From: a virus
Virus record (IMG/VR): IMGVR_UViG_3300050821_003974
Coordinates: 1 to 43,362 of that record
Reading direction: 5' to 3' (one strand)
Length of the DNA stretch: 43,362 bases
Translations under genes and position numbers: made by a program
Notes under the pieces: generated by a model
Seen by the model: the letters and a program-made list of their open reading frames with translations, nothing else
Told to the model about the DNA's origin: nothing
The model's database searches: none
In this document: positions 1 through 43,362 of the stretch, in pieces
Numbering within the stretch: the stretch's first letter is position 1
How the letters are laid out: each line of letters starts with the position of its first letter

Positions 1-2
1 GA

Positions 3-20
3 CCCCCCCCCCCCCCCCCC
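3..20. other. Terminal poly-C run
   Basis: Eighteen consecutive C residues lie almost at the left terminus and are followed by an AT-rich GAATTAAATA. Nothing else in the window resembles this. The likeliest explanation is homopolymer tailing during library preparation or an assembly-end artefact. A genuine homopolymer at a phage terminus is possible but less likely. No matching terminal repeat was seen at the right end. Confidence 0.6.
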
Positions 21-107
21 GAATTAAATACCCTATCCCTCGCACAGAGAGGTCCGTACAGTAGTCCGCGCAGGCTAACCCCTGTCCGGTGTGTTGCAGG
101 CACTGGT

Positions 108-145
108 GGCCCTCTCTGGTGCCTCCCCAGAGGGGGCCTTCATTT
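108..145 (+). terminator. Intrinsic terminator-like hairpin
   Basis: Positions 108-119 pair with 127-138 (12 pairs including one G-U) around a 7-base loop, and TTCATTT follows. This is the form of a rho-independent terminator, though the T tract is interrupted. It would insulate the promoter just downstream from transcription entering from the left, that is, from the right end if the molecule is circular. Confidence 0.55.
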
Positions 146-172
146 GACAAGTGGTTAGTGGTCGAGGATAGT
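144..172 (+). promoter_or_regulatory. Sigma70-like promoter of the + strand genes
   Basis: A perfect TTGACA -35 box (144-149) is followed after 17 bases by GATAGT (167-172), a 4/6 match to the -10 consensus. It lies just after the terminator hairpin and about 95 bases before the first gene at 266. It is the best promoter seen for the rightward transcript. Confidence 0.55.
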
Positions 173-194
173 GGTCGCGTCCTCCCCGGACGAA

Positions 195-239
195 GCCCGC
201 GGTCTTGGCAAGGTCCCCCAGCCCCAAGGGACCGCGGGC
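195..239 (+). promoter_or_regulatory. Structured 5' leader hairpin
   Basis: Positions 195-204 and 230-239 form a perfect 10-base-pair GC-rich stem. An inner pairing, 204-208 with 224-228, extends it. It lies between the predicted promoter (144-172) and the ribosome binding site AAAGAGAGG (252-260). No T tract follows, so it is more likely an mRNA-stability or processing structure than a terminator. It matches no riboswitch class that I recognise. Confidence 0.5.
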
Positions 240-265
240 ACCCCCTCCTGCAAAGAGAGGCTAAG

Positions 266-532
266 ATGTCAGATTACCAGCAGTACCGCCGGAAGCAGAT
301 CGCAGAGCTTCGTCCTTGGACACCGGGCGACGATATGAGCGGCGTCAGCGTGTCCGTTGAAGACAGCAAAGCTGGTTCGCCAAAACCTGGCGACATGATC
401 GCGCGCAATCCGAAGAACCGCGCCGATAGATGGCTGGTCGCGGCGGAATACTTCGCCTACAATTTTGAGATGGTCGAAGAGGGGTTCATAGCGAAGCCCT
501 CCCCCGCCGACCCGGAAGCGATACCCTTCTGA
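266..532 (+). CDS. Conserved phage-type small protein, unknown function
   Basis: This 88-residue protein begins MSDYQQYRRKQ. The ATG at 266 is preceded at good spacing by AAAGAGAGG. An in-frame start far upstream at 89 is rejected because it would translate through the terminator, promoter and leader hairpin. A central KPGDMIARNPKN segment followed by RWLVAAEYFAYNFE resembles small proteins I associate with phages and prophages of Alphaproteobacteria. I cannot name a domain. It is the first gene of the rightward unit and its stop is one base before the next ATG. There is no signal peptide or membrane segment. Roles as a terminase partner or early regulator are possible, but nothing shows either. 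Confidence 0.7.
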   Translation: MSDYQQYRRKQIAELRPWTPGDDMSGVSVSVEDSKAGSPKPGDMIARNPKNRADRWLVAAEYFAYNFEMVEEGFIAKPSPADPEAIPF

Positions 533-533
533 C

Positions 534-749
534 ATGCCCAGCGACATAGGCGAACGGCCACCCTGGCGAATGGCCGAGCAGTACTTTCGGTACAACGACT
601 TCGAGATCGAGACGAAGCCGCGCAACGACGGATACGTTGCGACGATCAAGATTGGCTTCAAGACCCGGCGGGTATTCTTCGACCCCAGTGGACGGATCAC
701 CCACGTATTGAACCTGAATGATCCGTCCCCGCAGGCGGCGGTTACTTAG
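534..749 (+). CDS. Small hypothetical protein
   Basis: This 71-residue protein starts at an ATG one base after the previous stop, so translation is probably coupled. It has alternating charged and aromatic residues (FRYNDFEIETKPR, then FKTRRVFFDPSG) that suggest a small beta-rich fold. I recognise no domain. Its last 8 bases overlap the 3' end of the convergent gene at 742-1107, which is a compact phage-like arrangement. Confidence 0.55.
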   Translation: MPSDIGERPPWRMAEQYFRYNDFEIETKPRNDGYVATIKIGFKTRRVFFDPSGRITHVLNLNDPSPQAAVT

Positions 750-1107
750 CGATCCTGTAGTGAGGCACGCCGTTCCGGTCCTCGGTCTCCACGACAAGTC
801 CGAGTGTCCGCAGCTTGGTGATGAAGGACCGCACGCCGATGGTCTGCCAGCCGGTCTTCTGCATTGCCTCGTCCTCGGACAGCCAGCCCTTCTGCAGGAG
901 GCTGATGAGCTGGTTGCGCAGGTTCGGCTTCTCGGCCGCAGCGCCGCGCGGCCGTCCGCCCTCCAGGCGGTGCTCGATGCTCGCGAGTCTGTTCTCGATA
1001 CGGGCCAGCCCCTGGAGGACCTGGAAGGCAATCCCTTCCTCCAGCACGTCAGTGAGCGGGGCCTCGCGGTTCTTCTCACTCAAGTTGATCTGTTCCCGGA
1101 TACTCAT
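742..1107 (-). CDS. DUF3489-like winged-helix regulator
   Basis: This 121-residue protein is on the strand opposite its neighbours. The ATG at 1107 is chosen over a GTG at 1113 because AGAGAGG (1116-1122) lies 8 bases from the ATG and only 2 from the GTG. Residues ~15-60 look like a coiled coil (RIENRLASIEHRLE). The C-terminal ~60 residues, with KTGWQTIGVRSFITKLRTLGL and a VPHYRIAK ending, resemble the winged-helix DUF3489 family. This suggests a DNA-binding regulator. It is divergent from the KTSC gene across a 132-base gap that holds CTAACG repeats, so it may control that gap. The regulatory role is inferred. Confidence 0.65.
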   Translation of the reverse strand: MSIREQINLSEKNREAPLTDVLEEGIAFQVLQGLARIENRLASIEHRLEGGRPRGAAAEKPNLRNQLISLLQKGWLSEDEAMQKTGWQTIGVRSFITKLRTLGLVVETEDRNGVPHYRIAK

Positions 1108-1134
1108 GTACACTGCCTCTCTGGTTGAAATGCA

Positions 1135-1167
1135 CTAACGGAACACTCCTTCTAACGTCTTCTAACG
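1135..1167. repeat. Three CTAACG repeats, candidate operator
   Basis: CTAACG occurs at 1135-1140, 1152-1157 and 1162-1167. The last two are part of a TTCTAACG direct repeat with a 10-base period, about one helical turn. They sit in the divergent gap between a regulator-like gene (742-1107, -) and the late genes (from 1240, +). This is the sort of position where such a regulator would bind. No experimental or family evidence supports it. Confidence 0.35.
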
Positions 1168-1239
1168 GGTTCCTTATATGCAACCATCACCACTATTGCA
1201 AGTCTGTTAAATTCTTAACGATACCGAAGAGGCAACAAA

Positions 1240-1440
1240 ATGGCGGAATGGCAACAGTTGAGTAGTTCCAATCTGAAGCGCTGCGCCTACGACATCGAGA
1301 CCGAAACGCTCCAGATCCAGTTCCAGTCGGGGAAAGTGTACTCCTACCAAGGGGTTCCCGCCTCTGTTTACAATGGTCTACTGGAGGCCACCTCGGCGGG
1401 GCAGTACTTCAATGCAAACGTAAAAAACGTGTATGAGTGA
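1240..1440 (+). CDS. KTSC-domain protein
   Basis: This 66-residue protein is essentially one KTSC domain: an SSNLKRCAYD start, LQIQFQSGKVYSYQGVP in the middle, and an ATSAGQYFNANVKNVY end. The domain is known as an appendage of some lysyl-tRNA synthetases and as a stand-alone phage and bacterial protein. Its biochemical function is uncertain, with nucleic-acid binding suggested. The ATG follows GAAGAGG at a suitable distance. The stop overlaps the terminase start by 8 bases, so the two are probably translationally coupled. The domain call is firm; the role is not known. Confidence 0.85.
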   Translation: MAEWQQLSSSNLKRCAYDIETETLQIQFQSGKVYSYQGVPASVYNGLLEATSAGQYFNANVKNVYE

Positions 1441-3403
1441 CCCCCGCGAGGAAGTGATTCTGCGGCTGGGGCGGAACAAGCGGCTCGCGCATGCCGCGCT
1501 GTTCGGCCACCGGCACCCGAACGCCACCCCCGACCTGCACTACCGGATCATAGACCTCTGGCACTCGCCCCTGCCCAAGGTGGAGGTGATGGCGTTCCGC
1601 GGCGCCGGCAAGTCGACGCTGTCGGAGGAGGGCATCATCGTCGAGGCGTGTCTTCGGCAGTTCAAGAACGGGATCATCCTCGGCTCCAGCTACGACCGCT
1701 CCTGCGAGCGCCTGGCGTCGATCAAGCACGAGTTCGAGACCAACCCGTTCATCGAGGAGCTGTTCGGCGACCTCGTGGGGGCTACATGGAACGTCGGCAA
1801 GATCATCCTGACCAACGGCGTGGTGATCCAGGCCTTCGGCCGCGGGATGTCGCTGCGCGGCTCCAAGCACCATGACCAGCGCCCGGATCGCGCGTTTGCG
1901 GATGACCTTGAGGAGCAGGAGGACGTCGAGACGCCCGAAGCCCGCCTGAAGACGCTGAAGTGGTTCATGCAGGTGGTGATGCCGGCGCTTTCGCCGGATG
2001 CCAAGATACGCGTCGCGGCGACGCCGCTCGACAAGGAGGCGCTGTCGATGCAGCTCGCCAAGGACAAGGGATGGGTCACGGAGACCTTCCCGATCGAGTT
2101 CGTCGACGAGCAGGGCGAGCGGCAAGCGACCTGGCCGGATCGGTACCCGCTGGAGTGGATCGACAAAACCAAGGATGACTTCGAGCGGCTCGGGCTCGCG
2201 ACCGAGTACAAGCAGGAGTTCATGTGCGAGGCCGAAGATCCCGCGACCAAGACCTTCACCGCGGACCTGTTTCGAATTGAGCCAGAGGTGCGGACCTGGC
2301 AGGCGACGTTCGCCTTCTTCGATCCGGCCCGCTCGGTGAAGGCCACCTCCTCCACCACAGGCTGGGTAGTTTGGAGTTGGGTTAACAACAGACTAATCGT
2401 GTGGGATGGTGGTGGAGGAGTCTGGAAACCGGACGAGATCATCAATCAAATCTTTGTGATAGACGAGCAGTACTCGCCGGTCGAGATCGGCGTGGAGCGG
2501 GATGGTCTGGAGGAGTTTTTGCTTCAGCCGCTGCGGCAGGAGCAGTCACGGCGCAACCTCGTGGTCCCGATTCGGGCGATGAAGGCCCCTGTTGGCAAGT
2601 TTGCGTTCATTCGTGCGCTGCAACCGTTCTTCAAAGCCCGCGAAGTGGTATTCGCAAAACACATGCCTGAGCTTCAGGCTCAACTACTTTCGTTTCCGAG
2701 TGGACGCATAGACGCGCCGAATGCACTGGCATACGCTCTCAAGATGCGGCCGGGGGGACCTGTCTACGAGGACTTCAACATAGTTAACATCTTTGAGGAC
2801 CTCTTGATGGCCCCGCGGACCCCTGCGTGGCTAGCTGTCAACGCTAATAATAGCTGGACGAGTGGAGTCCTGGCACAAGTAGTTGAGGGAGCGTTGCATG
2901 TCGTCGCAGATTGGGTTCGAGAAGGTGATCCAGGTCAGGTGCTCGCGTCTATTGTGGCAAACGCTGGGCTGGAGATCGGCCGAACACCCCTGCGAGTTGT
3001 CGCTGGGCCATCTCACTTCACTGGTCACGACACCGTGGGCCTACGAGCGGCGGCCGCTAAAGTTCCAGTTGGCCTGCGAACAGGCGCCGATCTCGCAACC
3101 GGCCAAGCCGAACTCCGCGAGCTGCTGAAAAGGACTTCGCGCGGCCAGCCCTGCCTGCGGGTGTCCACCAACGCACGGTGGACACTCAACGCCTTTTCGG
3201 GGGGCTACTGCCGGGACGTGCTGCGCACGGGCGAGCTCTCGGAGTTCACCAAGACCGGCCCCCACAAGGTCCTCATGGAGGGACTGGAGGCGTTCGCAGG
3301 ACTACTCCGGGGAGGAGTGGCCGCGGATGATGACAGCGAGCGTCGATACGACTATGATGCCACCGGGCGCCGGTACTTGTCGGCGCGCGGGAGCGCGAGC
3401 TAG
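1433..3403 (+). CDS. Large terminase subunit, with an extra nuclease-like module
   Basis: This 656-residue ATP-driven DNA-packaging motor works on the procapsid portal. The ATPase holds Walker A FRGAGKST (55-62) and Walker B RAFADDLE (153-160). The RNase H-like nuclease follows with Asp297 (FFDPAR), the Glu355/Asp357 region (GVERDG) and Asp427 (RIDAPNALAY), giving the usual acidic cluster of T7 gp19-type enzymes. Residues ~464-600 then resemble the nuclease module of another terminase lineage (WLAVNANNS, VVADW, TSRGQPCLRVS, FSGGY), but its first Asp and the DPA-type motif are replaced (AVNA, VVAGPS). The protein is therefore longer than the usual 550-590 residues. It starts inside the KTSC gene and its TAG overlaps the portal GTG. 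No clear small terminase was found. Confidence 0.93.
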   Translation: MSDPREEVILRLGRNKRLAHAALFGHRHPNATPDLHYRIIDLWHSPLPKVEVMAFRGAGKSTLSEEGIIVEACLRQFKNGIILGSSYDRSCERLASIKHEFETNPFIEELFGDLVGATWNVGKIILTNGVVIQAFGRGMSLRGSKHHDQRPDRAFADDLEEQEDVETPEARLKTLKWFMQVVMPALSPDAKIRVAATPLDKEALSMQLAKDKGWVTETFPIEFVDEQGERQATWPDRYPLEWIDKTKDDFERLGLATEYKQEFMCEAEDPATKTFTADLFRIEPEVRTWQATFAFFDPARSVKATSSTTGWVVWSWVNNRLIVWDGGGGVWKPDEIINQIFVIDEQYSPVEIGVERDGLEEFLLQPLRQEQSRRNLVVPIRAMKAPVGKFAFIRALQPFFKAREVVFAKHMPELQAQLLSFPSGRIDAPNALAYALKMRPGGPVYEDFNIVNIFEDLLMAPRTPAWLAVNANNSWTSGVLAQVVEGALHVVADWVREGDPGQVLASIVANAGLEIGRTPLRVVAGPSHFTGHDTVGLRAAAAKVPVGLRTGADLATGQAELRELLKRTSRGQPCLRVSTNARWTLNAFSGGYCRDVLRTGELSEFTKTGPHKVLMEGLEAFAGLLRGGVAADDDSERRYDYDATGRRYLSARGSAS

Positions 3404-5598
3404 TGGACAAGGACCTTCGTACAGAACCAGAGGACGACGAGGAGACCGAGGAGCAGGCGGAAGCCCGCGGCCGAGAACTCGATCGTGCGGCGCTTCGGAA
3501 GCTCGACCGCAACGAGGAGCTATCCACCAAGAAAGCCATCAACAAGGCGCTCCTCGACGTTTACAAGGACGTCGAGAAAGGGTTCGACGATCAGCGCCCG
3601 CGCGCCGACCAGCAGATGGACGACTGGGATATCTTCAACTGCCAGCTCGGCCCCAAGCAGTTCTACAACGGCACGGCGCAGCTGTTCATGCCGATCGTGC
3701 GCAATGCGATCGAGGCGCGCAAGACCCGGTTCACCAACCAGATTTTCCCGACCTCTCAGCGTAACGTAGAGGTGATCTCCTCCGACGACACCCAGCCGAA
3801 TGCGCTGGTCGCGATGCTGGAGCACTACGTCAAGAAGGCGCGGCTGCGCACGCAGGTCATGCCGGCCTTGATGAAGAACGGCGACGTCGAGGGCCAGTAC
3901 AACATCTATGTCAGCTGGCGGAAGACGACGCGCCATGTCGTGCAGCGCGTGAAGAAGCCGGTCGAGGTCGATGAAGGGGTCGAAGATCCCGACAGCGAGG
4001 TCGAGACGATCGAGGAAGAGACGCTGAAGCACGGCGCCCCGAAGGTCGAGGTGATCGCGGACTCCGACATCCTGGTGCTTCCGCAGACGGCGGACTCGAT
4101 CGACGAAGCGATTGCCGAAGGCGGCAGCGTTACGATCCTTCGCCGCTGGAGCAAGACCAAGATCCGGCAGATGATAAAGGATGGGGACCTTGAAAAGAAA
4201 GCGGCGCAGAAGCTCCTCAAGACCATGTCCGACGAGACCGGAGGATCGCAGAAACCCGATAAACCGAAAGAGATGGTCGACGCAGCTGGGATTAAGAAAG
4301 ATGGCCGAGGAAAGTTCGCCCTCGCCTATGAAACGTGGACGATACTCAACATTGATGGTGAGCGCCGGATCTGTCGAGCTTATCTTGGCGGGCCCGACAA
4401 CGTACTTGGTTGTAAACGCAACCCGCTCTGGTCCGATCATCTTCCCCTTGTCTCCTGCCCAGTTGCAAAAGTTCAAGGAGCTTTCAAGGGACGATCTCAG
4501 ATTGACCCAGTTCGAGACCTTCAGTATCTGGCCAACGACACTATCAACGAGGCAGCTGATAGCGCAGCTTATGCCCTGATGCCGATCATCATGACCGATC
4601 CTGCGAAGAACCCGCGGATCGGCAGCATGATCCTGTCGATGGCGGCGATCTGGGAGACCAATCCCAATGACACCAAGTTCGCGCAATTTCCCGAGTTGTG
4701 GAAGCAGGGACTGGAGATGGTTGCGACCATCAAGAGTGAAGTGTTCCAGACCCTCTGTGTCAATCCGGCTGCAATCACTCAGAGTAACTCTCTCAAGAAG
4801 CAAAACCAGGCAGAGGTGGCGCAGAACCAACAGGTTGACATCCTTACGACGGCGGACGCAGTCACCGTGGTCGAGGAAGGCATCCTCACACCCATGCTCA
4901 ACCGGATGATCGAGCTCGACCATCAGTACCGCGACGAGGAGATGACGGTCGCGCAGTATGGCGAGCTCGGCCATCGCGCAAACATGGAGAAGATCCCGCC
5001 GATCCAGTTCAACCGGCATTACCAGTTCCGCTGGCTCGGCGTCGAGAGCGCACGCAACGCGCAGATGATCCAGCAGCAGATTGCGGGCATGAACGTGATC
5101 CGCGGCATCCCGCCCGACCAGCTCAACGGCTACAAGGTCAACCTCGTGCCTGTTATCTCGAAGTTCATCGAGAACACGTTCGGTCCGCGGCTCGCACCAT
5201 TGATTTTCATCTCGCCCGAGATGCAGCTGCCGGTGCCGGTCAACGAGGAGAACATGCTGCTGTCGGAAGGCTACAAGGTCCCGACGCACGAGATGGACGA
5301 CGACGACCAGCACATCCAGGCGCACATGATGGCGATGAAGATCAACGAGGGTCAGAGCGGCGCCGGCAGTGCGAAGAAATTTCAGGAGCACATCTTCCTG
5401 CACATGCAGCAGAAGCAGCGCAAGCAGCAGGCGGCGATGCAGCAACAGCAAGGCGCTCCGGGTATGCCGGGTGGAGCAGGTCCGGGTGTCGCGGGCACTC
5501 CCCGCCCCGGCGCGCAGCCGGGCCAGCCGCGCAGCCAGGGGCCCGCCGGGATGATTCATCAGGACCAGATGCCAGGTTCAATGCCGAGGAAAATGTAG
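3403..5598 (+). CDS. Portal protein
   Basis: This 731-residue protein is the predicted dodecameric head-tail connector at the packaging vertex. The GTG start overlaps the terminase stop (TAGTG). An acidic N-terminus (~1-30) is followed by a conserved-looking core with GPKQFYNGTAQLFMPIVRNAIEARK, which is typical of podoviral portals. Acidic insertions lie at ~200-215 and there is a long helical region. The C-terminal ~80 residues are low-complexity, rich in Gln, Gly and Pro. The length is close to that of P22-type portals, which fits the P22-like tail adaptor and hub genes further on. Position directly after the terminase supports the call. Confidence 0.88.
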   Translation: MDKDLRTEPEDDEETEEQAEARGRELDRAALRKLDRNEELSTKKAINKALLDVYKDVEKGFDDQRPRADQQMDDWDIFNCQLGPKQFYNGTAQLFMPIVRNAIEARKTRFTNQIFPTSQRNVEVISSDDTQPNALVAMLEHYVKKARLRTQVMPALMKNGDVEGQYNIYVSWRKTTRHVVQRVKKPVEVDEGVEDPDSEVETIEEETLKHGAPKVEVIADSDILVLPQTADSIDEAIAEGGSVTILRRWSKTKIRQMIKDGDLEKKAAQKLLKTMSDETGGSQKPDKPKEMVDAAGIKKDGRGKFALAYETWTILNIDGERRICRAYLGGPDNVLGCKRNPLWSDHLPLVSCPVAKVQGAFKGRSQIDPVRDLQYLANDTINEAADSAAYALMPIIMTDPAKNPRIGSMILSMAAIWETNPNDTKFAQFPELWKQGLEMVATIKSEVFQTLCVNPAAITQSNSLKKQNQAEVAQNQQVDILTTADAVTVVEEGILTPMLNRMIELDHQYRDEEMTVAQYGELGHRANMEKIPPIQFNRHYQFRWLGVESARNAQMIQQQIAGMNVIRGIPPDQLNGYKVNLVPVISKFIENTFGPRLAPLIFISPEMQLPVPVNEENMLLSEGYKVPTHEMDDDDQHIQAHMMAMKINEGQSGAGSAKKFQEHIFLHMQQKQRKQQAAMQQQQGAPGMPGGAGPGVAGTPRPGAQPGQPRSQGPAGMIHQDQMPGSMPRKM

Positions 5599-5868
5599 AT
5601 GGTACACTATCTTGCAGGACAGCTATCGAGCGCACTGGCCATTTCGGCGCAGACCGTGGTGAAGCCCGCAGCAGGGAAGATCGTTTCGGTTATAGTCGGC
5701 GCCGGCGGTACACTGAAGATCGACGACGCGGCCACGGTTGGTGCGATATCGGCGGCTACTACGATCGCCACGGCCCTTGCCCCCGGTTTTTACAAGTTCG
5801 ACTTTCCGTTCTTGAACGGGCTTATTTTGACGCCGACCACTTCAACATGCTCTGTGTCCTTCGAATGA
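5599..5868 (+). CDS. Small structural-module protein, unknown function
   Basis: This 89-residue, Ala/Thr/Ile-rich protein probably has a small beta-sandwich (KIVSVIVGAGGTLKIDDAATVG, then PGFYKFDFPFLNG). GAGG lies upstream of the ATG, which directly follows the portal stop. The stop overlaps the ATG of the fibre gene (ATGA), so the two are co-translated. Similar short proteins occur near portals and fibres of alphaproteobacterial phages. A decoration or fibre-attachment role is only a guess. Confidence 0.7.
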   Translation: MVHYLAGQLSSALAISAQTVVKPAAGKIVSVIVGAGGTLKIDDAATVGAISAATTIATALAPGFYKFDFPFLNGLILTPTTSTCSVSFE

Positions 5869-7595
5869 AGAAGATCCTCGCCCTCATCTTCGCGCTACTT
5901 GCGACGCCCGTAGCTGCGCAGACCATCCCCTCGGGTCTGTTTGGCTCGATCAACTACTGGGGTGTCGGCGGCTTGTCGCAGGTGCTCAACCCCGGCCTCG
6001 CCGGGCAGTGCCTGACGACGCAGGGCGTCGGCAGCGCACCCGTCTGGGTGAACTGCCAAGTTTCTTCGCTCGCGCTGCTGCCTCCGATCAACACCAACCA
6101 GTTCTATGGGAACGTCAGCGGGCAGTTTGCCCCGCCTGTTGGTGTGGACGTCAACACGATCCTGAACACGGTCGGGTATGACATCGCGCGCCCGCCCCCG
6201 GTCGAGGCGATCATCTACAAGAGCAATGTGGGGCCGCTGTTCAATTGGCAGGCGCTGCCACCGTCTACGCAAGGGTCGATCCTGACTTCAGGTGGCCCAA
6301 CGAATCCGCCGTTCTGGGCGACAAACGCAATTCAAGCTAATCTTAGCGGCATCTGCACCACAATCGGCGCGGTCCTCTATTTCGACACGCCCTCGCTGCA
6401 GTGGAAGTGTCTCGCGCCGGGAACGTCGGGGCAGCTCCTGCAGACCGGCGGCGTCGGGGTTAACCCCTCGTGGCTGACGGTCACACTCGCGACTCTGGGC
6501 GGCGTCCCCTCCACGCGAAATGTTAGCGCGAACTTGCCTCTCGGCGGCGGTGGAGCGCTCTCCGCTGACCTGACGCTGACGTGCGCGACCTGTGCGACGA
6601 CAACGACCGGCGGGCCGCTCTCGGCGACATCGCCTGTGACGATCAGCTCCGGTGGTGTCATCGCAGTTACCAGCAGCGCTCTTACCTCCAACAATGACAC
6701 CAATGTCACCATCACGCTCGGCGGTACGCCTGCAAGCGCCTTGTTGCAGCCCGCGTCCATCACGATGGGCTGGACGGGCACCTTGTCGATCGCGCGAGGC
6801 GGAACTGGCGCCGGGACGCAGACGACGGCATTCAACGCACTTGCCCCGACTCCGACCCGCGCTGGTGACGTTACGTATTGGAATGGCACAAATTACGTAA
6901 ATCTGGCAGGCAACAATTCCGGCACGCAAGTGCTGTCCGAGAATGCGAGCGGCGTGCCCGCTTGGACAACGACAGGCGCCGTTCCTGTCATTCACCAAGC
7001 TACCGCGACCTTCACCACATCCGCCTCGTCCACAACATCGACGGTTTATTCTTATCAATGCACGGCCGGCGGCGGCGGTTCTGGCGGTAGCGCAGTTGGC
7101 GCGTTTGCGTCTGGTGGCGGCGGTGCCGGGGAAACCCGTTTCGGCATCTTCAGCGGTGTTGCCGCGAGCGCGACCGTTACGATAACCACCGGAACCGGAG
7201 GCACCGCTGGCGCATCCGGCGCAACTGCTGGCGGCACTGGAAATGCGAGTTCTATCGCTGCTACGGGGATAACCACGATCACCGCGAATGGCGGCGGCGG
7301 CGGCGGCGTTGGCGGCGCGTTAAGCGGGGCGGGACCGGGCGGCTCTGGTGGCGCAGGCGGCACCTCTCTGCCCGGCGGCGGCGGCGGCGCAGGAGCAACA
7401 GTATCCGGCTCGTTTGCGCTATCGGGTTTGGGTGGCGCGTCATCTTGGGGAGGCGGCGGTGCATCAACGACAAATGGACCAGGCACAGCGGGCGCGGCTC
7501 CGGGAAGCGGTGCGGGAGGCTCCTCCGGCGTAAGTGGTGCCGTTGCGGGAGCGGTCGGCGCGAACGGTCTCTGCGTTGTGTCGTGGATTTTGTAG
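5865..7595 (+). CDS. Glycine-rich tail fibre/adhesin with signal peptide
   Basis: The ATG at 5865 overlaps the preceding stop. An earlier in-frame ATG at 5847 would place six residues before the signal sequence and is rejected. The 576-residue protein opens with MKKILALIFALLATPVAAQ, a Sec-type signal peptide ending in a good AQ cleavage site. The middle carries the fibre motif SIARGGTGAGTQTTAFNAL, common in tail fibres of alphaproteobacterial phages. From about residue 405 to the end it is dominated by polyglycine runs, like the polyglycine-helix receptor-binding tips of some phage adhesins, and ends in CVVSWIL. It is the likely host-recognition appendage. The signal peptide is unexpected for a virion protein. 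Confidence 0.78.
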   Translation: MKKILALIFALLATPVAAQTIPSGLFGSINYWGVGGLSQVLNPGLAGQCLTTQGVGSAPVWVNCQVSSLALLPPINTNQFYGNVSGQFAPPVGVDVNTILNTVGYDIARPPPVEAIIYKSNVGPLFNWQALPPSTQGSILTSGGPTNPPFWATNAIQANLSGICTTIGAVLYFDTPSLQWKCLAPGTSGQLLQTGGVGVNPSWLTVTLATLGGVPSTRNVSANLPLGGGGALSADLTLTCATCATTTTGGPLSATSPVTISSGGVIAVTSSALTSNNDTNVTITLGGTPASALLQPASITMGWTGTLSIARGGTGAGTQTTAFNALAPTPTRAGDVTYWNGTNYVNLAGNNSGTQVLSENASGVPAWTTTGAVPVIHQATATFTTSASSTTSTVYSYQCTAGGGGSGGSAVGAFASGGGGAGETRFGIFSGVAASATVTITTGTGGTAGASGATAGGTGNASSIAATGITTITANGGGGGGVGGALSGAGPGGSGGAGGTSLPGGGGGAGATVSGSFALSGLGGASSWGGGGASTTNGPGTAGAAPGSGAGGSSGVSGAVAGAVGANGLCVVSWIL

Positions 7596-7614
7596 CGTGC
7601 AGTCCTGACGCTAC
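7592..7614 (+). terminator. Hairpin at the end of the fibre gene
   Basis: GTAGCGT (7592-7598) and ACGCTAC (7608-7614) form a perfect 7-base-pair stem with a 9-base loop that includes the fibre stop codon. No T tract follows, so termination would be weak or factor-dependent. It may instead protect the transcript's 3' end. Confidence 0.3.
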
Positions 7615-8034
7615 GGCGCAGTCGGCCTTTATCATTGGTGGCTGCTGGACGGCGGATGCTGGGATTTGATTTAGAAGTCACTCGGGGCGATGATGACATG
7701 TCCCGGGTATGTCGGCCTCGGAGCAGGGTGCCAAAGATAGCCCTGCGGTAGATCGCGAACGGCATAGGCAGGAACATCTAGAGGCTGGTCGCCATGTTAC
7801 CTCTGTCTTGTAATTGACCTCCGCGCACGGCATCCGGGGAGCAAGATAATGGGCGACCGGTATGCCCAGTAATGCCGCCGCCGTCAGACATGTTGCGATA
7901 CGTATTGCGCGCATAGCTGATCCCCCGTGAGGAATCCTCTCACACAACCTCCCTGAGATTCAACCCCCGATCGCCGATTCGCATGGCTGCACTCCGTTTA
8001 TGCGTGGATTTACACGCAGCTCAGGAGTACAACT
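7615..8034. other. Intergenic region before the lysis cassette
   Basis: This ~420-base gap is unusually long for this compact genome. It holds one doubtful minus-strand ORF (7678-7914), a GAGGAATCCTC palindrome (7929-7939) and a TGCGTG/CACGCA hairpin (8001-8006 with 8013-8018). No clear sigma70 promoter was found. It may carry the control signals for lysis genes or be the scar of a lost gene. Confidence 0.5.
7678..7914 (-). CDS. Doubtful small ORF with a hydrophobic N-terminus
   Basis: This 78-residue reading frame begins MRAIRIATCLTAAALLGIPVA, which looks like a signal or anchor sequence. GGGGGA lies upstream of the ATG at about 7 bases. After residue ~40 the sequence becomes Ser/Arg/Cys-rich and does not look like a folded protein, so the ORF may be a decayed or frameshifted gene. 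It faces against the surrounding late genes. No family is recognised. Confidence 0.3.
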   Translation of the reverse strand: MRAIRIATCLTAAALLGIPVAHYLAPRMPCAEVNYKTEVTWRPASRCSCLCRSRSTAGLSLAPCSEADIPGTCHHRPE

Positions 8035-8054
8035 GACTACTCACAGGAGTAGTC
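8035..8054 (+). promoter_or_regulatory. Hairpin that buries the endolysin ribosome binding site
   Basis: GACTACTC (8035-8042) and GAGTAGTC (8047-8054) form a perfect 8-base-pair stem with a 4-base ACAG loop. The Shine-Dalgarno AGGAG (8045-8049) is half in the loop and half in the stem, 9 bases before the ATG at 8059. Folding should hinder ribosome access and so delay or limit endolysin synthesis. This is inferred from the sequence alone. Confidence 0.55.
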
Positions 8055-8058
8055 CGTC

Positions 8059-8625
8059 ATGAATCAGGACGCAGCGTTCGAGGACGCACTGACGAAGTCC
8101 CAAGCCAGCGATCCGGCGCCTCCACCGGTGGTGCAGGCGCCCCCGACCCGCTGGCCCCTTCAACGAGACGCTTTTGCCTTCTACGGTGATCCCCGGCAGC
8201 CGGGCTGGCTTCAGAACAACACTACCAGCGTAGCCTGCCCATGGCCGCTCTTTGTTGGCGAGGTCCGAACCTCCCATATCCTGATTCACAACAAGTGCGC
8301 AGCGAGCCTCAACCGGGTGCTGAACAACATCTGGGACGCAGCCCGGCACGACCTCGCCACGATCAAGGGACTACGGTACGACCAGTACGACGGGTCCTAC
8401 AACTTCCGGCCCATGCGAGGGGGTAACGCCTTGTCAATGCACAGCTTTGCCTGCGCGATTGATTGGGACGCGAAGGACAACGCGTTCCACCACACCAGTC
8501 ATCTCTTTACAGACCAGTCACTACTGGTTACAAAGTTCAAGGAAGAGGGCTGGATCTGGGGTGGTGACTGGACACCCGGTTCGGTCGACGCGATGCATAT
8601 CCAAGCGGCGCGCATACACGACTAG
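8059..8625 (+). CDS. M15-family endolysin (D-Ala-D-Ala/L-Ala-D-Glu peptidase type)
   Basis: This 188-residue peptidoglycan peptidase degrades the cell wall at the end of infection. The catalytic zinc site is visible: His128 in SMHSFACAID, Asp135 in the same motif, and His180 in DAMH, with Glu162/Glu163 (EEGW) as the likely general base. This is the VanY/M15 pattern. Residues 1-~35 are a Pro/Ala-rich extension closely similar to the C-terminus of the protein at 9331-9648, which suggests an internal duplication. No signal peptide is seen, so release depends on a holin, and holin-like genes follow directly. Its ribosome binding site lies in a hairpin (8035-8054). Confidence 0.88.
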   Translation: MNQDAAFEDALTKSQASDPAPPPVVQAPPTRWPLQRDAFAFYGDPRQPGWLQNNTTSVACPWPLFVGEVRTSHILIHNKCAASLNRVLNNIWDAARHDLATIKGLRYDQYDGSYNFRPMRGGNALSMHSFACAIDWDAKDNAFHHTSHLFTDQSLLVTKFKEEGWIWGGDWTPGSVDAMHIQAARIHD

Positions 8626-8634
8626 GGGCTCCCG

Positions 8635-8931
8635 ATGAACAAGACGCAGCTGCAGACCACTCTGGCGCCGCTCATTGCCGCAATCGCCGGTTTCCTGGCG
8701 GGCAAGGGGGTCTTCGGGCTCGATGCCGCGACTTGGGCAACGGTCCTCGGTTCGGTCGCGACGCTCGGCGCTGTTGTCTGGGGTGCGGCCGCCGCGCGCA
8801 AGACTTCTCTGGCCGACACGGTGGGTCAAGGCGGTACGGTTGTCGTGACTGACAAGGCGACGGCGGACGCCCTCTCCGCGAACAGCAACGTGGTTTCTAA
8901 CACAGAGGTAAAGGTGGTTCCACATGCGTAA
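8635..8931 (+). CDS. Holin-like membrane protein
   Basis: This 98-residue protein has two hydrophobic segments (roughly residues 9-30 and 36-54: PLIAAIAGFLAGKG, then TWATVLGSVATLGAVVWGAAA) followed by a polar C-terminal tail. This is the topology of a class II holin, which forms inner-membrane lesions that release the endolysin. It starts 9 bases after the endolysin stop, and its stop overlaps the next gene. The Shine-Dalgarno is weak (GGGG). The call rests on topology and context, since holins are too divergent to identify by motif. Confidence 0.72.
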   Translation: MNKTQLQTTLAPLIAAIAGFLAGKGVFGLDAATWATVLGSVATLGAVVWGAAAARKTSLADTVGQGGTVVVTDKATADALSANSNVVSNTEVKVVPHA

Positions 8932-9334
8932 GATTTTTGCGCTGCTCCTGCTCGCGCCATTGCTCGGCGGCTGCGCCACGCCCTTCGGGCAGGAGATCCA
9001 GAACGTCTTCAACGCGGCCACGGGGGCTACCGTATCGCCCGCCGCAGTCCTGGTCGCCGGCAACAGCTTCGATGCGGTCGAGAAGACCGCGACGAACTAC
9101 ATCGTCTTCTGCACGGCGAACCGCGCCAACCCCGCCTGCACCAACTTCATCACGATTCGCGCCCAGCTCGTGCCGGCGGTGCGTTCCGGCCGCACGGCGC
9201 GAAACAACCTTGAGGCCTTCATGAAGGCCAACCCCGGCGCCCTCGGCCCGACGGGTCTCTACCACGCTCTGCAGGCGGCGGTGCAGACCCTGCAGGACGT
9301 CATGACTCAGTACAACATCGGAGGTGCGAAGTGA
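8924..9334 (+). CDS. Lysis-cassette lipoprotein
   Basis: This 136-residue protein has a lipoprotein signal, MRKIFALLLLAPLLGGC, with the lipobox LGGC placing the acylated Cys at residue 17. The mature part is mostly helical and has two further Cys (FCTANRANPAC). It overlaps the holin gene by 8 bases and the next gene by 4. Its position suggests an outer-membrane partner in lysis, a functional stand-in for an o-spanin, but it is longer than Rz1-type proteins and not Pro-rich. The spanin role is uncertain; the lipoprotein call is strong. Confidence 0.72.
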   Translation: MRKIFALLLLAPLLGGCATPFGQEIQNVFNAATGATVSPAAVLVAGNSFDAVEKTATNYIVFCTANRANPACTNFITIRAQLVPAVRSGRTARNNLEAFMKANPGALGPTGLYHALQAAVQTLQDVMTQYNIGGAK

Positions 9335-9648
9335 CTTCGATCATCACACTGCTGCTGACCTTGATCGGGCAGCTCCTCCCCGCCGTCGGCGCCAGCACGC
9401 CCGCGATCCAGACCATCCTCAACGCACTGGTCGCGGTCGTCCCTGCCCTTATCCAAGAGGCCATGGACATGGTTCCGATCGTGCAGAACATCATCGCCGC
9501 GCTGAAGAACAACCCGGCGACGACGCAGGCGCAGATGGTGGTGTTGAACGATCTCGACGCGCAGTGCGACGCGGCATTCGAAGACGCGGTGTCCAAGTCC
9601 CAAGCCGGCGATCCGGCGGCGCAGCCCGTGCCAAGCACAACGGGCTGA
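9331..9648 (+). CDS. Hydrophobic lysis-cassette protein (holin-like)
   Basis: This 105-residue protein starts at a GTG overlapping the previous stop (GTGA). The N-terminal ~60 residues are strongly hydrophobic (SIITLLLTLIGQLLPAVGA, then ILNALVAVVPALIQEAM), compatible with one or two membrane or amphipathic segments. The C-terminal end (DAAFEDAVSKSQAGDPAAQP) is nearly the same as the N-terminus of the endolysin 1.5 kb upstream, and the DNA is similar too. A second holin or a pinholin/antiholin partner is plausible. Confidence 0.6.
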   Translation: MTSIITLLLTLIGQLLPAVGASTPAIQTILNALVAVVPALIQEAMDMVPIVQNIIAALKNNPATTQAQMVVLNDLDAQCDAAFEDAVSKSQAGDPAAQPVPSTTG

Positions 9649-9675
9649 TCGTACAGAAGTCGGGAAGGACGCCCG

Positions 9676-9984
9676 GTGTCTTTCAACCCCACGATAGACA
9701 TCGGCGACGTTGTTAAGTTCGTCACGATGCTAGGAGCGGCACTCTGGTTCATATCCAAGATGTCGGGGCGCCTGGATATGGTAACTGCGGAGATCAAGGC
9801 CTTGAAGGACATTGTCGCGGGCCAGAGTACGCAGATGGCTTCTTTCGCTAAAGCGCTCATTGACCTCGCCCGGCAGGAAGAACGCATCAACGCCATTGAT
9901 CGTCGGGTGGAGGATCTGCGCAGAGGCCGGGGCTTCATTCAAGGCGACCTCGACGGCGAGTACCCCCGTAAGAAGACGAGCTAG
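9676..9984 (+). CDS. Membrane-anchored coiled-coil protein, spanin/holin-like
   Basis: This 102-residue protein starts at GTG 9676 after GGAAGGA (9663-9669). An N-terminal membrane segment (VVKFVTMLGAALWFISKM, ~12-29) is followed by a long predicted coiled coil (MVTAEIKALKDIV to RVEDLRRGRG). An inner-membrane anchor plus periplasmic helix is what an i-spanin needs, and a lipoprotein gene lies just upstream, so together they could make a two-component spanin. This type of protein is also annotated as holin in related phages. The exact role is not settled. Confidence 0.6.
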   Translation: MSFNPTIDIGDVVKFVTMLGAALWFISKMSGRLDMVTAEIKALKDIVAGQSTQMASFAKALIDLARQEERINAIDRRVEDLRRGRGFIQGDLDGEYPRKKTS

Positions 9985-10000
9985 GTCATAGGAGACTTCG

Positions 10001-10570
10001 ATGCGCATCACCGCAGCGCTCGCCCTGCTTTGTGCCTTTTTCCTTACGCCGGCCGAAGCCCGGCAGCGCCACCGCGCCCCGGTCGTTACTCAGCAGTGCT
10101 TCATCTTCTGTGAGAACAAGCCTGTACGGGTTGTCCATAGGAAGCGCGTTCACGTACAGCGTACCCATGCAAAACACGTCCATGTAAAGAACCACAGAAT
10201 CGCCGCTAAGCCCCACAGGCATAAAGAGAAACCGCGTTTTGCGGTAGCGGCGCAAATCACCCACCAGAGTGGCATTGTCGCGCATCCGGAAGGGTGCCCC
10301 AGAACAGCTTTTTGCGGTTGTGGCGCAGCGTTGCGGGTCTTCGGTCATCAGGTCAGGCACCTGTGGCTGGCCGCTAACTGGTTCGGCTTCCCTCGCGCGC
10401 CCCCCGCCCCCGGCATGGTCGCGGTGCGGCGGCACCACGTCTTCGTGCTGGAGCAGCATGTAGGCGGCGACCAGTGGCTGACCTACGACGCCAATTCGGG
10501 GCGGCACCTCACGCGGGTGCATGTCCGGTCGATCGCAGGATACACCATTGTGAACCCCCATTCGGGGTAG
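10001..10570 (+). CDS. Secreted Cys/His protein, possibly NlpC/CHAP-like
   Basis: This 189-residue protein starts at an ATG after AGGAGAC. MRITAALALLCAFFLTPAEA is a clear Sec signal peptide. A basic His/Lys/Arg-rich stretch covers ~40-80. The C-terminal ~90 residues carry GCPRTAFCGCGA, then APGMVAVRRHHVFVLEQHV and LTYDANSG. The Cys ... His ... Asp/Asn order recalls NlpC/P60 or CHAP cysteine peptidases, which would suit a wall hydrolase. I recognise this C-terminal block from Rhizobiales prophages but not under a firm family name. It ends the lysis cassette, just before the repeat-rich leader of the capsid genes. Confidence 0.62.
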   Translation: MRITAALALLCAFFLTPAEARQRHRAPVVTQQCFIFCENKPVRVVHRKRVHVQRTHAKHVHVKNHRIAAKPHRHKEKPRFAVAAQITHQSGIVAHPEGCPRTAFCGCGAALRVFGHQVRHLWLAANWFGFPRAPPAPGMVAVRRHHVFVLEQHVGGDQWLTYDANSGRHLTRVHVRSIAGYTIVNPHSG

Positions 10571-10596
10571 TTTGACACTTAACAAAAACACCCTAT

Positions 10597-10686
10597 AGTA
10601 CTGACTACTCGACCAGTCCCCGTAAGGGACTACACGACTGGTGGCCCGTAAGGCACTGCACGACTGGTGGCCGTAAGCCCACTGAG
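10597..10686 (+). repeat. 26-bp tandem repeats in the scaffold/capsid leader
   Basis: Two 26-base units, 10619-10644 and 10645-10670, differ at only two positions. A partial third copy begins at 10671. Just upstream AGTCCC (10615-10620) pairs with GGGACT (10626-10631), and CCAGTC (10613-10618) with GACTGG (10636-10641), so alternative hairpins are possible. CTGACTACTC (10601-10610) also occurs at 8033-8042 before the endolysin. The region fills the 126-base gap upstream of the scaffold and capsid genes, where strong expression control is expected. Confidence 0.65.
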
Positions 10687-10696
10687 GAGAGAGAAC

Positions 10697-11443
10697 ATGA
10701 TCGACGACGAGGACCTGCACGATGACGAGATCGAAAACCTCGAAGATGGCGAACTCGAAGAAGGCGCCGGTGAAACCGATGATGCCTCCGAACAAGATGA
10801 AGGACAAACCGACGGCGAAAAGGCCGACGACGAAGAAGTAGAGGCACAGCCCGAGCGAAAGCCCGGCCGCGGTGAATCTCGCTTCCAGAAGCTCTCGAAC
10901 GCTGCGCGCGAAGCCACTGAGAAGGCAGCGCGCGTTGAGCGGGAGTTCAACGAGTTCAAGGCCGAGCAGTCCCGCAGGGCTGCAGTGGTCGAGAAGAAGG
11001 AACCCACTGCGGAGGAGATGGCGCTCTGGAGCACGGAGCAGGTCATCGACTACAAGCTGCAGAAGGCCACTGGCGCGTTCAGCCAGAACCTCGCACAGCT
11101 GCAGTGGAATACGCAGGAGAGCAACGACAAGGCGGCTTTCGAGCGCCTGCAGTTGTCCGACCCGCGGGCCAAGAAGTACGCAGGTGAAGTCGAGACCCGT
11201 CTCGCCAACATCCGCAAGCAAGGACAGAACGTCGACCGGGAGGCGTTGTTCACGTTCATCCTCGGCGAGAAGGTCAAGAACGGCGGCGGCAAGGCGGCGG
11301 CGAAGCAGAAGAAGGAAGGCGCGGAGCAGATCCGGCGCCAGAAGACCACTCCTCCCGGCGGCGCGAGCGATGTGCGCGGCGGTCGGACGCAGGACAGCGA
11401 AGCGGAGGCGCGAAGGAAGCGCCTGGAGAACGTAACTTTTTAA
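10697..11443 (+). CDS. Scaffold protein
   Basis: This 248-residue protein precedes the major capsid gene, as scaffolds do. The ATG at 10697 follows GAGGAGAGAG and an in-frame start at 10667 inside the repeats is rejected. The first ~60 residues are extremely acidic (IDDEDLHDDEIENLEDGE). The middle is a charged helical coiled coil (EKAARVEREFNEFKAEQ), and the C-terminal ~50 residues are basic (KNGGGKAAAKQKKEG). A basic C-terminal helix that contacts coat protein is typical of podoviral scaffolds. It would guide procapsid assembly and then leave the shell. Confidence 0.82.
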   Translation: MIDDEDLHDDEIENLEDGELEEGAGETDDASEQDEGQTDGEKADDEEVEAQPERKPGRGESRFQKLSNAAREATEKAARVEREFNEFKAEQSRRAAVVEKKEPTAEEMALWSTEQVIDYKLQKATGAFSQNLAQLQWNTQESNDKAAFERLQLSDPRAKKYAGEVETRLANIRKQGQNVDREALFTFILGEKVKNGGGKAAAKQKKEGAEQIRRQKTTPPGGASDVRGGRTQDSEAEARRKRLENVTF

Positions 11444-11463
11444 GCGCGACCTTGTGGTCGCGC
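11444..11463 (+). promoter_or_regulatory. Perfect hairpin between scaffold and capsid genes
   Basis: GCGCGACC (11444-11451) and GGTCGCGC (11456-11463) form an 8-base-pair stem with a TTGT tetraloop, immediately after the scaffold stop and just before the capsid ribosome binding site AGGAGAG (11471-11477). No T tract follows on this strand, so it is not a terminator. It may be a processing or stability element that sets a high capsid-to-scaffold ratio. Confidence 0.5.
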
Positions 11464-11482
11464 ATCTTGAAGGAGAGACGCG

Positions 11483-12838
11483 GTGCCCACCAACGTCGCA
11501 GCCGGCTTTTCAGCCGATATCGAAGCCTACATTGCTGACGAAACCCTCCCTCTCGCGCGCCGCCAGCTGGTTGCTTACCAGTTCGGGGACCCGCTGACGC
11601 TCCCCAAAGGCCGCGGCACCACCTACACCGCGACCCGCTACAACCGCGTCCCCCTCCCCTTCGCACCGCTGTCGGAAGGCGTCCCGCCGATCGGCGAGAC
11701 CATGACGATCGGTCAGGTCAGCGCCACCGCCCAACAGTGGGGCGACAAGATCACGATCACCGACGTAGCCGAGCTCACCATCAAGCATCCGCTGGTCAGC
11801 AAGGCCAAGGAGCTTCTGGGCCTGCAGATCGGTGAAACGCTCGACCGCAACGTCTTCAACAACCTGATGGCGGGCACGCAGGTCAACTTCGTGAACACCC
11901 GCGGCTCGCGCGCCGCTCTCGTGGCCGGCGATGTGCTCAACCCCCACGAGGTCAACCGCATCGTAGGCACGCTCTTTACCCTCGGCGCACCGCGCTACAT
12001 GGGCGACGAGATGACCGACACCAAGATCAAGGCAGACGCCGGCGGCGCCAAGGCCTCCAGCAACCCGCGATCCATGCCGCACTACACGAGCATCCTGCAT
12101 CCCCTGGTCGTGCAGGACATGCGCGAGAACCCGACGGTCGTCACCGCATGGTCGTACAGCGACATCAACCGCCTGTACAACTACGAGCTCGGCGAATGGG
12201 GCGGGGTCCGGTTCTGCTTCTCCAACATGGTGCCGTCCTTCACGGGCTTCACCAACGCGGCGAACGGCACCACCTACACCCCCGGCACTGCCGGCGCACT
12301 GGCGACCAACGGCTACTTCATCGTCGTGACCGGTTCGGACACGCAGAACCAGTACGAGAGCCAGGTCTATGCCGTGTCGGCTTCGCAGGCGGTCACCGGC
12401 CCGAACGGCTCGGTCACGGTTCACACACCGACGACCGCCGGCTTCACCTACAACGTCTACATCGGCCTCACTGCCTCGCCGGCCAACCTCGGGCTCTCCA
12501 CCTCGGGTCCGACCACGGGTCCGCTTGCCGGTCAGGCGGTGCAGCTGCCGCCCAACTCGAACGTCGTGATCACCGGCATCGGCGCCGCGCAGACCCCGCC
12601 GGCCGCGCCGGCATCGGGCGTCACGGTGTATCCGAGCTTCTTCATCGGGCGCGGCGCCTACGGGCAGGTCTCGCTCGACGACGTGAAGATCACCATGCTG
12701 ATGGCGGCGGACAAGTCCGATCCGCTCAACCAGCTGCGGGTCGTGGGCTGGAAGGTCTACTACGGGACTCTGATCTCTAACCAGCTGTTCTTTGCCCGTA
12801 TTGAATCAACTTCCGCCTTCTCAGCCAGCTTCGGCTAA
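11483..12838 (+). CDS. Major capsid protein, N4-gp56 family
   Basis: This 451-residue HK97-fold coat protein starts at GTG 11483 after AGGAGAG. The N-terminal part shows the family pattern: RYNRVPLPFAPLSEGVPP, VSATAQQWGDKITITDVAEL, and later YTSILHPLVVQDMREN with LGEWGGVRF. The C-terminal end (FFIGRGAYGQVSLDD, SDPLNQLRVVGWKVYYG) is equally typical. Between ~255 and ~372 lies an extra Ser/Thr/Gly-rich domain containing AGFTYNVYIGLTA, which looks like an Ig/FN3-like insertion probably exposed on the capsid surface. The gene's last 18 bases overlap the antisense HNH gene. Confidence 0.9.
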   Translation: MPTNVAAGFSADIEAYIADETLPLARRQLVAYQFGDPLTLPKGRGTTYTATRYNRVPLPFAPLSEGVPPIGETMTIGQVSATAQQWGDKITITDVAELTIKHPLVSKAKELLGLQIGETLDRNVFNNLMAGTQVNFVNTRGSRAALVAGDVLNPHEVNRIVGTLFTLGAPRYMGDEMTDTKIKADAGGAKASSNPRSMPHYTSILHPLVVQDMRENPTVVTAWSYSDINRLYNYELGEWGGVRFCFSNMVPSFTGFTNAANGTTYTPGTAGALATNGYFIVVTGSDTQNQYESQVYAVSASQAVTGPNGSVTVHTPTTAGFTYNVYIGLTASPANLGLSTSGPTTGPLAGQAVQLPPNSNVVITGIGAAQTPPAAPASGVTVYPSFFIGRGAYGQVSLDDVKITMLMAADKSDPLNQLRVVGWKVYYGTLISNQLFFARIESTSAFSASFG

Positions 12839-13306
12839 GTAGCGGATTGCGGCTTCAAGGACAGAAGGGTCATGGTTGAGTTGTCCGATACCAAGATTGC
12901 ATCTGTGGCAGAGCAAGCCGCGGATGCGCTTGGTATTGTGACAGTGGTCAACGTGAAAACCCCCGCGGCCTCCAGCCGTAGGACTACTGCATATCGCGCA
13001 GCGTCCGTTCTGCTTGTGCAGCAGGGCTTCGTACTCGCCAAGAGAGAGGCCGTAGACAGATTTACGCTTATGGTCCTTAGCGAGATCGGGGTTCTCTTCA
13101 CGCCATTTGCGCGATGCTTCGCGCGTCTTGGCAAGGTTTTTACGGCGCCACCCATCATGGCGGACAGCGCAGCACGTCTTGCAGTACACCTGGTAGCCGT
13201 GAGTTGTGCTCTTAGACTTGTAGAACTCCGAAAGAGGCTTTACGGTCTCGCAGCGCGGGCAGTGCTTTGTGCCGGTCGAGAGGTCGAGTGGTTGCCCTCG
13301 TGGCAT
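12821..13306 (-). CDS. HNH endonuclease, recombination endonuclease VII type
   Basis: This 161-residue predicted metal-dependent DNA endonuclease runs against the late genes. The ATG at 13306 is preceded by AAAGGAG. An in-frame start at 13375 is rejected because it would lie inside the next gene. An N-terminal zinc ribbon (Cys16, Cys19, Cys42, Cys45) precedes the nuclease zinc site (Cys103, Cys106, Cys133, Cys136). The catalytic motif HVDHCH (118-123) and Asn137 match the Endonuclease VII family. Placement and orientation between capsid and downstream genes suggest a free-standing mobile endonuclease rather than a packaging resolvase, though cleavage of branched DNA is possible. Confidence 0.87.
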   Translation of the reverse strand: MPRGQPLDLSTGTKHCPRCETVKPLSEFYKSKSTTHGYQVYCKTCCAVRHDGWRRKNLAKTREASRKWREENPDLAKDHKRKSVYGLSLGEYEALLHKQNGRCAICSSPTAGGRGGFHVDHCHNTKRIRGLLCHRCNLGIGQLNHDPSVLEAAIRYLAEAG

Positions 13307-13368
13307 GAGTACTCCTTTGGTGTAGAATACTCTTACTCGCGTAGTACTCTCTACGCAAGGAGCTTCTG
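13307..13368. promoter_or_regulatory. Divergent gap with hairpin upstream of 13369
   Basis: GCGTAG (13339-13344) and CTACGC (13351-13356) form a perfect 6-base-pair hairpin with a 6-base loop just before the AAGGAG (13357-13362) of the rightward gene. Repeated TACTC words (at 13310, 13329 and 13335) resemble those before 8059 and 10697. The gap must also hold the start signals of the leftward HNH gene. No convincing -10/-35 pair was found. Confidence 0.4.
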
Positions 13369-13680
13369 ATGGCAAGCGCGATCAAAACTTTCGGTACTAC
13401 GCTCACCACGTCGCTGTCGGCGTTGGTCGCGGGGGCGCTGACCAGCAATCCCGCGCAAGACGCCGCAGATTTGTCCGCCATCGCCAACGCGATCAAGGAC
13501 GATCTCAACGTCGCCCACCCGATCATGCCTACAGCATGGTCGCAGGCAAACCTGCTCTATGTCCCGAACAGGGGCATCCTGAAGGTTCTGCCGGGCGACT
13601 ACGTCGCGGTCGATTCGCAAGGCTGGCCGATCCTGGTGTCGGCCAACTCGATCGCAAACGCGGCATGGACACACTCGTAA
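13369..13680 (+). CDS. Capsid-proximal protein, unknown function
   Basis: This 103-residue protein starts at an ATG after AAGGAG. The first ~45 residues are helical and Ala-rich (TTLTTSLSALVAGALTSNP), and the C-terminal half appears beta-rich (NLLYVPNRGILKVLPGDYVAVD). There are no Cys residues and no signal peptide. Position right after the capsid gene, apart from the inserted HNH gene, is consistent with a head decoration or completion protein. No motif proves this. Confidence 0.68.
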   Translation: MASAIKTFGTTLTTSLSALVAGALTSNPAQDAADLSAIANAIKDDLNVAHPIMPTAWSQANLLYVPNRGILKVLPGDYVAVDSQGWPILVSANSIANAAWTHS

Positions 13681-13692
13681 GGAGACCTGCAC

Positions 13693-14094
13693 TTGGCCAA
13701 GAAAGCTCGCCCGCCGATCGACTACAGCGATATCGACCCGGAGATCATGAAGCAGGCGCGCGAGCGCGCGATCCGCAAGAAGGCGGATATGCTCGCTGCG
13801 CGTGAGCTCGGGATCGCCGACGACGAGGATGTCGTCAAGGGTCCGCTGCCGCAGAAGGGCGAGAAGAAGTTCACTATCACGCTCGACCTCGCGCCCCACT
13901 CCAACCGCCTGATCATCGACTCCGTCCACTACCTGCATGGTGGCACGTACACCGTCGGTCAGCGCGTCTACGACACCATGCGCGAGATGATCCATCGCGG
14001 CTGGGAGCACCAGCGCGAGATCGACGGCAAGGACAGCAACACGTACCGCACCCAAAGCAACCTCCGGCTCTCGCCGAACGACGTTGCTGCGTAA
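13693..14094 (+). CDS. Capsid-region hypothetical protein
   Basis: This 133-residue protein begins at TTG 13693, supported by AAGGAG about 9 bases upstream and by the reading MAKKARPPIDYSDIDPEI. A basic helical N-terminus (QARERAIRKKADMLAARELG) is followed by KKFTITLDLAPHSNRLIIDSVHYLHGGTYTVGQRVYDTM read across ~57-97, a block I associate with podoviral structural operons. The function is unknown; a minor head protein is the simplest idea. Confidence 0.72.
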   Translation: MAKKARPPIDYSDIDPEIMKQARERAIRKKADMLAARELGIADDEDVVKGPLPQKGEKKFTITLDLAPHSNRLIIDSVHYLHGGTYTVGQRVYDTMREMIHRGWEHQREIDGKDSNTYRTQSNLRLSPNDVAA

Positions 14095-14121
14095 CTTTAG
14101 ACCCCTGCAAGGAAGAGGCAC

Positions 14122-14553
14122 ATGAAGGACAAGATCGGGCCGGGTGAACCGGCCATCGGGTTTTCGATCGACTGCAAGGTCAACGATCGGCGGGCCATGG
14201 TCATCCAGACCTACCTGCCGCTCGACGCGGCGCCGAAGCAGATCAACGAGATTCTCGACCGCCTGCTGGTCGCCGCGGATCGGCAGGAGGTCAGGTACCG
14301 CTTGAAGGACATGCGGCTGCTGCTTGAGAAGTCCGAGCAGGAACTGCCGATGCACGAGAAGGCGCTTGTCGAGTTCGAGGAAAGCACGGTTCGTCGGCAT
14401 AAGGTCAGTGGGCGGCGCTCTGATTTTGAGTGGAAAGGCAACGACGCGACCAACCGCGACAACAAGCTCCAGAACGTAGCGATGGCACGCGTGAATATCG
14501 AGCGGATCAAAAAGGGCATCGCCGAGGCCGAGGCCGAACTAAAGGACGACTGA
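14122..14553 (+). CDS. Helical hypothetical protein
   Basis: This 143-residue protein has a short beta-like N-terminal part (IGFSIDCKVNDRRAMVIQTYLPLDA) and then long charged helices with coiled-coil character (RLKDMRLLLEKSEQELPMHEK; VNIERIKKGIAEAEAELK). The ATG follows GGAAGAGGCAC. It ends 3 bases before the tail adaptor gene. I recognise no domain. A chaperone or minor virion role is possible from context only. Confidence 0.68.
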   Translation: MKDKIGPGEPAIGFSIDCKVNDRRAMVIQTYLPLDAAPKQINEILDRLLVAADRQEVRYRLKDMRLLLEKSEQELPMHEKALVEFEESTVRRHKVSGRRSDFEWKGNDATNRDNKLQNVAMARVNIERIKKGIAEAEAELKDD

Positions 14554-14556
14554 GAC

Positions 14557-15294
14557 ATGGCTCTGCAGGCTCAGCAAATCGTTAGTCTCGCCCTGCAGAT
14601 CGCCAAGGCCCCGGGTTACACGGCGCAGGCTGGCCAGCTCCTGAACGCGATCCTTTCGGAGCTGTGCCAGAGTTACGACCTGGTCGTCGCGCGCCAGAAC
14701 TTCATCTTCAACTTCAACACTGCGGCGACGGGGCTCGGCTACGCGGCCGGCTGCGGCCCCAACCCGATGCCTGCGGATTATTTGCGCGCGCCGAAGGGTG
14801 GCCACTTCTACAATATCTCGGGCACGATCTATAAAATGATCAACGTCGAGCAGGCCGAGTTCGACTCGTTCGTGCAGTCGCCGGGGCAGAACTCCTTCCC
14901 CGAGCGCTTCTATGTCGACATGTCGGTCTCGCCCCCGAACCTCTTCGTCTGGTATCCGGCATCGGGCGCCTTCGCCGCGACGGTGCGCTATTTCAGGCAG
15001 ATGCCAGACATCCCGACGCCTGAGATATCTCAGACGGTCCCTTGGTTTCCCAACACCAATTACCTGATCCGGCGCTTGGCCGGCGAGGTCATGTCGCTGA
15101 CGGACGATGACCGCGCGATGGCCTATCTGAGCGGCAACGAGGATCAGTTCCCGCAAGGCGCGGGTGTCATCCTGCGCAAATACCTTACCATGCAGGACGA
15201 CCCCGACGGGCGCGTGAAGACCGTGCAGCTCGATCCGCGGCGGTTCGGCACGTCGTCCTCGGGGCTGAAGAACACCAAGCAAGTGGGCTGGTGA
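14557..15294 (+). CDS. Tail adaptor protein (P22 gp4-like connector)
   Basis: This 245-residue protein is predicted to form the ring below the portal that starts the short tail. The N-terminus MALQAQQIVSLALQIAKAPGYT, then QAGQLLNAILSELCQSYDL, is the helical pattern of head-tail connector/tail adaptor proteins of podoviruses. The rest is beta-rich, with WYPASGAFAATVRYFRQMPD. Its TGA overlaps the ATG of the hub gene. The order portal, coat, adaptor, hub supports the assignment, which is by pattern and context. Confidence 0.75.
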   Translation: MALQAQQIVSLALQIAKAPGYTAQAGQLLNAILSELCQSYDLVVARQNFIFNFNTAATGLGYAAGCGPNPMPADYLRAPKGGHFYNISGTIYKMINVEQAEFDSFVQSPGQNSFPERFYVDMSVSPPNLFVWYPASGAFAATVRYFRQMPDIPTPEISQTVPWFPNTNYLIRRLAGEVMSLTDDDRAMAYLSGNEDQFPQGAGVILRKYLTMQDDPDGRVKTVQLDPRRFGTSSSGLKNTKQVGW

Positions 15295-16925
15295 TGGCGA
15301 TCCGCAAGTCCACACCGATGTTCTTCTCTCCCGCAGGCGTGTCGGACACGCTCGACGGGACGAATGTATTCCCCGGTGCAATGGCGGCGCTCACCAACCT
15401 GATTCCCGATCTTGCTACCCCTAACCTGTGGGCGCCGCGGCCTGCGTCGATAAGCCTCACCGCGTTCGGCGGCTTCACGGCGCCGGGGTTCATCTCGGTG
15501 TTCGAGATCCTCGGCCAGTTCGTGTTCGGGATGATCTCAAGCGGGCGCAACGCCGGCCACGATGAGCCGTTCTGCTACGACCTGATCAACCAGGTGTTTG
15601 TCACGGTCAGCGGCGTCACCAACGCCAACACGCCGATCAGCCCACTGGCGACGGGGGCATGGGAGCCGCCGACCATGGCACTGGTCGGTACCAAGATGCT
15701 GGTGACGCACCCCGGCTTCACGCTCGGCGGGGGCGTTCTCTTCGGCTGGTTCGATGTCTCCAACCCCGCGGCGCCCGCATGGGCAGGGGGCAATACGACA
15801 ACCAACGCCCTGCCCGCGCGCCCCAGCTGCGTGGCCAACTTCGGCGGACGCGCTTACTACCTGGTCAACCCGGCTACGGGCCAGCCCGGCGCGTATTTCT
15901 CCGACGTGCTGGTGCCGCTGGTTATGACCAACGCGACGCAGGTCCTGACGTTCGGGGACAATTTGAAGCTCACCGCGGCAGCGGGGCTCCCGCTCGCCAA
16001 CCAGCTTGGCGGCATCATCCAGTCGCTGATGGTGTTTAAGTCCAACAACGTCTTTCAAGTAACTGGCGATGCTGCGCTGAGCAACCTTGCAAGCAACTCG
16101 CTCAACGTCGCAACCGGCACGGTGGGGCAGCGGGGGATCGCCACGACCCCGAAGGGACTGGCGTTCCTCGCACCTGACGGCATCAGGATCATCGACTTCA
16201 ACGCGCGGGTCTCCGATCCGATCGGGATGTACGGCGCGGGCGTCAACCGGCCCTTCGTCTTCGCCGCGCAGCCGACGCGGGTGGCGCTGGCGTGCAATGC
16301 CAACACCCTGCGCTGCACGACGCAGAACACGCTGAAGACCGGTTCGCCTTTCGAGGAGTACTGGTACGACATGACCGAGCAGAACTGGTCAGGTCCGCAC
16401 ACCTTCCCGCCCCTGATGGCGCGACCCTTCAACTCGACGTTCATCATCGCGGCCCAAGGCGTCAACGGGCATCTTTTCCAGAGCGATACGATCTTGAGTT
16501 CGACCAGCACGTTCATCGAGAACGGGCAGCAGATGTCGATCACATGGAAGACATCGATCCTGCCTGACACCAAGGAGATGAACGAGATCGCGCTCAACGA
16601 GCACACCCTCAACATGGTGCTCGATGCTGCGGGCTCGACCTACAATGTACAGGCGCTTGGCGTGAACGGCGCCTTGATGGGCAGCATCAACCTCTTGCCG
16701 CCGGTCTTTCAGCCGTTGTGGGGGTCTTTCAACTGGGGCGCTGCGAACTGGGGCGCGTCGAACACAGGGCTTGCCTCGATCCAGCTCCCCTGGACATCGC
16801 CGCTGGTGTTCAGGAAGGCGCAGATCCAGATCACGGGCAACAGCTTCTCGACCTTCAGGATCGGGGACATGTTCATGCGCTATCAGAAACTTGGATACCT
16901 GCAGCAGACACTGACGGGAGCTTGA
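15294..16925 (+). CDS. Tail hub protein (P22 gp10-like)
   Basis: This 543-residue protein starts at ATG 15294, overlapping the adaptor stop by one base (TGATG). A GTG three bases earlier is also possible. The sequence is beta-rich with repeated blade-like units, including the signature-like VATGTVGQRGIATTPKGLAF followed by APDGIRIIDF. This fits the propeller-type tail hub that follows the adaptor in P22-like tails. The C-terminal part (~400-540) carries repeated WGSFNWGAANWGASN and may form the attachment site for fibres. It should occur in several copies at the tail. Confidence 0.75.
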   Translation: MAIRKSTPMFFSPAGVSDTLDGTNVFPGAMAALTNLIPDLATPNLWAPRPASISLTAFGGFTAPGFISVFEILGQFVFGMISSGRNAGHDEPFCYDLINQVFVTVSGVTNANTPISPLATGAWEPPTMALVGTKMLVTHPGFTLGGGVLFGWFDVSNPAAPAWAGGNTTTNALPARPSCVANFGGRAYYLVNPATGQPGAYFSDVLVPLVMTNATQVLTFGDNLKLTAAAGLPLANQLGGIIQSLMVFKSNNVFQVTGDAALSNLASNSLNVATGTVGQRGIATTPKGLAFLAPDGIRIIDFNARVSDPIGMYGAGVNRPFVFAAQPTRVALACNANTLRCTTQNTLKTGSPFEEYWYDMTEQNWSGPHTFPPLMARPFNSTFIIAAQGVNGHLFQSDTILSSTSTFIENGQQMSITWKTSILPDTKEMNEIALNEHTLNMVLDAAGSTYNVQALGVNGALMGSINLLPPVFQPLWGSFNWGAANWGASNTGLASIQLPWTSPLVFRKAQIQITGNSFSTFRIGDMFMRYQKLGYLQQTLTGA

Positions 16926-16927
16926 CG

Positions 16928-18217
16928 ATGCGGAAGATTTTAGCCCTTGTTCTGTCGTTGCTGTGGCTGGCCCCTGCGTCGGCGCAGATCGTCGGCACGC
17001 TGCCTTTCACCTTGCAGAACGGTACGATCGCCGACGCCAACCAGGTAATGGCGGACCTCAATACGGTCGTGGCCGCGGTGAACGCGAACGCGGCGACCGC
17101 CGGGGCCAACAGCAACATCACGGCGTTGAATGGCCTGACGACGCCGATCGTCTACACCAGCGGCGGCACGGCAAACTATATTGGCGGCACATCCAGCGGG
17201 TCGGCCAACGCGCAGATCATCGCTTCGCCGATCCCTTCCGGGTTCAACCTGATCACGGGCAAGAGCGTCACCTTCATTGCGGGCTTTACGAACAACGGAC
17301 CAACGCAGCTCAACGTGAACTCCACCGGTTTGACGAATGTCTTCAAGCAGACCGCGTCAGGCGCCGTCGCGATGGTCGGCGGTGAAATTGTCCTCGGTCA
17401 GGTCTACACCGCCGTGTTTGACGGCACGGAATACCAGATTCAAGGCCCATCGCCACAAGGCGTGGTTCTCCCCTGCACAGTGGTTGACTGGGTCGGAGCC
17501 AATGGCGCGCCTTCCGGCTATTTGCTTATGAATGGGCAGGCGGTGTCGCGAACGACCTTCGCGACGTTGTTCAGCTGTATCGCTGTGCAGGGTGTCGCGG
17601 GGAGCACGTCGGGGAGCAACGTGCAGGTGGCCTTAAACTCGGCACCGTTCCAGGTCGGCTGGTTCGTTGGTGGCAACAACGTCGTCTGCAACTCGGTCAT
17701 CGTCGCGATTCCTGACGGATCGCACATCAACCTCAACAACACTACCACTGCGAGTGGTGCCACGACGCTTACGATCGGACCCTTCCCGCAAGGCGACTGC
17801 AGCACGACATTCAACGTCGGAAATTTCCTCGGGCGATCTACCATCATGCGCGACACCGGAGGTTCGGTCCTGACCGCCGCGACCTGCACCAATCCGGCTA
17901 CCATCGGTTCATCTTGCGGCGCGCAAACGCAGCAGCTGACGCTGGCGCAACTGCCGACCGGGATCACCGTGACAGGCACTGTCAGCGTTAGTGCTTCAGG
18001 GAGTGGTGCGCTATTCCAGGGCAATGGTATTTTTAATGCGGCGTTCCAAGCGGCGGCTGGGACTACTGGTTCTTTTGTAGCGGCCACCAACAGCGGCGGG
18101 TGGGGGCAGCAACCTACACTCTCTGGCTCCAACACCCTTACCTCAAACAACACAAGCGGCGCTGTCCATCCGATCCTGCCCCCCGTGGCACTCGTGGACA
18201 AGTACATCAAGTTCTGA
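16928..18217 (+). CDS. Phage tail collar-domain appendage with signal peptide
   Basis: This 429-residue protein starts at ATG 16928 after GGGAG. MRKILALVLSLLWLAPASAQ is a Sec-type signal. It is followed by IVGTLPFTLQNGTIADANQV and a helical VNANAATAGAN stretch that I recognise from prophages of Rhizobiales. Residues ~190-300 match a phage tail collar domain (APSGYLLMNGQAVSRTTFATLF, then TFNVGNFLGRSTIMRD). The remainder is Ser/Gly/Thr-rich. Such collar domains form trimeric fibre tips that bind receptors. The signal peptide on a tail component is odd and recurs in this genome. Confidence 0.78.
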   Translation: MRKILALVLSLLWLAPASAQIVGTLPFTLQNGTIADANQVMADLNTVVAAVNANAATAGANSNITALNGLTTPIVYTSGGTANYIGGTSSGSANAQIIASPIPSGFNLITGKSVTFIAGFTNNGPTQLNVNSTGLTNVFKQTASGAVAMVGGEIVLGQVYTAVFDGTEYQIQGPSPQGVVLPCTVVDWVGANGAPSGYLLMNGQAVSRTTFATLFSCIAVQGVAGSTSGSNVQVALNSAPFQVGWFVGGNNVVCNSVIVAIPDGSHINLNNTTTASGATTLTIGPFPQGDCSTTFNVGNFLGRSTIMRDTGGSVLTAATCTNPATIGSSCGAQTQQLTLAQLPTGITVTGTVSVSASGSGALFQGNGIFNAAFQAAAGTTGSFVAATNSGGWGQQPTLSGSNTLTSNNTSGAVHPILPPVALVDKYIKF

Positions 18218-18255
18218 TACTTCTCGGCCAACCGCCCAACCCCGGAGACTACTCG

Positions 18256-18858
18256 ATGCGCAAGTTCTCAGCCGCCCTGGTAGCGGTCCTCCTCTCGGCC
18301 CAGTGCGCACTGTTCGCGCCCGTAACTGTGCGCGCCGCGAACCTGCCGCTGTTTCCGCCCACGCAGCCCCTGGACGCCAGCCAGATCCTGCCCACGATTA
18401 ACACCCTGATCCAGAGCATCAATGCTGGGGTGGCGGGCGAGATCAGCTCCAGTCCGGTCCAGGCGACCACCACGGGCACGACCATCCAGACTTTGGGCAC
18501 GGGCACCATCCCCGGAGGTACGCTTGTCACCGCTGGGCAGGCCGTGCGGGCCAAGTGCTTTGGTTCGGGCGGCGCGACCGGCACCAACACCTTGACCGTG
18601 CAGGTGGGGTCCTCGGCGGCGTTTGCAGTCACGGGCGCCGTAGCAGGCGCCTTCGGCGTCGACGTGCTTGTTTTCAAGACCGGCCCCAACACCCAGCAGA
18701 TCCTGACCAAAGGGCAGTTCAACGCCACTCCCGCCGCGCAGACCATCGTGTCGGGCGCCAACAACGACACCAACCCCATCAGCATCGTGTGCTCCGGCAC
18801 CTCAACCACCACGGGGCAGTTCACGCTCAACGGCCTGATCGTCGAGCAGATCAAGTAA
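18256..18858 (+). CDS. Secreted or appendage-associated protein with signal peptide
   Basis: This 200-residue protein starts at ATG 18256 after GGAG. The N-terminus MRKFSAALVAVLLSAQCALF, continuing to VRAAN, is a signal peptide. The mature protein has a short helical start (DASQILPTINTLIQSINAG, like the preceding gene) and then a beta-rich part made of Thr/Gly/Val strands (TNTLTVQVGSSAAFAVTGAV). It resembles a small fibre or capping protein. No catalytic motif is present. It sits among appendage genes. Confidence 0.65.
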   Translation: MRKFSAALVAVLLSAQCALFAPVTVRAANLPLFPPTQPLDASQILPTINTLIQSINAGVAGEISSSPVQATTTGTTIQTLGTGTIPGGTLVTAGQAVRAKCFGSGGATGTNTLTVQVGSSAAFAVTGAVAGAFGVDVLVFKTGPNTQQILTKGQFNATPAAQTIVSGANNDTNPISIVCSGTSTTTGQFTLNGLIVEQIK

Positions 18859-18867
18859 GGAGCGACC

Positions 18868-19023
18868 ATGAAAAGCGGCGTACTGAAGGAGGGGCTCAGC
18901 AACAGCAGCCCGAAGGCATGCGATGCGAGCACCAAGCTTCCCACCAAGACATCGGTGAACAGTGACGCAACCCGCACCAGTGTTGCAAAAGCAACCAACA
19001 ACATCGGTCCCCGCGAAGCTTAA
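18868..19023 (+). CDS. Small Ser/Thr/Lys-rich protein
   Basis: This 51-residue ORF starts at ATG 18868 after AAGGAG at ideal spacing, 9 bases after the preceding stop. It is polar and basic (MKSGVLKEGLSNSSPKACDA), contains one Cys, and looks disordered. It overlaps the start of the GNAT gene by 62 bases. The strong ribosome binding site is the main support. No function can be proposed. Confidence 0.5.
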   Translation: MKSGVLKEGLSNSSPKACDASTKLPTKTSVNSDATRTSVAKATNNIGPREA

Positions 19024-19483
19024 AATTTCGTGGCAAAGATTCGGCTATTTCGCGCATGAGCTCCCGCCCCTCTTCATGAGGCACTGGCGGGAGATCGCGC
19101 TTAACCAGGACAAGGTCCCGCTCGACCCGAACTGGGACAGGTACTACGAGTACGACCTCCTGAACATCCTGCAGACCCTGACCGTGCGGTCGAACGGTGT
19201 GCTCGTGGGGTACGTGTTCATGCTGGTGCATCCGCACCTGCACTACGCCTCGACAGTGTGGGCGCAGACCGACATCTTCTGGCTCGACCCCGCCTACAGG
19301 TCCGGGTGGACTGGTGTACGGATGTTCCGAGAGGTCGAGGCAGGGATGCGACGACTAGGGGTGAAAGTGGTGATGGTCAACACCAAGCTTCACTTCGAGG
19401 CGGATCGTGGTACGATCGGCAAGCTGTTCGAGCGTCTCGGCTACAAGCCGACGGAGACCATCTGGTCGAAGTTCATAGGGTAG
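18962..19483 (+). CDS. GNAT-family N-acetyltransferase
   Basis: This 173-residue protein starts at a GTG within the preceding small ORF. It has the GNAT order: GVLVGYVFMLVHPHLHYAST (beta4), WAQTDIFWLDPAYRSGWTGVRMFREVE (motif A, an acetyl-CoA-binding turn and helix), and a late TIGKLFERLGYKPTETIWSK strand-helix. This subtype is found in structural operons of podoviruses. It would transfer an acetyl group to a protein or small-molecule amine. The target is unknown; a virion or host protein is possible. The first ~20 residues are probably disordered. Confidence 0.82.
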   Translation: MTQPAPVLQKQPTTSVPAKLKISWQRFGYFAHELPPLFMRHWREIALNQDKVPLDPNWDRYYEYDLLNILQTLTVRSNGVLVGYVFMLVHPHLHYASTVWAQTDIFWLDPAYRSGWTGVRMFREVEAGMRRLGVKVVMVNTKLHFEADRGTIGKLFERLGYKPTETIWSKFIG

Positions 19484-19487
19484 TAAA

Positions 19488-20483
19488 ATGGGTACAGCAC
19501 TCGGCTTGATCGGACCACTCGCCTCAATCGGTGGTGCGCTGTTCGGCGGGGGTAGTACTGCAAACAACGTACCCAAGCCCCCGCCGGGCTACCAGCCCAC
19601 TGGTCAGCCGGGCGCGGATCAGAGCTTTCAGCAGGGCAACCAGAACCAGCAGAACTTTGCGAATCAGTCCAACCAGATTGCGCAGAACCTCGTCAACAAC
19701 CCTGGCGCCCCCGGTTTTCAGGCGGGTGCCAACCAGGCTGGGCAGATGGGGCAGGCCGCTGGTGCGAACCAGTTCCTGCAGGGCCAGAATCAGATCAACC
19801 AGGGCAACAGCGTGGTGCCCTACGCCCAACAGGCGCTGCAGCAGGGCTTCGACCCGCAGCAGGCCTACTACAACCAGGCGTTCCAGCAGAACACCGACCA
19901 GGTGCGGGCGGGGGAAGAGGCGCGAGGCATCGACTCGACGCCCTACGGCGCTGGCGTGGAGAACGACGCCAACCGCAAGTTCAACACGGACTGGGGGTTC
20001 AACCAGCAGCAGCGCCAGCAAATAGGCGCTGGTACGGCGAACTCGCTGTTCAACCAGCAGAACCAGGACGTCAACTCTGGCGTGAACAACCAGAACCAGG
20101 GCGCCAACAATTATTACAGCGGCTCGGCGATGGGCTACAACGCCGGCCAGCAGATCGGGCAGAACCAGCTGGGGGCGATCAACCAGGGGCAGCAGAGCCA
20201 GCAGCAGGCGATCCAAGACTATCTCCAGTACCTCCAGCTCGGTCAGGGAGCGTCTGGGATCGCAAACCAGCAGTTCGGCCAGAACCTGCAGCAGAACCAG
20301 CAGGCGTTCAACCAGAACCAGCAGTTCGGCCAGAACCTCGGGGCGGGCCTTCAGGGGCTCCAGAAGGGCTGGCAGAGCTTTGCGGGCAACTCAGGCGGCG
20401 GGGGAGGCTTTGCGAACAACGCATGGGGCCAGAACAACCCCGGCGTGGCTGGTAGCGCCTACCAGGGACCGGTGGGGCCGTAA
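19488..20483 (+). CDS. Gln/Asn-rich internal virion protein
   Basis: This 331-residue protein has a hydrophobic N-terminus (LGLIGPLASIGGALFGGG) followed by an extreme Gln/Asn/Gly-rich sequence (QSFQQGNQNQQNFANQSNQ and similar throughout), with no charged clusters until ~145-170. The composition is prion-like. Proteins of this kind occur just before ejection proteins in podoviruses and may be packaged and released with the DNA. The stop overlaps the next start (TAATG). The virion assignment is by context. Confidence 0.68.
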   Translation: MGTALGLIGPLASIGGALFGGGSTANNVPKPPPGYQPTGQPGADQSFQQGNQNQQNFANQSNQIAQNLVNNPGAPGFQAGANQAGQMGQAAGANQFLQGQNQINQGNSVVPYAQQALQQGFDPQQAYYNQAFQQNTDQVRAGEEARGIDSTPYGAGVENDANRKFNTDWGFNQQQRQQIGAGTANSLFNQQNQDVNSGVNNQNQGANNYYSGSAMGYNAGQQIGQNQLGAINQGQQSQQQAIQDYLQYLQLGQGASGIANQQFGQNLQQNQQAFNQNQQFGQNLGAGLQGLQKGWQSFAGNSGGGGGFANNAWGQNNPGVAGSAYQGPVGP

Positions 20484-22171
20484 TGGTAAGCCTTGGTGGC
20501 CTATCGGCTGTCTATCCGGGCATGCAGGCGGCCCGTAACACGGACATCAAAAACGACACCATGGATCTGGCGCTGCAGGACCAGCAGTATGCCAATGCTG
20601 GCAAGCAGGCACTTGGCAAGGTGTTCCAGCAGATGGTCCCCGGCGCACAGGCTGGTGGACCGCCTCCCCCGCCCCAGCAGATGGCGCCACAGGCGCCTCC
20701 ACCGGGGCAGCCCTCGCAACCCATGCAGCCGCCGCAAGCCCCGCCACAGCAGCCCCCCGGCCCGGCAGCGGGCGGTGCAGCGCGCCCACAACCCGGCATG
20801 CCCCCTGGCGCCCCTCCCGGCGGTGCGCAGCCCCAAGGTGGTCCCCCCGGTGGAGGCCCGCCCCCGCAGCAGTTCGACCTGAAGACCGCAGCAGCCGCGA
20901 TTGCCAAGGCCAACCCCGGCATCCAGCCGCGCGTGCTGGTCGAGGCGCTTACCGCTGCCCTGCCCTACCTCAACGCCGAGGCCAAGCAGCAAGTGGCCGA
21001 GATGCGCCAGCAGTTCCAGGGGGAACTGCTTCGGTCGCGCGAGGGTATGCTGGATGAGCGCGAGCGAGGCCTGTCGGAGCGCCAGCGCGTAGCGGAAGAA
21101 GGCCGTAACAGGCGCTTAGAGACGACGGAGGAAGGCAAAGGCGCTCGGCTGGATACCGCGGAATCTGGCAGAAACCAGCGTGCGCAGCTGTCCGCCGAGA
21201 CACGCAAGTATACGTCAGACAATCTTGCGGCCTCTAAAATGCTGTCGGATCAGACGCGACTCGAAGTTACCCAGATGAGTGTGCAGGCACGCAAGGAGAT
21301 TGCTGCGCGCTCCGAAGCCGGGAAGACAGATCGTGCAGAACTATCGGCTGACACCCGGCGCGAACTCCTTGGTATGTCGCTTGAAGCGCGTCGTGACCTC
21401 ACAGCCTTGATGGAGGAAGGGCGCGATCGTCGCCTCGCAACAACGGAAGCTGGTAAGGCGCAACGCCAGGAAGTCGGGGAAACTGGAAAAACGCAAAGAC
21501 TGGAAAAGACTGAAGCCGGAAAGACAACCCGGCAGGAAGTTGGCGAGGCGGGCAAAGAAAAACGCCTGGGCGAAACACTAAACAGCCGGGAGGGCATTGC
21601 CGACAAGCGCTTGGAGTTCGGCGACCGCTGGAATGGCGTGAAGCGCGAACAGCACGAGCAGGATCGGACAAGCCGCGAGGACATCGCTGCCGCCAACCGC
21701 GCCAGCCGGGAGGGCATTGCCGGGAAGCGCCTGGACCTGTCGACGGCACGCGAGGCGCGGTTGGCACAATCCGGCGCCGATCGGCTGAAGCAGCAGCAAG
21801 CAACCCTTGAGCAGCGGAAGAAGGAAGCCGAAGCGCGTATTGCCAAAGGCGACCGCACCGGCCAGCTGGCCGAGCTGCTGGCCGTGGCCAAGGCGCAGCA
21901 CACGCTGGACATGGAGATCATCAGTTCCTACTCGTTCAACACGAAGTTGAAGCCCGCGGAGCGCGACAAGCTGGTCAAGGAAGCAACCCAGCATCGTGAC
22001 GATGAAGTTGCGCAGATCAAGAGCATGGCGAAGATGGGTGGGGGTGCGACGGCGACCACCGAGCAGCCCCCGCCGGAAGCCCTCCAGCAGCTCAAAGAGG
22101 GGCAGGTGACGACGTTCCAGAACGGCCAGAAATGGACCCTCAAGGGCGGTAAGCCCCAGCAGGTGCCGTGA
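20483..22171 (+). CDS. Internal/ejection protein with 11-residue repeats
   Basis: This 562-residue protein has three parts. A short helical N-terminus (~1-50) is followed by a Pro/Gly/Gln-rich linker (~51-130). Then comes a very long charged helix (~180-450) with an 11-residue (hendecad) period, seen clearly as RLATTEAGKAQ, RQEVGETGKTQ, RLEKTEAGKTT, RQEVGEAGKEK. Hendecads form right-handed coiled coils or long amphipathic helices. A conduit or core role during DNA ejection is a reasonable inference. The C-terminus is a small beta-like tail (TFQNGQKWTLKGG). It overlaps both neighbours by a few bases. Confidence 0.72.
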   Translation: MVSLGGLSAVYPGMQAARNTDIKNDTMDLALQDQQYANAGKQALGKVFQQMVPGAQAGGPPPPPQQMAPQAPPPGQPSQPMQPPQAPPQQPPGPAAGGAARPQPGMPPGAPPGGAQPQGGPPGGGPPPQQFDLKTAAAAIAKANPGIQPRVLVEALTAALPYLNAEAKQQVAEMRQQFQGELLRSREGMLDERERGLSERQRVAEEGRNRRLETTEEGKGARLDTAESGRNQRAQLSAETRKYTSDNLAASKMLSDQTRLEVTQMSVQARKEIAARSEAGKTDRAELSADTRRELLGMSLEARRDLTALMEEGRDRRLATTEAGKAQRQEVGETGKTQRLEKTEAGKTTRQEVGEAGKEKRLGETLNSREGIADKRLEFGDRWNGVKREQHEQDRTSREDIAAANRASREGIAGKRLDLSTAREARLAQSGADRLKQQQATLEQRKKEAEARIAKGDRTGQLAELLAVAKAQHTLDMEIISSYSFNTKLKPAERDKLVKEATQHRDDEVAQIKSMAKMGGGATATTEQPPPEALQQLKEGQVTTFQNGQKWTLKGGKPQQVP

Positions 22172-24816
22172 TGGCTGACGAGCCCTATGGAGGTCCAAAT
22201 CTTGGTCCTCTTTCTCCAACAGGTTCGCCGTGGGGCGTCAAGAGCGTTACCCCGCTTCCCCAGGAAGGGGGCGGCTGGAAACCGGTTGCAACTCAGCCAG
22301 CAGTTTCGCCGCCTGCCCAAGCTGGATCATCCCCCGCACCGTCAGGGGGCTGGCTCGCTAAGGCCGTCGAGCCGATCACGTCATACCCATCCACGCAGCG
22401 TCAGATGGCCGGCGAGGCAGTCGGCAAGATGGGCGAAGGCGTCGAGGCGGCCAAGGAGGGGCGCTACGGCAAAGCCGCGTGGGATGTCGGCACCGGCGCG
22501 ATGGACTACACGCTGTCTCCAGTGAACGCCGCGCTACGCACCATCGTGGGCAAGCCGATCGAGGAGAACACCCACGGTGTCATCAAAAAAGAATGGCCGG
22601 AATTTGCCGCCTCGTTGGCGCTGCCGGTCATCGGGCTGGCGCGCACCTCCGTGGCGAAGGCGACCGCCAAGGAAGTGGAGAAGGTGTTCTCTCCGTCGAC
22701 GGTCAGCCCCATGGCTGGAAAGGCCGCGGGCGATATCCGCGCTGCATCCGGCACCGCTGCGCGCGAGAGCACCACGACCGAAGCCGCACTGGAGCCTTTC
22801 CACGCGGTCATCAACAAGTTGCCCGAGGCCGACCGCTACCAGTTCATCGACTTCGTAGAGAGCCGTAGCTCCGGGGGTCAGCTGCCCGGCTACATGCAGC
22901 CGTTGCAGCCGATTGCCGACGCCATGGCCACTGCGTTCGAGCGTCGCATGACGCGCCTGCAAAGCATGCCGAGTACCGCAGCCACGACGTTCATCGAGGA
23001 CTACTTCCCGCACATGTGGAAGGACCCCAACGCGGCGCGAAACTTCGCCAAGAGCTTCGGCGGCGCGGGCAAGCAGGGCTCCGGGGCGAGCCTGCGCAAG
23101 CGCACCGTGCCCACTATTGCTGACGGCATCGCGGCCGGGCTGGAGCCAGTGACATCCAACCCGCTCGAAGCGACGCTGCGATACACCCGCTCGATGGATC
23201 AGTTCATCGCTGCGCAGGAAGTGCTCGATGCCGCCAAGGCGCAAGGCACCGTGCGCTACATCCGCCCGAAGGTCATGGGCGCGTCTGGCAATCCTGACAG
23301 CTACAAGGTGCCGCCGGGATGGGTGGCGCTAGAGGGGCGCGGGGCGACCAACGCCGTGGGTGAAGTGGCGCACGCGCCGGAAGACTGGGCACGGGTCTAC
23401 AACAACTACATCTCCAAGGGCTGGCATGCCAACGCCGAGGCCGGCAAGTGGTACGACGGTTTTCGGCAGACCTCCAACGCCATTACTGCACTGGAGCTCG
23501 GCCTGTCCGGCTTCCATGCCTTCACCATGGCCAACGAAGCGATCGTGTCGGGGGTGGCGAAAGGCATTCAGGAAATCTCCAAAGGTCGCCCGATTGCGGG
23601 CGTCGGCTCGATCGTAACGGCCCCGGCGAAGCCCCTGACCAATTACAGGAGGGGCAAGAAGATCGAACAGGTCTACCTCGGCCGCAGCATGGGCAACGCC
23701 GACATGCGCAAGATTACCGATCTGCTGGAGAAGGCCGGCGGACGCGCCAAGGGCGCCAGCCATGCGGTCGACTACCAGTACTCGGCCATGGGGTCGTTCT
23801 GGAACTCGTGGCAGAAGGGCTCGCTGAAGCTGGAAGCCGCAGCTGCGCTGCAGGAGATGAAGAACCGCCCCGGCATCGGCACCGCCAAGGTCGCTGCCAC
23901 CTTGATCGGGCGGACCATGTCGACCATCGCCGCGCCGCTGTTCGAGAAGTACATCCCGCGGGTCAAGAACGGTGCCTTCTACGACACCATGTCGTCATGG
24001 TTGAAGTCGCACCCCGGTGCCACACAAGAGGAAGAACTCGCCGCAGCGCGCAAGATATGGGACTCGATCGACAACCGCTTCGGCGAGATGGTGCAGGACA
24101 ACCTGTTCTGGAACAAGATGCTGCAGCAGTCTTCTCAACTAGCCATGCGCTCGTACTCTTGGAACGTCGGTACAGTGCGCGAGATCGGCGGCGGCGTGCT
24201 CGACCTGTCGCAGTCGCTCCTGAGCGGCAACGAGTTGTCCGAGCGAGCGGCCTACGTGGTGGCGCTGCCCATCACCGTGGCGATGCTGAACGCTACCTAT
24301 CAGTACCTCAAGACCGGTGAAACGCCGAAAGACGTGCGCGACCTCGTCGCCGGTCGTACCGGCGGCGAAGACCCCGATAGCGGCGTGCCAGAGCGCGTCG
24401 CCCTGCCCGGCTACCAGAAGGACATCCTCGGCTGGTACGACGACTGGACGCAGGAGATCAAGAACAAGTCCTCGGGCATGCTGGCCCGCGGCGCCGACCT
24501 GTTCACTGGCAAAGACTGGCGCGGCGACCCGATCCGCGACCCGAACGGCGACATGGCCGACATCATGCAGCAGTATCTTGATTATGCCGCGAAGTCGTTC
24601 GTGCCGATCTCGATCAAGAATTTGATTCGCGGGCAGAAGGAAGGCTCGAACATCAGCCGCTTCGAGTCCATCCTCGGGCTAGCCCCCGCGCGCCGCTCGG
24701 TGCAGGACCCGGAGGGGCTGGCCGACATGCGCGAGCGGATGGGCAGCAGGGCTTGGCAGATCAAGCAGAAGCACGACGCGCGTGACCAGCAGCGCTACGG
24801 CGGGCCTGTCGAATGA
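22171..24816 (+). CDS. Large internal virion/ejection protein
   Basis: This 881-residue protein starts at ATG 22171, overlapping the previous stop, with a GTG three bases earlier as the alternative. A Pro/Gly-rich N-terminus (~1-60) is followed by mostly helical sequence with a few amphipathic or hydrophobic stretches (FAASLALPVIGLART; AAYVVALPITVAMLNATY). Motifs such as YFPHMWKDPNAARNF are typical of the largest protein in podoviral ejection clusters. It probably forms part of the proteinaceous core and enters the host envelope. No lytic transglycosylase motif was recognised. Confidence 0.75.
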   Translation: MADEPYGGPNLGPLSPTGSPWGVKSVTPLPQEGGGWKPVATQPAVSPPAQAGSSPAPSGGWLAKAVEPITSYPSTQRQMAGEAVGKMGEGVEAAKEGRYGKAAWDVGTGAMDYTLSPVNAALRTIVGKPIEENTHGVIKKEWPEFAASLALPVIGLARTSVAKATAKEVEKVFSPSTVSPMAGKAAGDIRAASGTAARESTTTEAALEPFHAVINKLPEADRYQFIDFVESRSSGGQLPGYMQPLQPIADAMATAFERRMTRLQSMPSTAATTFIEDYFPHMWKDPNAARNFAKSFGGAGKQGSGASLRKRTVPTIADGIAAGLEPVTSNPLEATLRYTRSMDQFIAAQEVLDAAKAQGTVRYIRPKVMGASGNPDSYKVPPGWVALEGRGATNAVGEVAHAPEDWARVYNNYISKGWHANAEAGKWYDGFRQTSNAITALELGLSGFHAFTMANEAIVSGVAKGIQEISKGRPIAGVGSIVTAPAKPLTNYRRGKKIEQVYLGRSMGNADMRKITDLLEKAGGRAKGASHAVDYQYSAMGSFWNSWQKGSLKLEAAAALQEMKNRPGIGTAKVAATLIGRTMSTIAAPLFEKYIPRVKNGAFYDTMSSWLKSHPGATQEEELAAARKIWDSIDNRFGEMVQDNLFWNKMLQQSSQLAMRSYSWNVGTVREIGGGVLDLSQSLLSGNELSERAAYVVALPITVAMLNATYQYLKTGETPKDVRDLVAGRTGGEDPDSGVPERVALPGYQKDILGWYDDWTQEIKNKSSGMLARGADLFTGKDWRGDPIRDPNGDMADIMQQYLDYAAKSFVPISIKNLIRGQKEGSNISRFESILGLAPARRSVQDPEGLADMRERMGSRAWQIKQKHDARDQQRYGGPVE

Positions 24817-25094
24817 TCCCTAAAAACGTGCGCGACCTCGCCATGAAGGAGACTCGGCCCATGGGGCATCTCGATAGTTTTGCGGAAGACGTCAACGAGA
24901 CCGTAGCCGACCTCAATAGGCAGTTTGAGAGCCTGAACGCGCGCAAGCAGAAGCTGCGGGAACGCGGCGCGGAAGTGGCTGCGGGCTGGGCGCAGCATTT
25001 CGATTCGCAGGAGGCTGCTCTCAGGGCAGCGGAAACAGCCTTGAACCGCATCTCCAACGTGCCGGTGTCGAAGGAGAAGAAAGATGGAGGATGA
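24813..25094 (+). CDS. Small coiled-coil protein
   Basis: This 93-residue protein starts at an ATG overlapping the preceding stop (ATGA). Most of it is predicted coiled coil (VADLNRQFESLNARKQKLRE; EAALRAAETALNRIS), with a basic tail. An internal Met after AAGGAG at 24846 could be an alternative start (MKETRPMGH). The function is unknown; it lies between the largest virion protein and a Zn-ribbon gene. Confidence 0.65.
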   Translation: MIPKNVRDLAMKETRPMGHLDSFAEDVNETVADLNRQFESLNARKQKLRERGAEVAAGWAQHFDSQEAALRAAETALNRISNVPVSKEKKDGG

Positions 25095-25272
25095 AGTCAT
25101 CGCCATGCAGCTGACCTGCTCGCGCTGTGGCCGCACGGTGAAAAACGATCTTCCCCGTCCGCAGATGCCGACGCAGGTCGAATTTCTCAAGCACCTGCGC
25201 GACGCGGGGTGGAGCATTGCCGAGGTTCCCAACTCCAAACAGATGTGCCTGAAGTGCGCCTCCTCCTCGTAG
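25084..25272 (+). CDS. Zinc-ribbon small protein
   Basis: This 62-residue protein starts at ATG 25084 after AAGGAG at 7 bases. It has a treble-clef or ribbon-like pair of motifs, CSRCG near the N-terminus and CLKC near the C-terminus, able to bind one zinc. It overlaps the preceding gene by 11 bases and the PurD-like gene by about 28, which suggests coupled translation. Its role is unknown; perhaps it is an accessory of the ligase that follows. Confidence 0.62.
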   Translation: MEDEVIAMQLTCSRCGRTVKNDLPRPQMPTQVEFLKHLRDAGWSIAEVPNSKQMCLKCASSS

Positions 25273-26570
25273 ACCCGCAGGGCGCCTCGCTAGACATCGC
25301 CATGCGGGCGCACCGCGACGGCCATGACGTGATGATGGTCATCCGCGACACGCCCAAGACCGCCAACATCGGCAAGGGCATCATCAAGGTCGTGGACGGC
25401 GTCGACATCCAACGCCACCTGAAATGGGCCGAGCTCGTCGTGCTCGCCGACAACACCCGCTGGCTGCAAGACGTGGACGCTTACCGCGCCGCCGGCGGGC
25501 TCGTGGTCGGTCCCTCCAAGGAGGCCGCGGACTGGGAGCTTGACCGCGAGATCGGCCAGCAGGTCATGCGAAAGGTCGGCATCACAGTGCCGCCCTACCG
25601 GACCTTCAGCGACTATGATTCGGCCATCGCCTTCGTCAAGAAGGAAGACCGCCGATTCGTCTCAAAGCCTTCGGGTGATGCTGATAAGGCCCTCTCCTAC
25701 GTCTCCAAGACCCCCGCCGACATGGTCTACATGCTGGAGCGATGGAAGAAGTTCGGCAAGCTGAAGGGCGACTTCATCTTGCAGGACTTCAAGGCCGGCA
25801 TCGAGATGGCCGTCGGCGGCTTTTGGGGCCCCGGCGGCTTCAACGAAGGCTGGTGCGAGAACTTCGAGTTCAAGAAGCTGATGAACAGCGACCTTGGCGT
25901 GGCCACGGGTGAGCAGGGCACAGTGCTGCGCTTCGTCCGGGTGTCAAAGCTCGCCCGGCGCCTGCTGACCCCCTTGCAGGAGGATCTGGAACGGATCGGC
26001 TACACCGGCTATATTGATGTAAACACGATCATCGACGAGAAGGGCAACATCTGGCCCCTTGAGTTCACGATGCGACCGGGCTGGCCGACGTTCAACATCC
26101 AGCAGGCGCTCAACGAAGGCGATACGGTCGAATGGCTGATGGATCTGGCGCAGGGCCGCGATTCCCGGAATTTCTCACTCGACCGCCTAGCGATCGGCGT
26201 CGTGCTGAGCATACCCGACTATCCCTACTCGCACATCACGAGGAAGGAAGTGACGGGGATTCCGATCTACGGGATCAAGCCGGGGATGTGGCAGCACCTC
26301 CACCCCTGCGAGATGATGCTGGAGGTCGCGGCCAACGACGTGGACGGAAAGATCCTCAACATGCCGATGCCCTGCACGGCGGGGGACTACGTGCTGGTGA
26401 TGACGGCGGTGGCGGACACCATCGCCCAGGCGAAGGAGACCGTCTATCGCCGCTTGAAGCGCTTGGTCGTGCCCAACTCCCCGATGTACCGGACAGACAT
26501 CGGGGACCGGTTGAGCAAGCAGTTGCCGCTCTTACAGAAGATGGGCTTCGCGTCAGGGATGACGTTTTAG
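25245..26570 (+). CDS. PurD-like ATP-grasp ligase
   Basis: This ~441-residue protein matches phosphoribosylamine-glycine ligase (PurD) in length and order. It has an N-terminal Rossmann-like strand (RLLLVDPQGASLDIAMRA), an ATP-grasp core (RFVSKPSGDADKAL, then FILQDFKAGIEMAVGGFW), the metal-ligand strand NIWPLEFTMRPGWP, and a C-terminal lobe ending GDYVLVMTAVADTIAQAKET and YRTDIG. Canonical PurD motifs are altered: no GGREHA, and the EFNxRFGDPE signature reads EFTMRPGWP. It may therefore use a different substrate. GTG 25245 or 25254 is the likely start; neither has a clear ribosome binding site. It is the last well-defined gene of the late operon. Nucleotide or DNA modification is possible but unproven. 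Confidence 0.72.
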   Translation: MPEVRLLLVDPQGASLDIAMRAHRDGHDVMMVIRDTPKTANIGKGIIKVVDGVDIQRHLKWAELVVLADNTRWLQDVDAYRAAGGLVVGPSKEAADWELDREIGQQVMRKVGITVPPYRTFSDYDSAIAFVKKEDRRFVSKPSGDADKALSYVSKTPADMVYMLERWKKFGKLKGDFILQDFKAGIEMAVGGFWGPGGFNEGWCENFEFKKLMNSDLGVATGEQGTVLRFVRVSKLARRLLTPLQEDLERIGYTGYIDVNTIIDEKGNIWPLEFTMRPGWPTFNIQQALNEGDTVEWLMDLAQGRDSRNFSLDRLAIGVVLSIPDYPYSHITRKEVTGIPIYGIKPGMWQHLHPCEMMLEVAANDVDGKILNMPMPCTAGDYVLVMTAVADTIAQAKETVYRRLKRLVVPNSPMYRTDIGDRLSKQLPLLQKMGFASGMTF

Positions 26571-26830
26571 ACGCCGGCAAGCTTGACCGGCTTGTCGATG
26601 TATCTCTGCGCGAGCTCGAAGAACTGCTCGAAATGCCGTGGGATCAAGACGATCCGAAGCTGAACTCAACCAAGTTAGCAGGCATTTCTGTTGTGCTGAC
26701 GACTCAGACAAAAGTCGACGATACTCGGCTGCGCAAGCGTCAGACGGACATGATGCCGCGCCTGCTGGAGATCCTGGCGCGCGAGGAGCGGAAGCTCCCG
26801 GTGCTCGATCTGGTGGCGAATCCGTCATAG
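26571..26830 (+). CDS. Conserved-looking ORF without a clear start
   Basis: This frame, shifted -1 from the PurD-like gene, reads DAGKLDRLVDVSLRELEELL and later LRKRQTDMMPRLLEILARE up to a TAG at 26830. The acidic-helical composition looks genuinely coding and recalls small helical phage proteins such as terminase small subunits. No ATG, GTG or TTG precedes the conserved-looking start. The only in-frame ATG (26633) lies inside it and has no ribosome binding site. One missing base near 26561-26568, where the ligase ends in ATGACGTTTTAG, would restore an ATG in this frame. A frameshift, sequencing error or ligase fusion are all possible. Confidence 0.5.
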
Positions 26831-26985
26831 AGGTTAGCCTAAGCTTGCGGGAACACACGAGAAACAGGACTGGCGAACCGATCTGCCAAGGGGTTGATTT
26901 TGCTCAAAGTGGGCGCTCGGTCAAGGAATCCAGCAATCTAGGTATTACAAAGGGTTATTTGCAGGTTCGCCAGAAGGGTTAGCCA
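26831..26985. other. Convergent gap, candidate attP
   Basis: This 155-base gap separates the end of the + strand genes from the 3' end of the integrase. CTGGCGAACC (26870-26879) and GGTTCGCCAG (26964-26973) are perfect inverted repeats, and AGGTTCGCC recurs at 26963-26971 and 26988-26996. Inverted and direct repeats beside an integrase are what arm and core sites look like, so this is the best attP candidate. No tRNA 3' end is visible here. The outer repeats could alternatively form a long-range bidirectional terminator. Confidence 0.4.
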
Positions 26986-28062
26986 CTAGGTTCGCCGCCT
27001 CCAATTGAGCAGCTTCTCCATGCCCATGGCGGCCATGAGCTCTTGCTCCGCTTCGCGGCTGTAGAGCTCCGCGTGCGCGATGCTGTCGTGCCCGAGCATG
27101 TCCATCAGCTGCCGGGTCGTCGCGCCGTGCTCTGCCAAGGCTTTGCCGAGCGTCTTGCGCAGGCCGTGCAGCGTGTATCCGGGCGGGATACCCGCTGCCC
27201 GCGCCCACCTCTGCATGCGCATACCCAGCGCCGCGGGGGAAAATGGCTTGCCCCATTGCGTCAGGACCACGAACTCGCGCTTGTCGAGACCCTCGACCGC
27301 GTCGAGCACCTCGCGCAGGTTCGGGTGGATCGGCAAGGTCAGGGACTTTAATGTTTTCTGCTGCACCATGCTGCTGGACGCAACCTTCAGATCCCTGGGC
27401 CGCACCTTGGTGACATCAGAGCGGCGATGGCCGAAGTAAAGCGCGAGCGCATAGACCAGCCGCGCCATTGAATCGATCGGCCAGTGGGCCTCGTATCTGT
27501 CCAGCATCTCGTCGGGCCATGCCTTCCAGCCCTTGTATTCAGGGCTGTACTTGATGCGGTACGTCGGATCGTTCTCCAGCCACTCCTGGTCGAGGGCTGT
27601 GCCGACCAGCTTGCGAATCACCCGCAGCAGGTGCGCCGCGGCATGCGGCGTGTCCGACCTGCGTGCGAGCAGCGCCTTGATGTGCCGGCGTTTGAGATCG
27701 GCGATGTCGACCTCTCCGAAAGCAAGCGCCTCACCCTCGACCACAGGCGTGGTCAGGAACCGTTCGATGATTCGTGTCTGCGCGGTCTTGATGTCAGGGC
27801 CGAGCGCCTGCCACTCCGGGTCTTCGGTCTTCAGGAGACGCCAGCAGGCCTTCAGGGATCGCGGCGATGCCGCGGTCGGCAACCGGTGGACAGTGGCGGG
27901 TTTGTGCTCCCTGCCCTCCACAGCCGCCATGTACGCGGCCTCGAACTCGGGGTGGCCGGGGGCGTGCGGGAGCTGGATGGTTTTCTTGCCGCGTCGAAAC
28001 CGCCAGCGGCGTTTGTCGTGGCGGTCAAGGTACGATCCGGCGCCGGGGTAATCGTCGGTCAT
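26986..28062 (-). CDS. int: Tyrosine-family integrase
   Basis: This 358-residue site-specific recombinase is needed for insertion and excision of the prophage. Residues ~60-170 form the SAM-like core-binding domain. The catalytic domain shows Arg213 or Arg214 in YFGHRRSDV, Lys236 region, His299-x-x-Arg302 in YTLHGLRKT, His325 in MLGHDS, and the nucleophile Tyr334 in HAELYSREA. The set is complete, so it is probably active. The ATG overlaps the stop of a small lipoprotein gene (ATGA). The 3' end lies next to a repeat-containing gap that may be attP. It is the last gene of the leftward unit. Confidence 0.93.
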   Translation of the reverse strand: MTDDYPGAGSYLDRHDKRRWRFRRGKKTIQLPHAPGHPEFEAAYMAAVEGREHKPATVHRLPTAASPRSLKACWRLLKTEDPEWQALGPDIKTAQTRIIERFLTTPVVEGEALAFGEVDIADLKRRHIKALLARRSDTPHAAAHLLRVIRKLVGTALDQEWLENDPTYRIKYSPEYKGWKAWPDEMLDRYEAHWPIDSMARLVYALALYFGHRRSDVTKVRPRDLKVASSSMVQQKTLKSLTLPIHPNLREVLDAVEGLDKREFVVLTQWGKPFSPAALGMRMQRWARAAGIPPGYTLHGLRKTLGKALAEHGATTRQLMDMLGHDSIAHAELYSREAEQELMAAMGMEKLLNWRRRT

Positions 28063-28241
28063 GAGCGCTTAGGTATCATCCAGCGCCAACCGGATTCGCA
28101 TCCTTTATCTACTGTAAGAACGCTTCCGACTGGAAGGGCGCTTGGTTTGATGGTGCTCCAATTGGCGCCTGGCCCGACATCGGATGGACTAATACAGGAA
28201 CTGGTGAGAAGCCCGAGCCAAATTAGTGCAGACTGTATCAT
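28059..28241 (-). CDS. Small lipoprotein coupled to the integrase
   Basis: This 60-residue protein starts at ATG 28241 after GGAGG. The N-terminus MIQSALIWLGLLTSSC has a hydrophobic core and a lipobox-like TSSC, although the usual positive charge near the start is missing. The mature part has a second Cys and a basic end (GWRWMIPKRS). The stop overlaps the integrase start, so the two are made together in a lysogeny-related operon. Small lipoproteins beside integrases often act in superinfection exclusion, which is a hypothesis here. Confidence 0.55.
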   Translation of the reverse strand: MIQSALIWLGLLTSSCISPSDVGPGANWSTIKPSALPVGSVLTVDKGCESGWRWMIPKRS

Positions 28242-28264
28242 GATGGTCCTCCAGATGTGAGACG

Positions 28265-28504
28265 CTACCCCGCCTCCAGCATGCGGTCCAGCGGGTTGAT
28301 CCGCCTGTCGTCTGGCAAATCGGTGAATGCCGCCTCGACCCGCAAGCGGTCCCAGATCACCCGGCCGTCGACCCGCTTGGGGCGGGGCATGCGGCCGTCC
28401 GCAACCATCTCGTCGAACTTGGTGACACCCACACCGACATAGCGCGCGGCCTCGTCGCGCGACATGCCGCGCGGAGGGTATGCTAGGGGGTCGGAGTGTG
28501 TCAT
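28265..28504 (-). CDS. Excisionase-like HTH protein
   Basis: This 79-residue protein has a MerR/AlpA-type helix-turn-helix: SRDEAARYVGVGVTKFDEMV (~15-34) followed by the wing GRMPRPKRVDGRVIWDR. This is the pattern of recombination directionality factors and AlpA-like regulators. The ATG at 28504 overlaps the preceding stop (ATGA), which favours it over an internal Met at 28465. Location two genes before the integrase supports a role in excision or in integrase control. Confidence 0.8.
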   Translation of the reverse strand: MTHSDPLAYPPRGMSRDEAARYVGVGVTKFDEMVADGRMPRPKRVDGRVIWDRLRVEAAFTDLPDDRRINPLDRMLEAG

Positions 28505-28608
28505 GGCACCACCGAAGAGTACGCGCCCCAGGCGAGCGCCAGCAGCGCCGCGGCAACAACTACGCCAGCCACCACTCGCCGAAACGGGACGCGCCCATGG
28601 AGATTCAT
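28501..28608 (-). CDS. Tiny single-span membrane peptide
   Basis: This 35-residue ORF starts at ATG 28608, two bases after the preceding stop, and ends overlapping the excisionase ATG. The basic N-terminus (MNLHGRVPFRR) is followed by one hydrophobic helix (VVAGVVVAAALLALAWGAY). The tight coupling on both sides supports it; the ribosome binding site is weak. A regulatory or exclusion peptide is conceivable, but nothing specific is known. Confidence 0.5.
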   Translation of the reverse strand: MNLHGRVPFRRVVAGVVVAAALLALAWGAYSSVVP

Positions 28609-28610
28609 GT

Positions 28611-28778
28611 TCACGAAGCCTTTTCGCAAGACGCCTTGCCGCTGTACGCCTTGAACGTCGGATGCTGCTCGACCTGATGGAGCACCTGCAGGCAGGCTTC
28701 CTTGGTCGCGAACTTGACCTTGTCCGGGTAGATCACCTGGCCGTTGACGATAGCGGTAATAAGCAAGACCCAAGTCAT
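28611..28778 (-). CDS. Small exported protein
   Basis: This 55-residue ORF starts at ATG 28778 after a strong AAGGAG. It has a short hydrophobic N-terminus (MTWVLLITAIVNGQ) and a polar part with two Cys (KEACLQ; KASCEK) that could form a disulfide. Similar in style to the protein at 36277-36450. Its start overlaps the end of the decayed methyltransferase frame, so it could be coupled to that frame. The function is unknown. Confidence 0.6.
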   Translation of the reverse strand: MTWVLLITAIVNGQVIYPDKVKFATKEACLQVLHQVEQHPTFKAYSGKASCEKAS

Positions 28779-29326
28779 CTCTGCATCTCCTTCTCACATG
28801 GTTGCGCGGATGAACGCCGCCGCCGGCCGGAGGTCGATGGCATTGCCGAGGGCGCGCAGCTTAGATGGTCCGCACCCGCGCTCGCGGCCTCGACAGGGAT
28901 TGCCCCCACGGCGTAGCCCATGGCTTCCAGGTCACCTCGCACAAGTCGGAGCCATTCAGCAGCGCTCGCAACCTGCTCTCCATAGACCTTTGCAGGGCGG
29001 CGCTGCTCGATGAGATATTGCCAGTACGGCCAGAGGTGCCGCTCGTCAGCAAACCCGCCTTGCTTGCCTGCGAGGGAGAAAGGCTGGCAAGGACAGCTTC
29101 CCGTCCAAACTGCTCGATGATCCGGCCAACCCGCGAGACGTAGGGCTCCACTCCACCCGCCGAGACCAGCGAAGAAGTGGCACTGCGTGTAGCCGTCCAG
29201 ATCGGCAGGTCTAACGTCGGCAATTGACCGGGTGTCAACATCGCCATCTGCGATAAGCCCTTCCTGAATGAGATTGCGAAGCCACTGCGCCGCGTAGGGA
29301 TCGATCTCGTTGTAGTAGGCGGTCAG
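28775..29326 (-). pseudogene. Decayed C5-cytosine DNA methyltransferase
   Basis: The frame starts at a CTG (29326) overlapping the primase stop, 8 bases after AAGGAG, and reads TAYYNEIDPYAAQWLRNLI. Motif I (FFAGLGGWSGALRLAGW), catalytic motif IV (GSCPCQPFSLAGK) and the motif VI region (VYGEQVAS) are present. After GYAVGAIPVEAASAGAD the homology stops. The rest of the catalytic domain and the target-recognition domain (~200 residues, motif VIII on) are missing. The family C-terminus, LRALGNAID then AAAFIRATM, is present but in a different frame, ending at 28794. A deletion plus frameshift therefore removed the middle. As it stands a 183-residue inactive protein would be made. Confidence 0.8.
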
Positions 29327-32325
29327 CGCTGCATCTCCTTGATCCGCTCTGCGCGGCTTTTGTTCGGTGGATCGGGCAGCGCCTCCTCCAGCGAAGCGAC
29401 GACACCCGACACCAGCGGGTTGGCCATGTTGATGGTGATGCTTGGCGTCTGGCCGGAAGCCAGATCCGTGCCGGCGCCGAGCGTGACCTTGCGAACCTCG
29501 CCGAGCACGACGCCCTGCTTCTTCAGCGTGTCGAAGAAGTTGCGGGTGTTGACACCTGACTTCACCAGCCAGCGCTTCAGCGCCCCCTCGGACAGGAACA
29601 GTCGCTTGTTCTCGACCTCGTAGCGCACCAGCAGCTGGCGCGACGGAGCGCGCAAGATGGCCGAGCGCTGGCCATGCTTGAACTCGCAATTGACGATCAG
29701 CGTGTCGAGGTAGAACTCCGACAGCGCCGCGGCCAGCGCGGAAGATGCATCGCTCGGAGCGGCCCCGCGGATCGAGCCCGCGCCTTCGGACACATAGTCG
29801 ATCAGCCATTTGATGATGCGGTCCATCGAGAACTCGATGAGCCCCATCCCCTCCACGATCTTGCCGGCCGCGATGATCGACACCAGGAGCCGCACCCAGA
29901 ACCGATGCTTCTCCTCCAGATTTGCCGCCTTGCGGATCTCGGACGACCACAGCGGGATGTTGGAGCGTATCCACTCCACGATCTCGGGCTGCACCAGCTT
30001 CTTGATGTAGGCATCGCCTGCGAAGCCGTGGTTGAAGTTCAGCTCGCGGCGGATCTCCTCGAAGTCTTCCTTCTGGACGTGCGGCGGCAGCTCCGTGGTG
30101 AACTCAAGGATGCGCGCGGCCGGCGCATCCGAGGTGTTCATGTTTGAGAGGATGTCGACGAGCGAGGTGTTCGAGGCCGTGAGCAGGATGGTCTGCCATT
30201 CCGATTTGTTGATCTTCAGTCCGCCTTCCGCGGTGCCCCGGTCCTTGTCGGTGCCGTTGGTGAAGGTGAGGACGAACTCGCGAATGAGTTCAGGATCGCG
30301 CTGGTGCAGCTCGTCGAACGTACAGGGGAGGTTTCCGAGCACTCCTAGCTTCAGCCCCTTGGCAACGCGCGTGTCGGTCTCGTCAAGTTTTAGGCCCTTG
30401 TGCTGCCCCCAGATTGAAGCTGCTGCTTCGAGCGCCGTAGTTTTTCCCGATGCCGTGCGATCTGAAACAAAAGAAACGATAGCACCGCCTTCTCCCTCCG
30501 CGTGGAATCGCATGAGAGGAGCCGCAAAGCCGCATAGTACTGCGAGGGATTGATGCTCAAGACCTGCAGCAAAGAGCTTGTTAGCAGCCTTCTGCCATCG
30601 TTCGAGAGATGCGCCTTTTTTGCTTTGAACGGAAAGATATTGGGCGCGGTGTTCGAGGGTTGGCGACCCCGTGGCGGGCAAGACTGACGTGGGGGTGTAG
30701 AGCCGCTTGCCGACGAGGAAGGATGTCTCGCCGTCTTTCCACCCGAACTGGTCATAGCGCTTCTCCACATCATTCTCCCGGTGCCAAAGGTCGACGGCGC
30801 CGCGCACGTATTTGCGCCAGAGCTCGCCGTCGTGGATGGTCACGCCCCTTTCGGCGAGCTCCGTCGTCGCGTCACGGCCAACCGCTTGCCGCGCGGTGAC
30901 GACGATGTCGCGCCATTCCGAGCGGGCTTTCTTTTCGCGGAAGACGAGACCGTAGCGGCCTTCGTCGATTTCGGCGGTCTGGATCGCTTTGAGGTAGATC
31001 GGGTACTCGGAGACGAGCTCGTAGCTGATCCCGCCATTTTTGGCGCCGGTTCCATGGTGAAGTCGACCTTGGGCATCGTAGACGAAGTCGGCGGGCGGGG
31101 TTGGGAGCTGTACTGCCCCGTGCTGTACTGATAGTAGAAAATTAGCGTGTTGAGCTTTTTCCGCAGCGAATGGATCTGCTCCTGCTGCTCGGTCATGCGT
31201 GTCATCAGTGCGCGCACTAGCGCTGTCTCTCCCGAGCTGGATGGGAGAGGTGATCCGTCCTGAGTGACGGCATCCGACACATCCGGCTCGGTCGAGGCTT
31301 GCGAACTTGGCGCAGGTGGTAGGTCCGAAGCCTGCGAGCCGCTCAAGCTTTTCGTCAACAGCTGCGTGGTAGTCTCTAGCAGACCATGAATGCGCGACAG
31401 CCACGCCGTCTGCGCAATGGGCAAGAACTCCGAGGGCTGCATGCCAGAGAGGCTCGCTAACTCCAGCTGGGTCTTCCCGTAGGCGATCAATCTGTCGGCA
31501 GCTGCGTGCAACTGCTTCTGCGCTTGCGGGTCGGTCGTCATAGAGTCCGCCGAGGAGGTCGGCTCCGATGGTGTTTCTTGCAGGGTGTAGAGGTTGCACC
31601 AGCGGTGATGGCCCATCGGTGCTCGGCAGTACGTGCAGGCTGTGTACTTGTCCACCGAGTAGCCTCTCGAAGAGTTGGAGTGGATAGGGTCCGACCAGCG
31701 GACCAGCGACAACTTCCCTCAGTCCGTTCTTGCGGTGGTGGGTGCCAGGCGTTCGGAGTACCGACGATAAATCCGCAGTGCGAGTAGTGTCGACGTGAAG
31801 CCCGTGGTGATCAAAAAGTTTAGCGAGCCCGGTCGCATATCTTCGCCACGTCTCAGGACCCAGTGGCTCGCCCAGCGGCCAATAGAGATGCAGACCGTTA
31901 CCCGAGCCAACATATATTGGCGCTGGGAGACCACACACTCGGACGAATGCTGCAACATGCTCGGCCCCAGCCAGCTGTGTCGGATAAGGCTTGCCTTCTC
32001 CGCAGTCGACATCTGCCCAAAGCGCCTGGGCGTGGCATACGTTGTAGTGGGTCCTTCCCAGATGGCGCTGGGCTCTTGGTGCCCCTCTGGGGTCGTGGGC
32101 GTTAACCCGAAATGTCGAGCAGGCATGGTAGACGGTCCTTCCGGCGGCGTCGTTTTGTAGAAGGAAATACGCAAGCTCCTCATCGGTGGCGAAGAAGGTG
32201 TTGAACTTCTTTGCACCGTTGACGACATAGGCAATCCTAAACCCTTCGCGCGGCAGTACTCGCTTTAGGAACTCGACCGCTGCCTGCAACCTGTCGGAGG
32301 GCGCGGATTCGTGCTGGCCGTTCAT
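29323..32325 (-). CDS. AEP-type primase fused to a DUF927-like helicase
   Basis: This 1000-residue protein probably both makes primers and unwinds DNA at the phage fork. The N-terminal AEP-like primase/polymerase domain shows the metal pair WADVD (Asp105, Asp107) and the His motif GSGNGLHLYW (His146), then RTPGTHHRKNG. A Cys-rich PriCT/zinc-like region follows (TCAKFASLDRAGCVGCRH, ~337-354). The C-terminal P-loop ATPase has Walker A SDRTASGKTT (621-630) and Walker B CTFDELHQ (Asp671, Glu672), in a DUF927-type context. Long overlapping frames exist on the same strand within it, but the conserved motifs define this one. The start overlaps the HTH gene by 89 bases. Confidence 0.88.
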   Translation of the reverse strand: MNGQHESAPSDRLQAAVEFLKRVLPREGFRIAYVVNGAKKFNTFFATDEELAYFLLQNDAAGRTVYHACSTFRVNAHDPRGAPRAQRHLGRTHYNVCHAQALWADVDCGEGKPYPTQLAGAEHVAAFVRVCGLPAPIYVGSGNGLHLYWPLGEPLGPETWRRYATGLAKLFDHHGLHVDTTRTADLSSVLRTPGTHHRKNGLREVVAGPLVGPYPLQLFERLLGGQVHSLHVLPSTDGPSPLVQPLHPARNTIGADLLGGLYDDRPASAEAVARSCRQIDRLREDPAGVSEPLWHAALGVLAHCADGVAVAHSWSARDYHAAVDEKLERLAGFGPTTCAKFASLDRAGCVGCRHSGRITSPIQLGRDSASARTDDTHDRAAGADPFAAEKAQHANFLLSVQHGAVQLPTPPADFVYDAQGRLHHGTGAKNGGISYELVSEYPIYLKAIQTAEIDEGRYGLVFREKKARSEWRDIVVTARQAVGRDATTELAERGVTIHDGELWRKYVRGAVDLWHRENDVEKRYDQFGWKDGETSFLVGKRLYTPTSVLPATGSPTLEHRAQYLSVQSKKGASLERWQKAANKLFAAGLEHQSLAVLCGFAAPLMRFHAEGEGGAIVSFVSDRTASGKTTALEAAASIWGQHKGLKLDETDTRVAKGLKLGVLGNLPCTFDELHQRDPELIREFVLTFTNGTDKDRGTAEGGLKINKSEWQTILLTASNTSLVDILSNMNTSDAPAARILEFTTELPPHVQKEDFEEIRRELNFNHGFAGDAYIKKLVQPEIVEWIRSNIPLWSSEIRKAANLEEKHRFWVRLLVSIIAAGKIVEGMGLIEFSMDRIIKWLIDYVSEGAGSIRGAAPSDASSALAAALSEFYLDTLIVNCEFKHGQRSAILRAPSRQLLVRYEVENKRLFLSEGALKRWLVKSGVNTRNFFDTLKKQGVVLGEVRKVTLGAGTDLASGQTPSITINMANPLVSGVVASLEEALPDPPNKSRAERIKEMQR

Positions 32326-32539
32326 GTGAGGAGACCCCCCGGAGGTCTTCGAAGTCCTTGATGCAGTGCTGCAGTAGTCTCAATGAGTGCTCTGCATCTC
32401 GACCAGCGTAGCGGGGGTCCCTCTTGTCCACAACCCACGAGCGGACTGTCGAGTAGGGGCGATCGAACCAGTGCTGGAGGTCTGCAGTCGACAGGTTTCC
32501 CTGTCGCTGCAGTGCAAGCAGTCGCCTGACAAATGACAT
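32237..32539 (-). CDS. HTH DNA-binding protein
   Basis: This 100-residue protein starts at ATG 32539, after GGGGAT. An in-frame start at 32599 is rejected because it would lie in the upstream gene. FVRRLLALQRQGNLSTADLQHWFDRPYSTVRSW is a helix-turn-helix-like arrangement, with STVRSWV as recognition helix. The C-terminal basic third overlaps the primase start by 89 bases and may not be under selection of its own. It may regulate or load the primase. Confidence 0.6.
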   Translation of the reverse strand: MSFVRRLLALQRQGNLSTADLQHWFDRPYSTVRSWVVDKRDPRYAGRDAEHSLRLLQHCIKDFEDLRGVSSHERPARIRALRQVAGSGRVPKASTAARRV

Positions 32540-32558
32540 CTCAGATCCCCGATCGCGC

Positions 32559-33671
32559 TTACGCGCTGGTAGGCAGCGCGAACGCCTTGGCAAGAGCATC
32601 GTTTACATCTTTGCTCGGCGCCGGCGCATTGCTGACCATGCCGAAGCTGGGCGCCGGCTGGGTTGCAGGCGCGGCCTCCTGCGTCCGACGAAGGAAGCCA
32701 GGGATGGCCATGCCGTCTTCTGCGGTGGGCGCAGGCGCTTCAGCTGCTTTGGGCTTACCTCGCGTGGCCTTGGGCGGCTTCGGGCTCTCCTGCAGGACCT
32801 GCTGCGCGGCCTGCGCTGGCTGCAGGAATCTCGGCGAGCTCGCGACCTGCGGGTTGTGTTCCTTGGTCTGGTAGGCCCCAAGGTTCTGCTGCGGAGGCGG
32901 CGCCATGCGCGTCGGCTGCGGGCCCGCCAGAGCTCCACCGGTCTGCACGGGCGCGGCCAGCTGGCGTGACGGGTCGATCGCGACATCGTCGCGCCCTGTG
33001 ACCTGCGCGATGGCATCCGTGGCGTAGACCTGCTCCGAGCGGCTGAAGGTATCCTCGTCCACCAGGCTGACAGGCGAGAACTTCAGCACGCCCTGGCTCT
33101 CGAACTCCAGGCGGGTGATGACATCCGGCGGCTCGGCCGGTCGTCCGCCGATGGCGTTCGCGGCCAGCGTCTTCACGTACTTCTCCAGGTTCTTCAGCGA
33201 AGCCGGCGGAACCTTGAGCATGTAAACGATGTCATCGGCATCGCCCGGCACGATGAACGCGACCTTCTTGCCCGACTGGCAGGCAGGGATGCCGCGGCCG
33301 GTCAGCTGTGAGGTAGCCGAACCCCACTCGGCATGCGGGCACACCGCGCAGGTCGGCGCCTGCGGCGTGGAGGACCGCCTGGAGGGGCCGACGCCATTGT
33401 CGGAGTGGCACAGCGGCGGGGAGTTGTCGCCCTTCGTGTACTTCTTCGAGGGGTCGTAAAACACCCTGGAGACATTGTTGTTCGAGCCGATCACGCAGAT
33501 GTCGAGGTGGAAGGTCTGCACGGGCTTCTCGTTGCCCGAGGCGTCCACCAGGGTGAATCGGTTGTCGGTGATCGAGAGGTGCGCCGGTACGCTCGAAGCA
33601 ATGCCGGAGACCAGATCCTCGGTCGTGGCACGGCTCGGACGGTTGAGCAGGAAGGCAGGAAGCTGAGTCAT
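32559..33671 (-). CDS. Probable ssDNA-binding/replication accessory protein
   Basis: This 370-residue protein has an N-terminal ~200-residue core with a Cys/His cluster (PPLCHSDNGVGPS, then APTCAVCPHAEWGS and GIPACQSGK) and beta-rich OB-like strands (KKVAFIVPGD, IVYMLKVPPASLKNLEKY). The C-terminal ~150 residues are disordered, rich in Pro, Gln and Ala, and end in a hydrophobic tail. This zinc-bearing family is widespread next to replication genes of podoviruses, where it is usually annotated as hypothetical. An ssDNA-binding role is my inference. Confidence 0.65.
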   Translation of the reverse strand: MTQLPAFLLNRPSRATTEDLVSGIASSVPAHLSITDNRFTLVDASGNEKPVQTFHLDICVIGSNNNVSRVFYDPSKKYTKGDNSPPLCHSDNGVGPSRRSSTPQAPTCAVCPHAEWGSATSQLTGRGIPACQSGKKVAFIVPGDADDIVYMLKVPPASLKNLEKYVKTLAANAIGGRPAEPPDVITRLEFESQGVLKFSPVSLVDEDTFSRSEQVYATDAIAQVTGRDDVAIDPSRQLAAPVQTGGALAGPQPTRMAPPPQQNLGAYQTKEHNPQVASSPRFLQPAQAAQQVLQESPKPPKATRGKPKAAEAPAPTAEDGMAIPGFLRRTQEAAPATQPAPSFGMVSNAPAPSKDVNDALAKAFALPTSA

Positions 33672-33680
33672 TGGTGGTCC

Positions 33681-34094
33681 TTACTTCTTCGGTGAATTGA
33701 ACAGGGTCTTGCGAATCCATGCAGTCTCGATGCCGGGAGGCACGGACTTGTACTGGTCCATGTACTCCACCACTGCCTCCTTGGAAACAGCACTGGTGAG
33801 GAACCCCTCCCGCCTGCCGTCGAAAATGAAGTCCATCCAGTCCTCGCGGTCGGCGACCTTCACGGAAAGTGTCTTCTTCCGGTACATGGTGCCCTGCGGG
33901 GTGGCGAGCGACGCCTTCGCGTCGTCGTCCCCGGCTAATTGATTGAGCACGCCCCCGCCCCAGTCCTCCAGCGCCTTCATGGCGTCCTGGTAGGGCTGCA
34001 TTTCCTTGTCGAACGCCTCCTGGCGCGCGGCGATGAAGTTGCGGAGCTTGAGGTACTGCCCGATGCAGTCAGCGTGTGTGGGTTGTGCGTTCAT
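33681..34094 (-). CDS. Replication-region hypothetical protein
   Basis: This 137-residue protein starts at ATG 34094 after GGGAGGAG, which favours it over a start at 34118. The N-terminal half is helical (LRNFIAARQEAFDKEMQPYQ; AMKALEDWGGGVLNQL). The C-terminal half (MYRKKTLSVKVADREDWMDFI, then EYMDQYKSVPPGIETAWIRK) recalls a small protein that commonly sits beside the ssDNA-binding-like gene in podoviral replication modules. A helper role for that neighbour is plausible; no domain can be named. Confidence 0.68.
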   Translation of the reverse strand: MNAQPTHADCIGQYLKLRNFIAARQEAFDKEMQPYQDAMKALEDWGGGVLNQLAGDDDAKASLATPQGTMYRKKTLSVKVADREDWMDFIFDGRREGFLTSAVSKEAVVEYMDQYKSVPPGIETAWIRKTLFNSPKK

Positions 34095-34108
34095 TTTCTC
34101 CTCCCTGT

Positions 34109-35665
34109 TCAGTCCCAACCACCCTTCGCAAGCGCTAGTAGAGCGCCCTGCAAAGTTTCATTTTGTTCCAGCCTGCGATAAATCTCGGTCTCAACGCTCG
34201 TCGAAGTCAGCTGTACGATCGTGGTCGCATGAACCTGGCCGGGCCGGTCGATCCGCTTGTTGGCTTGCAGGTACAACTCAGTGGAGTCGATCGGCCCGAA
34301 CCAGATCACGGTGCTGGCCTGTGTCAGGGTCAGGCCATGCGCCATGGTTCGCGGGTGTGCGATCAGTACACGGGGCTTCTCCTTGCTCATGAAGTCGGAG
34401 AGGGTCTGGTTCCTCTCCTTGTCACTCGGACCACCATCACTACTACCTCTAACCACACCACAGGAGTAGTCCGACAACTCCTCACTTAACATAGTTATGA
34501 CACTTGTCAACGGTGCGAAGATAATAATCTTCTCGGAGCACTGCTCCATCGCCTCTCTCAGCGCCTTGATGCGCGGTGCTGCGTCCAGTCGAGTGATCGC
34601 CCGCTGTTCCCCGTACACGGCGCCGCAGGAGATCTGGATCAGCTTCATGCGCAGCACGGCCTCGTTCTGCGCGGTGATCTGCCCGGTTCGTGTTTGCAGG
34701 ACGTAGTCGCGCTTCAGCTCCTTGTAGGCCTTTGCCTGCGCTGGAGAGAGCTCGACCTCGCGAGCCTGAGTCGTGCATGGTGGGAGATCAATACAGTCGC
34801 TAATGGCAAAACGAACAGAAGGCTGCAGCAGACGATGAACTTCAGCATGTGCTCCACTCCTCGGCTTCCAGACGAACTGGTTGAACCGCATCATGGTGCG
34901 GTTCTGGAACGACGCATATGATTCGCCGTGACAGTTGTTGATGAGTTTCGCCAATCCGTAGGCGTCCGTAGGCGCGTTCGGCGTCGGCGTCCCCGTCATC
35001 ATCCAGAGGTAATCGCGCGGCGCCAGCAGCTTGCGCGCAAGCGCATGGCGTGTAGTGGTACGGTCCTTGTACATGCTCGCCTCGTCGACAATAACCATGC
35101 GGATGTCAGGTCGCTTGTCCACTGACAAGTCGTTCTTGAGCACCTCAAGACCTTCGGGATTGATGATGTAGAAGTCGGCAGGCTTAGCGAGAAGCTCCCG
35201 ACGTTTAGCGGCAGGGCCGTGAAGGACGGCACAGTTTCGACGCCCGAGTAAGTTTGCAAAAATTGCGTCGGACCAGACACGACGGAGGGTGGAGAGTGGA
35301 GCGACCACCAGGCAGTGCAGGCCAGGATTAGAAGACATGACGTGATCAGCGGCCCACAGCGCTGATAGAGTTTTCCCAGTGCCCATATCGGAAAGAACAA
35401 AAGAGCGAGGGTTGACCACAAGAAAATTTGCAGTGATTCGCTGAGCCTCGAAGGGAGTGTACTTGCCGGGGTAATCATAGCCGTTCACCTCCAGGGACGG
35501 CAACGTGGGCATGCCGAGATAGCGCAGCATCTGCAGATTGTAGGTGGAGGTCGGGATCGCGATGTAACCATTGGAGAGGCGCGTTGCGGTCGGGATCATG
35601 CGCGCGACGTTGTCCGCCGCGGGCGTGTCGTAGATCACAAGCTTGCGCGCCTGGTCATGCCACAT
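34109..35665 (-). CDS. SNF2/DEAD-type superfamily 2 helicase
   Basis: This 518-residue ATP-dependent DNA translocase or helicase shows motif I SDMGTGKT (92-99), motif II VIVDEAS (DEAS at 194-197) and motif III MTGTPTPN (TGTP at 224-227). The second RecA-like lobe has IIIFAPLTSVI, ARV-type LIAHPRTMAHGL and motif VI KRIDRPGQ. The IDRPGQ signature points to SNF2-like helicases common in phage replication modules. It may remodel forks or recombination intermediates together with the nearby nucleases. The start overlaps the preceding gene by 11 bases. Confidence 0.9.
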   Translation of the reverse strand: MWHDQARKLVIYDTPAADNVARMIPTATRLSNGYIAIPTSTYNLQMLRYLGMPTLPSLEVNGYDYPGKYTPFEAQRITANFLVVNPRSFVLSDMGTGKTLSALWAADHVMSSNPGLHCLVVAPLSTLRRVWSDAIFANLLGRRNCAVLHGPAAKRRELLAKPADFYIINPEGLEVLKNDLSVDKRPDIRMVIVDEASMYKDRTTTRHALARKLLAPRDYLWMMTGTPTPNAPTDAYGLAKLINNCHGESYASFQNRTMMRFNQFVWKPRSGAHAEVHRLLQPSVRFAISDCIDLPPCTTQAREVELSPAQAKAYKELKRDYVLQTRTGQITAQNEAVLRMKLIQISCGAVYGEQRAITRLDAAPRIKALREAMEQCSEKIIIFAPLTSVITMLSEELSDYSCGVVRGSSDGGPSDKERNQTLSDFMSKEKPRVLIAHPRTMAHGLTLTQASTVIWFGPIDSTELYLQANKRIDRPGQVHATTIVQLTSTSVETEIYRRLEQNETLQGALLALAKGGWD

Positions 35666-36002
35666 TCGCTTGCTCGAACTGCTGCTTGGGGACGAGGCAA
35701 TAGAAGGTGACGCCCGCGATCTTCAGCTTGCGCATCTCCAGATCCAGCTGCGCGAAAATCGACGCCCATTTATGAAATAACACGTAGAAGATGCGTGGGC
35801 CGTCCAATGGCCCTCCATCTTCTCGAGGGCCATAGATGTGGAAAAACAGCTGCTCCACGCTGACCCCGTCTCCCAGGATCAACATCGCCAAGGAGCGGAA
35901 GGTATACGAATCACCGCGAGACCGATGCGCGCGCCACGTCACGCCCCGATGCGTGATGCTTGGCTCCCTGCAGTCGATCACGATGCCGTTGTGCCTGATC
36001 AC
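35655..36002 (-). CDS. Hypothetical protein
   Basis: This 115-residue protein starts at GTG 36002, overlapping the VRR-NUC stop (GTGA). It is rich in aromatic residues, with SYTFRSLAMLILGDGVSVEQ and RIFYVLFHKWASIFAQLDLE. No membrane segment or recognised motif is present. It links the nuclease and the helicase by overlaps on both sides. Its role is unknown; an adaptor in the recombination module is possible. Confidence 0.62.
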   Translation of the reverse strand: MIRHNGIVIDCREPSITHRGVTWRAHRSRGDSYTFRSLAMLILGDGVSVEQLFFHIYGPREDGGPLDGPRIFYVLFHKWASIFAQLDLEMRKLKIAGVTFYCLVPKQQFEQANVA

Positions 36003-36280
36003 AGAAACAGGACCTTCAGGTTGGACTGCATGGCCTCGACCTCGTAAGCGACGAAGCCAATCCCGCCGGCGTCGCGTACACTCTTGAGGCAGGCGAGCTG
36101 GCGAGGCGTCGCGCGCCGCGGCCAGATCTTGGTCTCGATCGCCACGAAGCGCCCCTTGACGCAGCACAGGAAGTCGACCGTGGCCGCGCCAAAGCCCATC
36201 TGCACGGGCATGAAATAATAGGCGCCGTGTTCGTCGAGGTAGGCCTTCACTTGCTTTTTGAGCACGCCCTCGGGAGTCAT
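35999..36280 (-). CDS. VRR-NUC nuclease
   Basis: This 93-residue protein is a stand-alone VRR-NUC domain of the PD-(D/E)XK superfamily. The start at 36280 overlaps the previous stop (ATGA). The active site is visible: Asp36 in GAATVDFLCCV, then Glu49 and Lys51 in VAIETK. A preceding Gly-rich loop (PVQMGFG) fits. Phage VRR-NUC proteins process branched DNA (Holliday-junction-like) during replication and packaging. The SNF2 helicase two genes on is a natural partner. Confidence 0.87.
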   Translation of the reverse strand: MTPEGVLKKQVKAYLDEHGAYYFMPVQMGFGAATVDFLCCVKGRFVAIETKIWPRRATPRQLACLKSVRDAGGIGFVAYEVEAMQSNLKVLFL

Positions 36281-36450
36281 TTCGACGGCCCCTGCTGCAC
36301 GACGATGCACTTCGACTTGATCGAGAACGAGTCGAACTGGTCCTTGACCTGGTCGCATAGCTCCTTGGTGTCGAACGGCCCCTGGACCTGCAGCTGTTGC
36401 GGCGATGCCGGCCAGTGGGCGAGCACCTGGAAGATGAGAAACCACTTCAT
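36277..36450 (-). CDS. Small exported protein
   Basis: This 57-residue ORF overlaps both neighbours by four bases (ATGA at each end). The N-terminus MKWFLIFQVLAHWPASPQ is hydrophobic and could be a signal or anchor. The rest is polar with two Cys (ELCDQV; SKCIVV). It resembles 28611-28778 in size and plan. The function is unknown. Confidence 0.6.
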   Translation of the reverse strand: MKWFLIFQVLAHWPASPQQLQVQGPFDTKELCDQVKDQFDSFSIKSKCIVVQQGPSK

Positions 36451-36686
36451 TTATGCTCGTCCTCGAAAATGTGCTCTTTGGCGCGGGCTATAACGGACTC
36501 AAGGTCTAGAATTTCACGCTGCAACCAAGCGAGATTTGTTTCGCGCCGGTCCTTTGGTACTTCCGGGTTGTAGCTATCGGGCCCCCATCGCAGGAGCTTG
36601 CCGGCTACGACCAAGACTTCTCCGCACTCCTCGATCAGATGTCCGACAATCGAGTCGAAGTCATTTCGGATGTAGTTGCGCTTCAT
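36447..36686 (-). CDS. MazG-like nucleotide pyrophosphohydrolase
   Basis: This 79-residue protein has the MazG-type helical metal site: ExxE as Glu20/Glu23 in HLIEECGEV, and ExxD as Glu58/Asp61 in REILDLESV. The region between includes KLLRWGPDSYNPEVPKD. Such enzymes hydrolyse (d)NTPs or alarmone-type nucleotides and are frequent in phages, where they tune nucleotide pools. The ATG overlaps the preceding stop. It is shorter than full MazG (~260 residues), as expected for a single-domain phage form. Confidence 0.75.
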   Translation of the reverse strand: MKRNYIRNDFDSIVGHLIEECGEVLVVAGKLLRWGPDSYNPEVPKDRRETNLAWLQREILDLESVIARAKEHIFEDEHK

Positions 36687-36925
36687 TGCAGCGTCGTCCT
36701 CTGGCCGTCGTTGAGGGTGAAATTGATGTCGGCCTCCGACTGCACGTAGGCCATGCCGTTGATGACCTCGTGTGAGAAATACAGCAGGCCGTTCTGGAAG
36801 AAGCCCGCGGCGCGCACGGACATGCACATGCCGCCGAAGTCGAACCCGTCGGGCAGGTCTTCGATCTTGACCACACCCCCGGTCTTGAAAAAGATCAGGA
36901 GATGGCGCTTACCGTTAGGCTGCAT
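36683..36925 (-). CDS. Small hypothetical protein
   Basis: This 80-residue protein starts at ATG 36925 inside the 3' end of the Cas4-like gene and overlaps the MazG-like start by four bases. It appears beta-rich (KRHLLIFFKTGGVVKIEDLP; INFTLNDGQRTTL). There is no signal peptide or recognised domain. It is between two DNA/nucleotide-metabolism genes, so an accessory role is plausible. Confidence 0.65.
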   Translation of the reverse strand: MQPNGKRHLLIFFKTGGVVKIEDLPDGFDFGGMCMSVRAAGFFQNGLLYFSHEVINGMAYVQSEADINFTLNDGQRTTLQ

Positions 36926-37598
36926 TCGATGCCTCTTTCGCTAAACGCTGCTTGGTTCTGTTGTGTTCACAATCGAAAACGCTGCACCACGCACAGAGCG
37001 GGTTTGGCGTCTTCGGAAAGTTGCCCTGGTCGGCCATGAACTTGATCTCGTCCATCTGCTCGTTTAGCTTCGACCAGGTGACGTGCGTGTCGCTCAGGTT
37101 GTGTGCCTTGCCGACAGACTTGTCCTGCAGCCAGATGTAATGCCCGACGAGGACGTTGATCTTCGGGTAGGAGGCCTGCAGCATCAGGGCGTGCAGCAGC
37201 AGCTCGCCGGGATCCTCACGCTTCTTGCCGGTTTTCCAGTCGAAAATGACGATCGCCGGCTCCTTGACCACGACCACGTCGGCGTAGCCGCGCACGAAGA
37301 CATTGTCGTCGTAGAAGCCGCACAGCTCCCCCCGGCGGTTGATAGACAGCGGCATCTCGACCGAGGGCTTGTACTGGAACATCGGCAGCGCCAGCGAACC
37401 GTACTCCCGGAATTGATCCGGCAGCACTTTGCCCGTCTGCAGGTGCTTCTGCATCGCCTTGTGGAGCTCGTTCCCCAGCTTCTGCTTTTCGTCGGGCTCG
37501 AACTTCGGCAGATCCCTGGCGATGTATTGGCGAAACCCCTTGTGGGGGCAGTTATCGAACGCCTGCAGCATGGTGTGGGAGGCGACGGGGAGCTTCAC
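36915..37598 (-). CDS. Cas4/RecB-like PD-(D/E)XK exonuclease with Fe-S cysteines
   Basis: This 227-residue protein starts at GTG 37598, overlapping the previous stop. The nuclease site is complete: His46 in GNELHKAM, Asp107 in VRGYADVVVV, Asp120 and Lys122 in IVIFDWKTGK, and Gln141 in ALMLQASYP. Four Cys (17, 202, 205, 210) are placed as in Cas4/AddB-type enzymes, where they hold a 4Fe-4S cluster. It should degrade or resect DNA ends in phage recombination, next to the DNA polymerase. No Cas genes or CRISPR are nearby. Confidence 0.87.
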   Translation of the reverse strand: MKLPVASHTMLQAFDNCPHKGFRQYIARDLPKFEPDEKQKLGNELHKAMQKHLQTGKVLPDQFREYGSLALPMFQYKPSVEMPLSINRRGELCGFYDDNVFVRGYADVVVVKEPAIVIFDWKTGKKREDPGELLLHALMLQASYPKINVLVGHYIWLQDKSVGKAHNLSDTHVTWSKLNEQMDEIKFMADQGNFPKTPNPLCAWCSVFDCEHNRTKQRLAKEASNAA

Positions 37599-37768
37599 TT
37601 GTCCACCTCAAACTCATAGACGCGCCAATAAACGCGCGGCGACATGTAGGGCTTGCGCGACGGTTCTTCGGCCTGAAGCGCCTTGACGTAGTCGTCGGCG
37701 AGCTTCGCCGTCGAAAAAACAGCCGCGGGGAAGTCGTTGCCCATGACGACGTGGACACTACTTTTCAT
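37595..37768 (-). CDS. Small hypothetical protein
   Basis: This 57-residue ORF starts at ATG 37768 inside the end of the DNA polymerase gene, and its TGA overlaps the nuclease GTG. The composition is that of a folded protein (VFSTAKLADDYVKALQAEEP; PRVYWRVYEFEVDK). The overlaps on both sides support real translation. The function is unknown. Confidence 0.62.
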   Translation of the reverse strand: MKSSVHVVMGNDFPAAVFSTAKLADDYVKALQAEEPSRKPYMSPRVYWRVYEFEVDK

Positions 37769-39656
37769 AGCGAGTACTCACTCCCCCCTCGGCGGCCAGT
37801 GGCAGGTTCGGCATCCACAGTGGTGGACGACACATCTCAGTACTCATAATATCGTATGCTTGTTGTCCCATGTCAAGTGGTACAACTCCGACAAGTTCGT
37901 CATGAGTAGTGGTGGCGATCTTTATCCCCACCTTTACAATCCGGTTCGCGGCCTGGCTCACCACCATGCGCGCCATGTACTGCACGAGGTTCTCCACAAG
38001 TTTTGCACCATACATCTTGGTGGGGAACCCGCGGCGGGTCTTTACACGCCAGCCCGGCTCCAGCCATGCGGGATCTTCCGACGTCGGATTGTGCCACTCA
38101 AGGCTGTCGTAGATCAGCTCCGCGCAGCCGGGCAGACTGATCCGGCGCCTGCCGGTCGCCTCGTCACAGCGGACCTGGAGCGGCCCCCAGTCGAACGAGA
38201 CGAAGTTCAGCATGCGCGCGAGCGCTAGTTCTGCTTCTTTCCAGAGTTGGACGACACGAGGGTGAGTGTCACGATAGATGTGCTTCCATCGTCCTGCTGT
38301 CTCAATGTCAATCTGAACGGGCGGCCCGTAAGTTCCGAGGCGCGCGGTCTTCTGGATCGTAGCGTCTCCAGCGCCGTATCCACAACTGAGCTCCAGCTGT
38401 TTACCCGTACCACGTTCTGCCTTGTCTTCCTTAGTAATCGCTCGACCATAGGCCTGGCTGGCAATGCCGATGTAGGGGTCGGCGCCCGTTCGGAATCGTT
38501 CAATGACATCGTCCTGTCCTGCGAACTCGTTGAGGATGCGGCACTCGATCTGCGAGGAGTCGACGACGACTAGGGCCGCCCCCGGTGGAGACTTAATAGC
38601 TTTGCGAAGCTTGCCACCTCGTCGGAGGTTCTGCCAGTTAAAACCACCTCCACCCGACCATCGGGTTGTATGCGCACCACAATACCGGAGATACACGGGG
38701 CATCGGCCCCGCGAAGCCATCCCGCCAACACGTTCAGCGCCCGCTTGGTCGGTAGTGCTTTTGATCCCCAGCCGGGCTGCAGCAAGGGCTTGTATTCGAG
38801 GGTCAACATGTTCTTTTAGCTCCTCCATGAACTCGTCCTTGGCCGCGAATGCAGGGATCGGACCGTTTTTCCCGGCCTTGTACTCGACCTCCACCCCCTC
38901 GGCTTCGAGCATGGCGATGAAGGTCTCGTTGGAACCGATGTCCTTGGCACTGGCGCCCAGTTCGGCCAGGAGATCGCGCCGGCGCAGCTCCTCCTCGCTC
39001 CAGATCTCGCCCAGCTGCTCGATGTCCGCCTCCAGCACGGGCTCGCTGAACATCCTGATCGTGGTGTCAATGACATGGTATTCGTCTTGCGGGAAGCGCT
39101 CGGACAGCCGGCGAAAAATGTCGAGCGTCAGCGCACAATCATGAAGGCAACCAGCGCCAAGACGCCCAAGCAGGCCCCGGTCGAGATCAGAAAAACGCTT
39201 TCCACGAAATTCGTTGTAGGGGACCGTTTTGCCCTCAAGTCCGAAGTGCTTCGCCAGATTGTCGAGACCGACAGACAGGTGAACGCCAAGCACAAGGCGG
39301 GCCATGGACAGCGTGTCGTACCAGAACCTCGGCTTGATCCCGTAGTGGTGGGAGAGAATCAGTCCGTCGAACTGCGCGTGGTGCGCGAGAACTGCGGTGT
39401 TGTGCCACGGTAAACCTTGCAGGAACTCCTTTACCTGTGGTCCAGGTATCCAGAGCGGCTTGTCGCCAAACTCTTCAATCTGCTCGCAGTTGTCGCGACC
39501 TACATACCGCCCAACGGGAAAGGTTGGATCTAGGCTGATCAGCCCAACGCCTAGCGTCTCGAACCGGGGGTCACGGATGTATGCCTCCGTGGTCATCTTC
39601 TTCAATGTGTAGTCATCGGAGAAAAAAGTTTCGAAGTCGAGCACCAGGAGGTTCAT
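37758..39656 (-). CDS. Family A DNA polymerase
   Basis: This 632-residue replicative polymerase starts at ATG 39656, overlapping the stop of a small membrane-protein gene. An in-frame start at 39806 is rejected because it lies in that gene. The 3'-5' exonuclease has Exo I LDFETF (Asp7, Glu9), Exo II AHHAQFD (91-97) and Exo III HDCALTLD (172-179). The polymerase has motif A VVVDSSQIECRI (Asp366), motif B R415-x3-K419-x3-L423-x3-Y427G, and motif C HDE (585-587). Leu423 sits where E. coli Pol I has Phe762. It lacks a 5' nuclease domain, as is usual in phages. Confidence 0.94.
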   Translation of the reverse strand: MNLLVLDFETFFSDDYTLKKMTTEAYIRDPRFETLGVGLISLDPTFPVGRYVGRDNCEQIEEFGDKPLWIPGPQVKEFLQGLPWHNTAVLAHHAQFDGLILSHHYGIKPRFWYDTLSMARLVLGVHLSVGLDNLAKHFGLEGKTVPYNEFRGKRFSDLDRGLLGRLGAGCLHDCALTLDIFRRLSERFPQDEYHVIDTTIRMFSEPVLEADIEQLGEIWSEEELRRRDLLAELGASAKDIGSNETFIAMLEAEGVEVEYKAGKNGPIPAFAAKDEFMEELKEHVDPRIQALAAARLGIKSTTDQAGAERVGGMASRGRCPVYLRYCGAHTTRWSGGGGFNWQNLRRGGKLRKAIKSPPGAALVVVDSSQIECRILNEFAGQDDVIERFRTGADPYIGIASQAYGRAITKEDKAERGTGKQLELSCGYGAGDATIQKTARLGTYGPPVQIDIETAGRWKHIYRDTHPRVVQLWKEAELALARMLNFVSFDWGPLQVRCDEATGRRRISLPGCAELIYDSLEWHNPTSEDPAWLEPGWRVKTRRGFPTKMYGAKLVENLVQYMARMVVSQAANRIVKVGIKIATTTHDELVGVVPLDMGQQAYDIMSTEMCRPPLWMPNLPLAAEGGVSTRYEK

Positions 39657-39772
39657 CGCAGCCCCGCGTAGGCCGCGAGGGCAAGCAGCCCCAAGCCAAA
39701 AACGAACAGCGGAACGCCTGCGATAAGGTCGACCAGCACGAAAAAAATGGTCGCGAGATCGGAGATGGCCAT
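39653..39772 (-). CDS. Tiny membrane protein coupled to DNA polymerase
   Basis: This 39-residue ORF starts at ATG 39772, overlapping the previous stop by one base (TAATG), and ends overlapping the polymerase ATG. Nearly all of it is hydrophobic (IFFVLVDLIAGVPLFVFGLG, then LLALAAYAG), enough for one or two spans. Placement suggests translational coupling into the polymerase. It might tether or regulate replication at the membrane, which is speculative. Confidence 0.55.
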   Translation of the reverse strand: MAISDLATIFFVLVDLIAGVPLFVFGLGLLALAAYAGLR

Positions 39773-40092
39773 TACGCGCCACCGACTGAGTCATAAGAGG
39801 AAACAACGTCGAGCGCCTTAAGCCTCTTCGCCTCTTGGACCGCCCGTATGTGCGGATTGCACGGCTTGTCGTCTAATGGGCAATTACCGCAGTGATCAGC
39901 GCAGTCTCGGCATCGCGGGAGAATGCCATTTAGGATATCCCAAAGCTCGCGCAGTTCTGTCGCGCTGTCCCTGAGCATCCGATAGGCTTCATTCAACTGA
40001 AATTGGAGGTTCTGTTCGGCGGGGTCTGTCGATGTCACAGCTTTTGACGCACTAGTCGACCACTGGCACGTCTTCGGCGTCGTCGCGTTCAT
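39772..40092 (-). CDS. Cys-rich small protein, zinc-binding candidate
   Basis: This 106-residue protein starts at ATG 40092, with AAGGAG about 10 bases upstream. A helical middle (LNEAYRMLRDSATELRELWD) is followed by a Cys/His cluster (PRCRDCADHCGNCPLDDKPC), which could hold one or two metal ions. The start lies inside the acidic gene at 40052-40153. The function is unknown. Confidence 0.6.
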   Translation of the reverse strand: MNATTPKTCQWSTSASKAVTSTDPAEQNLQFQLNEAYRMLRDSATELRELWDILNGILPRCRDCADHCGNCPLDDKPCNPHIRAVQEAKRLKALDVVSSYDSVGGA

Positions 40093-40153
40093 TGTCAGTG
40101 GTCTCCTTGTCCTCTGCCTCGTCGCGCCAGTTGTCGGGGTCGTCAGGGTCCAT
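40052..40153 (-). CDS. Acidic microprotein (short copy)
   Basis: This 33-residue ORF, beginning MDPDDPDNWRDEAEDKE, has about half acidic residues. It is a paralogue of the first 33 residues of the gene at 40414-40587, with the DNA similar over ~100 bases. Its ATG directly follows the TAG of the preceding gene. It could be a degenerate copy or a functional acidic peptide such as a DNA mimic. Duplication is visible; function is not. Confidence 0.5.
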   Translation of the reverse strand: MDPDDPDNWRDEAEDKETTDNERDDAEDVPVVD

Positions 40154-40417
40154 CTACTCCAGTACCCAATCAAGCCGGCCCCGCTTGTCACCGAGCTTCG
40201 CGTCTTTCCCGGCCGCATAGAGCGCCTTCAGCTTCGCCGCCGCGGTCGGCGACATAATGTAGCCCTTGGAACGGTTGGACCAGTAGCCAGGTAAAGCAGC
40301 GGCAAGCCGTGCAGCGCGCGTCTTGTAGCCGTCTTTCGAGGGGCACTGGACCACTACTTTGCCCTTGGCATACCTCGCGGGCGAGAAGTTCGGCGCCAGA
40401 TCATCAAAGTGCATCAT
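40154..40417 (-). CDS. Basic hypothetical protein
   Basis: This 87-residue protein starts at ATG 40417, overlapping the stop of the acidic gene (ATGA). It reads as a compact basic fold (GKVVVQCPSKDGYKTRAARL; SPTAAAKLKALYAAGKDAK). The upstream 55 bases, with its ribosome binding site, are an exact copy of those before the gene at 40565-40897. No domain is recognised; nucleic-acid binding is possible from its charge. Confidence 0.62.
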   Translation of the reverse strand: MMHFDDLAPNFSPARYAKGKVVVQCPSKDGYKTRAARLAAALPGYWSNRSKGYIMSPTAAAKLKALYAAGKDAKLGDKRGRLDWVLE

Positions 40418-40468
40418 GCCCCACTCCCCGCCCCTTGCCTGTTCAACTGCCTGGCCAGCATCATCGCG
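40414..40468. repeat. 55-bp exact direct repeat, copy 1
   Basis: This segment is identical to 40894-40948, 480 bases away. On the - strand it encodes the tail MMLARQLNRQGAGSGA plus stop, and also contains the GGGGAG ribosome binding site and ATG of the next gene. The repeat is therefore a portable C-terminus plus translation-coupling unit. Confidence 0.95.
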
Positions 40469-40587
40469 TCGCCGGCGTCGCCAGTAGTGTCAACAACAGG
40501 CACGCCCTCGTGGTCATCCCGTTCATTGTCTGTTGTCTCCTCGTCCTCTGCCTCGTCGCGCCACTCATCGGGGTCGTCGGGATTCAT
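40414..40587 (-). CDS. Acidic microprotein (long copy)
   Basis: This 57-residue protein begins MNPDDPDEWRDEAEDEE and ends DAMMLARQLNRQGAGSGA. The first 33 residues are paralogous to 40052-40153, and the last 16 are identical to the end of 40894-41109. It thus looks assembled from two duplicated modules. The stop is embedded in the next ATG. The strong acidity suggests a DNA-mimic or inhibitor, as many anti-host phage proteins are, but this is not shown. Confidence 0.6.
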   Translation of the reverse strand: MNPDDPDEWRDEAEDEETTDNERDDHEGVPVVDTTGDAGDAMMLARQLNRQGAGSGA

Positions 40588-40897
40588 GTCGCTCCAGAGC
40601 CTTGTTGGCCCATTCCAGCCCGGCCCGCAGGTTCTCCGACATGCTGGAGGGGTCGATATCGCTGTGGGCTTGTACCGCCTTGACCAGGTCTCGGAGTTCC
40701 TCCAACAGGTCGTCGCGGTCTTCCTTGGCATCCGTCAGCTCGTCTGCGAGCTCCTCGACCTGCGCCGCCTGATCCGCCATGTCGGCCAGTTCGTCGACGC
40801 GATCAATAAACTGCTGTGGCATCCCGCCAGCGATGGCGCTGTAGCGCAGCCAGTCGATAAGCTCGCTGAGCGGCATGTTTGTATAAAAGCGCTTCAT
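40565..40897 (-). CDS. Acidic coiled-coil protein
   Basis: This 110-residue protein starts at ATG 40897 within the 55-base repeat. The first ~35 residues (PLSELIDWLRYSAIAGGMPQ) are followed by a charged coiled coil (VDELADMADQAAQVEELADE to DLLEELRDLVKAV). The 3' end overlaps the acidic gene by 23 bases. It lies in the early cluster of small genes, where host-takeover functions are common; no family is recognised. Confidence 0.65.
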   Translation of the reverse strand: MKRFYTNMPLSELIDWLRYSAIAGGMPQQFIDRVDELADMADQAAQVEELADELTDAKEDRDDLLEELRDLVKAVQAHSDIDPSSMSENLRAGLEWANKALERHESRRPR

Positions 40898-40948
40898 GCC
40901 CCACTCCCCGCCCCTTGCCTGTTCAACTGCCTGGCCAGCATCATCGCG
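40894..40948. repeat. 55-bp exact direct repeat, copy 2
   Basis: Identical to 40414-40468. It ends the gene at 40894-41109 with the same 16-residue tail and starts the gene at 40565-40897 with the same ribosome binding site. The sequences diverge immediately on either side, so the copying was precise and recent. Confidence 0.95.
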
Positions 40949-41109
40949 CCAGTGTCCCGATCCGGCACCACTACCTCCAGCTCGCCACTGGTCAGGTACC
41001 AGTGGTCCCCATTATAGAGGAGGTCCACTGGTGGTCCGTCATGGAGCAGTCTGTACCATGACGGGCACTGGGCTTGCCAGCGCAAATTCGAGAGTATAAC
41101 AACTTTCAT
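40894..41109 (-). CDS. Small hypothetical protein with duplicated tail
   Basis: This 71-residue protein starts at ATG 41109, overlapping the stop of the HTH gene (ATGA). It has a small folded-looking part (MKVVILSNLRWQAQCPSWYR; LLYNGDHWYLTSGELEVVVP) and the tail MMLARQLNRQGAGSGA shared with 40414-40587. The function is unknown. Confidence 0.62.
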   Translation of the reverse strand: MKVVILSNLRWQAQCPSWYRLLHDGPPVDLLYNGDHWYLTSGELEVVVPDRDTGAMMLARQLNRQGAGSGA

Positions 41110-41381
41110 GACTCGTCCTCCTCGTTGTCCCATAAGTGCTTGTCGTCCTGCATAGGCGCGGGTAGCGCCTTTACATTCAGCTGAAGCGTTCGCCCGGCCG
41201 GCCCCCGCGGCTTGAGCGCAAGGAGCCTGTTCGCGATCTCGTCGGGGATGCCCTGCTTGAGCTTGCCCCGCTCCATCTTGTTGATGGTCACGCGGGAGAG
41301 GCCGATCGCGTCGGCCAGCTCTTGCTGCGAGAGGCCTAGGGCTTTCCTGACCTGCTTGAAGACTTTGGGGTCGATGCTCAT
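41106..41381 (-). CDS. XRE-family HTH regulator
   Basis: This 91-residue protein has a clear Cro/C1-type helix-turn-helix: FKQVRKALGLSQQELADAIG followed by LSRVTINKMERGK. The C-terminal ~40 residues are short, with no peptidase domain, so it is Cro-like rather than a LexA/CI-type repressor. The start overlaps the stop of the tiny gene upstream. As an early gene in a temperate phage it is a good candidate for a lysis-lysogeny regulator; targets are unknown. Confidence 0.83.
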   Translation of the reverse strand: MSIDPKVFKQVRKALGLSQQELADAIGLSRVTINKMERGKLKQGIPDEIANRLLALKPRGPAGRTLQLNVKALPAPMQDDKHLWDNEEDES

Positions 41382-41494
41382 TTCGCATCCAGCCGCGGAT
41401 ATGTGCGCGACTTCGGCGAGGCCTCATAAAAGGCAAAAGCCTTCATGAGGTCGTCGAACCAGAAATCTTGCAGCAGCGTTGATACGAGCCACAT
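41378..41494 (-). CDS. Tiny hypothetical protein
   Basis: This 38-residue ORF starts at ATG 41494 after an excellent AGGAGG and its stop overlaps the HTH start (ATGA). It is aromatic-rich (MWLVSTLLQDFWFDDLMKAF). The Shine-Dalgarno and coupling support translation. It may be a leader peptide or an anti-host peptide; no function can be assigned. Confidence 0.55.
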   Translation of the reverse strand: MWLVSTLLQDFWFDDLMKAFAFYEASPKSRTYPRLDAK

Positions 41495-41531
41495 TGTCTT
41501 GCCTCCTCTGGGTTGCCTCTAACGCCCTAAG

Positions 41532-41555
41532 CCGGGTAGCCTTGCGGCGCCCGGC
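41532..41555. other. GC-rich hairpin between small early genes
   Basis: GCCGGG (41532-41537... on the + strand from 41531) and CCCGGC (41550-41555) can pair within the 83-base gap between 41495 and 41577. No T tract is seen on either side. It may be a weak or factor-assisted terminator, or an mRNA-processing structure of the leftward operon. Confidence 0.3.
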
Positions 41556-41577
41556 ATAAGGCTTGATGGGGTGGGGA

Positions 41578-41778
41578 CTAGACGGTTTTCTCGTCGATTC
41601 GGGTGCGGCCGGGGGCGCCCTTGCGGTATCCGTGCGTTCCGTCGCGCTTGGCGTCGTGATACGACGTAATGTCCGCTTGCGCTTCGGCGCGCGTCGTCTT
41701 TGGTGTTCCGAGCTTTGTCCAGTAGATCGTATGCTCGCAGCCGCGTACCTCAACGAATGCTTGGTAGAACGTGATCAT
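41578..41778 (-). CDS. Small early protein
   Basis: This 66-residue protein starts at ATG 41778 after GAGGAGG. It appears as a small alpha/beta fold (ITFYQAFVEVRGCEHTIYWT, then TTRAEAQADITSYHDAK). The pattern of a Cys and several aromatics recalls small early proteins of other phages, without a firm family. It is two bases downstream of the preceding gene. Confidence 0.62.
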   Translation of the reverse strand: MITFYQAFVEVRGCEHTIYWTKLGTPKTTRAEAQADITSYHDAKRDGTHGYRKGAPGRTRIDEKTV

Positions 41779-41780
41779 GT

Positions 41781-41924
41781 CTAGTCCTCCTCGTTTGCTA
41801 GTTGTCTGTCCAACTCCGCGCGGGCGCACTCCGCGCAGAGGATCTCATCCGGTGCTACCGGGTGGTCGCACCACTCGCAGCGGTAGCGGCGCTGCAGAAA
41901 GCGGCTGTGGGAGTCCCAGGTCAT
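41781..41924 (-). CDS. Small zinc-finger protein
   Basis: This 47-residue protein starts at ATG 41924, overlapping the previous stop (ATGA). Two CxxC motifs (CEWC and CAEC) separated by 14 residues suit a single zinc. The remainder is a short charged helix (ARAELDRQLANEED). It resembles the DksA/TraR-type or ribbon fingers found in early phage regions. RNA polymerase or nucleic-acid binding is possible but unproven. Confidence 0.65.
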   Translation of the reverse strand: MTWDSHSRFLQRRYRCEWCDHPVAPDEILCAECARAELDRQLANEED

Positions 41925-42388
41925 GACTTCACCATCGCGGCGTAGATTCGCTCGATCACGCCATCGCTCATGATGCCTTGGCCAGTGGTGGTGCGCGCCC
42001 ACACGTTCATGCCGGCGAAATCTGTGTCGACCTTTTCGCCCTGCTCGATCAGCTTCTCCGCGAACCATGTCGAGACTGACCAGTGCTCGCAGACTTCGCG
42101 GTCGTGGGGTTCGATGTCGTTAGCTTCGCAAAGATCGATCCAGCCCCTCACATCGGCTTGCGCGCCGTCTTTGTGCTGGAAGGCGTCGAAGCCAAACGCC
42201 ACTTCCTTTTCCGTGGCCTTGCGCCAGCCAGCCTGCAGCGCCGCCTCTTCATGGTCGGCAACGGGGCATGCGAGCTCGAAGGCGCCACTGGCCAGCGTCG
42301 AGACGAGGCTGGACAGGCAGCAATTGACCTCGCGGTCGACGCGCACGACGCAGATAAAAAGCTTGGTTCGGAGTGCTGCGGAAATCAT
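41921..42388 (-). CDS. Conserved early phage protein
   Basis: This 155-residue protein starts at ATG 42388 after GGGAGG at ideal spacing. The C-terminal half carries CEHWSVSTWFAEKLIEQGEK, then FAGMNVWARTTTGQGIMSDG, a block I have seen in small early proteins of many temperate phages, of unknown biochemical role. The N-terminus (MISAALRTKLFICVVRVD) is hydrophobic-basic but probably not a signal. It directly follows the palindrome-rich region at 42411-42496, so it may be under its control. Confidence 0.7.
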   Translation of the reverse strand: MISAALRTKLFICVVRVDREVNCCLSSLVSTLASGAFELACPVADHEEAALQAGWRKATEKEVAFGFDAFQHKDGAQADVRGWIDLCEANDIEPHDREVCEHWSVSTWFAEKLIEQGEKVDTDFAGMNVWARTTTGQGIMSDGVIERIYAAMVKS

Positions 42389-42410
42389 GTAGTCCTCCCA
42401 GTGACCACAA

Positions 42411-42496
42411 TGTAAAGGACTACTAGTGAAATGTAAAGGGTACTAGTGCGAGAAAATGTAAAGTACTCGCACTAGTCCGATCACAATGCTGTGATC
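42411..42496. promoter_or_regulatory. Iteron and palindrome cluster
   Basis: Three TGTAAAG copies (42411, 42432, 42457) alternate with TACTAGTG words (42421, 42441). ACTAGTGCGAG (42442-42452) and CTCGCACTAGT (42466-42476) are a perfect 11-base inverted repeat around the third copy. GATCACA/TGTGATC (42479-42485 with 42490-42496) forms a second hairpin reaching the HTH stop codon. The density implies binding of a dimeric regulator or an initiator. CTTTACA, the complement, also contains a -35-like TTTACA for leftward promoters. Confidence 0.6.
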
Positions 42497-42761
42497 ATTT
42501 GTTCCACCACACCCGCTTTGTGGCGCCGAGGCCCGCGCTGACATCGGCCTTGTACTCTGGTACGTATGGCTCGCCATAGATCGTGCAGAGCAGGTCATAG
42601 AGGTTTCGTGGCGTGCGCGTGTCGCCCTCCAGCCAGCTGTAGACCGATCGCCGGCTATAGCCGAGGCTTTCCGCCAGGTCGGCTTGGCCGAGGCCATGCC
42701 ACTGCATCCAGTCAAATAGCTCTTTAGGTGTGATCCGGTGGTGTCGTGGTGGCGCTACCAT
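42495..42761 (-). CDS. Cro-like HTH protein, first gene of the leftward unit
   Basis: This 88-residue protein starts at ATG 42761 after GGGAG. A helix-turn-helix covers ~10-45 (LFDWMQWHGLGQADLAESLG followed by SRRSVYSWLEGDTRTPRNLY). The small size without a second domain fits Cro-like regulators. It is the gene nearest the right-hand control region and is flanked by palindromes on both sides (42479-42496 and 42780-42800), a normal setting for autoregulation. It may control the early operon. Confidence 0.82.
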   Translation of the reverse strand: MVAPPRHHRITPKELFDWMQWHGLGQADLAESLGYSRRSVYSWLEGDTRTPRNLYDLLCTIYGEPYVPEYKADVSAGLGATKRVWWNK

Positions 42762-42779
42762 TGCAGTCTCCCGGGTTGT

Positions 42780-42800
42780 TGTGGTCGTACCAGTACCACA
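42780..42800. promoter_or_regulatory. Inverted repeat upstream of the HTH gene
   Basis: TGTGGT (42780-42785) and ACCACA (42795-42800) form a 6-base inverted repeat with 9 bases between, about 20 bases upstream of the HTH start. Further on, TGATGGGAAGT is directly repeated at 42811 and 42823. Both are reasonable operator candidates for the leftward promoter. Confidence 0.4.
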
Positions 42801-43050
42801 GCACTCGGACTGATGGGAAGTCTGATGGGAAGTATTGTGAGAAGTTTTTATGTAAAGGAAACCTACCTACTAGATCAAAAACGATATTTGCCGCGCGTAA
42901 TCAATGGGTTGCTGCGCTGCACACCTCTAGTAGGATTGGCGAGGGCGCGATGGAGTGTGCTTCCCACAAAACTTCCCAACTAAGCCGAATGTAAAGGTGT
43001 AAAGGGGCGGCTAAAGTGGGAAGTATTTCGGGAAGCTCCCTACAAACGCC

Positions 43051-43110
43051 TTTTCTAAAAGATACTACTACTACCTACTCTTTACTAAATAAGATACATA
43101 ATGATTTCAA
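43051..43110. other. AT-rich block, possible unwinding element
   Basis: This 60-base block (TTTTCTAAAAGATACTACTA and on) is far more AT-rich than the rest of the genome and includes an ACT trinucleotide run. It is flanked by TGTAAAG repeats. Strand opening at an origin or promoter melting would explain its composition; no direct evidence distinguishes them. Confidence 0.4.
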
Positions 43111-43362
43111 TGGGTTGGCGACATCTCCTCCTAGCTGGCCTTAGCGCCGCCATCCACAGCGGTAACGACATACTCTGAAACTACCTCGCGTCGCTACTCA
43201 GTTACCAATGGCCCCCCGCCCCCATGTAAAGTGTAAAGGATGTAAAGCTTAACTCGGGGAAAATCGGGGGGGGCCGACGGTGGTTTTGGGATTTTATGCC
43301 TCGCATCTCAAACCGCGCGCCATTTTCAAAAAGTCCCCTCCCCCTACTCCTACCCCAAGCAC

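Follow-up and report, generated by a model that had tools for sequence, protein, structure and literature searches.

Iteron plasmids carry directed repeats with a unit of ~17–22 bp beside AT-rich DNA and use initiators of the Rep_3/RepE type. The alpha protein of phage P4 combines primase and helicase in one protein and recognizes short iterons both at the origin and at a second, remote site. In SaPI, the iterons are recognized by the C-terminal domain of Rep (PMC7581432). The locus described here has points in common with these systems. As in SaPIbov1 (Rep) and SCCmec (Cch/Cch2), a homologous MCM-like helicase initiator with a C-terminal domain of the DNA-binding type is predicted, and multiple short candidate iterons lie beside AT-rich DNA, which in the clade of this phage forms a core between the sets. 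Unlike in SaPI/Cch, an AEP primase is joined to the helicase in a single protein, the phage encodes its own PolA, and the candidate origin, in the late/early intergenic region upstream of the leftward early genes, is separated from the initiator gene by ~10 kb instead of following it directly on the 3' side. Since the repeats do not adjoin that gene and their binding is putative, the region is not classed as a SaPI/Cch origin, even if it is like one. With P4 alpha, the protein shares the union of primase and helicase and the candidate iterons at two places, but the helicase and primase types differ and the second site is here the early promoter. Directed repeats adjoining AT-rich DNA are also found in iteron plasmids; in the window, however, the unit is only 7 bp, the spacing is irregular and no Rep_3/RepE-type Rep was identified. 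Finally, Cro/CI operator sets also have multiple sites around an early promoter and a small HTH protein within the operon. In contrast to those sets, the repeats are mainly direct and also flank an AT-rich core, and the usual operator position, before HTH1, is taken by another word, ACTTCCC.

The window, i.e., the whole stretch of DNA analyzed, is a phage record of 43,362 bases. Late genes, among them terminase (1433–3403) and the major head protein (11483–12838), run rightward. The early genes run leftward and encode PolA (37758–39806), a PD-(D/E)XK nuclease, an SNF2-type helicase and the DUF927 protein. Both record ends match adjoining sequence in relatives; hence, the contig probably broke at this point, and the repeats lie in the early/late intergenic region. 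Positions 1–20, at the record start, are a poly-C tract. A search with the primase-helicase gave 78 loci; terminase and PolA are also encoded by most of the longer records that were tested. Judged from these sequences, the phage is a member of a large group of uncultivated phages. No named phage gave a nucleotide match to the right half of the window. At 25209–26570 the window encodes a PurD-like ATP-grasp protein with GARS domains, which scored under the cut-off of TIGR00877. A XerC/D-type tyrosine recombinase at 26986–28062, located after the late genes and before the DUF927 gene, suggests, together with the HTH1 operators, a temperate phage.

In the 860 bp from 42401 to 43260, the heptamer TGTAAAG is present nine times on the + strand and never on the − strand (Table 1); 1500 Markov resamples gave a mean of 0.12 for the + strand and a maximum of two. 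The preliminary description had every start and the common orientation exactly right, and had proposed equal density elsewhere as a refutation: the other 42.5 kb hold five copies (one on the + strand, four on the −). Over the whole window and both strands, 14 copies compare with 1.5 expected, a count reached in 0 of 100 shuffles. Raw clustering is not unique to this word, as some GC-rich 7-mers such as GGCGGCG are equally clustered in the window. TGTAAAG is distinguished by how few copies are expected, by where they lie and by their conservation, and the cluster is real and conserved. The region contains 51% GC, against 56–67% in most of the window. It had been called mostly non-coding, rightly, though an 88-aa HTH gene (HTH1) splits the cluster between the third and the fourth copy. 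Starts are 21 and 25 bp apart in the first group, 8 bp in the pair at 42990/42998 and 7 and 9 bp in the last group, with the AT-rich block between these last two. Used as literature terms, CTTTACA and TGTAAAG gave no phage or iteron paper among the matches listed.

Table 1. Features of the control region and of related loci (window coordinates unless another record is named).
Feature	Position	Strand	Remarks
AEP primase fused to DUF927 helicase	29323–32325	−	Candidate initiator; sequence and predicted fold
XRE2	41106–41381	−	Small conserved HTH_3 protein; rival candidate binder
Promoter-like TTTACA-17-TACATT	42409–42437	−	Built from two repeats; 0.9 chance matches expected
Three TGTAAAG (42411, 42432, 42457)	42411–42463	+	Early-operon leader; includes a 21-bp pair
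Dyad GATCACAATGCTGTGATC	42479–42496		3' of HTH1 gene; conservation partial
HTH1	42495–42761	−	Variable HTH regulator
Lone TGTAAAG	42851–42857	+	~90 bp ahead of HTH1 start
Second CAACCCATTGAT element	42900–42912	−	
Right set of putative iterons, two TGTAAAG (42990, 42998)	42990–43004	+	
AT-rich core with AGTAGTAGTAT (early strand)	43053–43115		CCCATTGAAATC element at edge
Left set of putative iterons, three TGTAAAG (43225, 43232, 43241)	43225–43247	+	Adjoins block A
Block A, TAACTCGGGG...GGGATTTTATGCC	43250–43301		Conserved; beside left set
~Ten CCTTTACA copies	L207 4345–4670		On both sides of an AT-rich stretch; also in L198, L214, L222 and L226

The clade compared consists of the window, two phages of 43.9 kb each (L002 = G001 and L003 = G002; PolA ~80% identical to that of the window) and the fragments L017 and L018 (terminase 86–87% identical); L005 and L006 were too distant to be informative. 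All four relatives have TTTACA clusters in the same late/early intergenic place, with CTTTACA on the early strand. Relative to the AGTAGTAGTAT core, copies occur at −203 to −99 on the left and at +46 to +92 on the right, each side being occupied in four of five genomes; the pair CTTTACATNCTTTACAC is kept in the window, L002 and L003. Also conserved on the early strand are the HTH1 gene, a dyad past its stop and the AT-rich core itself, in which AGTAGTAGTAT and CATTGAAA-like elements are found; the gene content after HTH1 varies. Just ahead of the ribosome-binding site of the gene following HTH1, a TTTACA pair spaced by 21–22 bp overlaps the early-operon leader in all four genomes concerned (window, L002, L003 and L017). 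Fragment L017, which does not reach the initiator gene, retains these early-promoter copies and a single copy near the core. The repeats are direct in the window, some are inverted in L002, L003 and L017, and L018 has one perfect dyad, TATTTACATATGTAAATA. Each relative has a different HTH1 recognition helix but the same word, which indicates that the word is kept for another protein; HTH1 is an unlikely binder.

The initiator had been sought among the HTH proteins or in the primase-helicase, as no plasmid-type Rep was visible. Indeed, none was found among the early proteins searched (Pfam, PHROGs and NCBIfam; part of the small ORFs), and the primase-helicase fits the role, as opposed to the HTH protein at 42495; XRE2, at 41106, remains a live rival. 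The primase-helicase has 1000 aa, with the AEP primase at the N-terminus followed by the DUF927 helicase, and gives matches to the Cch1 model as well as, in the PDB, to the sequences of Cch and of a pathogenicity-island protein. Its structure model, built from 50 homologues (mean pLDDT 86), was matched by Foldseek to SCCmec Cch (E 4e-18) and SaPIbov1 Rep (E 1e-16) over ~600 columns, and also to an AEP PrimPol. By sequence and predicted fold, the protein is a homologue of the Cch/SaPIbov1-Rep-type initiators, and its C-terminus, judged from the secondary structure of the model, looks winged-helix-like. Segment 905–960 is 93–96% identical in L002 and L003 and averages 37% in the remainder of the family, where the TGTAAAG word is mostly absent. 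A clade-specific word would be expected if the C-terminal domain reads it.

The best-supported reading, and one that is somewhat favored on balance, is the iteron origin proposed at the outset: the repeats are taken as phage-origin iterons to which the primase-helicase binds, and the copies at the early promoter as autoregulatory. The following scheme for binding, origin activity, transfer to PolA and autoregulation is inferred. The AT-rich AGTAGTAGTAT block would be the origin core, flanked by the left and right sets, to which the primase-helicase would bind by its winged-helix-like C-terminal domain. It would then assemble as a helicase next to the core, melt it and prime DNA synthesis, which the phage PolA would take over. 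Some copies probably also control the first (early) genes: those at 42411–42463 overlap the leader and the probable promoter of the leftward early genes. As these include the initiator gene, a high level of initiator could turn them off through these copies.

The arrangement of the copies on both sides of the AT core supports an iteron origin, as do the excess of same-strand copies, the conservation of the word in four relatives with differing HTH1 helices, the similarity of the primase-helicase to Cch and SaPIbov1 Rep, the clade-specific identity of its segment 905–960 and the arrays that accompany primase-helicases in other phages (G046, L207 and L198), where XRE2 was not found. Against it count the ~10 kb to the initiator gene, dissimilar to SaPI, and L017, which has kept only the early-promoter copies beyond its single copy near the core. 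The preliminary description had proposed GC skew as a check on an origin; the skew of the window does not turn at the repeats and gives no support. In G029, a distant family member, TGTAAAG is mainly in tandem before the HTH1 gene, as an operator would be. There (L162+L161, early-orientation 2314–2400), the 22-bp repeats CTTGACATTGTAAAGCGATTTG directly precede that gene and join TTGACA to TGTAAAG.

An improbable but still serious alternative is that the repeats are half-sites of XRE2, a Cro-like protein of the early operon that would repress its own operon at the early promoter and, by intergenic binding, control divergent transcripts. XRE2 is found in the window, L002, L003 and L017, but not in the 11 more distant relatives searched, so within the clade it tracks the word as well as the initiator does. 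Its recognition helix, SRVT[IV]NK, is constant across the clade, the copies at the early promoter vary least, as expected for an autoregulated Cro-like protein, and the perfect dyad of L018 also suits XRE2 operators. However, XRE2 was not found in G046, G048 and the other records with dense CTTTACA arrays, and the window has mostly direct repeats, 7–9 bp apart around the AT-rich core, and not dyads. HTH1 proteins with helices similar to that of XRE2 do accompany TGTAAAG (SRQTIIN in G029) and TGTAACC (SRQAVIN in G020), but the argument is weak, because the HTH1 helix of G020 is also found in G031, whose top word is different. XRE2 and the primase-helicase could also share sites.

Block A can be written as TAACTCGGGGAAAATCGGGG..GGGATTTTATGCC or, on the early strand, as ATAAAATCCCAAAACC..CCCCGAGTTA, and is conserved in the clade. 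Its part CCCGAGTT is present in 19 of 29 family control regions and, with AGTAGTA and CCATTGA, recurs near the AT peak; the latter two are found there in many family members. Late promoter, packaging site and part of the origin are possible roles. A DNA pattern for block A matched only the two known relatives among viral contigs and nothing among genome contigs; hence, no host was identified. It is very unlikely that terminase binds the left set as part of a packaging site and cuts within block A. The set does adjoin this family-wide conserved block on the terminase side, but the word also occurs at the early promoter and past the AT core, block A is retained in L017 with no repeats next to it, and no small terminase subunit was identified.

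A single sigma70-like match is present in 41000–43362, the promoter-like element on the − strand. The least credible reading, also proposed at the outset, in which CTTTACA supplies repeated −35 elements of leftward early promoters for the host RNA polymerase, fails as an array since, although TTTACA agrees with TTGACA at five of six positions and one copy has TACATT after a 17-bp spacer, an acceptable −10 at 15–19 bp follows only this one of the nine window copies and two of ~35 in the clade, copies 7–9 bp apart are unable to serve one promoter each, and the second hexamer of the TTTACA pair lacks its final T in L002 and L017. From its sequence, the pair in the early leader is better seen as protein sites overlapping a promoter.

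The putative iterons of the clade have counterparts in other phages. When viral contigs were searched for CTTTACATNCTTTACAC, 51 matched; as the search demanded two copies, only copies beyond those count as evidence. Most contigs have little beyond the pair, while several have dense arrays. In L207 and L198, the CCTTTACA array is directly 3' of a VapE/BT4734/PriCT-2 primase-helicase gene, an arrangement that resembles an iteron origin and belongs to a separate phage lineage. Ten copies surround AT-rich DNA in L186/L218, a lineage in which G046 (56 kb) encodes a DUF927-AEP protein 26% identical to that of the window. A primase-helicase is thus encoded in the window and in two array lineages, one of the VapE and one of the DUF927 type. 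L219, with portal and terminase genes on the contig, has ~twelve copies around an AT-rich AGTAGTAGTAG stretch, and L185 has seven copies of a CTTTACA-type word; no initiator was seen in these two fragments.

A broader proposal, doubtful at present, is that the AEP–Cch/SaPI-Rep-type fusion of this phage family is its own iteron-binding initiator, that the origin of the clade lies at the switch between late and early genes, where the same iterons would set both the replication start and the early shut-off, and that CTTTACA is reused by initiators of the DUF927 and VapE types. If true, this reuse would point to a shared recognition rule, and such phages would be tied to the SaPI/SCCmec replication module. 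A repeat spotted by eye has here become a testable initiator–iteron pair. DUF927 helicases are present in many mobile elements; a phage that combines primase and helicase in one protein and has a compact candidate origin, plus the phages with the same heptamer, would offer a route to the DNA-recognition rule of this helicase group.

The HTH1 side of the core is, in many family members, occupied by an abundant word of their own, e.g., CGTATCA, GGCTTA or TGCTACA. The idea that the most abundant word of each member is its iteron was dropped, as many of these words sit on that side and look like HTH1 operators. Likewise, a degenerate family-wide iteron TGTNNAG, derived from the words of G029 and G034, was unsupported in genomes outside those used for its derivation (40 vs. 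31.8 expected, p = 0.09). In the window, ACTTCCC holds the HTH1-side place, so TTTACA is a second, additional word in the clade. ACTTCCC/GGGAAGT occurs within 42815–43036 (at ~42815, 42827, 42971 and 43018, plus variants), in the position of HTH1 operators. Other words are found at the same position in L002 (GGTCTA) and L017 (TTGCTACA), which resembles immunity-specific operators. In L003, an inverted repeat of ~30 bp (ATAAGACCGTACCCTGTTTTGAAATTATAG) surrounds three CTTTACA-type sites at 6315–6410.
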